A stretch of 45,142 nucleotides of DNA from an uncultured Pedobacter sp. (GTDB taxonomy: Bacteria; Bacteroidota; Bacteroidia; Sphingobacteriales; Sphingobacteriaceae), in contig NZ_CAMLHF010000014.1 of NCBI RefSeq assembly GCF_946479715.1, forward strand, positions 1-45,142, given 5' to 3'. A program made the translations under genes and the position numbers. This document shows positions 1 to 45,142 of the stretch, one piece after another. The stretch's first letter is position 1. Each line of letters starts with the position of its first letter. The notes under the pieces are model-generated. The model saw nothing but the letters and a program-made list of their open reading frames with translations. It searched no databases and was not told the DNA's origin.

Positions 1-2499
1 GTTTGGCGTTTTTTGCTTTTGAATAGAAGCAAATTCTTTCAGTCGAATATAAGACCCAGAATCAGAACGTACAGGTTCATTCATCACCTTCCATACAGAA
101 GCTGGGGGCTGCCCAGAGCTAGCAACCACAGGAACCCTTTTCCCTTCGACAAACAAATTTGTTACATATTGATCGTTTCCTGAAAAATGAGCTAAAGAAC
201 TGTTAATCATATCAGAAGAAAAATAATTAACTAGCAAATTATCATTGTTATCTACTTGAAAAACAAACTCATAATTAGAATTTGTTCCTACATAATCTCG
301 CTGACTTCCAATGGTTACATTTTCTATTCGCATGTTTTCGCGAAGCAAGCTTTGAACTTGCTCAGCATATTTTAGCAACCTTTCGTAATTATATCCAAGA
401 AGTATTATACCGAAATTAGCGGCCTCCTTATGTAATTCATTATTAAAACCTTGTCCAACACCTGAAATTACAAACTCGGCCAAACCCGTATTTATTGCCA
501 TTGATTCTAGCTGGGTCTTTAAAACAAAAGGAAAGGAACCAGTCTCAAACTCCCTCAAAAAGCTAATTTCAATAGATGCATATCCATTATTTACACGACT
601 TTGAAAATCTTCAATTTCTTTAAATTCACCCAAAAAATTTTCAAAATCCACCACAATATTATTGATCTGCTCTAGGTTTGTTCCATAAGGCATTTTGATT
701 GCTACATTTATTTTGGTCTTTCCTGCGATGACAGCCGAATAGGGAAAATGCTCTTTTCTTTCAAGGAACAATCTCAATAGCCCCCCTAAAACTACATTTA
801 AAACTGGGCGTATTTTCAAATTGTATTCATCTGTACCAATTGTTCTATTATAGGCGTTTGCCCATATGTTATTTGTAGCTATCCGCGACGGGAGAAGAAA
901 TATGGGCAAACCAAAAATAAGAATGAGGACTAGAATAAGAGATTTTTTAAACCTACTACAATAATTTATTAAATGAGAATAAAATTTAGACCATATTACT
1001 ATTCTTCTTTTTCTTCTGATAATTGAGATAAAATTTTCTTGTCTTAATGGAAATTTTTCCAAAAGTGCAGGAACTAAAAAAAGTGAGATTAATAGTGATA
1101 CTGATAAATTAATTATCATTACCCAAGCAAAATCTACCAGTCTGATTTGTTGATCCTCGCTCAAAAAAAAGACAATACAAACAGAACCTATAGTAGTAAA
1201 CGTAGCTCCAATTACAGCGAGCAGAATCCGTAAGTCTTTCTTATTCCTTATATGATCAATGACCACAATACTATTATCAATTATCAGTCCCAAAGAAACT
1301 GTTATTCCAGCCAAGGAGTATAGATGAATTTCCAGCTTAAAAAAATAATAGAAGATAAATGCCAGCAATAAGTTCGCAACCAGAGAAATTAAAATCAATA
1401 AAAAATAGCGAATTTGCCTACTGATAATCAATATAAAAATAAGTAGAACGAACAAAGCGAAAAAAGAGCGCCAGATCACTGTGTCAAGCTCCTCCTTTAG
1501 AACATCAGTGGCATCATAGTTCGTTGTTATTTTGTATTCGACAGGGATTTTTTTTCGAACGTCATTTATCTTTTCCTTTATTTCTTTTGCAAGGACAAGA
1601 TAATTTACATTCTTTGCCGCTACTATTTCCATTGTTACCGTATGCTGACCATTAATTCGGTGGTAAGATTTAGGAGGACTAGTTTGATAAACTATTTTAG
1701 CAAGATCTGTTAAAAAAATAATCCGATCACCCCATTGTTTAATTGCTATCTTATTCCAAGATACCTTATCAGGGTAATTTGTCATTAAGGTTAAATAACT
1801 ATACGTTTCCTTAACTGACTTATCGCTTGATTTAACATTAACCTTACCTAATTCAGACTTAAAAAAATAGTTATTAATAGCTAAGCTTATATCCTTGATT
1901 GAAATCTCGTATTTTGCAAGCAACGCTGGATCATAATTTAATTTCCAATTAGACCTCTCAAGGCCATAAATTGTCACTTTAGAAATACCTTTTATTTGAG
2001 CTAGTAATGGTTGAATTGTTTTCTCAATAAACAATTGGATCTCGGCACTGCTGCCTCCTGCATTTATTGAATATGATAAAACACTCTTGTTTCCAAAAGG
2101 AGTGTTTGCAAATACAGCCGGGTAGCTAATCCCTAAAGGCAAACTGGGGTATAATTGTCTGATAAGAGCTGACACTTCATACTTTACTTCATTGATCTTT
2201 ACATTTTTTCCAATGTTAGCATACACGTTACTATAGCCATTACCCGAACTCGAACTGACCTTAGTAATCCCCTTTACCGTTGCCAATAGACCTTCTATTT
2301 TTGTGGTAATCGTACTCTCCATAATCTGCGGAGAGGCATCATTCCAATAAGAATGGATTGAAATGCTGTTGAAGTTCTTTGAAGGTTCCAGCTGAACTGA
2401 CAATAAAGGTATTAACGCTGATCCAACTATCATGAACGCTACAAAAATGCTTATTACAGTAAATGCGGGTAAAGACCTTTGTTTCTGATTGTCCACCAC
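1..2499 (-). CDS. RND-family efflux permease (C-terminal part outside window)
   Basis: Inner-membrane proton-driven RND (AcrB/CusA-type) pump subunit. The minus frame is open from a tandem GTG GTG at 2499/2496 to the left edge: 833 codons, with roughly 200 residues missing compared with the usual 1000-1050. An in-frame TGA at 2524-2526 rules out a start further upstream, and the first membrane helix follows about ten residues after the GTG, so GTG is the credible start. Visible features are helix 1 (about residues 12-33), a periplasmic porter region, a block of helices around residues 330-520, and the TM4 motif SLGLIIDNSIVVIDHI, in which D408 takes the place of the AcrB proton-relay Asp. A second porter half with KMPYGTNLEQINN follows. 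It starts 5 bp after the adaptor stop, so the two form an adaptor-pump pair. No outer-membrane factor is visible in the window. The substrate cannot be told from sequence. Confidence 0.93.
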   Translation of the reverse strand, partial: MVDNQKQRSLPAFTVISIFVAFMIVGSALIPLLSVQLEPSKNFNSISIHSYWNDASPQIMESTITTKIEGLLATVKGITKVSSSSGNGYSNVYANIGKNVKINEVKYEVSALIRQLYPSLPLGISYPAVFANTPFGNKSVLSYSINAGGSSAEIQLFIEKTIQPLLAQIKGISKVTIYGLERSNWKLNYDPALLAKYEISIKDISLAINNYFFKSELGKVNVKSSDKSVKETYSYLTLMTNYPDKVSWNKIAIKQWGDRIIFLTDLAKIVYQTSPPKSYHRINGQHTVTMEIVAAKNVNYLVLAKEIKEKINDVRKKIPVEYKITTNYDATDVLKEELDTVIWRSFFALFVLLIFILIISRQIRYFLLILISLVANLLLAFIFYYFFKLEIHLYSLAGITVSLGLIIDNSIVVIDHIRNKKDLRILLAVIGATFTTIGSVCIVFFLSEDQQIRLVDFAWVMIINLSVSLLISLFLVPALLEKFPLRQENFISIIRRKRRIVIWSKFYSHLINYCSRFKKSLILVLILIFGLPIFLLPSRIATNNIWANAYNRTIGTDEYNLKIRPVLNVVLGGLLRLFLERKEHFPYSAVIAGKTKINVAIKMPYGTNLEQINNIVVDFENFLGEFKEIEDFQSRVNNGYASIEISFLREFETGSFPFVLKTQLESMAINTGLAEFVISGVGQGFNNELHKEAANFGIILLGYNYERLLKYAEQVQSLLRENMRIENVTIGSQRDYVGTNSNYEFVFQVDNNDNLLVNYFSSDMINSSLAHFSGNDQYVTNLFVEGKRVPVVASSGQPPASVWKVMNEPVRSDSGSYIRLKEFASIQKQKTPN

Positions 2500-2504
2500 C
2501 CTTA

Positions 2505-3584
2505 TTATTGTTTTAAAGAAACTTCAAGATCATGAGTAAGTGTTACATTATTAGTAACTATAACCTTCTGACCTTTTTTCAATCCTGAGTTAATACTTAC
2601 GAACCGGCTATTCTGCAAACCTATTCCTACATAATTCCATTTAGCCCGGCCATTTTCATAAGTAAATACAACTTCCCGCCCCTGCCGTTCTAATACAGCT
2701 TCTTTTGGAATAGATAATTGACGAGACACAGTATTTCTAGCTACAACTCTAACACTCATCCCATTCAAAAAATAGCCATTTACATTATCAACAACTCCAG
2801 TAATTTTAATCATTCCATTATTATCAATAAATGGCTCAACTTCTGTAATTACTCCCTTTACAAATTCTTTTCTACCAAATGGAGCAACTTCGATTACTGT
2901 CCCTTTGGATACAAACTTATACTCCGTTTCCAAAACATTAAACTCTATACGCATTTGGTGATCATCCAGCAGTGTACAAAATTCAGAAGAAGTATTTGCC
3001 GCATTAAAATTCTTTGCTTTAAGATTGGCTATTTTACCCGAAAATGGAGCCGTAATTTTTGTTTTATCCAATGATTTTTTTGCTTCATCCGATTCATAAA
3101 GTGCCCCATTATAACCACTTTTTATTCTTGCCATACGCATCACAGATTTTGGTACAATAGAAGAATCTTTTAAACGGAATCCATAATCTATCAGACGATC
3201 ATCCAATTCAACTGTCGCCTTATCTACACCATCCCTACTCTTTGCTAGTCTAATTTTAAGATCTTCGTCATCTAATTTAACAAGAACCTGCCCTCGACTA
3301 ACATAGTCTCCATTTTTCACTAGAACTGCCTTTATTTCACCATTAGAAGAAAATCTGATCTCTGCACTATTTATCGCTAGAGCCTTGCCATTACTAATAA
3401 TCTCTTGATAGAATGGGCCTTCGAAAACATCAGCAATCTCAACACTTACATTTCTCTTTTCAACAGCATTTTTTTGATTACTACCTGCAATTTCAGAATC
3501 TTCTTTAGCAGTACTAGAACAAGCATGCAAAAGTGGAAGTACTGCAAGTAACAAAAAGTAGAATAATTTTAAAGAAAAAGCCAT
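2505..3584 (-). CDS. RND efflux periplasmic adaptor lipoprotein (HlyD/AcrA family)
   Basis: Membrane-fusion subunit expected to link the RND permease to an outer-membrane channel. It has 359 residues. The N-terminus is a hydrophobic signal ending LLHAC, with lipidation expected at C22, so it is anchored in a membrane facing the periplasm. The lipoyl/barrel-sandwich half-motif VLVKNGDYVSRGQVLVKLDD lies near residues 88-107, a short helical hairpin follows, and the second half-motif KITAPFSGKIANL is near residue 175. A beta-barrel and a membrane-proximal domain ending LSIPKEAVLER close the protein. The hairpin is short, as in RND adaptors of heavy-metal/CusB or MexA type. It is 5 bp upstream of the permease and 54 bp downstream of the MG2/plug lipoprotein, so it probably shares a transcript with both. 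Confidence 0.93.
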   Translation of the reverse strand: MAFSLKLFYFLLLAVLPLLHACSSTAKEDSEIAGSNQKNAVEKRNVSVEIADVFEGPFYQEIISNGKALAINSAEIRFSSNGEIKAVLVKNGDYVSRGQVLVKLDDEDLKIRLAKSRDGVDKATVELDDRLIDYGFRLKDSSIVPKSVMRMARIKSGYNGALYESDEAKKSLDKTKITAPFSGKIANLKAKNFNAANTSSEFCTLLDDHQMRIEFNVLETEYKFVSKGTVIEVAPFGRKEFVKGVITEVEPFIDNNGMIKITGVVDNVNGYFLNGMSVRVVARNTVSRQLSIPKEAVLERQGREVVFTYENGRAKWNYVGIGLQNSRFVSINSGLKKGQKVIVTNNVTLTHDLEVSLKQ

Positions 3585-3638
3585 TTTTAAAGTTTTACTT
3601 ATTAAGAAATTAAAGGAAATCCAGATGCATTTAAATTT

Positions 3639-6158
3639 TTATTCTTCAACTTTATATCTATAAACCAATCTCCCAAGTTCACCAGCAGCATTAATCCCCT
3701 CAACAACAATCTTGTAAACCCCTGGTTCACTCGCATTGTAGAAATCAAAATATGCCTTACCGTCGTTATTAGTTTTCATTGCAGGGCTCCAATAAATTGT
3801 CGAACGAAAATCAGGAATTCTATTGTTTTTATCCCCATTTTCATATCTGGGCTCATAGAACTCACGTCCCTTATCAAAACCCTTTGCCGAAAAATTGACA
3901 ATGTTTGGGGTATATTTTTTATTTCGCAGAGGAGCCTTTTTAGTGTAAATAAGAATAGAAGCTCTCCCCAATAATCCCATTAATGCCAAATTGCTCCTAA
4001 CAACTTCTATTTTAACAATATCCATGGGATCTATTTCATTACTATCAAATATTCCTGCGATCTCTATTGGGTCCTCAATTTTTCTTCCGTTAAGTATAAT
4101 CTGCATAAGTCCGGATAGATTAATTGGATCGGGCCTAGAGAGTGGATAATTATTAACTATTCCCACCTTCCCGAAAAACACCCCATGTAATCTTCCTTGT
4201 AAACAACCCCCCAAATTGGCACAAACCTCAGGTTTTTCAAGAAAAAAGGTTTGATCAGCATGTCCTTCCGGAATCTGCATCATTCCCTGAGGAGCAAATT
4301 TTTCACTTTCCCTTTTTTTAGCTATTATTTTTACTTCTCTAAGCCTTTGAACACGACTTAACCTGCCAAACTTAGGCAATGCCTGATCCTGATTCCGGCT
4401 ATTTTCAAGATACACTTTAATATCTGTGCTAGTACCATTACTAGCTTCCGGCAAATTTTTATTCGTAGTAATACCCTGCACCTGAGCACTATCTAGTACT
4501 ATCTCAACATTTTTTCGATTGTCATGTGTTTTGGCTTGCACTACAAACTTAAAACCATCTTTGAACATTAAGTCATCAAACTTAAATCTTCCATCAGTGT
4601 TTGTTCTGGTATCTTCCATAATACCTCCATTTAATGAAAGTAGATTCACCTTGGCATTTACAAGTGGCTTATTTCCTAAGGTAACTACCCTTCCAGAAAT
4701 CTCTATACCCGACTTTTCGGTTTTGTAAACTGGAGTAAAATCCTGACCAAGATTATTCCACACAAACCTCCTGTAGCCTTGTGTCAACATCAGGTTATCC
4801 AAAGCTCTACTAGTTTCTTCGCTTTCATCAATAAAATAATGGTTCGGCTTTTCTATGTAGCCTTTCAAATCAGAACTCAGCAATAGATTTGACAGTATTG
4901 TACTTTCCGAGGTTTCGTCAAAAGGCACCTTACCCTCATTAATAACAGTAACAGAGAAGTTTCCGGCCACAAATTTTCCTGATGGATCTTTTGATTCCAT
5001 CTCTATCCAAACATTTTCCTTAGTATTGTAACTTGTCTTTTCGGTTTTCAACTTCAATTGCATCAAATCTCTACTTCTAACAAATGCTATCCTTTCATTT
5101 AATGGCTGCCCTTCATTGTTAAACAAGGTAAACTGAGCAATTCCTGTCGGAAAACTACCTTTAGCCAATCGTATTGATGTTATCGGTTTGCTCATTTTTA
5201 TTGGAGAAGAATAAATAATCTCTCCAGAGGATTGCACGATTAAAGCAACAGTTTTGGCCCGCTGATACACACCTGAGGAAGCTTTAATACTGACACTTAA
5301 ACTATCTTTATTATCCTGATTAATTGAAACAACATAGCCATCATCGCTCACTTTAGGAAGCATTATTCGTTTTTCTGACCCATCAGGATAAACTATTTCT
5401 GCAACATAACTCTTTCCCGATTCAGGTTTCAGATCAAAAGCACCCATCCCGGCATACAAGCTAGAGAAACCAGCAATTTCCTTACCCTCATTGTCTTTTA
5501 TTTTACCTTTAATACTTATGCCAGCTCCATTAATTCCAATAGCTTTAAAAGCCACTTTGGAGGTTATTCCATTAATTAACCCTCCGCTTTCCGGAAAAAA
5601 CTGAACATCACTATCAGAAAGTTCGCCTTTTAAAATAGCCTTTTTGCTTACCTTTTCTTTAGTTTCCTTCTTTACAATCTTGGAATTCGATTTGGCATCT
5701 GTATTGTTAACGAAGGGATCACCAATCATAAAAGTATGGTCAAAAAAGTAATCTTTATCCGAATTACGCATCCATTGCGTATAAGCCCTCAGTCTATAAT
5801 TCCCCTCTTTAAAATCATCTGCTAATATCAAATCCCCAGCCGATGTTCCTTTAGTCAATTGAAACTTAAGTGTTTTCTGTATGGAGTCTCTTTCATTGAT
5901 CAGATCCACATACAGTATTCCACTATGGGTTGATGGCTTATGCCTGCTCCCCATTGTTACATACGCCTTAAACCAAATGGTATCACCAACTGCATAATAG
6001 GGTTTATCAGTATGCAGGTAAACCTTTTCCTGTGGATTAGTTTCTACCCATTTATGCAAAGATGCAATTAACTTATTAACCGGATCATTATCGCTGGGAA
6101 TACATGCTAAAACCAAAATTAAAACAGAAAAGAAAGGAATATAGAGCGATCGTTTCAT
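3639..6158 (-). CDS. MG2/carboxypeptidase-like lipoprotein with TonB-plug-like domain
   Basis: A protein of 839 residues with a lipoprotein signal ending LVLAC (C19). The N-terminal segment (about residues 42-150, YLHTDKPYYAVGDTIWFKAY) is typical of the MG2 domain of alpha-2-macroglobulin-like Bacteroidota proteins. More Ig-like segments follow. A carboxypeptidase-regulatory-like domain (about 485-560, ISGRVVTLGNKPLVNAKVNL) and a region resembling a TonB-receptor plug (about 650-740, IVKIEVVRSNLALMGLLGRA then ILIYTKK) come next, and the C-terminal domain ends VYKIVVEGIN. There is no 22-strand barrel, so it cannot itself be a transporter. It is 5 bp downstream of the YD-repeat gene. Such proteins are widespread in Bacteroidota and mostly uncharacterised; a role at the cell surface or in the periplasm together with the pump is inference. 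Confidence 0.8.
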   Translation of the reverse strand: MKRSLYIPFFSVLILVLACIPSDNDPVNKLIASLHKWVETNPQEKVYLHTDKPYYAVGDTIWFKAYVTMGSRHKPSTHSGILYVDLINERDSIQKTLKFQLTKGTSAGDLILADDFKEGNYRLRAYTQWMRNSDKDYFFDHTFMIGDPFVNNTDAKSNSKIVKKETKEKVSKKAILKGELSDSDVQFFPESGGLINGITSKVAFKAIGINGAGISIKGKIKDNEGKEIAGFSSLYAGMGAFDLKPESGKSYVAEIVYPDGSEKRIMLPKVSDDGYVVSINQDNKDSLSVSIKASSGVYQRAKTVALIVQSSGEIIYSSPIKMSKPITSIRLAKGSFPTGIAQFTLFNNEGQPLNERIAFVRSRDLMQLKLKTEKTSYNTKENVWIEMESKDPSGKFVAGNFSVTVINEGKVPFDETSESTILSNLLLSSDLKGYIEKPNHYFIDESEETSRALDNLMLTQGYRRFVWNNLGQDFTPVYKTEKSGIEISGRVVTLGNKPLVNAKVNLLSLNGGIMEDTRTNTDGRFKFDDLMFKDGFKFVVQAKTHDNRKNVEIVLDSAQVQGITTNKNLPEASNGTSTDIKVYLENSRNQDQALPKFGRLSRVQRLREVKIIAKKRESEKFAPQGMMQIPEGHADQTFFLEKPEVCANLGGCLQGRLHGVFFGKVGIVNNYPLSRPDPINLSGLMQIILNGRKIEDPIEIAGIFDSNEIDPMDIVKIEVVRSNLALMGLLGRASILIYTKKAPLRNKKYTPNIVNFSAKGFDKGREFYEPRYENGDKNNRIPDFRSTIYWSPAMKTNNDGKAYFDFYNASEPGVYKIVVEGINAAGELGRLVYRYKVEE

Positions 6159-6163
6159 AATAT

Positions 6164-6973
6164 TTAATAATAGTTAATCTCTCTTTTGGTTAAATAAGTA
6201 CTTACTTTATTTTTATTATTGAGAGTAAACCAATTACCCTTCTCATCATACTCGTATGAGTATTTTTTCTTCCAGTCAACAAAGCCTCCTCCGGTATATC
6301 GAATCTCTTGAACTATATTATTGTTATTATCATATTCATAAGTAATAGAATGTTTTAAATGTCCATTTGAAGCATACGCCCGTTCGCCGCCTAACAGTAA
6401 AGTGGGTTCAATTGAGTAGGCTATACTTCCACTATTTAAAGTCGTATCATAATCATTCCACTCCTTTAATATGAGGTTATTTAAGCCATCATACTTATAA
6501 ACTTCCTTAAGCTTTAATTCTCCATATCCATCATAACAAACACGTAGGCTCCTATTATTTTTATCGTCATACTCATAACGTTCCAGGCTTTTCACCGAAT
6601 CAGAAATATATTTTTTCGCCATCATCTTTCCGCTATCATAATACATGTATTTAATCCTGTAGCCATGTTCACCATCCCCTTGCTCTTCTGAGAGTTCCTT
6701 ATCCTCATACACATAACTTATGGTTTGCTCGACGGCGTTACTATCTATCGTATTATATATTTTTTGCTCAATCAGTTTTCCATTTAAGTCATAACTATAA
6801 CTTCTTTTTTGAACCAAAGTATTTATACCCCCGGTAGTTTCGTAACATTTCTCAGTAAATGACTGTACTTTCCCTTTAGGTCTTCGCATGTCCCCATAGA
6901 ATGGAAGCTGAGCCCAGGCTTCAGAAAAGGAAAATATGATCACAATCAAGAGTAGCAGTGTTATTAATTTCAT
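6164..6973 (-). CDS. Secreted YD/RHS-like repeat protein
   Basis: Exported protein of 269 residues. The signal peptide (residues 1-21) ends SEAWA before Q22, a good signal peptidase I site with no lipobox. The mature part is built of repeated tyrosine-rich strands: YSYDLNGKLIEQKIYN, then YEYDDKNNR, YKYDGLNNLI, YEYDNNNNIVQEIRY and YEYDEKGNW. This is the YD/RHS-like pattern that forms beta-sheet-rich surface proteins. It is far too short to be an RHS toxin and carries no toxin tip that I recognise. The gene lies 5 bp upstream of the MG2/plug lipoprotein, so the two are probably cotranscribed. A 146-bp gap separates it from the CxxC protein gene upstream. Function unknown. Confidence 0.75.
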   Translation of the reverse strand: MKLITLLLLIVIIFSFSEAWAQLPFYGDMRRPKGKVQSFTEKCYETTGGINTLVQKRSYSYDLNGKLIEQKIYNTIDSNAVEQTISYVYEDKELSEEQGDGEHGYRIKYMYYDSGKMMAKKYISDSVKSLERYEYDDKNNRSLRVCYDGYGELKLKEVYKYDGLNNLILKEWNDYDTTLNSGSIAYSIEPTLLLGGERAYASNGHLKHSITYEYDNNNNIVQEIRYTGGGFVDWKKKYSYEYDEKGNWFTLNNKNKVSTYLTKREINYY

Positions 6974-7119
6974 CTAACAGTGTTTTTACATACCTCAATT
7001 TATTTTTCTATGGACTGCTTTACTAATCCGCATACAGCACGTCCTATAATATAGTAAAAAAAGAAAAAAACCACTGGCTTTCAACAACAATTGCATTTCT
7101 ATTTTTCTCTTCTAATCTT

Positions 7120-7728
7120 TCACATTTGTTCTTTTTTACTAAAAAAATTTAAATAATCTTTAGTTAATTGAGGTAATGACTTATCAGGAACAAAGATATT
7201 ATTTGCAACATTTTTATCATTAATGGTAAAAAAGTAAGGAAAATCCTGATCTTCAGTATATTTATTATCTAAGGCACCGAAAGGTATATTGATAATTTTA
7301 AAATTGATATTATACCTATTTTTTAAAATTCTTAAGTCATTAGGGCCACTATAGGATGCCATAATAATAATCCTGTCGCTACCAATTTTTTCTTCAAGCA
7401 ATTTAAGGTGTATAAACTCCTTACTTACACATAAATCACAATTTCTTTCAGATACACGAAAAAAAAGTTTGCCTTTATAATTTAATGAGGAATCAAATCT
7501 TAATATCTTATTATTAATATCCTTTGCAAGGATAAAAGTAGGCAACTTGAATGAATTACAATATTCAACCTGATATAATAACCTTTCTCTATAAGCTTTC
7601 TCTAACAGAGTGCCCTTAACCTCCACATCATTTTTTTTATCAATAAATATTCTCCTTATCAAAAAACCATTTGTGATTAATAAAAACAATATGAACAGTA
7701 AAACAAAGGAATTTTTATATAATTTCAT
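7120..7728 (-). CDS. Membrane-anchored thioredoxin-fold protein, CDLC motif (second copy)
   Basis: A protein of 202 residues with one N-terminal membrane helix (about 7-25) and a soluble domain expected in the periplasm. The domain begins with a beta strand (GKLFFRVSE) followed by a C97-x-x-C100 motif (NCDLCV), the layout of TlpA/thioredoxin-like oxidoreductases. A helix and strand (RIIIMASYSGPNDLRIL) follow, then a segment with FPYFF at about 165-169. The FPYFF proline sits where the cis-proline loop of a thioredoxin fold is expected. It is a diverged tandem paralogue of the neighbour 14 bp upstream: same length, same anchor and same CxxC position, with only modest identity. It probably acts on cysteines of exported proteins, with the six-cysteine protein of this locus as the obvious candidate; that link is inference. 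Confidence 0.75.
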   Translation of the reverse strand: MKLYKNSFVLLFILFLLITNGFLIRRIFIDKKNDVEVKGTLLEKAYRERLLYQVEYCNSFKLPTFILAKDINNKILRFDSSLNYKGKLFFRVSERNCDLCVSKEFIHLKLLEEKIGSDRIIIMASYSGPNDLRILKNRYNINFKIINIPFGALDNKYTEDQDFPYFFTINDKNVANNIFVPDKSLPQLTKDYLNFFSKKEQM

Positions 7729-7742
7729 GCCTTATTTTTGTA

Positions 7743-8351
7743 TCATTTATTAGTAATTAAATAATTTTTTCTAATATATCTCAGATAGTTTTGAGATAAG
7801 TCAACTGAGCTAACGAGCGGAATAAATATCATTTTTGCAGTTCTATCCTTATTTAAAACAAAAAAATATGGACTATTTCCCCCTTCAAGTTCTAAATCTT
7901 TTAAGCTCTCTAACTTTATATTAATAAAATTCAAGTTTGATTGTAAATGTTTTTTATAAACGACCATATCATTTATTGATTCAAATGATGTTAAGACAAA
8001 AACTTTCCCTGGTTGAATCAGTTCCAAGCTAGACTCTATAGTTTCTATCTGAGACTTTACACAAGATTCACAATTTGACCAGGAAGTACGAAAAATCAAT
8101 ACAGGGTTCTGAATAGCTAAAGACTCAAAAGGGACTTCCCTACCCAAGGAATCAGAAACAGTTATACCTTCAGGCAATTTAAAATATGTTGATTCTTCAA
8201 TACTCTTAAATAGAATAGTTTGGTCTATTTTGCTGTCTTTAACCAAACTTTCATACTCTGTCTTTAGTATTTTCGTTTCTTTGAAAAGAACAACACACAA
8301 TACCAGCAAGAATACAATTATCGCCAATATCAGATACCTAAAATTTTTCAT
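7743..8351 (-). CDS. Membrane-anchored thioredoxin-fold protein, CESC motif (first copy)
   Basis: A protein of 202 residues with a single N-terminal hydrophobic helix (about 5-23) and a periplasmic domain. The strand NPVLIFRTSW leads into C94-x-x-C97 (NCESCV), followed by a helix (SQIETIESSLELI), the strand KVFVLTSF and a second strand-loop NSPYFFVLNKD near residue 166. This is a thioredoxin-like arrangement close to the small redoxin-like proteins found in Bacteroidota lipoprotein/propeller gene clusters. Its start overlaps the end of the propeller gene by 14 bp, which argues for translational coupling. The CxxC residues are intact, so a redox role is plausible. Substrate unknown. I prefer the ATG at 8351 because it gives a clean membrane anchor. 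Confidence 0.77.
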   Translation of the reverse strand: MKNFRYLILAIIVFLLVLCVVLFKETKILKTEYESLVKDSKIDQTILFKSIEESTYFKLPEGITVSDSLGREVPFESLAIQNPVLIFRTSWSNCESCVKSQIETIESSLELIQPGKVFVLTSFESINDMVVYKKHLQSNLNFINIKLESLKDLELEGGNSPYFFVLNKDRTAKMIFIPLVSSVDLSQNYLRYIRKNYLITNK

Positions 8352-9618
8352 TAATATTATAGAACATTAACACAGGATTATCTTCTTGTTTAATTGAATT
8401 AATAAGTTTTATTGTTTTATTATCCTTCTTCTTTGAAACTACCGAGCGATCCATTCCATTCCTTCTGGCAATAATTTCAGTTGCAGTTATAGTACTAACA
8501 TAGCTATCCCTATAAACGCTTTTTGGCAAACTAAATAGGGCTAAATCAATATCTGCTGAACTCGTTGATTTACCACCGACTAATCGGCCAGTCTTCGATG
8601 AATAAAAAAATGACGCTATGTCTCCATTATTTAATTCAAAAAATAGATTATTTTTCATCTCTAAACAATTACCTTCAAAATAATAGTTTTTCTTTAAATT
8701 TAATTCCAGGAGAAATGAGCTGGCATCAATATCTTTCGTAACTCTTTTAACAATGTTCCTATCTCCCATATCAATGTGATATTTTGCAAACATTTCGGTA
8801 GCAGAAGATATTTCGAAAATAGTATCTGTAAATAAGGGAGTAAAAAGAACTTTCCCGGTATGATCTTTAAAATTCTTAGAACTATTTAGTTCATTTTTCT
8901 CAAAAACAGGCTTAGCACTAAAGGCCTTGGTAAGAATACTTTGACTTGTATCAGTAGATACAAGCTGCGCATATTTCAAATCAGGAACATGTAAATTAAT
9001 GTCGGGAGTAGCTTTGGAAAGTAGGGTTCCATCTTCCAGCCATGCCAATTTTAAATAATAATAATATGTCTTGGAAGATTTTATATACGAACCATCCTCC
9101 GAATAATAATTAATCTTTCTCCCAAAATCGTCATACAATAGAATTTCCTTTGTCAAATTATTATAGGTAACATCTCTTAGCGCTAAGAATTCTCCAGGTC
9201 CCTTACCTTTTAAAAAGATTTTTTTCATAAACTTACCCTTCAAATTAAAAATAAAAATAGAGGAAGCTTTATTGAAATCACAAACAATTATGCTCTTATC
9301 GGTGACTATAAGCTTATCAATCGAACCAATTAAAGAGTTTCTTTCCGTCTCTAATTGAATGTATTGAATGTTTCTAACCAAATCATCTAATCGTATAGAA
9401 GAAGTATCCGAGATAACTTGGGGAATTTTAACACTAAATACCTTATGGTTTTTTTTTTCTATTACAGGAATTTTATTGTTTTTAATTTCCCCTGCATACC
9501 CAGCAAAGACCGTTTTGGTTCCTGTAACTCGCTGGTCTTTAAAGTCACAAGAATTCAACATGATTATAACAATGAATGTGATGTAACCCCTTTTAAAAAG
9601 TGTTAAATATTTGATCAT
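8338..9618 (-). CDS. 6-bladed beta-propeller lipoprotein
   Basis: I take the start at the ATG at 9618, not an upstream in-frame ATG at 9687. From 9618 the protein (426 residues) opens with a proper lipoprotein signal, hydrophobic up to MLNSC, with lipidation at C24. The longer version would bury that signal and overlap the upstream gene. The body resembles the 6-bladed beta-propeller lipoproteins of Bacteroidota (BF3164/DUF4934-like). Diagnostic segments are a start strand LVRNIQYIQLETERNSLIGS, blade signatures such as SIFIFNLKGKFMKKI with GKGPGEFL, then KEILLYDDFGRKINYYSEDG, and a C-terminal part (TGRLVGG). Propellers of this group often sit next to NVEAL-type small proteins, as here. Their molecular role is not settled; surface binding of a ligand or peptide is an inference. 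Confidence 0.8.
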   Translation of the reverse strand: MIKYLTLFKRGYITFIVIIMLNSCDFKDQRVTGTKTVFAGYAGEIKNNKIPVIEKKNHKVFSVKIPQVISDTSSIRLDDLVRNIQYIQLETERNSLIGSIDKLIVTDKSIIVCDFNKASSIFIFNLKGKFMKKIFLKGKGPGEFLALRDVTYNNLTKEILLYDDFGRKINYYSEDGSYIKSSKTYYYYLKLAWLEDGTLLSKATPDINLHVPDLKYAQLVSTDTSQSILTKAFSAKPVFEKNELNSSKNFKDHTGKVLFTPLFTDTIFEISSATEMFAKYHIDMGDRNIVKRVTKDIDASSFLLELNLKKNYYFEGNCLEMKNNLFFELNNGDIASFFYSSKTGRLVGGKSTSSADIDLALFSLPKSVYRDSYVSTITATEIIARRNGMDRSVVSKKKDNKTIKLINSIKQEDNPVLMFYNINEKF

Positions 9619-9636
9619 TCTAATTTCATTTAAATT

Positions 9637-9654
9637 GGGAGAGTTACCTCTCCC
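9637..9654 (-). promoter_or_regulatory. Intercistronic hairpin with GUAA tetraloop
   Basis: Seven perfect GC-rich base pairs (GGGAGAG/CTCTCCC) close a four-base loop, GUAA on the minus-strand RNA, a GNRA-type tetraloop. It lies 5 nt after the stop of the small cysteine-rich gene and 18 nt before the propeller start. No U-run follows, so it is not a standard intrinsic terminator. It could protect the 3' end of the upstream message or lower expression of the downstream genes relative to the small exported protein. Confidence 0.6.
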
Positions 9655-9659
9655 TGTAT

Positions 9660-10142
9660 TTACACTTCTTGTTGACTCAATATACAATCAGATGAATTCG
9701 GATAACACCCTTTTACAGTGGTCCCCATAGGACAAGCCAACTTTGTTATCGTCCCTCCTATAAATCCATTTAGGACTATCGAATGTCCGCCCGGTGGCGT
9801 ATAAGCCGTTCCATATGAAGAAGTAAAGTGCCCATCTATGTAAAGTGATGCTCCCACAAGCTGATTAAAGGAATTATAATATTGAGTTTTAACGTAAGGT
9901 TTAGAACAATCTTCAGTAGTTAAAAGTTTTGCCGAACACCCCTCTGTATTCGGATCATTACACGGTGCGAGTTCTTCGGAGCCTCCTCCTCCAGTCTGGG
10001 CATATGCTTTTAAAGAGTTCAAGGAAAAACTGCCGCCATCTTTTTCAATAAAAGTTACGGCATTAAAAATAAATACGGTGAGGAATACAGCTCCTCCAAG
10101 TACCTTAGCTGCTAAGGAAACTTTCCATTTTTTTTGTTCCAT
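9660..10142 (-). CDS. Small exported six-cysteine protein, NVEAL-like precursor
   Basis: A protein of 160 residues. A basic start (MEQKKWK) and one hydrophobic stretch (about 9-32) are followed by NSLKAYAQTGGGGSEE at 42-57. That segment resembles the NVEALA-type processing region of Bacteroidota NVEAL proteins but does not match it exactly. A signal-peptidase site after AYA (48/49) is plausible. The mature part has exactly six cysteines: C61, C69, C79, C137, C146 and C153. They fall in two groups of three flanking a glycine/tyrosine-rich middle, so up to three disulfides are possible. It is the first gene of the run that contains two CxxC redox proteins and a propeller lipoprotein. It could be a secreted peptide precursor or a small structural surface protein. 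I am fairly sure it is exported and cysteine-rich, less sure of the family. Confidence 0.7.
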   Translation of the reverse strand: MEQKKWKVSLAAKVLGGAVFLTVFIFNAVTFIEKDGGSFSLNSLKAYAQTGGGGSEELAPCNDPNTEGCSAKLLTTEDCSKPYVKTQYYNSFNQLVGASLYIDGHFTSSYGTAYTPPGGHSIVLNGFIGGTITKLACPMGTTVKGCYPNSSDCILSQQEV

Positions 10143-10172
10143 ATAAAATTAATTTAAATTTGTTTATATAAA

Positions 10173-10204
10173 TCTATCTCAATAGACTGCTAAGCTTTTG
10201 CAGT
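10173..10204 (-). terminator. Possible weak terminator, two abutting hairpins
   Basis: Downstream of the GT-C gene on the minus strand, ACTGC/GCAGT (loop of nine) and TCTAT/ATAGA (loop of four) form two five-pair hairpins back to back, followed by a short TTTATAT tract. The stems are short. It would separate the glycan cassette from the small exported protein gene, but read-through is just as possible. Confidence 0.3.
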
Positions 10205-10226
10205 GCATAATTTTAATTCATGAAAA

Positions 10227-11519
10227 TTAGCCCACCCAAAAACCACTAATAAAATCATGATAGAATATCACGGTAAAAAAAATATTAAATAAAAACAGCA
10301 AGAAATACAAAGGCTGCAATTTTTGGAAAAACTTATATAAGAAAAAGGATAATCCAAATAATATATAATAAACAGTATGGTGTATATAGTTAAAAATACC
10401 AGTTACAAATATACCGGAGACCAGTATTGCCGTGATAAAGTAAACATCCTTTGATCCGGGGTTGTAATCTTTATTTATCCAATTCAAAAAACAAACTGCA
10501 AATGAAGTGCATATAAGATGTCGATTCATGCACTGCATATTTGTGCTTCCTTCAATATTATATGTAAAACAAGTATCTATTATAGCTATTGCAGATAAAA
10601 ACAAGGCAGAAAAATAAACTGATTTACAAACATGATTCTTTTCTTCTTTTAATCCACTCCTTGATGTTCTTTGTTTCGAGATAACGCAATTATAGCCCCA
10701 TTTGAAACAGAAAAACATTGCAATACAACCCAACGTTAATCCTATTGCATCAATTCCCAAAACCTTATTCGGTGAAACAGTTGTAAAAGGTATAGATGGA
10801 ATTAGCCACTCTCTTTTCCAGTATTTTTGAACCTCAATATAGTAAAACCATTTTCCTGTTTCTATCCATTGAATTAAGACGACAATGAATATACTAATGA
10901 CACAAATCAGAGTATTGGTAATAATATTTGTCAGTAACTTCTTTCTACTAATACTGGAGCTTTTGTAGGCCAATAACTCAGTTACAATCACAGCGGGTAT
11001 AAAGAAAATTGAAACAGATCTTGTTAAGCAACAACCAAACAACCCAATAAATACCAGAGTCCTGGAATCTCTTCTATAGCCAAGGATAAGCAGTGTACCA
11101 AACAAAAAAAAACATGCCTCGGAATAAGGTAGAAAGAAAAATATAAAACAAGGAATTGTACTAACAATCATCAGATAAGGTATTTTATAATTTGTCTTTC
11201 CAATTAAGAATAAAAATGAGATGATAAAGATGATTAGGTTTACAAAAATAATCTGAAAATTGCTCAAAAATGTCCATTTCCAGAGGTAAGGAAACAATGG
11301 AAAGAAAGCCATATTAGACTTTTGATTGGGAGTAAAGGTGTAACCTAAATATCTAATGTCGTTGAACCATACACCATCATTTTTAATAATGTTAACTTCA
11401 TTGGGGACTTCAGTTATTATACCAAGTTTTATAAAAATAAAGTATAAAATCACTATTACCACGATACTTGTAAATAAAACGAATAGTGCTTTGGACGTCA
11501 AGAAAAATTGTTTAGCCAT
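10227..11519 (-). CDS. Polytopic GT-C type glycosyltransferase (PIG-V/mannosyltransferase-like)
   Basis: Integral membrane protein of 430 residues with about ten hydrophobic helices. After helix 1 there is a periplasmic loop with D54-I-R-x-L-G-Y and then MAFFPLFPYLWKW at 70-82. The acidic loop and FFPLFP motif resemble those of PIG-V/GT-C transferases that use a lipid-linked sugar donor on the outer face of the membrane. It follows the GtrA-like gene by 15 bp and closes a three-gene set with the GT2. In the Shigella gtrABC systems the third gene is the serotype-specific polytopic transferase; this protein occupies that place. The acceptor and sugar are unknown. The frame is intact, and AT-rich like its neighbours. 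Confidence 0.72.
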   Translation of the reverse strand: MAKQFFLTSKALFVLFTSIVVIVILYFIFIKLGIITEVPNEVNIIKNDGVWFNDIRYLGYTFTPNQKSNMAFFPLFPYLWKWTFLSNFQIIFVNLIIFIISFLFLIGKTNYKIPYLMIVSTIPCFIFFFLPYSEACFFLFGTLLILGYRRDSRTLVFIGLFGCCLTRSVSIFFIPAVIVTELLAYKSSSISRKKLLTNIITNTLICVISIFIVVLIQWIETGKWFYYIEVQKYWKREWLIPSIPFTTVSPNKVLGIDAIGLTLGCIAMFFCFKWGYNCVISKQRTSRSGLKEEKNHVCKSVYFSALFLSAIAIIDTCFTYNIEGSTNMQCMNRHLICTSFAVCFLNWINKDYNPGSKDVYFITAILVSGIFVTGIFNYIHHTVYYILFGLSFFLYKFFQKLQPLYFLLFLFNIFFTVIFYHDFISGFWVG

Positions 11520-11534
11520 GGAGTTATAATAAAA

Positions 11535-11930
11535 TTATTTAGTTACCTTAAAGGTGAAAATTGAGTTAAGTGAAAAATTCCAAATTGCCACTAGGACAAT
11601 TGCAAAAAATTTCCCCAAATAGAATGAAAAACCTAAATTTTGATGAAATAAATACACGAGTGCAGAATTCCATATAAAACCAAACGAAGACACAATAAAA
11701 AACTGTTGAAATTGTTTCCTTACATTACTATTGCTATCTGCGAAGGTCCATCTCTTATTCAAGTTAAAAACAATAACCATGGCAATAGAAACACCCAACA
11801 AATTTGATAAATAAGGGTTTAGTTGAAAGTATTCTTTAAAGAGAATCGTAAAACTAAAATCAATCAACATTCCAATGCTTCCACATATACCGAATTTCAA
11901 AACTCTGAAAATGAATGTAGAAATTTTCAT
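11535..11930 (-). CDS. GtrA-family membrane protein
   Basis: Protein of 131 residues with four membrane helices. It has the GtrA-family hallmarks: RVLKFGICGSIGMLIDFSFT at the first helix, PYLSNLLGVSIAMVIVFNLN for the second, the basic segment NKRWTFADSN, and a C-terminal NFSLNSIFTF close to the usual family ending W-N-F-x-x-N-x-x-F-x-F. Members are thought to flip a bactoprenol-linked sugar across the inner membrane. Its ATG overlaps the GT2 stop by 4 bp (ATGA), so translation of the two is coupled, and the GT-C gene follows closely. Length is normal for the family. Confidence 0.9.
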   Translation of the reverse strand: MKISTFIFRVLKFGICGSIGMLIDFSFTILFKEYFQLNPYLSNLLGVSIAMVIVFNLNKRWTFADSNSNVRKQFQQFFIVSSFGFIWNSALVYLFHQNLGFSFYLGKFFAIVLVAIWNFSLNSIFTFKVTK

Positions 11931-12769
11931 CTCTGCAAAGGATTCGAACTTGAATGGATTGAACTTAGAACAGACTGAATATTAGAGGCATGATTCGTGT
12001 TGTTTTTTCTTTCATTCGCTCTAATCCTGTACTTATATTTAATAGCAAAAAGTATGAAAGGAATTTTCACCACATCAACAAACTTCACCTTTGAATTACC
12101 TTTCTCCGTCCATACGTTAATTGGAATCTCTTTCATAAGCCTATTTAAATCTACCAAGGAATATAGCAATTTCATTTTGGCGAAAATTTCAACATCAAAA
12201 AGCCATCGACTTAAAAATGGGTCTTTAAATAATTCATTTGCCAAATCACGGCTAAATATCTTGAGCCCACATTGTGTGTCGTAAATAGAGAGCTTTAGTG
12301 CCATATCAATCAGAGTTGCTATAACACGCCCACCATAGTGACGATAACTTAAACGCTTTATTTGGCTTCCAAATACAGAAACACGTGAACCGAAAACAAA
12401 TAATAATTCTTGTCGCGATTCAATTAACCAAAACACTCTTTGAACTTCTTCAAGTGGGGTAGATAAATCTGCATCTAAATAACATATATACTTTGTAGAA
12501 AAATTCTTTAGTACGAAATTAACTCCCCTACGTACGGCTTCACCTTTCCCAAGATTTACCATTAACGAAACAGCACATACATTTTTTTTATATCTTGATT
12601 CCAAATTATCAATAAAATATTGAGTTAGATCTGAACTCCCATCATTTACAAAACAAAATCCAATATTAGAATTATCCCTAATAAACTTCTCAAATGACTG
12701 AAGGGGGAAACGTTTAAATTCATTATAGCAAGGCACTATTACAATCATTGTTTTTTCCTTGTTCTCCAT
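11927..12769 (-). CDS. Family 2 glycosyltransferase, bactoprenol/dolichyl-phosphate sugar transferase type
   Basis: Protein of 280 residues with the GT-A fold of DPM1/ALG5/GtrB-type enzymes, which charge a polyprenyl phosphate with a sugar at the cytoplasmic face. Visible motifs are IVIVPCYNEFKR (9-20), VNDGSSD (41-47), NLGKGEAVRRG (72-82) and the nucleotide/metal-binding DADLSTP (99-105). Further on, YDTQCGLKIFSRD and SRWLFDVEIFAK are typical of ALG5-like proteins. There are no C-terminal membrane helices like those of classical GtrB, so it resembles the soluble or peripheral ALG5-like branch. It is the first gene of the GT2-GtrA-GT-C cassette and overlaps gtrA by 4 bp. Donor sugar unknown; glucose is the family default, but that is inference. 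Confidence 0.88.
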   Translation of the reverse strand: MENKEKTMIVIVPCYNEFKRFPLQSFEKFIRDNSNIGFCFVNDGSSDLTQYFIDNLESRYKKNVCAVSLMVNLGKGEAVRRGVNFVLKNFSTKYICYLDADLSTPLEEVQRVFWLIESRQELLFVFGSRVSVFGSQIKRLSYRHYGGRVIATLIDMALKLSIYDTQCGLKIFSRDLANELFKDPFLSRWLFDVEIFAKMKLLYSLVDLNRLMKEIPINVWTEKGNSKVKFVDVVKIPFILFAIKYKYRIRANERKNNTNHASNIQSVLSSIHSSSNPLQR

Positions 12770-12862
12770 GTAAAACTATTAATGAATGTATAATGCTTAT
12801 TGATATAAATCTAATTTACTTCGATGCAAAAAAATAACAGTATAACTAAATTCATTATTTCC

Positions 12863-13096
12863 CTATCCTGTTTTTTTAAATGTAAAATCAAAGGTGCCAT
12901 CTGTCGAATAATAATAGGATTGCCTACTCCTGTTATATCTAATATCTGCACCTTGATTTCTAAGAATGGAAATATATGCGAATATGGTTCTTTCACTTAC
13001 AGAAAGCTTTTTAGCTAATTGAATTGGAGATCCGGTAGCTCTTCTCCGAATTAATGAATTTAACTGATCGAGTCTGTTGAAATAGTAAGTTGGCAT
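12863..13096 (-). CDS. Small HTH (DeoR/HTH_11-like) DNA-binding protein
   Basis: Protein of 77 residues. The N-terminal half is a winged-helix region: RLDQLNSLIRRRATGSPIQL, then AKKLSVSERTIFAYISILRN with a clear recognition helix, then a wing QGADIRYNRSRQSYYYS. This matches the HTH_11/DeoR-like pattern of many small Bacteroidota proteins next to surface glycan genes. It has no effector domain. It lies 93 bp upstream of the GT2 gene and about 160 bp downstream of the LytTR gene, with two LytTR-box-like repeats just upstream of it. It probably controls the glycan cassette or is a step in its control. Other open frames over the same bases give no recognisable protein. Confidence 0.72.
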   Translation of the reverse strand: MPTYYFNRLDQLNSLIRRRATGSPIQLAKKLSVSERTIFAYISILRNQGADIRYNRSRQSYYYSTDGTFDFTFKKTG

Positions 13097-13182
13097 AAAT
13101 TGAGAGCAATAGGTTTACATTAGCAATTTAATAAGAGCTTATTTATTAACAAACAAATTACATAGACACCTATTTTCAAATG

Positions 13183-13250
13183 ACTAACGGGCTTTAAAAT
13201 TACACTAACGCCAAATATTTAGGCAACAATGTTAAATGAAAGCGTTAGGA
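13183..13250 (-). promoter_or_regulatory. Putative LytTR binding boxes (two direct repeats plus one inverted copy)
   Basis: On the minus strand CCCGTTAGT (13183-13191) and GGCGTTAGT (13204-13212) start 21 bp apart, which leaves a 12-bp spacer. That is the spacing known for LytTR regulators, whose 9-bp box has GTT in its centre. A third copy, AGCGTTAGG, is on the plus strand at 13241-13249. The repeats lie 87-116 bp upstream of the small HTH gene and directly downstream of the LytTR gene. The match is by eye to the general family pattern, so binding is inferred. Confidence 0.5.
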
Positions 13251-13259
13251 AACAACATC

Positions 13260-14060
13260 TTAAGTTAAGATACTCTCGAATGAAAAATCAAAATCGCGGT
13301 ACAGCGACAGGATCATCGCGATAAATAACATTATTTTATTGAGAATTAAAATCCTAGGATTAAATACGTCCAGTATTCCAGCTTTGTAAGATTGTCCGAT
13401 CGGAATGATGATATTCTTATCTAGTATTACCCGATTAGATTCGATAGACCTTATTTTATTAATATTAATAATAAAAGATCGGTGAACTCTTATAAAAACA
13501 TTCTCTGACAACACCTTCTCAATTCCATTAAGTGTAAAATTTGCAATACACTTTTCTCCTGTTTGATTGATAATGATGTAGTTTTGGCTCGCTTCTATGT
13601 AAAAGATATCATTGATATTTATCCTTATAATTTTCCCCTTTTCACATTTTATAAAGAAATGATCTTCTTTGTGAAACTCTTGAATAAATTTTGGTTTGCT
13701 ATGACTCCATTTAGGTTTGGGTAAATTGACCCTTTCAAGAAATTTATCATAGCCAAAAGGTTTTTGCATATAATTCAACCTATGTTTTTCAAAAAACTCT
13801 TTTGACAAGGTCTTTAATGGATCTACAAAAACAACATTAAATGCAAGTCCGAGCGAATCATTCAAATTAATCATACGCTCTTCATTGATTTGTTGATTCA
13901 CAATGATAATATCAGGTTTACTTGAAGAATATATAGATAATGCGACTTTAACAAGATCATCGGACACTCCTACTATTTTTAGCCCCTCAGTCTTGTATAT
14001 AAAATCAAACAATTCAGAAATAGGCTTATTATCGTTTGAGAGAACGTAAATTTTTATCAT
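13260..14060 (-). CDS. LytTR-family regulator with degenerate receiver domain
   Basis: Protein of 266 residues. Residues 1-115 have the receiver fold pattern, but the phosphoacceptor position after the third strand (KPDIIIVNQQ) is N55 instead of Asp, while the conserved Lys is kept (MQKPFG, K100). The DNA-binding LytTR domain spans about 130-232: DIFYIEASQNYIII, then VFIRVHRSFIININKI and NIIIPIGQSYKAGIL. It therefore probably works without phosphorylation, and no histidine kinase lies beside it. After the LytTR domain there is an unusual 34-residue tail with a hydrophobic run (LILNKIMLFIAMILSL, 238-253). The gene stands upstream of the HTH gene and the glycan cassette, with LytTR-like boxes between. 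A role in switching that cassette is inference. Confidence 0.87.
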   Translation of the reverse strand: MIKIYVLSNDNKPISELFDFIYKTEGLKIVGVSDDLVKVALSIYSSSKPDIIIVNQQINEERMINLNDSLGLAFNVVFVDPLKTLSKEFFEKHRLNYMQKPFGYDKFLERVNLPKPKWSHSKPKFIQEFHKEDHFFIKCEKGKIIRININDIFYIEASQNYIIINQTGEKCIANFTLNGIEKVLSENVFIRVHRSFIININKIRSIESNRVILDKNIIIPIGQSYKAGILDVFNPRILILNKIMLFIAMILSLYRDFDFSFESILT

Positions 14061-14335
14061 AAATATTTGGCTATAGGGAATAGTAAGATTACATATAATA
14101 AATCATTTTTTTAAAAAAAAGTAAAACTTATAAATTATAACTATCAATAAGCTAAAAATATATCTCCTAGAAAGTTATAAATGGTAATCAAAAAAGGTAC
14201 AACAATAAGTACATATTAGATTGTCTTAATAGATTTCAAATCTAACTAGTCTTCGTGAGATCAACATTTGGAACCTAGACATATTAAAATTTGTCGCATT
14301 TTTAAAATGGCTATTGCCATAATAGGTCTGCGATA
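14061..14335. other. AT-rich intergenic stretch at composition change
   Basis: This is 275 bp without a gene, between the LytTR start and the ABC ATPase stop. It holds a 15-bp palindrome (TAGATTT-C-AAATCTA, 14230-14244) and a short hairpin on the minus strand (ATGGC/GCCAT, 14307-14320, then TTTT), which may be a weak terminator for the ATPase. An 11-bp direct repeat, ATATTAAAATT, occurs at 14281 and 14333. The LytTR promoter should lie here, but I see no clean TAnnTTTG box. Confidence 0.5.
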
Positions 14336-15328
14336 TTAAAATTCTAGAAAATGACCTATGTTCGCCTGAACATGGTCATTTTTTTTATGTTCTCCTCTAT
14401 TCAATTGGATTGCTCTTATTTTAACTCCGTTTCTTTCCAGCAGTAACTCTTCGTAAAAGCCTTTGTAATAAACATCCTTAACTTCAAAACGCCTGCTATT
14501 CCATGAACTTTTTAGTTCAACCCATTCCGGATAAAAAACTACATGATCTTTGGTGGCATTAATGCCTAGTTTCAAAGCATCTTCTGCATTTAAAACCACG
14601 GCATTGCCTAGTATTTGAGCGGTATAAATATGATCAGGATGATGATATATATGTGATGGTTTCCCTTTCTGTAAAAGCTGACCATCTTTTAGAATCAATA
14701 ATTCGTCTGACAAAAACAAACCATCTGCAGGATCATGAGAAACCATGATAACAGTAACACCTGTATCAGCAGCAATTCGTTTAATATCAGCACGCAACTG
14801 GTTTTTCAACAATGCATCTACCTGACTAAAAGGTTCATCCAACAGTAAAACTGAGGTATCGCTTACCAATGCTTTTGCAATTGCAACACGTTGCTGCTCT
14901 CCCCCACTTAGCTCAGTAATTTTCTTTTCTTTAAGATGCATAATGTGCAAATGCTCCATCATGTCCATGGTTTTGTCGTGCTTGGATTGCACGTTTGTGT
15001 TCGACAACATGGAAGCAATATTATCGTACACCTTGGCATAGATATTAAGGGAGAAATCCTGAGTAACCATTTTCATTTGCTTATGGCCTGGTATCAGTTG
15101 CTCATCCGGTCCAAGAATCCTTTTCCCTTCAAAAAGCACTTCACCACTATCAACCTTTAGTAAGCCATAAATACATTTCAGCAATGTCGATTTCCCGCTT
15201 CCGCTTTCCCCAATAATGGCTACAATATTTCCTTTTTTAATATCAAAGCTAATATTTTTAACTCCAGAAGCCTGTTCCGTTTGATATTGCTTGGTCAGGT
15301 TTTTTACGCTAATGATCTGTTCTTCCAC
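14336..15328 (-). CDS. ABC transporter ATP-binding protein (PotA/FbpC-like), no permease nearby
   Basis: Cytoplasmic ATPase of 330 residues with all catalytic elements: Walker A GESGSGKST (40-48), Q-loop Q90, signature LSGGEQQ (140-146), Walker B LLLDEP (161-166) and switch histidine H198 in SHDP. About 110 residues follow the ATPase core, beginning DHIYTAQILGNAVVL, and look like a diverged TOBE-type regulatory domain as in importer ATPases for polyamines, iron or other small ligands. No permease or binding protein gene is adjacent on either side, so its partners must be encoded elsewhere. A separate terminator lies between it and the outer-membrane protein gene upstream, so it is probably its own transcription unit. 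Confidence 0.88.
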   Translation of the reverse strand: MEEQIISVKNLTKQYQTEQASGVKNISFDIKKGNIVAIIGESGSGKSTLLKCIYGLLKVDSGEVLFEGKRILGPDEQLIPGHKQMKMVTQDFSLNIYAKVYDNIASMLSNTNVQSKHDKTMDMMEHLHIMHLKEKKITELSGGEQQRVAIAKALVSDTSVLLLDEPFSQVDALLKNQLRADIKRIAADTGVTVIMVSHDPADGLFLSDELLILKDGQLLQKGKPSHIYHHPDHIYTAQILGNAVVLNAEDALKLGINATKDHVVFYPEWVELKSSWNSRRFEVKDVYYKGFYEELLLERNGVKIRAIQLNRGEHKKNDHVQANIGHFLEF

Positions 15329-15369
15329 AGTTCAAAGATAATATAAAAGTATTGGTCATTAAACAAAAA

Positions 15370-15396
15370 AATCCCGCAGTATACTACCGCGGGATT
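15370..15396 (-). terminator. Intrinsic terminator after the outer-membrane protein gene
   Basis: Eight perfect pairs, AATCCCGC/GCGGGATT, close an 11-nt loop. On the minus strand the stem is followed directly by a run of seven T. It sits 27 bp past the stop of the outer-membrane protein gene and should end the long heme/sigma-factor run. Confidence 0.87.
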
Positions 15397-15422
15397 GGTT
15401 TTATTTGTGTGTGTTGTGTGTT

Positions 15423-16232
15423 TTAATTTAAGCCAAGCGTAACGCCGAAGGACATATTTTTCAATCCCTTTTGCGCTGCACTTGCAAACATATCGCTAGC
15501 AGAATACTTAGCAAATACCCCAAAGGCACCATAACCTAACCTAACTGTACCGCCATAACGGAAGGATTGAAAGTTATAATCATCGCTAACTTTTACTTTT
15601 CCTCTTTCGTTACTGATCTGTTTCACTTTTCCATTTAAAAGGAAGCCCACTTCTGGTCCGAATACAAAGTAAAAGCGGTCGCCATGATCATTTTCTTTGG
15701 TACGCAATTCAAAATTCAGAGGGATGTGCACATAGCTGCTAGAGAAACGGTTCTTAGAGAAATGGATGTCTTCCTGAACATAAGTAAGCTCACTTGCATT
15801 TTTCTGCATGGTTATATCTTTGTTCAATCTGATGTGTGTCCAGTCGAAACCACCTGCCAGATAGATCTTAAAATTTGAATTGAAACGATAGCCAAACTGG
15901 ATGATATCAAAAGAAAACGTGCTTGTTTTACCACCTCTGTAATCTAAAAAGTCGTTTTCAGGAGATAAAGTAAAACTACCATTATCTATTAATCTTGAAA
16001 ACCCAAGATCCACTCTGGTTATGGTTAGTCCACCGATAAAGCGGCCTTTTGAAAGATTGGTTTTCCCTGTTGAGTCCTTTTTACCAATGGTAATACCAAC
16101 ACCAAGGTCCATATCGAACTTTTTCATTTTACGTTCTTTGGTTACGGTAGTATCTTGTTGTGCACTGGCAGTTTGAGCTATAGCACCGGTAAGTCCGCTT
16201 ACAATAAGTGCTGTTAATAATAGACGTTTCAT
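15423..16232 (-). CDS. Outer-membrane beta-barrel protein
   Basis: Exported protein of 269 residues. The signal peptide ends TASAQQDT (cleavage near 24). The mature chain has many alternating hydrophobic strands with aromatic ends, such as GRFIGGLTITRVDLGFSRL, FSFDIIQFGYRF and FYFVFGPEVGFLL, and a last strand ending NMSFGVTLGLN. This fits a small porin-like Bacteroidota outer-membrane barrel (outer membrane protein beta-barrel/PorT-like family). It is 29 bp downstream of the anti-sigma gene, so the ECF pair may control it as part of one operon. An intrinsic terminator follows. Ligand unknown. Confidence 0.82.
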   Translation of the reverse strand: MKRLLLTALIVSGLTGAIAQTASAQQDTTVTKERKMKKFDMDLGVGITIGKKDSTGKTNLSKGRFIGGLTITRVDLGFSRLIDNGSFTLSPENDFLDYRGGKTSTFSFDIIQFGYRFNSNFKIYLAGGFDWTHIRLNKDITMQKNASELTYVQEDIHFSKNRFSSSYVHIPLNFELRTKENDHGDRFYFVFGPEVGFLLNGKVKQISNERGKVKVSDDYNFQSFRYGGTVRLGYGAFGVFAKYSASDMFASAAQKGLKNMSFGVTLGLN

Positions 16233-16261
16233 TGTATGTATGGTTTGTGTGTTTCCTAATT

Positions 16262-16990
16262 CTATTTATCTGACTTTTTATTAAACTTTATGAAACCTAT
16301 GTTAATGGACACTAAAGATGAATTATCGTCATTGGTATCAAACTGTATAAATTTCTTTTCTCTCTTATCTACTTTGTTAACTACAAAATTCACCAGATCT
16401 CCTACATTCCTAATCCCCTTATTCTCCTGATGTTCAGGCTCAACAGCAACATCTGTATATTCTGTAGGGATGTCTGCTTTTGCGATCATTACTTCTTCTT
16501 TAGGGGCTTCTTCTTTTGGTTCAACTTTAGCTAACGCGCTAACAACTTCCGGTTGCTTATTAACAGGACGATCGGTTGTTACTTTTGGTTGCAAAGCTGC
16601 CAATTCTTTTTCTCTGCTGCTTAATTTTATGCGTGGTGCAATAATTAGTGGGGTACTTTCAACCTTGTCTGTAACTGCAGAGCTAACATTGCTTACTTGT
16701 ACAGGAGTTTTAACAACAGTAACTGCAGGAACTGGAGTAACGTCGTTGTTTGCTACCTCTGGTGCCTGCAACCTGATCTTTTCTGTTTTCTGCATCGGCA
16801 TCAATAAACCTATTGTTACGGCAATTACAGCAACTGCTGCTGCCATCCAGTAAGCCGGTAAACTACGTTTAGGTTTTGGCGACAGTTCTTCTGAAATACC
16901 ATTCCACAGGTCTGCTGAAGGTTGTATTTCCGCCCCCTCAAACTTATCCCTAAACAACTGATCAAACGCTTTATCCTGCATGTGTTGCAT
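16262..16990 (-). CDS. Membrane anti-sigma factor (putative)
   Basis: Protein of 242 residues. A short cytoplasmic N-terminus (FDQLFRDKFEGAEIQPSADL, then WNGISEEL) precedes a single membrane helix at about 46-65 and a long periplasmic part rich in Pro, Val and Lys. The N-terminal W-x-x-I segment is typical of the small anti-sigma domains that pair with ECF factors in Bacteroidota; no zinc-binding motif is present. It overlaps the sigma gene by 20 bp, the usual sign of a sigma/anti-sigma pair. The ATG at 16981 (residue 4) is an alternative start. The C-terminal end (IQFDTNDDN...VSINIGFIKF) looks like a short beta unit. The partner assignment rests mainly on gene order. Confidence 0.75.
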   Translation of the reverse strand: MQHMQDKAFDQLFRDKFEGAEIQPSADLWNGISEELSPKPKRSLPAYWMAAAVAVIAVTIGLLMPMQKTEKIRLQAPEVANNDVTPVPAVTVVKTPVQVSNVSSAVTDKVESTPLIIAPRIKLSSREKELAALQPKVTTDRPVNKQPEVVSALAKVEPKEEAPKEEVMIAKADIPTEYTDVAVEPEHQENKGIRNVGDLVNFVVNKVDKREKKFIQFDTNDDNSSLVSINIGFIKFNKKSDK

Positions 16991-17537
16991 AATTTATGCC
17001 CTCCATTTTTATTATTTCTTCTTTTAATATCGCTCTTGCTCTAGACAATTGCGATTTACTTGCTCCTTCAGAAATACCCAATGTTTCGGCTATTTCTTTA
17101 TGAGAATACCCTTCTATGATGTACATGTTAAACACCACTCTGTAGCCATCGGCCAGCTTTTGAATTACTTTTAATAAATCCTGCATTCCTAATCGGCTAA
17201 AATCAAACCCTGTTGATGGCTGATCATACGCATCTTCTATTGGAACAACATTCATAGTCCTTAAATTTTTACGGTAACTTTCAATTGCTGTATTTACCAT
17301 AACCCTTCTAATCCATCCTTCAAAAGCCCCATCTCCCCTGTATTCATTTATTTTCTGAAAAATTTTAATATAACCCATTTGCAATACGTCTTCGGCCTCC
17401 ATCTTATCTTTTGCATAACGCATACAAACCACAAGCATCTTGGGCGCAGTTTGCCTGTACAGGGCCTCCTGCATCTTCCGGTTGCCTGCTTTGCATCCTT
17501 CTAATAATTCATTTATACTATATTGCGTCAATTTCAT
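16971..17537 (-). CDS. ECF-type RNA polymerase sigma factor
   Basis: Protein of 188 residues with the two sigma domains of ECF factors. Region 2 is at about 25-95 (MRYAKDKMEAEDVLQMGYIK, then GAFEGWIRRVMVNTAIESYR). Region 4 is at about 125-180 (YRVVFNMYIIEGYSHKEIAE, then TLGISEGASKSQLSRARAIL), which contains the HTH. There is no extra C-terminal domain. It overlaps its likely anti-sigma factor and lies 75 bp downstream of hemJ; that gap holds a promoter-like element that could be its own target. Its regulon probably includes the outer-membrane protein at the end of the run. Confidence 0.93.
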   Translation of the reverse strand: MKLTQYSINELLEGCKAGNRKMQEALYRQTAPKMLVVCMRYAKDKMEAEDVLQMGYIKIFQKINEYRGDGAFEGWIRRVMVNTAIESYRKNLRTMNVVPIEDAYDQPSTGFDFSRLGMQDLLKVIQKLADGYRVVFNMYIIEGYSHKEIAETLGISEGASKSQLSRARAILKEEIIKMEGINYATHAG

Positions 17538-17559
17538 TTGTGTGTTTGGTATATAGTAG

Positions 17560-17585
17560 ATGACGCAACTATAGAAAAGGTTGCA
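17560..17585 (-). promoter_or_regulatory. Possible ECF-dependent promoter of the sigma gene
   Basis: On the minus strand TGCAACC (17585-17579) and CGTCAT (17565-17560) lie 13 bp apart and 22 bp before the sigma start. This resembles the AAC / CGTC layout of autoregulated ECF promoters, with a spacing slightly short of the usual one. The same stretch holds an inverted repeat GCAAC-N10-GTTGC, so an operator is an alternative. Confidence 0.35.
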
Positions 17586-17612
17586 CGCAGTAATAAAAAA
17601 AATTAAAGGGGT

Positions 17613-18161
17613 TTAGCAATCGTGCTTTTTGCGGTAATGTTTGTACCATTTTACGGCAAGCATAATTACTACAGAAAATATGATGAGCCCAACAAGGCCA
17701 TAAATCCAGTTCACAGCGCTTTTTAGCACTACGGTAAATACAATAGCTACAAGTAGGATTGTTGCTACCTCGTTCCACAACCTAAGGTTAAACGAGCTTA
17801 TTTTGCACTTACCGTGTTTCAGCTGCTTCATTATATTCTGGCAAATAAAATGATAAACCAGCAGTGCTGCTACAAAGCCAAGTTTTACATGAAACCAGGG
17901 CGTTTGTAATAAACCAGGGTGTATACAAACCATTCCTGCACCTGCAAGTACAGTGAGTACCATTGCAGGTGTAGTAATGATATTCCAAAGTTTGGCCTCT
18001 ATCCTTTCGTATTCCTTTTGCAGGATATTACGCTCAATTTCGGGCCTGTCTTCGGCTTCAGTATGATAAATAAACAGACGGACACTATAAAACAATCCTG
18101 CCATCCAGCTAACAACAAAGATGATGTGAACAGACAGAATGTAATAATAGTACTTCTCCAT
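17613..18161 (-). CDS. hemJ: HemJ-type protoporphyrinogen IX oxidase
   Basis: Inner-membrane protein of 182 residues with four or five helices. The N-terminal block SVHIIFVVSWMAGLFYSVRL, with H12, W19 and R28, then FIYH, is the HemJ signature. K100 or its neighbour in the later motif PWFHVKLGF is the conserved lysine region. HemJ oxidises protoporphyrinogen IX to protoporphyrin IX, the next-to-last step of heme synthesis. The family is related to CopD, but the gene lies 7 bp downstream of hemE in a heme gene run, which supports HemJ. Length is in the normal range. Coproporphyrinogen oxidase and ferrochelatase genes are not in the window. Confidence 0.85.
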   Translation of the reverse strand: MEKYYYYILSVHIIFVVSWMAGLFYSVRLFIYHTEAEDRPEIERNILQKEYERIEAKLWNIITTPAMVLTVLAGAGMVCIHPGLLQTPWFHVKLGFVAALLVYHFICQNIMKQLKHGKCKISSFNLRLWNEVATILLVAIVFTVVLKSAVNWIYGLVGLIIFSVVIMLAVKWYKHYRKKHDC

Positions 18162-18168
18162 TTTTATA

Positions 18169-19191
18169 TTAGTATTTAAAATCTTTGATTACTTCAATCG
18201 CATATTTTACGTTGTCGAAAGGAATATCGGGCATAATACCATGGCCAAGATTAAAGATAAATCCATTCTCTCCGCGCATACGCTCGAACAAACGAAGAAT
18301 CTCTCTCTTAATAACGGATTTATCTGCATAAAGTATATGCGGATCCAGGTTACCCTGAACTGCAATACCTGCCGGTAAGCTTTTCTTGATATTTAACAAA
18401 TCTGCATTCCAGTCTACCGAAACTACATCCGGTTTAGCCTCAGCCATAATAGGCGCAAATACAGAACTTCCTTTACAGAATGAAATTACGGGAATGTCTT
18501 TTCTGTTTAAGTTAGCAATGATCTCCTGAATATAGCGATGAGAGAATTCCTGATAATCGTTCCATGATAAAGCCTGGGCCCAGCTATCAAAAATCTGGAT
18601 GGCATTAACACCTGCAGCAATTTGAAGGTTCAAATAATCGGCAGTAACTTTTGCTATTTTAGCCAATAGTTTGTGTGCAACTTCTGGTTGATTGTGAATT
18701 AACAGCTTGGTTGTTTTAAAATCTTTTGATGAACCGCCTTCAACAAGGTAGCTCATAACAGTAAAAGGAGCACCTGCAAAACCAATTAAAGGAATGCTGC
18801 CGTTTAAACGTTGTTGTATAACCTTAATCGCATCTGCTACGTATTGCAAACGGTCTAAAACATCAACCTCAAGTGCATCTACATCTTTTAATGTACGTAC
18901 AGGGTTGGCAAACTTTGGTCCAACGCCCTGGGTAAAGCTTAAATCTCCGCCCATTGCCTCGCCTGTTACTAAAATATCCGAGAATAAAATAGCAGCATCG
19001 ATACCCAGTAAATTAACTGGTAACATAGTTACATCAGCAGCAATTTCAGGTGTTTTGCACATTTCAAGGAAGGAGTATTTATTTTTGATCTCCCAGTATT
19101 CAGGCATAAAACGGCCAGCCTGACGCATCATCCAAACTGGTGGGCGCTCTGTTTGCTTTGAAAATGCTGCATCTAAAAATAACGTGTTCAT
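18169..19191 (-). CDS. hemE: Uroporphyrinogen decarboxylase
   Basis: Cytoplasmic enzyme of 340 residues that decarboxylates uroporphyrinogen III to coproporphyrinogen III. It has the substrate-binding N-terminal motif RPPVWMMRQAGRFMPEY (R23, R27), the catalytic Asp in FSDILV (D72), GFAGAPFTVMSYLVEGG with Y147, and the C-terminal NLGHGIMPDIP with H317, all as in characterised HemE. Length is normal. It lies 15 bp downstream of the TPR-like gene and 7 bp upstream of hemJ, all one direction. Confidence 0.97.
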   Translation of the reverse strand: MNTLFLDAAFSKQTERPPVWMMRQAGRFMPEYWEIKNKYSFLEMCKTPEIAADVTMLPVNLLGIDAAILFSDILVTGEAMGGDLSFTQGVGPKFANPVRTLKDVDALEVDVLDRLQYVADAIKVIQQRLNGSIPLIGFAGAPFTVMSYLVEGGSSKDFKTTKLLIHNQPEVAHKLLAKIAKVTADYLNLQIAAGVNAIQIFDSWAQALSWNDYQEFSHRYIQEIIANLNRKDIPVISFCKGSSVFAPIMAEAKPDVVSVDWNADLLNIKKSLPAGIAVQGNLDPHILYADKSVIKREILRLFERMRGENGFIFNLGHGIMPDIPFDNVKYAIEVIKDFKY

Positions 19192-19206
19192 GTAAATCTA
19201 TTTTGT

Positions 19207-19722
19207 TTATAAGTTGTTCGCTTCTATCTCAATCTTGTTAATTATATCTTTTGCTTTTGGGGTACTGGCCAATTCTTTTGCTTTCGCAATATAGGCCCTG
19301 CTCCGCTCACCATCTTTCTTTCTAAGCGCAAGATTGGCAAGGTGGATCAATACAAAAGCTTTATCATTTTTTCCACCCAGCGGGAAACGACTTGCGATCT
19401 GAAAATGATGTTCTGCAACATCATATTCTTCTTTCTTTAAGGCAATATTAGCACGCATAAACTCGTAATATCCCCTTCGGTTTCTTGCAAGTCTATCCGG
19501 ATTTGGCACTTCTGCCAATATGCGTTCTGCTTTTTCATATTCGCCATTCTTAAAATACTTGGAGGCAAGAAGCACAGAACTGTGTTTAAAATGACTCCAA
19601 AGTACAAAGGCAAAGAAAAGGCCTGCCAATGCGGCAAGCTGATACTGATCATAAAAAAGGCATGCTAAAGCGGCAATAATAAAAATTGCCATCAGTGCAT
19701 ACCTGCCTTTGGTATTGTACAT
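19207..19722 (-). CDS. Small TPR-like membrane protein
   Basis: Protein of 171 residues. Two adjacent hydrophobic segments (about 8-24 and 27-43) anchor it. The rest is a helical repeat region with TPR-like pairs: HSSVLLASKYFKNGEYEKAE, then ANIALKKEEYDVAEHHFQIA and FVLIHLANLALRKKDGERSR. Its ATG shares one base with the response regulator stop (TAATG), so it is translationally coupled to the two-component pair, and hemE follows 15 bp on. It is not a known heme enzyme. It might assist membrane assembly or the kinase, but nothing in the sequence decides this. Confidence 0.75.
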   Translation of the reverse strand: MYNTKGRYALMAIFIIAALACLFYDQYQLAALAGLFFAFVLWSHFKHSSVLLASKYFKNGEYEKAERILAEVPNPDRLARNRRGYYEFMRANIALKKEEYDVAEHHFQIASRFPLGGKNDKAFVLIHLANLALRKKDGERSRAYIAKAKELASTPKAKDIINKIEIEANNL

Positions 19723-20432
19723 TAATGAATATCAGTAAATTTATAACCTACCCCTCTGATAGAGTGAAAATAAACCGGGTTTTTCTGATCTGGCTCAAAA
19801 TACTTGCGGAAGGTTAATATAAAGTTATCGATAGTACGTGTTGATGGATAAACATCGTAATTCCAAACTGTTTCTAAAATCTGCTCACGCGATACTGCTT
19901 CGTTTTTACGCTCAATCAGTAATTTTAACAGCATGGTTTCTTTTTTTGTTAAAGGAACAATAAGGCCATCATCCTGTTTTAATTCAAAAGAGTTAAAATA
20001 AATGGTCTTATCTCCGATTTTATAAGAGTTAAGCTCTTTCAGATCATCAGCTTTCATGCTGCGTTTAACCAAAATACCTACTCTTAAGATCAGCTCTTCC
20101 AAATTAAATGGTTTAACCAAATAATCGTCAGCACCTTTTTTCAGACCCATAACGCGGTCTTCGCTTGTATTTTTGGCTGTTAGGAAAAGGATAGGAACTT
20201 CAGTGTTTTCTAAACGAATTGTTTCACAAACCTGGAAACCATCCATTTCAGGAAGCATCACATCTAAAATGATCAGGTTAAAACGTTCTTCTTTAAAAAC
20301 CTTTAAAGCAGTTTTACCGTCTTTTACCGCGTGAACTTTATAACCTTCAAGTTCAAGGTTTAATTTTATTGCATCTAATAAGTGGTCTTCATCCTCAACC
20401 AGTAATATTCTTAATTTCTGTGGCATAATCAA
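19722..20432 (-). CDS. OmpR-family response regulator, heme locus
   Basis: Protein of 236 residues with a full receiver domain (acidic EDED near 13-16, phosphoacceptor D57 in LIILDVMLPEMDG, Thr in FLTAKN, K107 in LVKPFN) and an OmpR/PhoB winged helix at about 140-233 ending HSIRGVGYKF. It overlaps the kinase gene by 4 bp (ATGA) and shares a base with the TPR-like gene. It is placed inside the heme run between hemL and hemE. In Leptospira the HemR regulator lies at the same place in a similar gene order, so control of heme genes is a fair inference. Alternative start: ATG at 20426. Confidence 0.94.
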   Translation of the reverse strand: MIMPQKLRILLVEDEDHLLDAIKLNLELEGYKVHAVKDGKTALKVFKEERFNLIILDVMLPEMDGFQVCETIRLENTEVPILFLTAKNTSEDRVMGLKKGADDYLVKPFNLEELILRVGILVKRSMKADDLKELNSYKIGDKTIYFNSFELKQDDGLIVPLTKKETMLLKLLIERKNEAVSREQILETVWNYDVYPSTRTIDNFILTFRKYFEPDQKNPVYFHSIRGVGYKFTDIH

Positions 20433-21295
20433 CTAAATGTTATTTCAAAAATTGCACCCTGTGGTGCGTTATCTTTAACGCTGATGTCAGCGTCATGGCT
20501 TTGTAGAACTTCTTTAACAATAAACAGGCCTAAACCTGTTCCTTTTGATTTTCTGACATTTTCGTCACCAACACGATAGAATTTATCAAAAATAAGCATC
20601 TTTTCAGCGTCAGGGATACCTGGCCCTTTGTCAGTTACCCTTAAAAAAGGATGCCCATCTTTATTTGTTAATTCCACACCAACCTCTGCACAAGGTCCAG
20701 AATATTTAACTGCATTTTCAACCAGATTAGTTACCACAGACGACAGTGCAAACTGATCGCCCACTACCTTAACCCCAGGCTGTATTTTTGGATTTATCAG
20801 CTGTTCACAACCGCATGAATGAATCTGCAACCTATCCGTGATTCTTGAAACCATTTCCGAAAGATCAAATTCTTCTTTAGGGAATGAATAAGACCTGTTT
20901 TCGATCTTGGTAGCCAACAACATGTTTTCAACCAAATCATCTAAACGCTCTATATCCTTTAATGAATTATTCAGTAAAGAAGTTTGCCTGGCTTTATCCA
21001 GATCACGTTTAACGATAGTTTGTATTGATAATTTTATAGCCGCCAAAGGCGATTTTAACTCGTGCGTTACCGAGAGTAAAAAGTTCTGCTGCTGCTCTCT
21101 TAGCCTGTCTTCTTTTTTAATAGATTGATGCAAAAAATACGCTCCAATACACAATAAGAACAGAAATACAGATCCCTCACCCATTACCATAGCCATCCTG
21201 GACGGTTGCAATTTAACTACAAGCGTGCCCCACGAAATTAATTGCACTAAAGAGTACAATAGCAGGAAATAAAATATAACGATTGATTTCTTCAA
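20429..21295 (-). CDS. Sensor histidine kinase, heme locus
   Basis: Small inner-membrane kinase of 288 residues. Two membrane helices (about 5-26 and 38-56) are separated by only about a dozen residues, so there is almost no outside sensor domain and no HAMP or PAS domain. The phosphorylated H78 lies in the H-box SVTHELKSPLAAIKL. The N-box (NLVENAVKYS), G1 (DKGPGIP), F-box (FDKFYR) and G2 (GTGLGLFIV) are all present, so it should be active. The signal is probably sensed within the membrane. It pairs with the downstream regulator by a 4-bp overlap, and hemL lies 37 bp upstream. Confidence 0.94.
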   Translation of the reverse strand: MKKSIVIFYFLLLYSLVQLISWGTLVVKLQPSRMAMVMGEGSVFLFLLCIGAYFLHQSIKKEDRLREQQQNFLLSVTHELKSPLAAIKLSIQTIVKRDLDKARQTSLLNNSLKDIERLDDLVENMLLATKIENRSYSFPKEEFDLSEMVSRITDRLQIHSCGCEQLINPKIQPGVKVVGDQFALSSVVTNLVENAVKYSGPCAEVGVELTNKDGHPFLRVTDKGPGIPDAEKMLIFDKFYRVGDENVRKSKGTGLGLFIVKEVLQSHDADISVKDNAPQGAIFEITFS

Positions 21296-21332
21296 GACAG
21301 TTAGTAGTTTATACTATAAATATACCCAAAAT

Positions 21333-22706
21333 TTACTTATTCCTGAAAACAACATCAAGACTATCAAATATAGCTCTCTTTGCTTTTTCAAGTTCTATTT
21401 TAGTATGCGCAGCAGAAACAAAACCTACCTCATAACCCGATGGGCCCAGGTAAATACCTCTGTTTAACAGCTCCCTGTGCATTACTTTAAATTTCTCCAT
21501 GCTTGCCGGATCAATATCCTCGGCACATTGAATTTTATCTTTATCTGTAAAAGCCAGCCAGAAAATAGACCCCACATGGAATACCTTTAATTTGTAGTTC
21601 CTTGCAGTAGCAAAACGCTGTATACTCTCGGCAAACTCACTGGCTTTATTGTTCAAATCTTTATAAAAACCAGAACGTAATAGCTCCGTTAACTGGGCAA
21701 TACCTGCAGCCATAGCTACCGGATTTCCAGATAATGTACCTGCCTGATAAACGCCCCCATCAGGAGAAATATGAGACATGATTTCGGCCGATGCACCATA
21801 CATTCCTACAGGCAAACCACCACCGATAATTTTACCATAGGTAACTATGTCAGGCTTTATGCCATAATGTCCTGCAGCACCTTCAAACCCCAATCTGAAT
21901 CCGGTGATTACCTCATCAAATATTAAAAGTGCTTTATTCTCTTTACAGATATTCTGTAAAAACTGAATATATTCTGCATCCTGCATCAGCAATCCGTTGT
22001 TAGCAGGAATCCCTTCAATAATAACAGCGGCTACTTCATCTTTAAATTGTTCAAATGCTTTTTTCAAAGCTTCAGTATCATTCAAAGGAATCACGATGGT
22101 TTCCTGAGCAAATGATTTTGGAACGCCTGCAGAAGAAGTTTCGCCAAAGGTAACCAGACCTGAACCTGCTTTTACCAATAGCGAATCACTGTGCCCATGA
22201 TAGCATCCTTCAAATTTGATGATCTTATCACGACCTGTATAGCCACGCGCCAATCTGATGGCCGACATTACTGCCTCGGTACCAGAGCTGGTAAAACGTA
22301 TCTTTTCTACAAGTTTATTGTTTTTAATAATCAGTTCTGCAAGCTCGTTTTCTAATGCAGTAGGTGCGCCAAAGCTCATCCCGTTTTGCATCACCTCAGT
22401 AACCTTTTCACGAACTTTAGCATTGTTATGACCAAGAATTAATGGACCCCAGCTTCCGCAAAAATCTATAAATTGATTTCCATCAGCATCCCATACAAAG
22501 CATCCATCGCCTTTTTGAATAAACAATGGTGTTCCGTAAACCGATTTAAAAGCCCTAACCGGAGAATTTACTCCTCCCGGAAAATAGTTTTTAGCCTTCT
22601 CGTACAGCTCTGCCGATTTCTCTCTGGAAATATCCGGTTTACCTCCTGTATTTACAGGCATATCACCTTCATTTCCCGAAAACATTTTTTTTAAAGATTC
22701 TAACAT
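21333..22706 (-). CDS. hemL: Glutamate-1-semialdehyde 2,1-aminomutase
   Basis: PLP enzyme that converts glutamate-1-semialdehyde to 5-aminolevulinate, the second step of the C5 heme pathway. It has GGVNSPVRAFKSV (44-56), the PLP phosphate region SSGTEAVMSAIRLARG (140-155), the DEV motif (264-266) of LLIFDEVITGFR and the Schiff-base lysine K292 in TYGKIIGGGLPVG. The 457-residue form has an N-terminal extension of about 25 residues before the conserved ISREKSAELYEKA. The ATG at 22661 (residue 16) gives a length closer to the family, so the start is uncertain. Only one base separates it from the hemB stop. Confidence 0.96.
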   Translation of the reverse strand: MLESLKKMFSGNEGDMPVNTGGKPDISREKSAELYEKAKNYFPGGVNSPVRAFKSVYGTPLFIQKGDGCFVWDADGNQFIDFCGSWGPLILGHNNAKVREKVTEVMQNGMSFGAPTALENELAELIIKNNKLVEKIRFTSSGTEAVMSAIRLARGYTGRDKIIKFEGCYHGHSDSLLVKAGSGLVTFGETSSAGVPKSFAQETIVIPLNDTEALKKAFEQFKDEVAAVIIEGIPANNGLLMQDAEYIQFLQNICKENKALLIFDEVITGFRLGFEGAAGHYGIKPDIVTYGKIIGGGLPVGMYGASAEIMSHISPDGGVYQAGTLSGNPVAMAAGIAQLTELLRSGFYKDLNNKASEFAESIQRFATARNYKLKVFHVGSIFWLAFTDKDKIQCAEDIDPASMEKFKVMHRELLNRGIYLGPSGYEVGFVSAAHTKIELEKAKRAIFDSLDVVFRNK

Positions 22707-22707
22707 A

Positions 22708-23676
22708 TTACATCCAATTCTTTTCTACTATATCTCTTATATGGTAAGTTGTTATAATGCTTGCTCCTGCGCGTGCAAATGCATGCATGGTCTCCATCAC
22801 TACTTTTTGTTCATCTATCCAGCCTTTTTCTGCAGCTGCTTTTACCATAGAGTACTCTCCTGATACGTTATAGCATGCTATTGGCAAATCTGTATGCTGT
22901 TTTAAATTGTGCATTACATCAAGGTAAGCCAAAGCGGGCTTAACCATTAATACATCTGCGCCCTCACTTTCATCAAGCAATGCTTCTCTTAAAGCCTCAT
23001 TGCCATTTCTAAAATCCATTTGATAGGCTTTTCTATCTCCTTTACTTGGTGCACAATCAGCAGCCTCTCTAAAAGGGCCATAATATGCTGAAGCAAATTT
23101 TGTAGCATGCGACATGATTGCCGTATTTACAAAACCTGCACCATCAAGTACACTTCGCATTGCACCAACCCTGCCATCCATCATATCTGATGGAGCAAGC
23201 ATATCAGCACCTGCCTGTGCATGGGTAAGTCCCATTTTGGCAATTACTTCAACGGTTGCATCATTTTGTACATAGTCATTTTCTAATATGCCGCAATGTC
23301 CATGAGTAGTATATGAACAAACGCAAACGTCGGTAACTATGTATAAATCGTCGCCAAAGTTTTTCTTAAGCAAACGAACTGCCGAAGGTACTAAAGAATG
23401 ATCATGATATGCTGAATGTGCATCCTCACTTTTTTCATCTCCTACACCAAACAACATGATTTTGTTTACACCTAGTTTAAGTCCCTTTTCAACATCCTTA
23501 ACCAATGTATCTTCAGAGTAATGGTTGATTCCCGGCATTGCATCTAAAGCATGAACAACATTTTTACCCGGCACAATAAAGTACGGATAAATGAACATAT
23601 CTTTCGACAACCTTGTTTCGGCTACCATTTCCCTAACTACAGGGTTTTTCCTCAATCTACGTGGACGGTGTAACAT
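22708..23676 (-). CDS. hemB: Porphobilinogen synthase (5-aminolevulinate dehydratase), zinc type
   Basis: Enzyme of 322 residues that condenses two 5-aminolevulinate molecules. It has both catalytic lysines, K193 in SHATKFASAYYG and the Schiff-base K246 in LMVKPALAYLD. The cysteine triad C118, C120 and C128 (DVCVCSYTTHGHCG) marks the zinc-dependent class, in contrast to the magnesium/potassium class, which lacks these cysteines. Length is normal. It lies 22 bp after the hemC-hemD gene and one base before hemL in one tight operon. Confidence 0.97.
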   Translation of the reverse strand: MLHRPRRLRKNPVVREMVAETRLSKDMFIYPYFIVPGKNVVHALDAMPGINHYSEDTLVKDVEKGLKLGVNKIMLFGVGDEKSEDAHSAYHDHSLVPSAVRLLKKNFGDDLYIVTDVCVCSYTTHGHCGILENDYVQNDATVEVIAKMGLTHAQAGADMLAPSDMMDGRVGAMRSVLDGAGFVNTAIMSHATKFASAYYGPFREAADCAPSKGDRKAYQMDFRNGNEALREALLDESEGADVLMVKPALAYLDVMHNLKQHTDLPIACYNVSGEYSMVKAAAEKGWIDEQKVVMETMHAFARAGASIITTYHIRDIVEKNWM

Positions 23677-23698
23677 ATCAACCTCTATTTAACTTTCT

Positions 23699-25279
23699 CT
23701 ATTTTATTTCTATTCCAAACACAGCCTCAGCCAATCCGATCTCATCCGGCGAGTATGGTAAGGTATATTTTATACCCATCTCATCAAATTTTTTCGCTGT
23801 TGAATTACCAATAGCAACAATCTGTTGTCCGGGATCTAATAAGTTCTCTACAAAATAGGCGTCAACATTAGATGGGCTGGTAAAAATCAGCACATCAGCA
23901 TAAGTCTGGTCTATATCGTCTTCAAATACAGTCTCGTAAATAGGTAAATCTATTACTTTTGTATCTGCTGTTAACGCTTTTTGAATGGTTAATAAAGAAT
24001 CTTGTGCTCTTGGAAACAATACCGTTTTTCCGGTAACTTCTTTAGCAAAAAGTTCAGCTACTTCCTCAATATCACCACCTTCTCCTTCGTAATCAGCCAG
24101 ATAACCGGCTTTTCTTAATGAATCTTCAGAACCCCTGCCGGCAACGCCAAATTTAACGTGCTTAGGCAATACAGGTTTTAGATTAAAGAAATAATCTACC
24201 GCATTTCTGCTGCTAAAAAAGATCCAGTCTACATGTCTGAAATGATATTGGTCCAAAACAGTTACAATAGGAAAAGTACGGATCAGCGATCTCGCGTCAA
24301 TTTCTATATTATGTTTTGCTAAAGCTTTTCTAAAATAGTTATGCTCCCCAACTTCTCTTGATATAAATACTTTTGATGGGAATTTTCTATCCGGAGCAAA
24401 TCTGCTTACAATCTTTTCAGCTAAACCATCAAGGTTTTCTACCCTATAGAATAAGCGATCAGGGAAGTCCTCATCGGTTTCCGCTTTAGAAGTCCACACC
24501 TCATATAAGCCATCTTCTTTTTTGCAGTAACAGCCTAATGGCATGTGACAGCCACCTTCAAAAAGGTTTAACACTTTTCGTTCAATTGCAATTTCCTCTG
24601 CAGTTTCCGGATCGTGTATTTTTTGAAGTAGTTCGAATAGTTCAGTGTCGTTTTCTCTGATCTGAATAGCCAAAGCGCCTTGTGCGGGAGCGGGAACCAG
24701 TTCTGTAGTATCTACTACTTCTACATGGAACTCAGAAAGATCAATTTTTAAACGGTTCACGCCGGCTTTAGCCAGCAGAATCGCGTCGTAATCTTCATCT
24801 CTTAATTTTTGGATCCTGGTAGGCACATTCCCTCTTAAATCTTCAATATTTAAATCAGGGCGTAAGGCTAATATCTGAGCTTTACGTCTGTTAGACGATG
24901 TACCCACCATTGCGCCTGTTTTAAGCGATAATTTTTGAGTAATATCTACACAGTCTTTTAAAATTAAAAGAAGCTCTGCCGGATCTTCGCGTTCAGTAAC
25001 CGCTGCAATTGTTAATCCTGCGGGGTGTACTGTAGGTAAATCTTTATGAGAGTGTACTGCTATATCGATGGTTCCACCTAAAAGTTCTTCTTCAAGCTCT
25101 TTAGTAAAGAACCCTTTACCTTCCAGTTTATCTAATCTTAAGTTTAGAATCTTGTCGCCCTGCGTTTTGATGATTTTCAAATCTGCCTCAACGCCAATTC
25201 CTGCAAGTTTATCTTTAATGAAGTTGGCTTGCCATAAAGCCAGGTCGCTGCCTCTTGTACCGATAGTAAGTCTTTTCAC
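23699..25279 (-). CDS. hemC: Hydroxymethylbilane synthase fused to uroporphyrinogen-III synthase
   Basis: A single protein of 526 residues. Residues 1-305 are HemC: TIGTRGSDLALWQANFI at the start, the catalytic Asp D80 in HSHKDLP and the cofactor-attachment C244 in FEGGCHMPLG. Residues about 310-526 match HemD in size and layout: KVFISREVGEHNYFRKAL, then WIFFSSRNAVDYFF, KVIDLPIYETVF and VLIFTSPSNVDAYF. One polypeptide would therefore make uroporphyrinogen III from porphobilinogen, keeping the unstable hydroxymethylbilane close to the cyclase. A hemC-hemD fusion is also described in Leptospira. It is 24 bp after hemA and 22 bp before hemB. Confidence 0.92.
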   Translation of the reverse strand: MKRLTIGTRGSDLALWQANFIKDKLAGIGVEADLKIIKTQGDKILNLRLDKLEGKGFFTKELEEELLGGTIDIAVHSHKDLPTVHPAGLTIAAVTEREDPAELLLILKDCVDITQKLSLKTGAMVGTSSNRRKAQILALRPDLNIEDLRGNVPTRIQKLRDEDYDAILLAKAGVNRLKIDLSEFHVEVVDTTELVPAPAQGALAIQIRENDTELFELLQKIHDPETAEEIAIERKVLNLFEGGCHMPLGCYCKKEDGLYEVWTSKAETDEDFPDRLFYRVENLDGLAEKIVSRFAPDRKFPSKVFISREVGEHNYFRKALAKHNIEIDARSLIRTFPIVTVLDQYHFRHVDWIFFSSRNAVDYFFNLKPVLPKHVKFGVAGRGSEDSLRKAGYLADYEGEGGDIEEVAELFAKEVTGKTVLFPRAQDSLLTIQKALTADTKVIDLPIYETVFEDDIDQTYADVLIFTSPSNVDAYFVENLLDPGQQIVAIGNSTAKKFDEMGIKYTLPYSPDEIGLAEAVFGIEIK

Positions 25280-25303
25280 GTTGATGCTAATTTTTTGGCA
25301 AAT

Positions 25304-26530
25304 TTAGCTATTCTTTACCAATATCTCTTTTGCCATTACCATTGGTACGCTGATGTATTTTTTTTCCATATAATCCATCACACGTTCCAGTACCAATCTG
25401 GAGTTTTCATCCAGGTTATTGATCTCTTCGGCAAAGATACCATTGATAGCAGTATGCTTAATTTCCTTTATTTTCTGAGGAACGCCACTCATGGCTATCT
25501 CAATTTCACGCTGGCGTAATACCAATTCAAAATCTTTGATATTCTCTTCAATGATGTGTTCTGCGTTAACCAGCTCATCATAGCGTTCTTGTATATTTTT
25601 GCGGGCAACTTCTTTTAAAGATTCTACCTCTATGAAATGTATCGGGAAGTTTTTCACTACTTCAGGAGCAGTGTCGTTAGGGATGGCAAGATCCACAATT
25701 ACTTTTTTACCGGTATCACCATTCAATAATTTCTTGTAGATGGCTTCAGTAATAATAGGTTCTGTAGCGCCGGTACAGGTAATAATAACATCAAATCCCT
25801 GATCGTAATTTTCTAGTTCCGAAAGTGGATATGCAGTGCCATTTAAATCTTTGGCTAGCGCTTCTGCATGTTCTAAAGTTCTGTTGAATACAGAAAAGTT
25901 AGAGTATTTATGTTTTTTAAGATATTGAGCGATGTTTTTGTTGGTTTCTCCTGCTCCGATGATGAGCAATTTTACATTGCCGCACATTTTTAGATCACGA
26001 AGTTTACGATAGGCAAGAGAAACAATGGAGACGGGATTTTTGGAGATATTGGTATGTGTATAAACCTCTTTAGCTGTTTTTACCACACGGTTCATGATCA
26101 TCCGCATATAATCGCCCGTAAATCCGGCAACCCTGCAAGCTTCATAAGCCTTCCGGATCTGGGCAAGAATTTCTTTTTCTCCTACAACCAGACTTTCTAA
26201 GGAACAGGATGTACGAAGCAAGTGATTAAACGCCTCTGCTTCTTCATAAACAGAAACATTTTCTATGAACTTATCCATGTATTGATCGGGCAGCCCCATA
26301 TCTAACACAGTAAGAAAACGACTGATAAAATCTCTGTCGACTTTTTCTGAGGATGTGAATACAAATTCAACACGATTGCACGTTCCTACGTAGAATATTT
26401 CTTTAACTCCTAACTCAGATTGAATGTTTCTCAATCTGTCGTCCAGCGTCTGCTCACATATCACCAATTTACCTAAAGATTTGAGGTCAATCTGTTTATG
26501 CGTAAAAGCAATGATCTTTAAATATTCCAA
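25304..26530 (-). CDS. hemA: Glutamyl-tRNA reductase
   Basis: Enzyme of 408 residues. It reduces glutamyl-tRNA with NADPH to glutamate-1-semialdehyde, the committed step of the C5 pathway. The catalytic cysteine is C51 in GTCNRVEFVF. SLVVGEKEILAQIRKAY and the nucleotide-binding LLIIGAGETNKNIAQYL follow, then a C-terminal helical dimerisation part. It is the first gene of the heme run, with a promoter-like box just upstream. Confidence 0.97.
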   Translation of the reverse strand: MEYLKIIAFTHKQIDLKSLGKLVICEQTLDDRLRNIQSELGVKEIFYVGTCNRVEFVFTSSEKVDRDFISRFLTVLDMGLPDQYMDKFIENVSVYEEAEAFNHLLRTSCSLESLVVGEKEILAQIRKAYEACRVAGFTGDYMRMIMNRVVKTAKEVYTHTNISKNPVSIVSLAYRKLRDLKMCGNVKLLIIGAGETNKNIAQYLKKHKYSNFSVFNRTLEHAEALAKDLNGTAYPLSELENYDQGFDVIITCTGATEPIITEAIYKKLLNGDTGKKVIVDLAIPNDTAPEVVKNFPIHFIEVESLKEVARKNIQERYDELVNAEHIIEENIKDFELVLRQREIEIAMSGVPQKIKEIKHTAINGIFAEEINNLDENSRLVLERVMDYMEKKYISVPMVMAKEILVKNS

Positions 26531-26560
26531 AATCTATTATCCTGTTTATTTTTAGCGAAA

Positions 26561-26568
26561 CAAAAGTA
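26561..26568 (-). promoter_or_regulatory. Candidate -7 box of the heme operon promoter
   Basis: TACTTTTG on the minus strand fits the Bacteroidota -7 consensus TAnnTTTG exactly and lies about 31 bp before the hemA start, which leaves a short leader. No good TTG -33 element is seen at the expected distance. The gap here is a divergent promoter region with the hydrolase gene. Confidence 0.45.
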
Positions 26569-26690
26569 ATAAGACGCCCTTGTTCCACTGTCATTATGCT
26601 GTAATTAAGAGTTATTTAGAAAGATTTTAAATAAATAAATTCATTTAAACATCCCGATATAAAAATTGTTATATTGGCTAAACACCATAA

Positions 26691-27530
26691 ATGCAGACAT
26701 ATATGATACAAAAGGAGCAATTTACAATAAAAGGAGCGGATGAAAAAAACATATTTGGCGACACTACATATGACGATAAAAACACAAACATTGGTACCAT
26801 AATATTTGTTCACGGCTTTAAAGGCTTCAAAGATTGGGGTACTCATAACCTAATTGCTGAATGGTTTGCTAAAAATGGCTACCGTTATGTGAAGTTTAAC
26901 CTTAGTCATGGTGGAGTAACAGAGCAAAATTTTAATGATGTAACTGATATGGAAGCCTTTGCTGACAATACATTTAGCAAGGAACTTTTTGATGTTGATC
27001 AGGTGGTTAACTATGTTTCGAACACCTATCCATCTTCGCCCATCTACCTGATCGGACATAGTCGGGGCGGAGGGCTATCCATCATAAAAGCGGCTAATGA
27101 TGAAAGGATTGACAAGCTGATTACATGGTCGTCTATTTCAGATTTCTCGAGCCTTTGGAAAAAAGAACAGGAAGAAGAATGGACTAAAACAGGAAAAATC
27201 TATGTAGAAAATGCACGGACTAAAGAAAAAATGCCGTTAAATAGCACGTTGTTACAAGATTTTAACAAGCACCATGAAGAGTTGAACATTTTGAATGCTG
27301 CAAGAAAGATAGATATCCCATGGTTAATTTTGCATGGCGACGATGATGTAAATGTGAAGTTTAGTGTTGCGCAAGAGCTGGCACAAAAACAACTCAAAGC
27401 AAGAATACAAAAAGTTGAGGGGGCTAATCATGTTTATGGAGCATCACATCCGTATACATCGGAAAGCTTACCTGAGCATTTACAACAGGTAGCAGAACAA
27501 ACACTTCAGTTTATTAAACTTCATGATTAA
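26691..27530 (+). CDS. Alpha/beta hydrolase (dienelactone hydrolase/peptidase-like)
   Basis: Cytoplasmic hydrolase of 279 residues with an intact triad: nucleophile S124 in GHSRGG, an Asp in HGDDDVNV (217-219) and H247 in GANHVYG. An oxyanion HG motif is at 41-42 (FVHGFKGFKDWG). The opening MIQKEQFTIKG shows that the ATG at 26703 is an alternative start. This is the general serine-hydrolase group often annotated as alpha/beta hydrolase or prolyl oligopeptidase-like; substrate unknown. It is divergent from hemA and is followed by a tiny membrane protein gene 30 bp downstream. Confidence 0.9.
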   Translation: MQTYMIQKEQFTIKGADEKNIFGDTTYDDKNTNIGTIIFVHGFKGFKDWGTHNLIAEWFAKNGYRYVKFNLSHGGVTEQNFNDVTDMEAFADNTFSKELFDVDQVVNYVSNTYPSSPIYLIGHSRGGGLSIIKAANDERIDKLITWSSISDFSSLWKKEQEEEWTKTGKIYVENARTKEKMPLNSTLLQDFNKHHEELNILNAARKIDIPWLILHGDDDVNVKFSVAQELAQKQLKARIQKVEGANHVYGASHPYTSESLPEHLQQVAEQTLQFIKLHD

Positions 27531-27560
27531 TTGGTATATTAAGGTTCAAATTTTAAAATT

Positions 27561-27686
27561 ATGCTAGATTCTTTGAAAACTTATTTTGGCTTGAACCCTG
27601 TTTTAGTGGGTGCATTTTTTGTTTTAGGCGCTATTGAAATTGCTAAACTGGGCTATAATCTTGGTGTTTGGCTTAAAGCTTATTAG
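27561..27686 (+). CDS. Tiny single-helix membrane protein (41 residues)
   Basis: A frame of 41 codons plus stop. It encodes a short polar start (MLDSLKTYFGLN), one hydrophobic segment of about 20 residues (PVLVGAFFVLGAIEIAKLGY) and a short basic end (NLGVWLKAY). It lies 30 bp after the hydrolase gene on the same strand. The base after its TAG stop is the first base of a perfect inverted repeat that fills the gap to the convergent gene, which is how a real gene end would look. No family recognised. Confidence 0.6.
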   Translation: MLDSLKTYFGLNPVLVGAFFVLGAIEIAKLGYNLGVWLKAY

Positions 27687-27748
27687 TAATAACTACAAAA
27701 AAAAGAGGGTGTCTTAGAAAAGACACCCTCTTTTTTTTGTAGTTATTA
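27687..27748. terminator. Bidirectional terminator between convergent genes
   Basis: A perfect 28-bp inverted repeat: arms 27687-27714 and 27721-27748, loop TAGAAA. The core is GAGGGTGTCT/AGACACCCTC, flanked by A8 on the left and T8 on the right, so it can terminate in both directions. The left arm begins right after the TAG of the small gene. The right arm ends on the last base of the DUF2911 stop codon. Confidence 0.92.
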
Positions 27749-28261
27749 TTTAACAGTAAACGGCACTAAAACATTACCCCATAAAAGGCTAACTTTTCCA
27801 GATTTATCAATCTTAAAAGTCATTTTTTCAGTTGCAGAAGCAGCTTTACCAGGTTTTACTGCTACACGAAGTGCATCATCTGCCTCGGTGTAATCAGTAC
27901 CCCATTGTTTCCAGGTTTTGTTAAAGATAATAGTCCATTCTTTTTCTCCGGGAATGGTATACAACCCATATTTACCGGCAGCAAGGGCTTTACCTTCTAC
28001 CTTTACATCTTTGCTTGTTTCAAATACAGTTGCTTCATTTGCGCCGGTACGCCATACTTTTCCATAAGGTGCAATATCAGCTCCTATTTTACGGCCTTTA
28101 ACTGAAGGCTGACTGTAATCAATGGTTACTGCAGCTCCAGATGCAAGAGTTTCTTTTGCTGTAGCTGGTGGGCTAACTCTTTTGGACTTGTCATCCTGGG
28201 CAGAGCTGGTCAGCGTGGTAAACAAACCAGCAATTAATGTTAATACAAATAACTTTTTCAT
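27746..28261 (-). CDS. DUF2911 exported protein
   Basis: Exported protein of 171 residues with a signal peptide (MKKLFVLTLIAGLFTTLTSS, cleaved near SSA). The rest matches DUF2911: VTIDYSQPSVKGRKIGADIA, then PYGKVWRTGANEATVFETSK, LAAGKYGLYTIPGEKEWTII and TWKQWGTDYTEADDALRV, with a C-terminal strand LLWGNVLVPF. The family is common in Bacteroidota and of unknown function; the strand-rich sequence suggests a beta-sandwich. The stop codon is shared with the arm of a bidirectional terminator. A TATCTTGG element (28280-28287) upstream is one base from the TAnnTTTG consensus. Confidence 0.93.
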   Translation of the reverse strand: MKKLFVLTLIAGLFTTLTSSAQDDKSKRVSPPATAKETLASGAAVTIDYSQPSVKGRKIGADIAPYGKVWRTGANEATVFETSKDVKVEGKALAAGKYGLYTIPGEKEWTIIFNKTWKQWGTDYTEADDALRVAVKPGKAASATEKMTFKIDKSGKVSLLWGNVLVPFTVK

Positions 28262-28427
28262 AAAATTGAGTTTTTACCTCCAAGATAAGAAAAATATGTT
28301 TAATAAATGCCCAGACTTCACCTGAATCAAAATGAAGCCCGAGCGGATTTAATTAAAGGATATAATAAAAAAGCCATTCATCCTTTTCAGCATTTGATTG
28401 CACCAAACCAAATACCCTTACTTTCGC

Positions 28428-29339
28428 TTATTGTGAAGAAGCAAAGTTCTTTGAAATAAAGTTGAAAGAGAGCATAGCCACCCCTTCTCCATCAACATCC
28501 TTATCTCTAATTACACCAAGTTGAAGTGTATTTTCATCAAGAGATAAAATCTTATAGGTTGTCCAGTTACTTATTCCTGTAATTCCATTTTTTGCAGGTT
28601 TATATCCTCTAAGGATTGAACCTGAATTGATGGTTAACATTTTCGTATTAACATTTAAAAAATAAGTTCCATTTTGTATAATTCCATTTTCCATAGGTTT
28701 AACGGCTTTAAAAGAAGCAGTTCCTTTTAGTCCAAACGTCATTACCCCATAATCACCTTTGGCCATCATATTCGGATAAATGTCGGCAAGTCCCGGCCCC
28801 CAATTCCAGCAATCAGCACCATAGCATCCTGTGGTATTGGCACCCCATGGACCCCCGTCTTTAAGCCAACCAATATTTACTCCATAAAATGCAAAAGGCC
28901 CTGCAAAATAAACACCTTCCGTATCCAATACCCATTCTTTCTCACTACCAACACCGCCAGTAAGCGCTATCCAAAGTGGGTCGTTCACGTAGTTCAAATT
29001 ATCCTGTGTAACTTTTACGATTACAGAATCCATCTTCACTTCTAATCCTCCGCTGAGTACAGAAAACTTAATCACATAATCTCCTTTAAAGGCAAACTTA
29101 ACTGTGTCTGTCATCCTTCTGGAGGTTCCTGTTCCATAATCCCACATAGATATAGTTCCGGGTGTAGCGTTTTTAAGAATTACTGTATTTCCACCGGCAT
29201 CGGCCTGTAAATCCTGGGTTACAGTGTATTGAATTTCTGATTTATCGAGCGTCCTATCAATACTGTGCTTATCTTTTTTGCACGCACTGAACAGCAAAGG
29301 CATCATCAGCATTGCAAATATTTTTATATATAATTTCAT
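28428..29339 (-). CDS. PKD-like surface lipoprotein downstream of SusD (putative glycan-binding protein)
   Basis: I take the ATG at 29339, 14 codons inside the longest frame, because it gives a clean lipoprotein signal ending PLLFSAC (C20 of a 303-residue protein) and removes the overlap with susD. A PKD/Ig-like N-terminal domain (about 50-105; VILKNATPGTISMWDYGTGT, then GDYVIKFSV) is followed by a domain with aromatic residues suited to sugar contact (GWLKDGGPWGANTTGCYGAD, with CWNWGPG next). In SusCD loci the gene after susD commonly encodes a surface glycan-binding lipoprotein. I cannot match it to a named family. It is the last gene of the locus. Confidence 0.7.
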   Translation of the reverse strand: MKLYIKIFAMLMMPLLFSACKKDKHSIDRTLDKSEIQYTVTQDLQADAGGNTVILKNATPGTISMWDYGTGTSRRMTDTVKFAFKGDYVIKFSVLSGGLEVKMDSVIVKVTQDNLNYVNDPLWIALTGGVGSEKEWVLDTEGVYFAGPFAFYGVNIGWLKDGGPWGANTTGCYGADCWNWGPGLADIYPNMMAKGDYGVMTFGLKGTASFKAVKPMENGIIQNGTYFLNVNTKMLTINSGSILRGYKPAKNGITGISNWTTYKILSLDENTLQLGVIRDKDVDGEGVAMLSFNFISKNFASSQ

Positions 29340-29367
29340 TTCTTTAATGATTAAAATAGATGATCTG

Positions 29368-30960
29368 TTACCAGCCTGCATTTTGTTTTAAAGTTCCATT
29401 AGAAAGACCGATTTGGGTATACGGTATTTGTTGCAAACCTTTTGTAGCAATGATATTTGCAGCAGATATTTTTTTCTCTGCACTTACACCACCATTTAAT
29501 ACCGTTGAAGTTTCGGCAATTTCCTGAGCTGCTTTATCTATTCCCTGGCGCAGTAAATCATAATAGCGTATTCCTTCAAAAGCAAATTCCAGTCTGCGCT
29601 CTCTAATGATGTTAGCCTGGCTTATCGCCAACGGAGTAAATGCACCCTTATATGCACGCTGCCTAACAGCATCAAAATAGGTTTGCGCATTTCCACTTCC
29701 CAGCTCTGCGGCCATCAATAATACATCAGCATAACGGATAGATACATAATCCTGGAACTGACCAATCTGAAAGTTTGTATTACCATGAGCTTCCGGCAGA
29801 GGCTTGCCATCTAACCCGATCATTGGGCTATATTTTTTCACATAGTAACCAGTATATTCTCTTTGGCCTTTTTGATTTGTGAAGGGCAGGTTTTCATCTA
29901 CAATTGAAATGATAGAGCCAGCTCTTCTCGTATCGGTAGGCAAGTATGCATTCCATAGTTTAGGGTTTACGGTTTCAGCACCCCATCCGTTTCCATACGG
30001 GTAAAGTGCCTGCTCACGAATACCTGTCATTATCATCCAATGGTTGCCATCGGTATTGCCATCATAATCACTTGTATAAGTATATTTTATTGCAAAAATG
30101 TTTTCCTTATTATCCTCACCTGCATATGATGTTAGTGATGCAGCAGGCCATAGGTTTGCAAAATTTTCAATTAGACCATATCCGCCTTTTGTAATTACAT
30201 CTTCAAGATATGCAAGTGCTTCTGGTTTAGATATAAGACCAACTAAATCTGCCTTTGCATAATAACCAGTGTAGAACAAGAATACACGACCTATCAGCGC
30301 TTCGGCAGCATACCTGGTAACTCTGCCATGATTGGCAACAGCCTGAGCCGGGTAAGCAACTTCTGGTAAATTTGCTGCAGCGAATTTTAGATCGTCAGCA
30401 ATTACCTTGTAAACTTCATCTGGATTGCTCTGTGGTAAATTCTCGGTAGATGGAGCAGTTAACAACGGAATATTACCCCAAAGTCTAACCATATCAAATA
30501 GCAGGTAGGCACGCAGAAAGCGGGCCTCAGATTCGTATGTTTTTCTCAACTCAGTATCTTTACCCCATTCAATCTGATCCAATTTACCCAGAAGGGTATT
30601 GCAACGAAACAGCGCTCTATAATACAAAACCCAATTCCGATTATATAAATTTTGGTCTGATGGCGAACGCGACTTATCAAATTCATCAATCATCTGATAA
30701 CCAAAACCATCAGAATTACCGGTTGCACCAAAAGTATTGTCAGACATTACTTCGGCTGCAACCGGTAAGGCGATCCCCTCAGACCACACAACCTGTAGTC
30801 CATCATAACAGCCAACAAGTGCAGTAAATGCGTCCTTTGGTGTTTTGTAAAAATTTTGATCTGTTACTGCTGTCACTTGCTCAGTATCCAGAAAACCTTT
30901 TTTGCATGCGCCTAAAGATAAAAGGCTTAGTGCAACAGCATATATTTTTATAGCTTTCAT
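29368..30960 (-). CDS. SusD/RagB-family nutrient-binding lipoprotein
   Basis: Surface lipoprotein of 530 residues that binds glycan and caps the SusC transporter. The signal ends LLSLGAC (C19). The N-terminal SusD-like domain has FLDTEQVTAVTDQNFYKTPK and DAFTALVGCYDGL; TPR-type helices (SEARFLRAYLLFDMVRLWGN) follow, and the C-terminal RagB/SusD part has VSIRYADVLLMAAELGSGNA and IRERRLEFAFEGIRYYDLLR. It lies 18 bp after the SusC stop, the usual order. Length is typical of the family. Confidence 0.96.
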   Translation of the reverse strand: MKAIKIYAVALSLLSLGACKKGFLDTEQVTAVTDQNFYKTPKDAFTALVGCYDGLQVVWSEGIALPVAAEVMSDNTFGATGNSDGFGYQMIDEFDKSRSPSDQNLYNRNWVLYYRALFRCNTLLGKLDQIEWGKDTELRKTYESEARFLRAYLLFDMVRLWGNIPLLTAPSTENLPQSNPDEVYKVIADDLKFAAANLPEVAYPAQAVANHGRVTRYAAEALIGRVFLFYTGYYAKADLVGLISKPEALAYLEDVITKGGYGLIENFANLWPAASLTSYAGEDNKENIFAIKYTYTSDYDGNTDGNHWMIMTGIREQALYPYGNGWGAETVNPKLWNAYLPTDTRRAGSIISIVDENLPFTNQKGQREYTGYYVKKYSPMIGLDGKPLPEAHGNTNFQIGQFQDYVSIRYADVLLMAAELGSGNAQTYFDAVRQRAYKGAFTPLAISQANIIRERRLEFAFEGIRYYDLLRQGIDKAAQEIAETSTVLNGGVSAEKKISAANIIATKGLQQIPYTQIGLSNGTLKQNAGW

Positions 30961-30978
30961 ATTTTTATGATCTTGTAG

Positions 30979-33900
30979 TTAAAACTTAAGATTGGCTCCT
31001 ATCATGAATGTTCTTGGTCTTGGATAATAACCTAAGTCAATACCCGACGCGAATCCTTGAGTACCATAACCTATCTCAGGGTCCATTCCATCGTATTTTG
31101 TAAAGGTGTAAACGTTTAATGCAGCAGCATATAACCTTACCTGTTTCAGGTAACTCTTTTTAAATACCTTCCCAAGATCATAACCAACAGTGATGTTACT
31201 AATCCTTAAGAAATCACCTTTTTGAATATACAGATCAGAGAAATTACTCCAATTCCGGTTGTCTTCAGTTAAGCGGGGAATGGTGTTCGATGAACCCTCT
31301 CCGTGCCATCTATCGAGTATTCGGGTCGTATAATTACCAAACTGACTAGACGGATTTCTGTAAGATTGAACAATATCATTCCCGGCTACTCCAGAAGCTA
31401 CAATAGAAAAATCGAAGCCTTTATAGTCACCCGAAAGTGTAATACCAAACGTATAATTAGGGTTCGGATTACCGATCATTCCTCTATCCAGATTATCTAT
31501 CATACCGTCACCGTTAATGTCTACATACTTAACGTCTCCAGGAGCAGCGGTTGGTTGTATAACCTTACCATTGGCAGATCTGTAATTCTGAACCTCGGCT
31601 TCGTTCTGAAAAATACCTGCTGTTTTTAGGCCCCAGAAATAACCAATTGGGAAGCCGGTTTGAGCACGATAGAACTCAAGTGCATTGTTGAACAGTTCAT
31701 TCTCGCCACCATGAATAATTTCATCGGAAGTAGGAATATTTTCAACTTTATTCTTATTGTAAGCACCATTAACCCCAACAGAATAATTAAACTCACCCAC
31801 CTTGTTTCTATAAGTAAGTGCCAGTTCTATACCTGTATTTTTGACATTACCACCATTAATAAAAGGAGGATTGGCGCCAGCTGTAGCAAGAATTGGCACA
31901 GCTATTAACCAATCTTTAGTAGTTTTATTATACCAGTCGAAGTTCAACGCAAATTTGCCCTGCAAAAAATTAGCATCAAATCCAATATTAGTCTGTTCTG
32001 AGGTTTCCCATTTCACTGCAGGATTACTAATTCTTTCCTGGTAGCCACCAGGAGTAAGCACACCCTCATCAGGACCAAAAATATAATTTGTATTATTTAG
32101 CTTAATTGGTGCCAGATATTGAAACGCATCTATATTTTGACTTCCAACCTGCCCCCAGCTAGCACGCACCTTCAGAAAGTCTAACCAGTCCTTTTGTCCC
32201 TGCATAAAATTCTCGTTTGTTACTACCCATCCTGCAGAAACAGAAGGGAAATACCCCCAGCGGTTTGCCGGGCCAAAACGTGAAGAACCATCAGCTCTGA
32301 AAGTGGCATTTAACAAGTATTTTTCTTTGTAATTATAATTTAACCTACCAAAATAAGATAACCTGCGATCTGGATCGTTTGGTCTACCTCCAATAGTGAT
32401 ACCCGCTATGTTTTTACCCGTTGCGTTACTAAGCCAGGCATAATCAAAACTATCAGCAATCAAATTTGTATTGGTTCCAAAAATACTGGAACCATCTGCA
32501 CGATATGCAGAGCTACCCACCATAGCTTCAAAAGTATGGTCATTATTTAAGGTAAATTTATAACTCAACAAATTATCCCAGATCAGAGATTTACCTTTAT
32601 TCATCGACTGGCTTGCTTTGTTAACAAGGTTATAAGTATAAACAGAAAGACTATATATAGGGGTATAAGAACGACTTTCACCTGCGCTGTAATCCATACC
32701 TAAACTGGTCCTGAATTTCAGATTTTTAATCGGTTCAATTACCATATAAATATCACCCAGTATACGCTGAGTATTATTTTTGTTCTGGCTGTTATATACC
32801 ATCGATGCATAAGGATTTGCCTCAGCATTATTCCATGTAGACTTGCTGTTGTCGAAGAAGTTTCCATCCTCATCATACATCTTCAAAAATGGGCTGGCAC
32901 TAAATGCTCCACGTAGTGTGTTATTATACTGATTACCAACACTTATACCATTATTTTTAATATCTGAGTAGGTAAGGTGCTGACCAATTTTGATGATATC
33001 TTTATAAAAGTTATGTTCAGAATTGATCTTAAAGCTGTAGCGCTGGTAATTAGACAAGCCTTTACCCCCTACAATACCTTCCTGCCCGGTATAAGATAAA
33101 CCCAATGAATAAACTGAGGCTTCAGATGCACCGGATGCTCCAAGTGCATAATTTTGTGTAAGTGCATTGTCTACAAACATCTCGTCCATCCAGTTTGTAC
33201 CTTTGCCAAACGCTTTTATTTCATCATTAGTAAACAATGGTTGCTTTCCTCCATTCACAGCAGCTTCGCTCATCATAGCTGCGTATTGCGAAGCATCAAG
33301 CAGCTCTAATTTTTTAGCAACATTTTGTACACCTGCGTAAGCATCAAAAGTAATTTGTCCAGTCTGCCCGCGTTTACCTTGTCGTGTAGTAACCAACACA
33401 ACACCATTAGCCGCCTGGGAGCCATAAATAGCCGCAGACGCAGCATCTTTTAAAACATCGATCGATTCGATATCCGATGAGTTTAAATAAGTGATATCAC
33501 CTGTAAGCACTCCATCTACAACATATAGCGGCGATGCATTACCAATGGTACCTAAGCCCCTTATGGTTACTTTAATGTTTTCGCCAGGCTGACCAGAAGT
33601 AGATGTAATTTGTACACCGGGAGTTTGCCCCTGTAAGCCTTGCAAGGCGTTAGTGGTACTTTGCTTTTGCAGCGTTTCTCCTTTAATCTGAACCGTGGCA
33701 CCCGTTACCAGCTTCTTTTGCTGAACGCCATACCCCACTACCACTACTTCGTTGAGGCCCTGGTTATCTTCAGCCAAACTAATGTTGATGGTGTTACCTT
33801 GCCCAACTGTTACTTCTTTGGCTACAAAACCAATAGAACTAACCTGTAGTATATCTCCGGTTTGAGCATTAATGGTGTATGCACCATCGTTATCGGTTCC

Positions 33901-34089
33901 TGTTCCGCCGGTTTTTCCTTTTACTTTTACTACTGCACCCGGTATAGCGAGCCCATCCGCTGCAGTTACTTTTCCACTGATCTGACGCTGCTGTGCAAAT
34001 AGAGATTCGCTAAAAACAAGCAGTGAAAGAAACATCAGCAGAAAAATATGTTCTCTTTTAATCATAGAATTCTTTTTCATGCCGTTCAT
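30979..34089 (-). CDS. SusC/RagA-family TonB-linked outer-membrane transporter
   Basis: Outer-membrane importer of 1036 residues. A signal peptide (ending SLFAQQ) is followed by a carboxypeptidase-like domain (about 35-105, GKVTAADGLAIPGAVVKVKG). The plug is at about 115-235 and has GQTPGVQITSTSGQPGENIK, VTIRGLGTIGNASPLYVVDG and AASAAIYGSQAANGVVLVTT. A long barrel follows, ending RPRTFMIGANLKF. It takes up oligosaccharide with the SusD partner, powered by TonB. The ATG at 34080 is an alternative start. It follows the GH31 gene by 47 bp. Confidence 0.97.
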   Translation of the reverse strand: MNGMKKNSMIKREHIFLLMFLSLLVFSESLFAQQRQISGKVTAADGLAIPGAVVKVKGKTGGTGTDNDGAYTINAQTGDILQVSSIGFVAKEVTVGQGNTINISLAEDNQGLNEVVVVGYGVQQKKLVTGATVQIKGETLQKQSTTNALQGLQGQTPGVQITSTSGQPGENIKVTIRGLGTIGNASPLYVVDGVLTGDITYLNSSDIESIDVLKDAASAAIYGSQAANGVVLVTTRQGKRGQTGQITFDAYAGVQNVAKKLELLDASQYAAMMSEAAVNGGKQPLFTNDEIKAFGKGTNWMDEMFVDNALTQNYALGASGASEASVYSLGLSYTGQEGIVGGKGLSNYQRYSFKINSEHNFYKDIIKIGQHLTYSDIKNNGISVGNQYNNTLRGAFSASPFLKMYDEDGNFFDNSKSTWNNAEANPYASMVYNSQNKNNTQRILGDIYMVIEPIKNLKFRTSLGMDYSAGESRSYTPIYSLSVYTYNLVNKASQSMNKGKSLIWDNLLSYKFTLNNDHTFEAMVGSSAYRADGSSIFGTNTNLIADSFDYAWLSNATGKNIAGITIGGRPNDPDRRLSYFGRLNYNYKEKYLLNATFRADGSSRFGPANRWGYFPSVSAGWVVTNENFMQGQKDWLDFLKVRASWGQVGSQNIDAFQYLAPIKLNNTNYIFGPDEGVLTPGGYQERISNPAVKWETSEQTNIGFDANFLQGKFALNFDWYNKTTKDWLIAVPILATAGANPPFINGGNVKNTGIELALTYRNKVGEFNYSVGVNGAYNKNKVENIPTSDEIIHGGENELFNNALEFYRAQTGFPIGYFWGLKTAGIFQNEAEVQNYRSANGKVIQPTAAPGDVKYVDINGDGMIDNLDRGMIGNPNPNYTFGITLSGDYKGFDFSIVASGVAGNDIVQSYRNPSSQFGNYTTRILDRWHGEGSSNTIPRLTEDNRNWSNFSDLYIQKGDFLRISNITVGYDLGKVFKKSYLKQVRLYAAALNVYTFTKYDGMDPEIGYGTQGFASGIDLGYYPRPRTFMIGANLKF

Positions 34090-34136
34090 AAAGATTTGGT
34101 AAATAATTGATTCATTTTATATTGGTTTAATTTTGA

Positions 34137-36986
34137 TTAAAGCTTTATTGTAGTAGCCTTACCATTGTAAGTAATACTATGATTCGCCTTTTGGTTAAAG
34201 TCTAATGCCCTGGCTGATTTGGGAGTAATCACCACGATCTTAAAGGTTCTGTTTTCCAGCATTCCCTTAAAACTTCCTTTGCGATCAGCAACTGCAAGCG
34301 TTTTGGTTTTTTCGTCGTAATTGAAATCTATTGTAGCAAAAGCACCTTTCTCATAATTGTAATTGGTACCCTCATCTTCATAAAGAGAGAATGAAGCATT
34401 TTTACCGGTGTACACAAACAGCGTTATCGGGTCAGCAGGTTTTTCTGAAGTATATTGTAATTCCGGGCCTGTAGGAACAATAGATCCTTCCTTCACGTAC
34501 ACAGGCATCTTTTCATATGGCGCATCAGCTTTAATGGTTTGTCCGCCGTTAAAATACTTGCCCGTATATAAATCATACCACCCTTGTCCTGACGGCAGGT
34601 ACACTTCTCTGTTCCTGTCTTTGTACTTATAAACAGGATTAATTAATAGCGAAGGGCCAAAAAGGAAGGCATCTGACAAATTAGAGGCTTTAAGGTCCTG
34701 AGGAAAGTCCATCATCAAACCACGCATCATGGTATAATCGTGCTGATAGGTATTTCCGGCAATTGAGTAGATATAAGGCATCAGTCTATATCGCAACTTA
34801 TTGTAGTACAACATGCTTTTATAAGCAGGATGACCCTCTGGCGCAATGTTATAGATCTCTCTGAAAGGAAACTGTCCGTGTACCCTAAACAAAGGAACAA
34901 AAGCCCCAAACTGATACCACCTGGCATTCAGTTCTCTCCACTCTTCCAGGTCTTCTTTATTAGGTTTCTCATAGCGTTTTTCAACAGAAAAACCACCAAT
35001 ATCCATAGTCCAGTAAGGCATTCCCGAAAGCGAAAAGTTTACCCCTGCACCAATCTGGGTTTTCATGTCTTCCCATCTCGAAGCGATATCTCCACTCCAT
35101 GCCGCAGCAGCATATCTTTGCAAGCCTGCATATGCCGACCGTGTTAAAATAAACACCCTGTTCTCGTTGTTTACTTTACGTTGTCCTTCGTAAACACCTT
35201 TGGCATTAACCAGTGGAAATGCATTGAAGTAAGTTGTAGACGATCCTTCATAAGTTGGATTCATCAGGTCTTTTCTAATCTCTACCGGTAAATTCGAATG
35301 CATATCAGGTTCTGTAGCATCCATCCACCAGGCATCTATACCTTTACTATACAACCTTTTGTTCATCAGTTCCCAAAATGCGGTTCTCGCTTTAGGGTTA
35401 AAAGCATCGTAAAATGTATTCGAATATCCCTTCCCTATCCAGTCTACACGGCCATCTGCAATGTTTCTTTTATAAAGGAAATTTTCTTTGTTTAGCTTAT
35501 CATAGATGTCGAAGCCCTTATTAAACTTAGGCCATACAGAGATCATCAGGTTCACATTTTGTTTATGAAGAGATTTGATCATCCCATCAGGATCAGCAAA
35601 ACGGGCAGGGTCAAACTGCTGACTACCCCATTCCGGCTGCTTCCAATACGACCAATCGAGCACAATATTATCAAGTGGGATTTTTCTATCGCGGAATTCT
35701 TTTACGGTTGATAAAATCTCATCCTGTGTTTTATAGCGTTCTCTGCTTTGCCAAAAACCCATAGCCCATTTTGGCATTAACACCGCTTTTCCGGTTACTG
35801 TGCGGTACCCGCTAATTACCTGATCCGCATTTGCACCCCCAATAAAATAATAGTTAATTGAGGCACCAGATTCAGAACTAAGCGCAAAGGTATTTTTTAA
35901 TGATTCTGGCAAAGGAGGCAAACATGTTAAGCCCAGGTAAGACTCTCCTCCATCTGGGATCCATTCTATTTTGATGTTGGTTTTCTTATCTTTTTTTAAT
36001 TCGAGGTCCAATATTGCTGATCCTGAATTCCAGGCCTGACGCCAAAAATCAGCAACAAGCTTATCATCAAACCAAACCTTAATATAGCCTGCATATTTTA
36101 ACTGAAGCTGATACAATCCTTCCAGTTCGCTTCCCACAGCTCCCTCATAATGCACCACCGCATCTTGCATTTTTACGCTCGAAGGGAATTTATGCTGATC
36201 CGTTAACCAGTTTATAGATAGTTCAGATATAGGCTGTTTAAGCAATACCTTGCTAGGTTCAGTTTTTGAAGTGTAGGTAGCAGTAAGCCACCCCTCATCT
36301 CCTTCTTTAGAAAATAATTTCAATGCAGTTAAAGGCTGGTAATCTCTTATGTCGCCAGCGCGGGTAATTGAGTAATTGTCCCAAAGCAGCCCATAACCTT
36401 TATTAGAAACAAAAAAGGGAACACCTATTTCTGTATTGTACTGCACAAGATCTACCCTGCGTCCGTTATAATTTACCAGTCCCTGCTGGTGCTGTCCCAA
36501 ACCATAATATGCTTCATTTTCCTGTGCATCGAACAACTGAGAAATCTGATAAGACGGTTCACCATTAAATACTTTAGGAATAAGCGCAAGCCCTTCGGTT
36601 TTTGTTTGGGCCAGTAATACTTTACCATTGGCATCACGATAGGTAATTAAACCGGTTTTTGTGGATACTTCAACTTTTAATGATGAAGTACTTAAGGTTA
36701 CCTGATCGGGTGAACTTGTTGTTGTAAATTTAACAGCGGCATCCGAAAGCTTAACAGCCATTAAACTTTTATCTTCAGGAAACTTGTCTGTTGCAATTGC
36801 AGTTACATGAATGATCTGATCGGATACTGGTTGAAGTTTTATTTTTTTGATTCCTGAGGCAGAATGTTGAATAGGAATTTCAATCCCTGAGGTTGTTTGC
36901 ACATCATCTTTTACTTGCCCGTTTACATTTATATATAGTAACATACTACCTATAAACATCACGGCGCTCACCCTAATTTTTCGCAT
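34137..36986 (-). CDS. GH31 alpha-glycosidase with PA14 insert (alpha-xylosidase/alpha-glucosidase type)
   Basis: Exported enzyme of 949 residues with a signal peptide (MRKIRVSAVMFIGSMLLYIN, then VNGQ). The N-terminal beta-sandwich is interrupted by a PA14-type domain at about 265-352 (YQLQLKYAGYIKVWFDDKLV). The catalytic barrel has the nucleophile D556 in WWMDATEPD and the acid/base D633 in WSGDIASRWE; a substrate-binding DWSYWKQPEWG lies earlier. A PA14 insert is known from GH31 alpha-xylosidases acting on xyloglucan oligosaccharides, so the enzyme may release alpha-linked xylose; alpha-glucosidase activity is an alternative. The substrate is not settled by sequence. It is the first gene after the sensor regulator and precedes susC. 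Confidence 0.92.
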   Translation of the reverse strand: MRKIRVSAVMFIGSMLLYINVNGQVKDDVQTTSGIEIPIQHSASGIKKIKLQPVSDQIIHVTAIATDKFPEDKSLMAVKLSDAAVKFTTTSSPDQVTLSTSSLKVEVSTKTGLITYRDANGKVLLAQTKTEGLALIPKVFNGEPSYQISQLFDAQENEAYYGLGQHQQGLVNYNGRRVDLVQYNTEIGVPFFVSNKGYGLLWDNYSITRAGDIRDYQPLTALKLFSKEGDEGWLTATYTSKTEPSKVLLKQPISELSINWLTDQHKFPSSVKMQDAVVHYEGAVGSELEGLYQLQLKYAGYIKVWFDDKLVADFWRQAWNSGSAILDLELKKDKKTNIKIEWIPDGGESYLGLTCLPPLPESLKNTFALSSESGASINYYFIGGANADQVISGYRTVTGKAVLMPKWAMGFWQSRERYKTQDEILSTVKEFRDRKIPLDNIVLDWSYWKQPEWGSQQFDPARFADPDGMIKSLHKQNVNLMISVWPKFNKGFDIYDKLNKENFLYKRNIADGRVDWIGKGYSNTFYDAFNPKARTAFWELMNKRLYSKGIDAWWMDATEPDMHSNLPVEIRKDLMNPTYEGSSTTYFNAFPLVNAKGVYEGQRKVNNENRVFILTRSAYAGLQRYAAAAWSGDIASRWEDMKTQIGAGVNFSLSGMPYWTMDIGGFSVEKRYEKPNKEDLEEWRELNARWYQFGAFVPLFRVHGQFPFREIYNIAPEGHPAYKSMLYYNKLRYRLMPYIYSIAGNTYQHDYTMMRGLMMDFPQDLKASNLSDAFLFGPSLLINPVYKYKDRNREVYLPSGQGWYDLYTGKYFNGGQTIKADAPYEKMPVYVKEGSIVPTGPELQYTSEKPADPITLFVYTGKNASFSLYEDEGTNYNYEKGAFATIDFNYDEKTKTLAVADRKGSFKGMLENRTFKIVVITPKSARALDFNQKANHSITYNGKATTIKL

Positions 36987-37025
36987 AGAAATAAATACTG
37001 TTTATACCTGGTTTATTTATTTCTA
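36986..37025 (-). repeat. AU-rich 12-bp inverted repeat at the GH31 start
   Basis: Perfect arms (TAGAAATAAATA, 36986-36997, and its complement at 37014-37025) enclose 16 bp. The arm nearest the gene ends on the A of the GH31 start codon. On the RNA this makes a hairpin directly against the start; on DNA it could be a regulator site. Sited 86 bp downstream of the sensor stop, in the 124-bp gap that should contain the locus promoter. Confidence 0.5.
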
Positions 37026-37110
37026 AAGGTATATTTCAGTAAAAAACAGAAGGGCATTCAAATGATAACAATTAGGTATTCATATGTTAACAAATTGGCC
37101 AAAAGGAGTA

Positions 37111-40100
37111 TTAAACAGGCTCTTGATCGGGTTTTGTGAGCGCATACGCTGATGGCAGCATATTGAATTCCTGCTTAAAATATTTACTGAAATGTTTAGG
37201 GTTACTAAAGCCAACTTCATAGGCTACCTCAGCAATGGTCATTTGCGATTTCAGCAGCAGGGGTTTAGATTTTAACAACCTGTAAGAGCGGATATATTCT
37301 ACAGGCGATTTACCTGTTAACGGAAGTACTTTTTTGTATAAACCTACCCTGCTCATATTCATATCTGCACTTAACTGGTCAACAGTATAAGCAGAGTCCG
37401 ACAAATGTTTTTCTATATGAAAAGACAACTGCCTGATGAACTTATCGTCAACAGACTCAATTTCTGTTTCCAGCGGTTTAAACTCTACCTGCTTTTGATA
37501 TGTCTTTTTTGAAAGTGCTTGCTGCTGCAATAAGTTTCTTATTTTCGATAAAAGAATCTCAAAGTTGAAAGGCTTGGTCATGTAATCACTTGCACCCGTT
37601 TCCAGACCTATCAATTGTTCATCTTCGGTAGTTAGGGCGGTAAGTAATATCACAGGTAAATGGGCCGTACGCTTATCGGCTTTAATTTTCCGGCAAAGAT
37701 CAATGCCGTTCATTTCTGGCATACTCACATCGCTAACAATCAAATCCGGATGTGCAGAAAGTATTTTTTGCCACCCTTCTTTACCATTGGCTGCCTCGGC
37801 TATCTGGTAGTATTCTTTTAAATTGTCCTTTAAATAAAACCTAAAATCTTCATTATCTTCTACCAGCATGAGCACCGGCTTTTTACTTTTCCATACAAAC
37901 TTAGGATCACTTACCTCATTTTCTTCTACCCCGGCAGTAATGACCAGATCAAGCTTAGGCTCTGGAACAGAAGTTTCTATATCTGTTTTAGGAAAAATAA
38001 GGTAAACTGTAAACTCAGTGCCTTCATTCACAATGCTGTCAACCGTAATGTGCCCACCATGCAGCCGCACAAATTCCCGGGTAATCGACAAGCCGATACC
38101 ACTACCCTGGTTAACAATGGAATCGGGAACATCATTTTGAAAAAATCTTTCGAATATCCTTACCTTGTTATCCTCAGGAATACCTATACCGGTATCAGAC
38201 ACCTTAAGAATCAGTTGAGTTTCTTTCTGTTCATTAATGGTAGTAAGCAAACTTACCTTCACCTTGCCACCCTGCGGCGTAAACTTAAAAGCATTAGAAA
38301 GCAGATTAAATAATATCCTTTCAATTTTATCATGATCAAAAAAGGTAATCAGACTCTTTCTATCGGTCTGAAAACTAAAACTGATGTTCTTTCTATCGGC
38401 TATATCACTAAAAGAAAACGATAGCTCCTGAATAAAAGAAATAACATCCCCGGTTTTAGGATGCAGTTTTAATTCGTGCACCTCCATTCTCCTAAAATCA
38501 AGCAATTGATTTACCAGATTCAGCAATCGGCGTCCATTCCGCTGAATCATCTGAAGTTGCGGTCTCTCTGAATCCTGCGCCTGTCTGATCAGCTTCTCAA
38601 GCGGTGTAATGATCAGCGATAGGGGCGTTCTGAATTCATGACTTACATTGGTAAGAAATTTTATCTTCAGCAGGTCCAGTTCATGCATCCGTTTGGCTTG
38701 CTGTCGCTCCTGTTCTATTAAAAACTCTTTCTTTATCCGTTGAATGCCACGATGCCTGATGAAAAACAGTGTGCCGCCAATAAGCAATACGTAGATGATA
38801 TAAGCCAGCGTTGTTCTCCAGAATGGAGGCATAATGGTAATATTAAGACTGGTCTCATTGTTCACCCAATTTCCCGAAGCGTCTGTAGAAACCACTTTAA
38901 AAGTATAATCGCCCGGATCAATATTGGTATAGGTTGCCAATCGGTTATCCCCCTGAAGTTCCTGCCAATGCTGATCAAATCCTTCCAGCTTATACCGGTA
39001 TTTTATTTTTTGAGGATTAAAAAAGTTCAATGCTGCAAACTCGAGCGCAAACCCATTCTGGCTATGGTTCAGCTTTAAATCTTTTGTAAAAATGATAGAC
39101 TTCTTTAATAAAACCCTTCCATTTACCTGGTCATCAATGCCAATACTCCTGTTAGAAATCTGCAGATCGGTAAAAACGATAACAGGTTTGGTATTATCAT
39201 TCCTTATGTTGGCCGGCTTAAAAAGATTAAATCCATTTGCCCCTCCAAATAAAAGCTCTCCCGATCTGGTCTTGTACCCGGCATTGGCATTAAACGCATT
39301 GCCCTGCAAACCATCATGTTCATCGTACTTACGAAAGGTGTAAGAGAATTTGTCCTTATTTATCTTCTTAACCATGATCTCGAACAAACCATTGGCAGTG
39401 CTTATCCAAAGATTTTTGTCATTATCCTCAACCACTTTTAACGTGGTCATTTCAGTGAGTCCATCTTTACTGTAGAAATTCCGGAACTGCCCTGATTCAG
39501 GATTTAACCTGCTTAAACCATCACGCGTAGATATCCATATAAAACCATAGCTATCCTCCATCATGCCATAAACAACATTATTGATCAATGATTTTTTGTC
39601 GCCGGGTTTATTCTTGTAATGAACAAATCTGCCATCCGGTTTCATTTCATCAACCCCTTCTGAAGTACCTATCCATATATTGCCTTTTCTATCCTCTATT
39701 AAACAGGAGAGCGAATTTGAAATGATGCCATTCTTATCCCCTACTTTTTTGTGAAGAAAAACACCCTTGCTTCTATCGAATTTATCCAGCCCACCACCTA
39801 AGGTTGCAACCCACAGATTTCCCCTCCTATCTTCAAGAATGTCCCATACGCGATCATCGGTCAAGCTATTTGTATCCTGGCTATTGTGTTTATAATTGAT
39901 GAACTTTGCGCCATCAAAGCAGCTTAATCCGCCAAAATAAGTGCCTACCCATAATTTTTTTTGACGATCTATAAACAGACTTACAATAATATCATTGCTC
40001 AAACTATTTTGGTTTCCAGGCTCATGAACATACCTTTTAAACTGCCCTGTTTTTCTGTTAAAATAAAATAGTCCACCTCCGTTTGTGCCAATCCAGATGT

Positions 40101-41244
40101 TACCCAGTTCATCTTCTACAAAACGGTTTACATCATCGTAAGTAAGGCCACTCGGATTTGCATTCTGATGCTTATACAGTGGAAATTTGAGAATCTTTTC
40201 ATGATAAAAGCTAACACCCTTTTTAAAAGTCCCCACCCATATTATACCCGAATGATCTTTATACAAGGTTAAAATAGCATTCTGACCAATACTTTTAACA
40301 TCGTCCTCTTTATTAACAAGGTACCTGACACTAAAATTTCTTTTATCCAGCAGGTTAGCGCCTCCATGATCTGTACCTATCCAAATTAATCTTTTATCGT
40401 CCTGAATAATACTACTGATCAGGTTGTTATTAAGACCATTTGGTGCCTTGTCTATAAATCTGGTTTTCCCGGTTTTGGTTTCATAAAAATCTACTCCTCT
40501 CTGGCTGTTCAGGGTATAGATCCAGAGATCGGATGCATTATCGACAAACAATTTAAAGTTTTGAAAAGCCAAAGGATCAGTATGTTTGAATACCGATATA
40601 CGCTTTTGCACTTTACCGGTAGAACTATTGAGCTGCTCAATAGTCTTATCCGTATGAATAATCCAAATGTCTCCATTAGGCCCTTTCTGTAATGCCGAAA
40701 CAGAAGAACCAGCTAGTGATGCGGCATTCCCGGTGTTCAGTTTTAAATGAATACTCTTTTTGCTAATCGTATCATATTTAAAGACGCCTTCGTCGCCCGC
40801 ATTAAACCAATAACCGCCTTTATTATCTTTTACTACCTCTATGATCTTTTTAGCAATAATGTTTAACTCCTTCAGGTAAGGTTTCACATCCCTTATAAAA
40901 CTTTGGGTTTCCGCATCATAGATATTAGCGCCATTCTTGGTTTCCAGATAAAGCTTGTTATCGGGTAGTTCAAAAATATTGGTAATAAAATCGTCACTTA
41001 TTGATTTACTATCTCTTGGATCGTGCTTAAAAACTTTAATCTGCTGACCATCAAAACGATTTAAACCGGAAAGGGTCCCAATCCATATAAAACCTTTGCT
41101 GTCTTTAAGGATTGTATTAACCTGATTATGAGAAAGTCCGTCAGACAGATTTATATTCGAAAACTGAATCTGGCCTTGCTGAGCGAGGCCCACAAATGAA
41201 ATCAGGAAGAAGATTAATACAATTATGGTTTTCCTTGCAAACAT
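37111..41244 (-). CDS. Hybrid two-component system sensor-regulator (HTCS)
   Basis: A protein of 1377 residues carrying sensor and regulator in one chain, the standard PUL regulator of Bacteroidota. A signal peptide (ending FVGLAQQGQ) leads to periplasmic reg_prop propeller repeats (about 25-690, with ..IWIGT.. and ..LWVGT.. units) and a Y_Y_Y domain (about 700-790). A membrane helix (about 808-826) and the kinase H-box with H869 (VSHEFRTPLSLIITPLEKL) follow. An HATPase domain lies at about 970-1080, a receiver with D1172 in IVSDVSMPEMNG comes next, and an AraC helix-turn-helix closes the chain (about 1270-1370, ending FSNPKHFSKYFKQEFNMLPS). It should sense an oligosaccharide in the periplasm and switch on the PUL. 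Its ATG overlaps the gluconokinase stop by one base (TAATG). Confidence 0.97.
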   Translation of the reverse strand: MFARKTIIVLIFFLISFVGLAQQGQIQFSNINLSDGLSHNQVNTILKDSKGFIWIGTLSGLNRFDGQQIKVFKHDPRDSKSISDDFITNIFELPDNKLYLETKNGANIYDAETQSFIRDVKPYLKELNIIAKKIIEVVKDNKGGYWFNAGDEGVFKYDTISKKSIHLKLNTGNAASLAGSSVSALQKGPNGDIWIIHTDKTIEQLNSSTGKVQKRISVFKHTDPLAFQNFKLFVDNASDLWIYTLNSQRGVDFYETKTGKTRFIDKAPNGLNNNLISSIIQDDKRLIWIGTDHGGANLLDKRNFSVRYLVNKEDDVKSIGQNAILTLYKDHSGIIWVGTFKKGVSFYHEKILKFPLYKHQNANPSGLTYDDVNRFVEDELGNIWIGTNGGGLFYFNRKTGQFKRYVHEPGNQNSLSNDIIVSLFIDRQKKLWVGTYFGGLSCFDGAKFINYKHNSQDTNSLTDDRVWDILEDRRGNLWVATLGGGLDKFDRSKGVFLHKKVGDKNGIISNSLSCLIEDRKGNIWIGTSEGVDEMKPDGRFVHYKNKPGDKKSLINNVVYGMMEDSYGFIWISTRDGLSRLNPESGQFRNFYSKDGLTEMTTLKVVEDNDKNLWISTANGLFEIMVKKINKDKFSYTFRKYDEHDGLQGNAFNANAGYKTRSGELLFGGANGFNLFKPANIRNDNTKPVIVFTDLQISNRSIGIDDQVNGRVLLKKSIIFTKDLKLNHSQNGFALEFAALNFFNPQKIKYRYKLEGFDQHWQELQGDNRLATYTNIDPGDYTFKVVSTDASGNWVNNETSLNITIMPPFWRTTLAYIIYVLLIGGTLFFIRHRGIQRIKKEFLIEQERQQAKRMHELDLLKIKFLTNVSHEFRTPLSLIITPLEKLIRQAQDSERPQLQMIQRNGRRLLNLVNQLLDFRRMEVHELKLHPKTGDVISFIQELSFSFSDIADRKNISFSFQTDRKSLITFFDHDKIERILFNLLSNAFKFTPQGGKVKVSLLTTINEQKETQLILKVSDTGIGIPEDNKVRIFERFFQNDVPDSIVNQGSGIGLSITREFVRLHGGHITVDSIVNEGTEFTVYLIFPKTDIETSVPEPKLDLVITAGVEENEVSDPKFVWKSKKPVLMLVEDNEDFRFYLKDNLKEYYQIAEAANGKEGWQKILSAHPDLIVSDVSMPEMNGIDLCRKIKADKRTAHLPVILLTALTTEDEQLIGLETGASDYMTKPFNFEILLSKIRNLLQQQALSKKTYQKQVEFKPLETEIESVDDKFIRQLSFHIEKHLSDSAYTVDQLSADMNMSRVGLYKKVLPLTGKSPVEYIRSYRLLKSKPLLLKSQMTIAEVAYEVGFSNPKHFSKYFKQEFNMLPSAYALTKPDQEPV

Positions 41245-42701
41245 TAAAGATTCATTTTATAAAATTCGTGCATGGTATTCTTTAAATCAGAATAAAGCGC
41301 TTTAAAGATCCTAAAATTCCTCAAATAAATCTCTCCATTTTTGGGGTTTGGTTTAACCATTTTTGGCGTTTTATTTGACAAATCGGAATAATCATGAATC
41401 AGCCCAAGGGCTTTCATTGCCAATAGTGCAGCACCAACTGCCGAAGCATCTTCTGTTTGTGTAATCACTAAATCTTTTCCGGTAATATCTGCCATGATCT
41501 GCATCCAGACATCCGACTTCACAATGCCTCCGCTAATATTGATCTGTTTGATGGGTTCAGCATTTTCCTGCAAGGCATCAAGCACATCATACATCGCATA
41601 GCAGATTCCCTCCAGTACAGCTCTCGAAAAATGAGCTTTTCCATGTTCCAGCTTTATGCCAAAGAATACACCGCAGCTTTCGCTATCCCATATTGGTGCC
41701 CGATCTCCGGTGAGGTAAGGTAAAAACAGCAACCCATTACTTGCAGTCTTTATGTTGGCAATTTCTCCAAAAAGCTGTTCATAATCGGTTTCTCCCAAGT
41801 CATGCTTGATGTTGTTTTTCATCCACCATTGCAAGGCAATACCACCATTATTTATGGGACCGCCACAAATAAAAGTATCCTTATCCAGGATATAACTAAA
41901 TGTCATCGCCTTTTCATTCGGCAAAGGCTTATCGCTGGCTATTCTAACCGCACCACTTGTGCCTATGGTCATCACAGCAATGCCCGGTTTAATTCCTCCA
42001 CTCCCCAGATTGGCCATACAGCCATCGCTTGCGCCTATTACAACAGCAATGCCAGAGTCAAGAAATTTAGTGTAATCCGTTTGTACAGGTTCAGAAAGCA
42101 TTTTACTATCTATCCCCGTGATATTAAGGGAGTCTGTATGCCAGTCCAGCTCATCTATGTTAAATAAACCTGTACTCGAAGCAATGGAGTAATCTATCTT
42201 AAATTCTTTGAAAAGCTTGTACCAGATGTACTCTTTTATAGAAATGAACTTATGTGTTTGGCTAAACAAACCTGGATCATTCTCCCTTAACCAAAGGATT
42301 TTGCATAAAGGCGACATGGCGTGTAGTGGTGTGCCTGTTGCTTTATAAATGGACAAGCCAATTTCAGAGCTTCTTAATCCCTTAGCGATTTCAGAACTTC
42401 TGTTATCGGCCCAGGTTATCATTGGCGCCAGTGCGTTACCATTTTCATCAACCGGTATCAGGCTGTGCATGGCACTACTAAGAGATATCGCCTTTGGCAT
42501 ATTGCCAATTTCAGCAATCAATCCATCCATGCTTTTCTTAAAAGCATTCCAGATTTCTTCCGGATTCTGTTCATGATAACCGGGATGTGGTGAGGTAAAA
42601 GAATAATGCTGCTGAAACGCACCAAATGATTTGCATCGGGTATCTACAGCAACCGCTTTTACACTCCCCGTACCGATATCTATTCCTAAAACATAATCCA
42701 T
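41244..42701 (-). CDS. Gluconokinase-type FGGY carbohydrate kinase
   Basis: Cytoplasmic kinase of 485 residues with the FGGY fold. It opens GIDIGTGSVKAVAVD and continues with SSAMHSLIPVDENG and ITWADNRSSEIAKGLR, which fit the GntK-type gluconokinases better than xylulokinases or glycerol kinases. The second domain has GASDGCMANLGSGG, TIGTSGAVRIASDKPLP, GGPINNGGIALQW and the conserved ISGGIVKSDVWMQIMADI. Expected reaction: gluconate to 6-phosphogluconate. The gene is 40 bp after a Gfo/Idh lipoprotein gene and overlaps the sensor by one base. A related sugar acid substrate cannot be excluded. Confidence 0.85.
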   Translation of the reverse strand: MDYVLGIDIGTGSVKAVAVDTRCKSFGAFQQHYSFTSPHPGYHEQNPEEIWNAFKKSMDGLIAEIGNMPKAISLSSAMHSLIPVDENGNALAPMITWADNRSSEIAKGLRSSEIGLSIYKATGTPLHAMSPLCKILWLRENDPGLFSQTHKFISIKEYIWYKLFKEFKIDYSIASSTGLFNIDELDWHTDSLNITGIDSKMLSEPVQTDYTKFLDSGIAVVIGASDGCMANLGSGGIKPGIAVMTIGTSGAVRIASDKPLPNEKAMTFSYILDKDTFICGGPINNGGIALQWWMKNNIKHDLGETDYEQLFGEIANIKTASNGLLFLPYLTGDRAPIWDSESCGVFFGIKLEHGKAHFSRAVLEGICYAMYDVLDALQENAEPIKQINISGGIVKSDVWMQIMADITGKDLVITQTEDASAVGAALLAMKALGLIHDYSDLSNKTPKMVKPNPKNGEIYLRNFRIFKALYSDLKNTMHEFYKMNL

Positions 42702-42741
42702 AATTGCAATTTAACATCGCAAGATAGAAAATGAATCATAA

Positions 42742-44106
42742 CTATTTCTTTCTGGCAAGATCCAAAGCTGCAGTAATTGTGTAATATTTTGCAATCATAT
42801 TGGGTACTTCCCATGCTGGTATATCCTTATTTTTCAGGTAACTCAAAAACTTTTCGGTTACCCTGGCAAAATGTGCCTCATGCCCTTCTTTGTATTTATC
42901 AGGAATGTTAACCCACCATCCGGTTTTCGTTTTTGTAAGCGAAATACCAGGAAACTTACCCTGTAAATTTTTAAGCTGCTCGTTTAACGCCGCTTCAAAA
43001 GCGGCATCTTTTGGGTTTACAGGATCAATATATAGTTCAGGTTTAAATTTCTGCTCTGCTCCCTGTTTTATAATCAGATTAGCCTTTGTGCCACGCATAA
43101 TGGAGTAGTGGGTATCGCCAGTACCTTCAGGTGCCTTATAATTCCATTTTACAGAAACTTTAGCATGCACCCCACGAAGTTTATAATTGATCTCTCCGTT
43201 TGAAAACACTTTAAGTACACTGTCGTTAACCACATCCTTTTTAAGATAATCCGGAAATGCTGTCGATTTGGTTATGGTATTAAACTGGCTTAAAGTTAAA
43301 TCTGTACTTGATCTTTTGGCCGACACCAATTGAACATCAGTTTTGTAATCGAGCGTCTGGTCCGGAAAACATTCCCACTGTACCAGGTCAACCAAATGCG
43401 TAGTTACATCAACAATCCCCTCTCCTTCCTGGGCTACATCCATAAACCATGCGGGCCTTACCAAAACACTTCCCGAAACATACTTATAAAAATAATGAAC
43501 ACTTTCTTTGGTAACAGCAGGGTTATCAGGTGTGCCTTTTTCAAGCATACCGAAAACTTCGGGTATCATAGAGAACTCTCTTTGCAGCATGGTCGTGATC
43601 TCGTAACGCTCCGTCATAATATCATACAACAACAGCTGCTTATCTGCGGCCGTTTTAAATGCACCTTTCAAAACTTCAAAACTAGCCCCATCAATGGCCA
43701 TTGGCTTATCAGCAAGTACATTCAAGCCGGCTTCAACCGATCTTTTTATGTAGTTTGTTTTCTTCTGGTTGTTACCAGCTAAAACAACAACATTGCCTTT
43801 CTTTTCGGCAATCATTTTATCCAGGTAATCATCGCCCAGATAAACTTTTTCATCCCATGTGGTTGGATCATCCGGACGCTTATTATACGCTTCAATTTTT
43901 GATAAGTGCAACTCCACATCGGTTCCTTTAGGTGCGTACACATGCACAGTAGAATCTACCCCGCGATACATCGATTTTTGCACTAGCGCAGCATGAAAAT
44001 GTCCAGGATCAAGGGTGATCAGCTTTACAGCATTATCTTCCTGTTTCTTAGGCTGACTGCATCCTGCCAGTACAATTAATGGGATCATTATTAGTTTACT
44101 TTTCAT
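42742..44106 (-). CDS. Gfo/Idh/MocA-family oxidoreductase, lipoprotein form
   Basis: Protein of 454 residues with a lipoprotein signal ending IVLAGC (C16), so it works outside the cytoplasm. It has the Gfo/Idh fold: VKLITLDPGHFHAAL at the N-terminal nucleotide-binding part, the segment VVLAGNNQKKTNYIKRSVEA, LNVLADKPMAIDGASFEVLK with the conserved K-P, and the C-terminal oxidoreductase domain (VRPAWFMDVAQEGEGIVDVT, then THLVDLVQWE). An exported NAD(P)-type oxidoreductase needs a firmly bound cofactor, as in glucose-fructose oxidoreductase. It is three bases after its partner oxidoreductase. Substrate unknown; a sugar in this locus is likely. Confidence 0.85.
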   Translation of the reverse strand: MKSKLIMIPLIVLAGCSQPKKQEDNAVKLITLDPGHFHAALVQKSMYRGVDSTVHVYAPKGTDVELHLSKIEAYNKRPDDPTTWDEKVYLGDDYLDKMIAEKKGNVVVLAGNNQKKTNYIKRSVEAGLNVLADKPMAIDGASFEVLKGAFKTAADKQLLLYDIMTERYEITTMLQREFSMIPEVFGMLEKGTPDNPAVTKESVHYFYKYVSGSVLVRPAWFMDVAQEGEGIVDVTTHLVDLVQWECFPDQTLDYKTDVQLVSAKRSSTDLTLSQFNTITKSTAFPDYLKKDVVNDSVLKVFSNGEINYKLRGVHAKVSVKWNYKAPEGTGDTHYSIMRGTKANLIIKQGAEQKFKPELYIDPVNPKDAAFEAALNEQLKNLQGKFPGISLTKTKTGWWVNIPDKYKEGHEAHFARVTEKFLSYLKNKDIPAWEVPNMIAKYYTITAALDLARKK

Positions 44107-44109
44107 AGT

Positions 44110-45142
44110 TTAACTCTTTTTACCGAGAATATAGTTGGTACCATAAGGATAACGTTGTGGCCTCGATAATAACTTATTGGCCTCTGCATTATCTTTAAAA
44201 ACTTCTTTCTTCGGATCCCAATATAGCTTTTTTGGAGATCTCATTGCAGCATGAGCGACTAAACATGCACTACAAGAACGATGCGCAACTTCTGCAGGGC
44301 TAATTGTTGGCTTTCCGCTTTCAATACAATCCAGCCAATTGCCGTGTTGCTCCGGACTCTCGTATAAGTGAATTTCATTGGCCTCTATTTTAGAAGTGAG
44401 GATAGACGGATCGCTTGCATAAAATGCCTTATTCTCTTTACCCCCCGATCCAGGGTCTGTTCTGGTAACGCCTACGTTTCCTCTCGAAACAAAGATCCAA
44501 CCGTTACTGCCTTCAAACCTTACCCCATTAGGATTTTTACTATTCATCACCATGTTTACTCCGTTTGCATACTTAGCATGAACTTCATAATCGCCATGAA
44601 CATTCCATAAACCATTTTTAGGAAATTCGGCACGAGCCTCAATTTCAATTGGGCCTGTATGCTCGGTATTCATTCCCCAATGGGCAATATCAATATGATG
44701 TACGCCCCATCCGGTAATCATCCCGGCGCCAAACTGTTCTAATCTTAACCATCCGCCCCGCGATTCCGGATCTGTTTGCGAATGCACACGATCCTGAGTA
44801 TAATAAATGTAAGGTGTTGAACCAAGCCACATATCATAATTAAAATTTGCAGGAATTGGCATCTCTGTAGCCACGCCACCTGCAGGATCTGAAGGCAAAC
44901 CAACCTGTACACTTTGAAGTTTCCCTATCCTTCCATTTCTTACCAGTTCACATGCTCTTTTAAATTGAGGCCATGGGTTAACTGAGCGCTGCTGACTCCC
45001 TAACTGAAAAGTAACTCCTGATTTCCTGACCATATCACTCATCATCCTACCCTCTTCAATAGTTAACGAGGTTGGTTTTTGAAGATAAATGTGTTTGCCG
45101 GCAAGCGCAGCCTCAATTGCCGGCTGTGCATGCCAATGATCA
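44110..45142 (-). CDS. Gfo/Idh/MocA-family oxidoreductase (N-terminus outside window)
   Basis: The minus frame stays open past the first ATG (45045) to the right edge, and the extra codons encode the family's dinucleotide-domain motif: DHWHAQPAIEAALAGKHIYL, then QKPTSLTIEEGRMM. The true start is therefore outside the window. The rest (LGSQQRSVNPWPQFKRACEL, then WLGSTPYIYYTQDRVHSQTD and GWGVHHIDIAHWGM) is the catalytic part of GFOR-type oxidoreductases, with the H-H-x-D-x-x-H-W segment near the active site. It is 344 codons in the window. The N-terminal signal cannot be seen. It is three bases upstream of the lipoprotein oxidoreductase, so they form a pair. Confidence 0.9.
   Translation of the reverse strand, partial: DHWHAQPAIEAALAGKHIYLQKPTSLTIEEGRMMSDMVRKSGVTFQLGSQQRSVNPWPQFKRACELVRNGRIGKLQSVQVGLPSDPAGGVATEMPIPANFNYDMWLGSTPYIYYTQDRVHSQTDPESRGGWLRLEQFGAGMITGWGVHHIDIAHWGMNTEHTGPIEIEARAEFPKNGLWNVHGDYEVHAKYANGVNMVMNSKNPNGVRFEGSNGWIFVSRGNVGVTRTDPGSGGKENKAFYASDPSILTSKIEANEIHLYESPEQHGNWLDCIESGKPTISPAEVAHRSCSACLVAHAAMRSPKKLYWDPKKEVFKDNAEANKLLSRPQRYPYGTNYILGKKS

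Follow-up and report, generated by a model that had tools for sequence, protein, structure and literature searches.

A candidate secretion pathway for small cysteine-containing proteins at a Pedobacter locus with a divergent RND pump

Described systems closest to the locus

MdtABC is a heteromeric RND efflux pump in which one adaptor works with two different adjacent permeases. The same composition, known here from gene adjacency, is found at a locus in a 45,142-nucleotide stretch of DNA from an uncultured Pedobacter sp. (contig NZ_CAMLHF010000014.1; hereafter, the window), when this is read together with its counterpart in a second genome, Pedobacter sp. V48. In contrast to MdtABC, the pump genes of this locus sit with genes for a putative cargo, a propeller and redox proteins. 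Methylamine dehydrogenase has a propeller as its large subunit and a cysteine-rich small subunit, and it is matured with the help of MauD and MauE. A propeller, a cysteine-rich small protein and thioredoxin-like proteins are also encoded at the locus, and MauE proteins in its relatives. Nevertheless, no MauE match was found among the window genes scanned, and a pump and a signal peptidase are present.

The nearest worked example is the heat-stable enterotoxin STII, which is Sec-exported and disulfide-bonded and leaves the cell via MacAB-TolC (PMC5985334). As would be the case here, a tripartite pump picks up a small Sec-exported disulfide peptide in the periplasm. The inner-membrane part of the STII pump is an ABC protein (MacB), whereas the present locus has two RND permeases, that of the window being an ACR_tran protein; in addition, the passages of that paper on the STII pathway mention no propeller, dedicated peptidase or glycosyltransferase. 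RND pumps have been studied chiefly as drug or metal pumps, and a branch devoted to ribosomal peptides would, if true, be a new use for them.

Finally, the NVEALA-propeller pairs of Bacteroidales share with the locus a short precursor, a signal helix followed by an A-x-A extension, a neighboring propeller, the same pump type and a signal peptidase. By contrast, the small protein of the window lacks the NVEALA motif and has no match to NVEALA PF14055 up to E 0.1 (Pfam; cut-off, 27 bits), and the window has CxxC proteins and MANT, GtrA and GT2 (see below) in place of an O-antigen-ligase-like protein. Related assembly lines recur in Bacteroidota, including gut bacteria, and no assigned function was found for them: a literature search outside subscription papers and preprints returned no paper with the word NVEAL or NVEALA and, by title and start of abstract, none describing such a system.

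Gene content of the locus

The original prediction described a run of eight same-strand genes, and such a run exists with the spacing claimed. All eight ORFs, read from the window sequence, lie on the minus strand and are separated in transcription order by 41 bp, an overlap of 14 bp, and then 14, 146, 5, 54 and 5 bp. The 146-bp gap, measured at exactly the predicted length, has no terminator-like site on the coding strand in a pattern scan whose sites were overall no commoner than in shuffled sequences. The run does not, as had been supposed, start at 10142. It is preceded on the same strand by genes for a polytopic protein (MANT; 10227..11519), a GtrA-type membrane protein (11535..11930; PF04138, 85.6 bits), a GT2 glycosyltransferase (11927..12769; PF00535, 56.2 bits), a small HTH_11 regulator (12863..13096; PF08279, 29.2 bits, cut-off 25) and a neighboring LytTR-type protein with a presumed regulatory role (13260..14060; PF04397, 72 bits).

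V48 is 98% identical to the window DNA over 20 kb. The few changes between the two are only silent in the small protein and the propeller; elsewhere, silent and replacing changes number 0 and 4 in the adaptor, 0 and 3 in CxxC1, and 1 and 12 in GT2. Downstream in V48, the divergent permease that the window edge cuts (RND1; 1065 aa, L005:2933-6130) is followed by a second permease (RND2; 1022 aa) and, on the opposite strand, by a TolC-type protein and then a signal peptidase I. Farther downstream lie a second MANT (47% identical), a GT2-like gene and a PMT_2 protein, followed by a second pair of small-protein and propeller genes, accompanied by a polytopic protein. The system is thus larger than originally stated: it extends upstream to sugar enzymes and regulators and downstream, in V48, to a second permease, TolC and signal peptidase.

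The small exported protein (9660..10142, minus strand; 160 aa, 6 Cys) has a signal helix and then, by eye, an extension of about 20 residues ending in AYA|Q. An A-x-A-ended extension of this kind, as in NVEALA proteins, is present in the sequence (...IFNAVTFIEKDGGSFSLNSLKAYAQ) and is the putative site of cleavage. As a query, the protein gave two database matches, the V48-type copy and P0002 at 76%, and further searches found it in 1 of 59 relatives and at 1 locus. Because its sequence led almost nowhere, the neighborhoods were reached via the CxxC and pump proteins. In the mature parts of 13 small proteins from V48's genus, Ser/Thr content is 16-37% against a background of 12%, a composition compatible with O-glycosylation. 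Separately, NCBIfam bacteriocin-like hints below the cut-off (E <= 0.01) appear in 3 of 10 small proteins from relatives; these were not counted as evidence.

Next in the run is the propeller lipoprotein (8338..9618, minus strand; 426 aa from ATG), which matches PF17170 at 120.2 bits (cut-off, 22.9). Its start codon is likely the ATG at 9618, 41 bp past the small gene and followed by a lipobox (LNSC, by eye); the listed TTG start at 9687 would overlap the small gene. A hairpin (9637..9654, z -4.5) lies between the two genes. In bacteriocin operons, such hairpins allow an excess of precursor. Among related loci, several of which are close kin, hairpins at z <= -2.5 occur in 9 of 15 small-to-propeller gaps versus 17 of 74 other gaps (15 of 16 gaps were used; in L022, dropped here, the propeller precedes the small gene). 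These hairpins suggest that the two products are made in unequal amounts.

CxxC1 (7743..8351, minus strand) and CxxC2 (7120..7728, minus strand) are paralogues, with 30% identity over 149 residues (E 9e-20). Neither has a Pfam match near the cut-off; as sole query, CxxC1 gave two database matches, and the CxxC profile found only weak matches among PDB sequences, Sco-type among them. Since these searches and those with the TMTC-like profile discussed below, which had no match in PDB sequences, were nearly empty, folds were used instead. The CxxC is kept in 13 of 14 aligned sequences. The CxxC1 model, built from a 14-row alignment, predicts a membrane helix and a thioredoxin fold (pLDDT 85.6). 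In this model, the CxxC stands at a helix start within the fold, as in the thioredoxin superfamily, and the best Foldseek matches include Bcp1, TlpA and ResA (prob 1.00, E 2-3e-7).

At the far end of the run are an RND periplasmic adaptor, by eye a lipoprotein (2505..3584, minus strand; TIGR01730, 167.8 bits, cut-off 94.9; HlyD-type domains above the Pfam cut-off), and RND1 (1..2499, minus strand; ACR_tran PF00873, 198 bits), of which the N-terminal 833 aa are inside the window. A tripartite RND pump is thus represented by a permease and the adaptor in the window, and by the second permease and a TolC-type protein in V48. The best PDB matches are CmeB for RND1 (E 3.5e-34) and MdtB for RND2 (E 9.7e-79). 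Both permeases have IDN where the best-matched pumps have VDD.

As for the sugar enzymes, MANT has no Pfam match, and we take it from its motifs to be a probable PIG-V-like GT-C mannosyltransferase; homologues are found in four of the core loci described below, L025, L027, L029 and L042. GT2 is probably a polyprenyl-phosphate-sugar synthase. The window locus itself has no gene for the TMTC-like polytopic protein (DDxW) that is common in its relatives; the nearest such gene of V48 adjoins the second small-propeller pair, about 21 kb from CxxC1. The TMTC-like protein of related loci has a GT-C fold in its predicted model, for which Foldseek gave nothing at E <= 0.001 (best, 1.1e-3). The motifs of the TMTC O-mannosyltransferases (GT105) are those given in PMC7801869. 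Besides the fold, the TMTC-like proteins share with these enzymes the DD of the first loop, KE(T/Q), corresponding to KEQ, and RxxY, all unchanged throughout an alignment of 10 sequences. They differ from the enzymes as described there in that the SHKSYRP and RxD motifs are not conserved in the alignment and that no TPR domain, nor any Pfam match above cut-off, was found in the four members scanned.

Recurrence of the core genes and the pump

V48's genus here comprises 145 genomes. The CxxC1 search gave matches in at least 12 of them and the CxxC profile, at E 1e-3, in at least 22; these and the other genome counts are lower bounds because, in each genome, scoring was confined to the top candidates of a first look (no more than 5 for RND1 in the genus, 2 in the phylum survey, 12 in a further search and 15 for the positions of the NVEALA matches). 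CxxC-profile matches at E <= 1e-10 were taken as core loci, which gave 16 loci in 15 genomes, two of them (in G015) on contigs of 3-5 kb; G015:C3 (internal stop), G015:C120 (short) and seven weaker matches were left out. Of the seven weaker matches, G094 (L054) resembles the core loci in gene content, unlike G029 (L055). The presence of CxxC in all 16 loci is by construction, and that of the propeller in all 16 is not independent, as many of them went into the training of propeller profile A6. The TMTC-like gene is found in 13 of 16, counting that of V48 at a distance of about 21 kb.

In contrast to these genes, the pump is often missing. Small protein, propeller and CxxC occur without RND1 in 11 of the 16 core loci, and none of the 10 genomes counted as pump-free gave an RND1 match elsewhere (among the best five or fewer candidates in each). 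Five core loci have the pump, eight have a barrel-type outer-membrane protein of about 940 aa (Pfam barrel matches below cut-off), none has both and three have neither (p 0.026, uncorrected for kinship; for instance, G065 and G124 are close kin whose barrel proteins are 95% identical). L036-L040 carry a minimal module, made up of a polytopic protein, a small protein and a propeller. Since the core is regularly found without the pump, the claim of one strictly fixed unit fails.

The MG2 and YD proteins, which had been predicted as parts of the system, are not conserved in it. The YD-repeat protein (6164..6973, minus strand; RHS repeat PF05593, 31.3 bits) is in 1 of 16 core loci, the window's own. 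The supposed MG2/plug lipoprotein (3639..6158, minus strand) is in 2 of 16, adjoining MANT and GtrA homologues in L025; CarboxypepD_reg is above cut-off in it (36.6 bits), while MG2 (27.2 bits, cut-off 32.8) and Plug (13.9 bits, cut-off 23.9) fall below in Pfam.

RND1 is a distinct permease type, with at least 10 loci in at least 9 of the 145 genomes at E 1e-150. The profile was built from four of these 10 loci. Among the remaining six, five came to light through the pump alone; the sixth (G126) adjoins a core locus already known. In each of these six, one to three small exported cysteine proteins and a propeller-size lipoprotein are encoded within about 8 kb, and DUF1573, CxxC or MauE proteins are frequent near them. 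Regarding the identity of the lipoproteins, that of L059 is a member of profile A6, that of L060 matches PF17170 at 135 bits, that of L063 is a propeller by profile comparison (probability 85), and that of L067 is one via a relative matching TolB_like and PF17170. The lipoprotein of L061 is a DUF4221 protein, presumably also a propeller, and propeller identity is unconfirmed in L062. In the genus, the survey count of 9 of 10 pump loci with a propeller is circular, as the propeller seeds come from the pump loci themselves.

Across the phylum, profile A5 found RND1 at E 1e-150 in at least 57 of 395 genomes, among them V48, and no score fell between 923 and 682 bits. Of 57 matches from outside the genus, 40 loci were retrieved, namely all 13 above this score gap and 27 of the 44 below it, several of them cut by contig ends. 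With seeds from V48's genus, a propeller was found beside RND1 in 27 of 40, or 32 of 40 after one profile iteration. Twenty-four of the 27 first-round matches came from profile A6, two from the L061 and L067 seeds and one (L078) from the unconfirmed L062 seed. Seven lower-scoring RND loci (L085-L091) were tried as negative controls; five of them have a propeller and a small cysteine or CxxC protein. They were therefore unfit, and 20 loci of other RND permeases were used. Beside these, a propeller was found in 0 of 20 (Fisher 7e-10 versus 32 of 40), the controls being hand-picked (12 pump-carrying genomes, 3 in V48's genus). In another comparison of the two sets, the controls were shorter than the stretches taken for some of the pump loci. 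The small-cysteine criterion alone separates poorly (19 of 40 pump loci versus 5 of 20 controls); combined with the propeller, it gives 14 of 40 versus 0 of 20. No propeller was found in 8 of the 40 pump loci after iteration, and L088 has no propeller, small cysteine or CxxC protein. L081 has several repeats of a set that consists of a small gene, a lipoprotein of propeller size (one of these is profile-confirmed) and a gene of the DUF1573 or CxxC type.

NVEALA proteins co-occur with the same pump. PF14055 is above cut-off in at least 2 of the 395 genomes (at least 4 at E 1e-3). These two, G401 and G510, both carry RND1, being among the 12 genomes outside the genus with RND1 above the score gap; of the NVEALA matches listed for them, 5 of 6 and 3 of 5, respectively, are on the pump contig, 13-27 kb from the pump, in a stretch with propellers and signal peptidase, Wzy_C/TPR-like and thioredoxin-like genes. 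In Phocaeicola massiliensis OY726023.1 (L141), positions 106 to 19424 hold, on one strand, three NVEALA genes (43-50 bits on PF14055, cut-off 27), propellers, a signal peptidase, a Wzy_C/TPR (O-antigen-ligase-like) protein, an adaptor, RND2, TolC and RND1. The record is labelled a plasmid, a doubtful label. NVEAL-propeller pairs were rightly named as relatives.

The pump-propeller association, the co-occurrence with NVEALA and the single run in P. massiliensis make it very likely that the pump belongs to the system. The prediction that pump and propeller/small-protein module form one kind of system is borne out by 32 of 40 loci versus 0 of 20 controls and by that run. It had also been proposed that regular occurrence of the core without the pump, together with a transcript end in the 146-bp gap, would point to two units; the core does often occur in this way (11 of 16), and the pump type is nevertheless usually found with a propeller and small cysteine proteins.

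A possible pathway and its alternatives

We favor, at a probability of about 0.6, a dedicated pathway that would secrete a small cysteine-containing protein from the periplasm to the outside. The precursor would be exported via Sec, and its unusually long signal segment would be cut after A-x-A, in some loci perhaps by the signal peptidase I encoded in the cluster. Disulfides of the cargo may be set by the membrane-tethered thioredoxin-like CxxC proteins or, in relatives, by DUF1573 or MauE proteins. GT2/GtrA would make a lipid carrier, from which a sugar could be transferred to the cargo by the TMTC-like protein with its GT-C fold in the majority of the genus's core loci, by the O-antigen-ligase-like protein elsewhere and perhaps by MANT in the window. 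The propeller lipoprotein, whose gene usually adjoins the small gene, would bind or escort the cargo, and the adaptor, the two different RND permeases and TolC would carry it out; in some loci, the barrel-type outer-membrane protein might replace the pump. Once outside, the cargo may serve as a signal or be bacteriocin-like.

It is unlikely that the small protein and the propeller are instead two subunits of an envelope complex like methylamine dehydrogenase, with the pump moving something else, such as its substrate. Their genes are often neighbors, repeatedly in L081 and L141, MauE-like proteins occur in L063, L089 and L090, and thioredoxin-like proteins are in the locus, all as such a complex would have it. 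Yet the hairpins between the genes suggest unequal amounts, the small proteins differ widely among loci in length and cysteine number, L063 has three small genes for one propeller-size lipoprotein, and no cofactor-bearing protein was recognized. Less probable again is self-protection, where the pump would clear a membrane-active peptide from the producer's periplasm and release would take another route. The mutual exclusion of pump and barrel, again uncorrected for kinship, fits alternative exits better, even if RND pumps commonly protect and the pump-free core loci imply that release does not always depend on the pump.

A sensory role, in which propeller and CxxC would detect an envelope signal, the small proteins would be ligands or decoys and the pump a regulated output, seems quite improbable. 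LytTR and HTH_11 regulators do adjoin the genes of the window and of some relatives. HTH_11 relatives, sought in the fetched loci with controls included, gave eight profile matches below 1e-9 at seven places, V48's copy included, all adjoining modules like the one in the window; one further weak match (5e-4) lies elsewhere. Nevertheless, regulators were not seen at some loci, and no sensor kinase was recognized among the genes of the window's run. That two unrelated units are chance neighbors in this strain is very improbable and already contradicted: the 146-bp gap and the pump-free core loci would suit it, while the pump-propeller association outside the genus, absent from all 20 controls, and the P. 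massiliensis run do not.

The dedicated secretion pathway might extend across the phylum. More tentatively, and at slightly less than even odds in our estimate, Bacteroidota would share a pathway secreting small, disulfide-bonded, glycosylated ribosomal peptides, each with a propeller partner and leaving by a heteromeric RND pump with TolC or by an alternative barrel, and NVEALA proteins from Bacteroidales of the gut would have the role of its cargo. If true, NVEALA-propeller pairs would gain a concrete, testable role. Bacteroides thetaiotaomicron, which is genetically tractable, seems to have a corresponding set of genes: tables in PMC10434189 list BT0662 as O-antigen ligase family, BT0664 as a propeller, BT0667 as a signal peptidase and BT0669 as an RND adaptor.

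Pump and possible cargo at separate places

In the locus L139, a small NVEALA protein is paired with a propeller, and no pump was found beside this pair in the 16 kb covered. Instead, the match of the same genome to RND1, the divergent RND permease, sits on a different contig. Thus, a single pump may serve scattered cargo.

Redox-type partners and short Cys-rich proteins

The two kinds of redox-type partner are tied together by one protein (L041:8287-9243), as it matches the CxxC profile and also carries a DUF1573 domain extension. L089 encodes a pair of short Cys-rich proteins (17468-17668 and 19291-19488) whose leader is bacteriocin-like (NCBIfam leader_Chryseo, below the cut-off); an RND1-type locus lies close by and contains several propellers.

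Glycosyltransferases and regulators

The reading frame of MANT, the probable mannosyltransferase, is open in the window (10227-11519), while the copy in Pedobacter sp. V48 (L001:8623-9916) is split by a one-base gap, which is either a sequencing error or a broken gene. In six further loci of the genus (L043, L044, and L046-L049), the TMTC-like glycosyltransferase is accompanied by an Alg9-like mannosyltransferase and by a lipoprotein of ~420-540 aa with a signal ending in FACRKDI or similar. A propeller is absent from these loci (L044 being covered up to its tail), which constitute a second context for the TMTC-like protein. Finally, response regulators, LytTR-type or similar, are found near several modules (L061, L062, L064, L067, and L139); the Pfam check covered only those of the window and L067.
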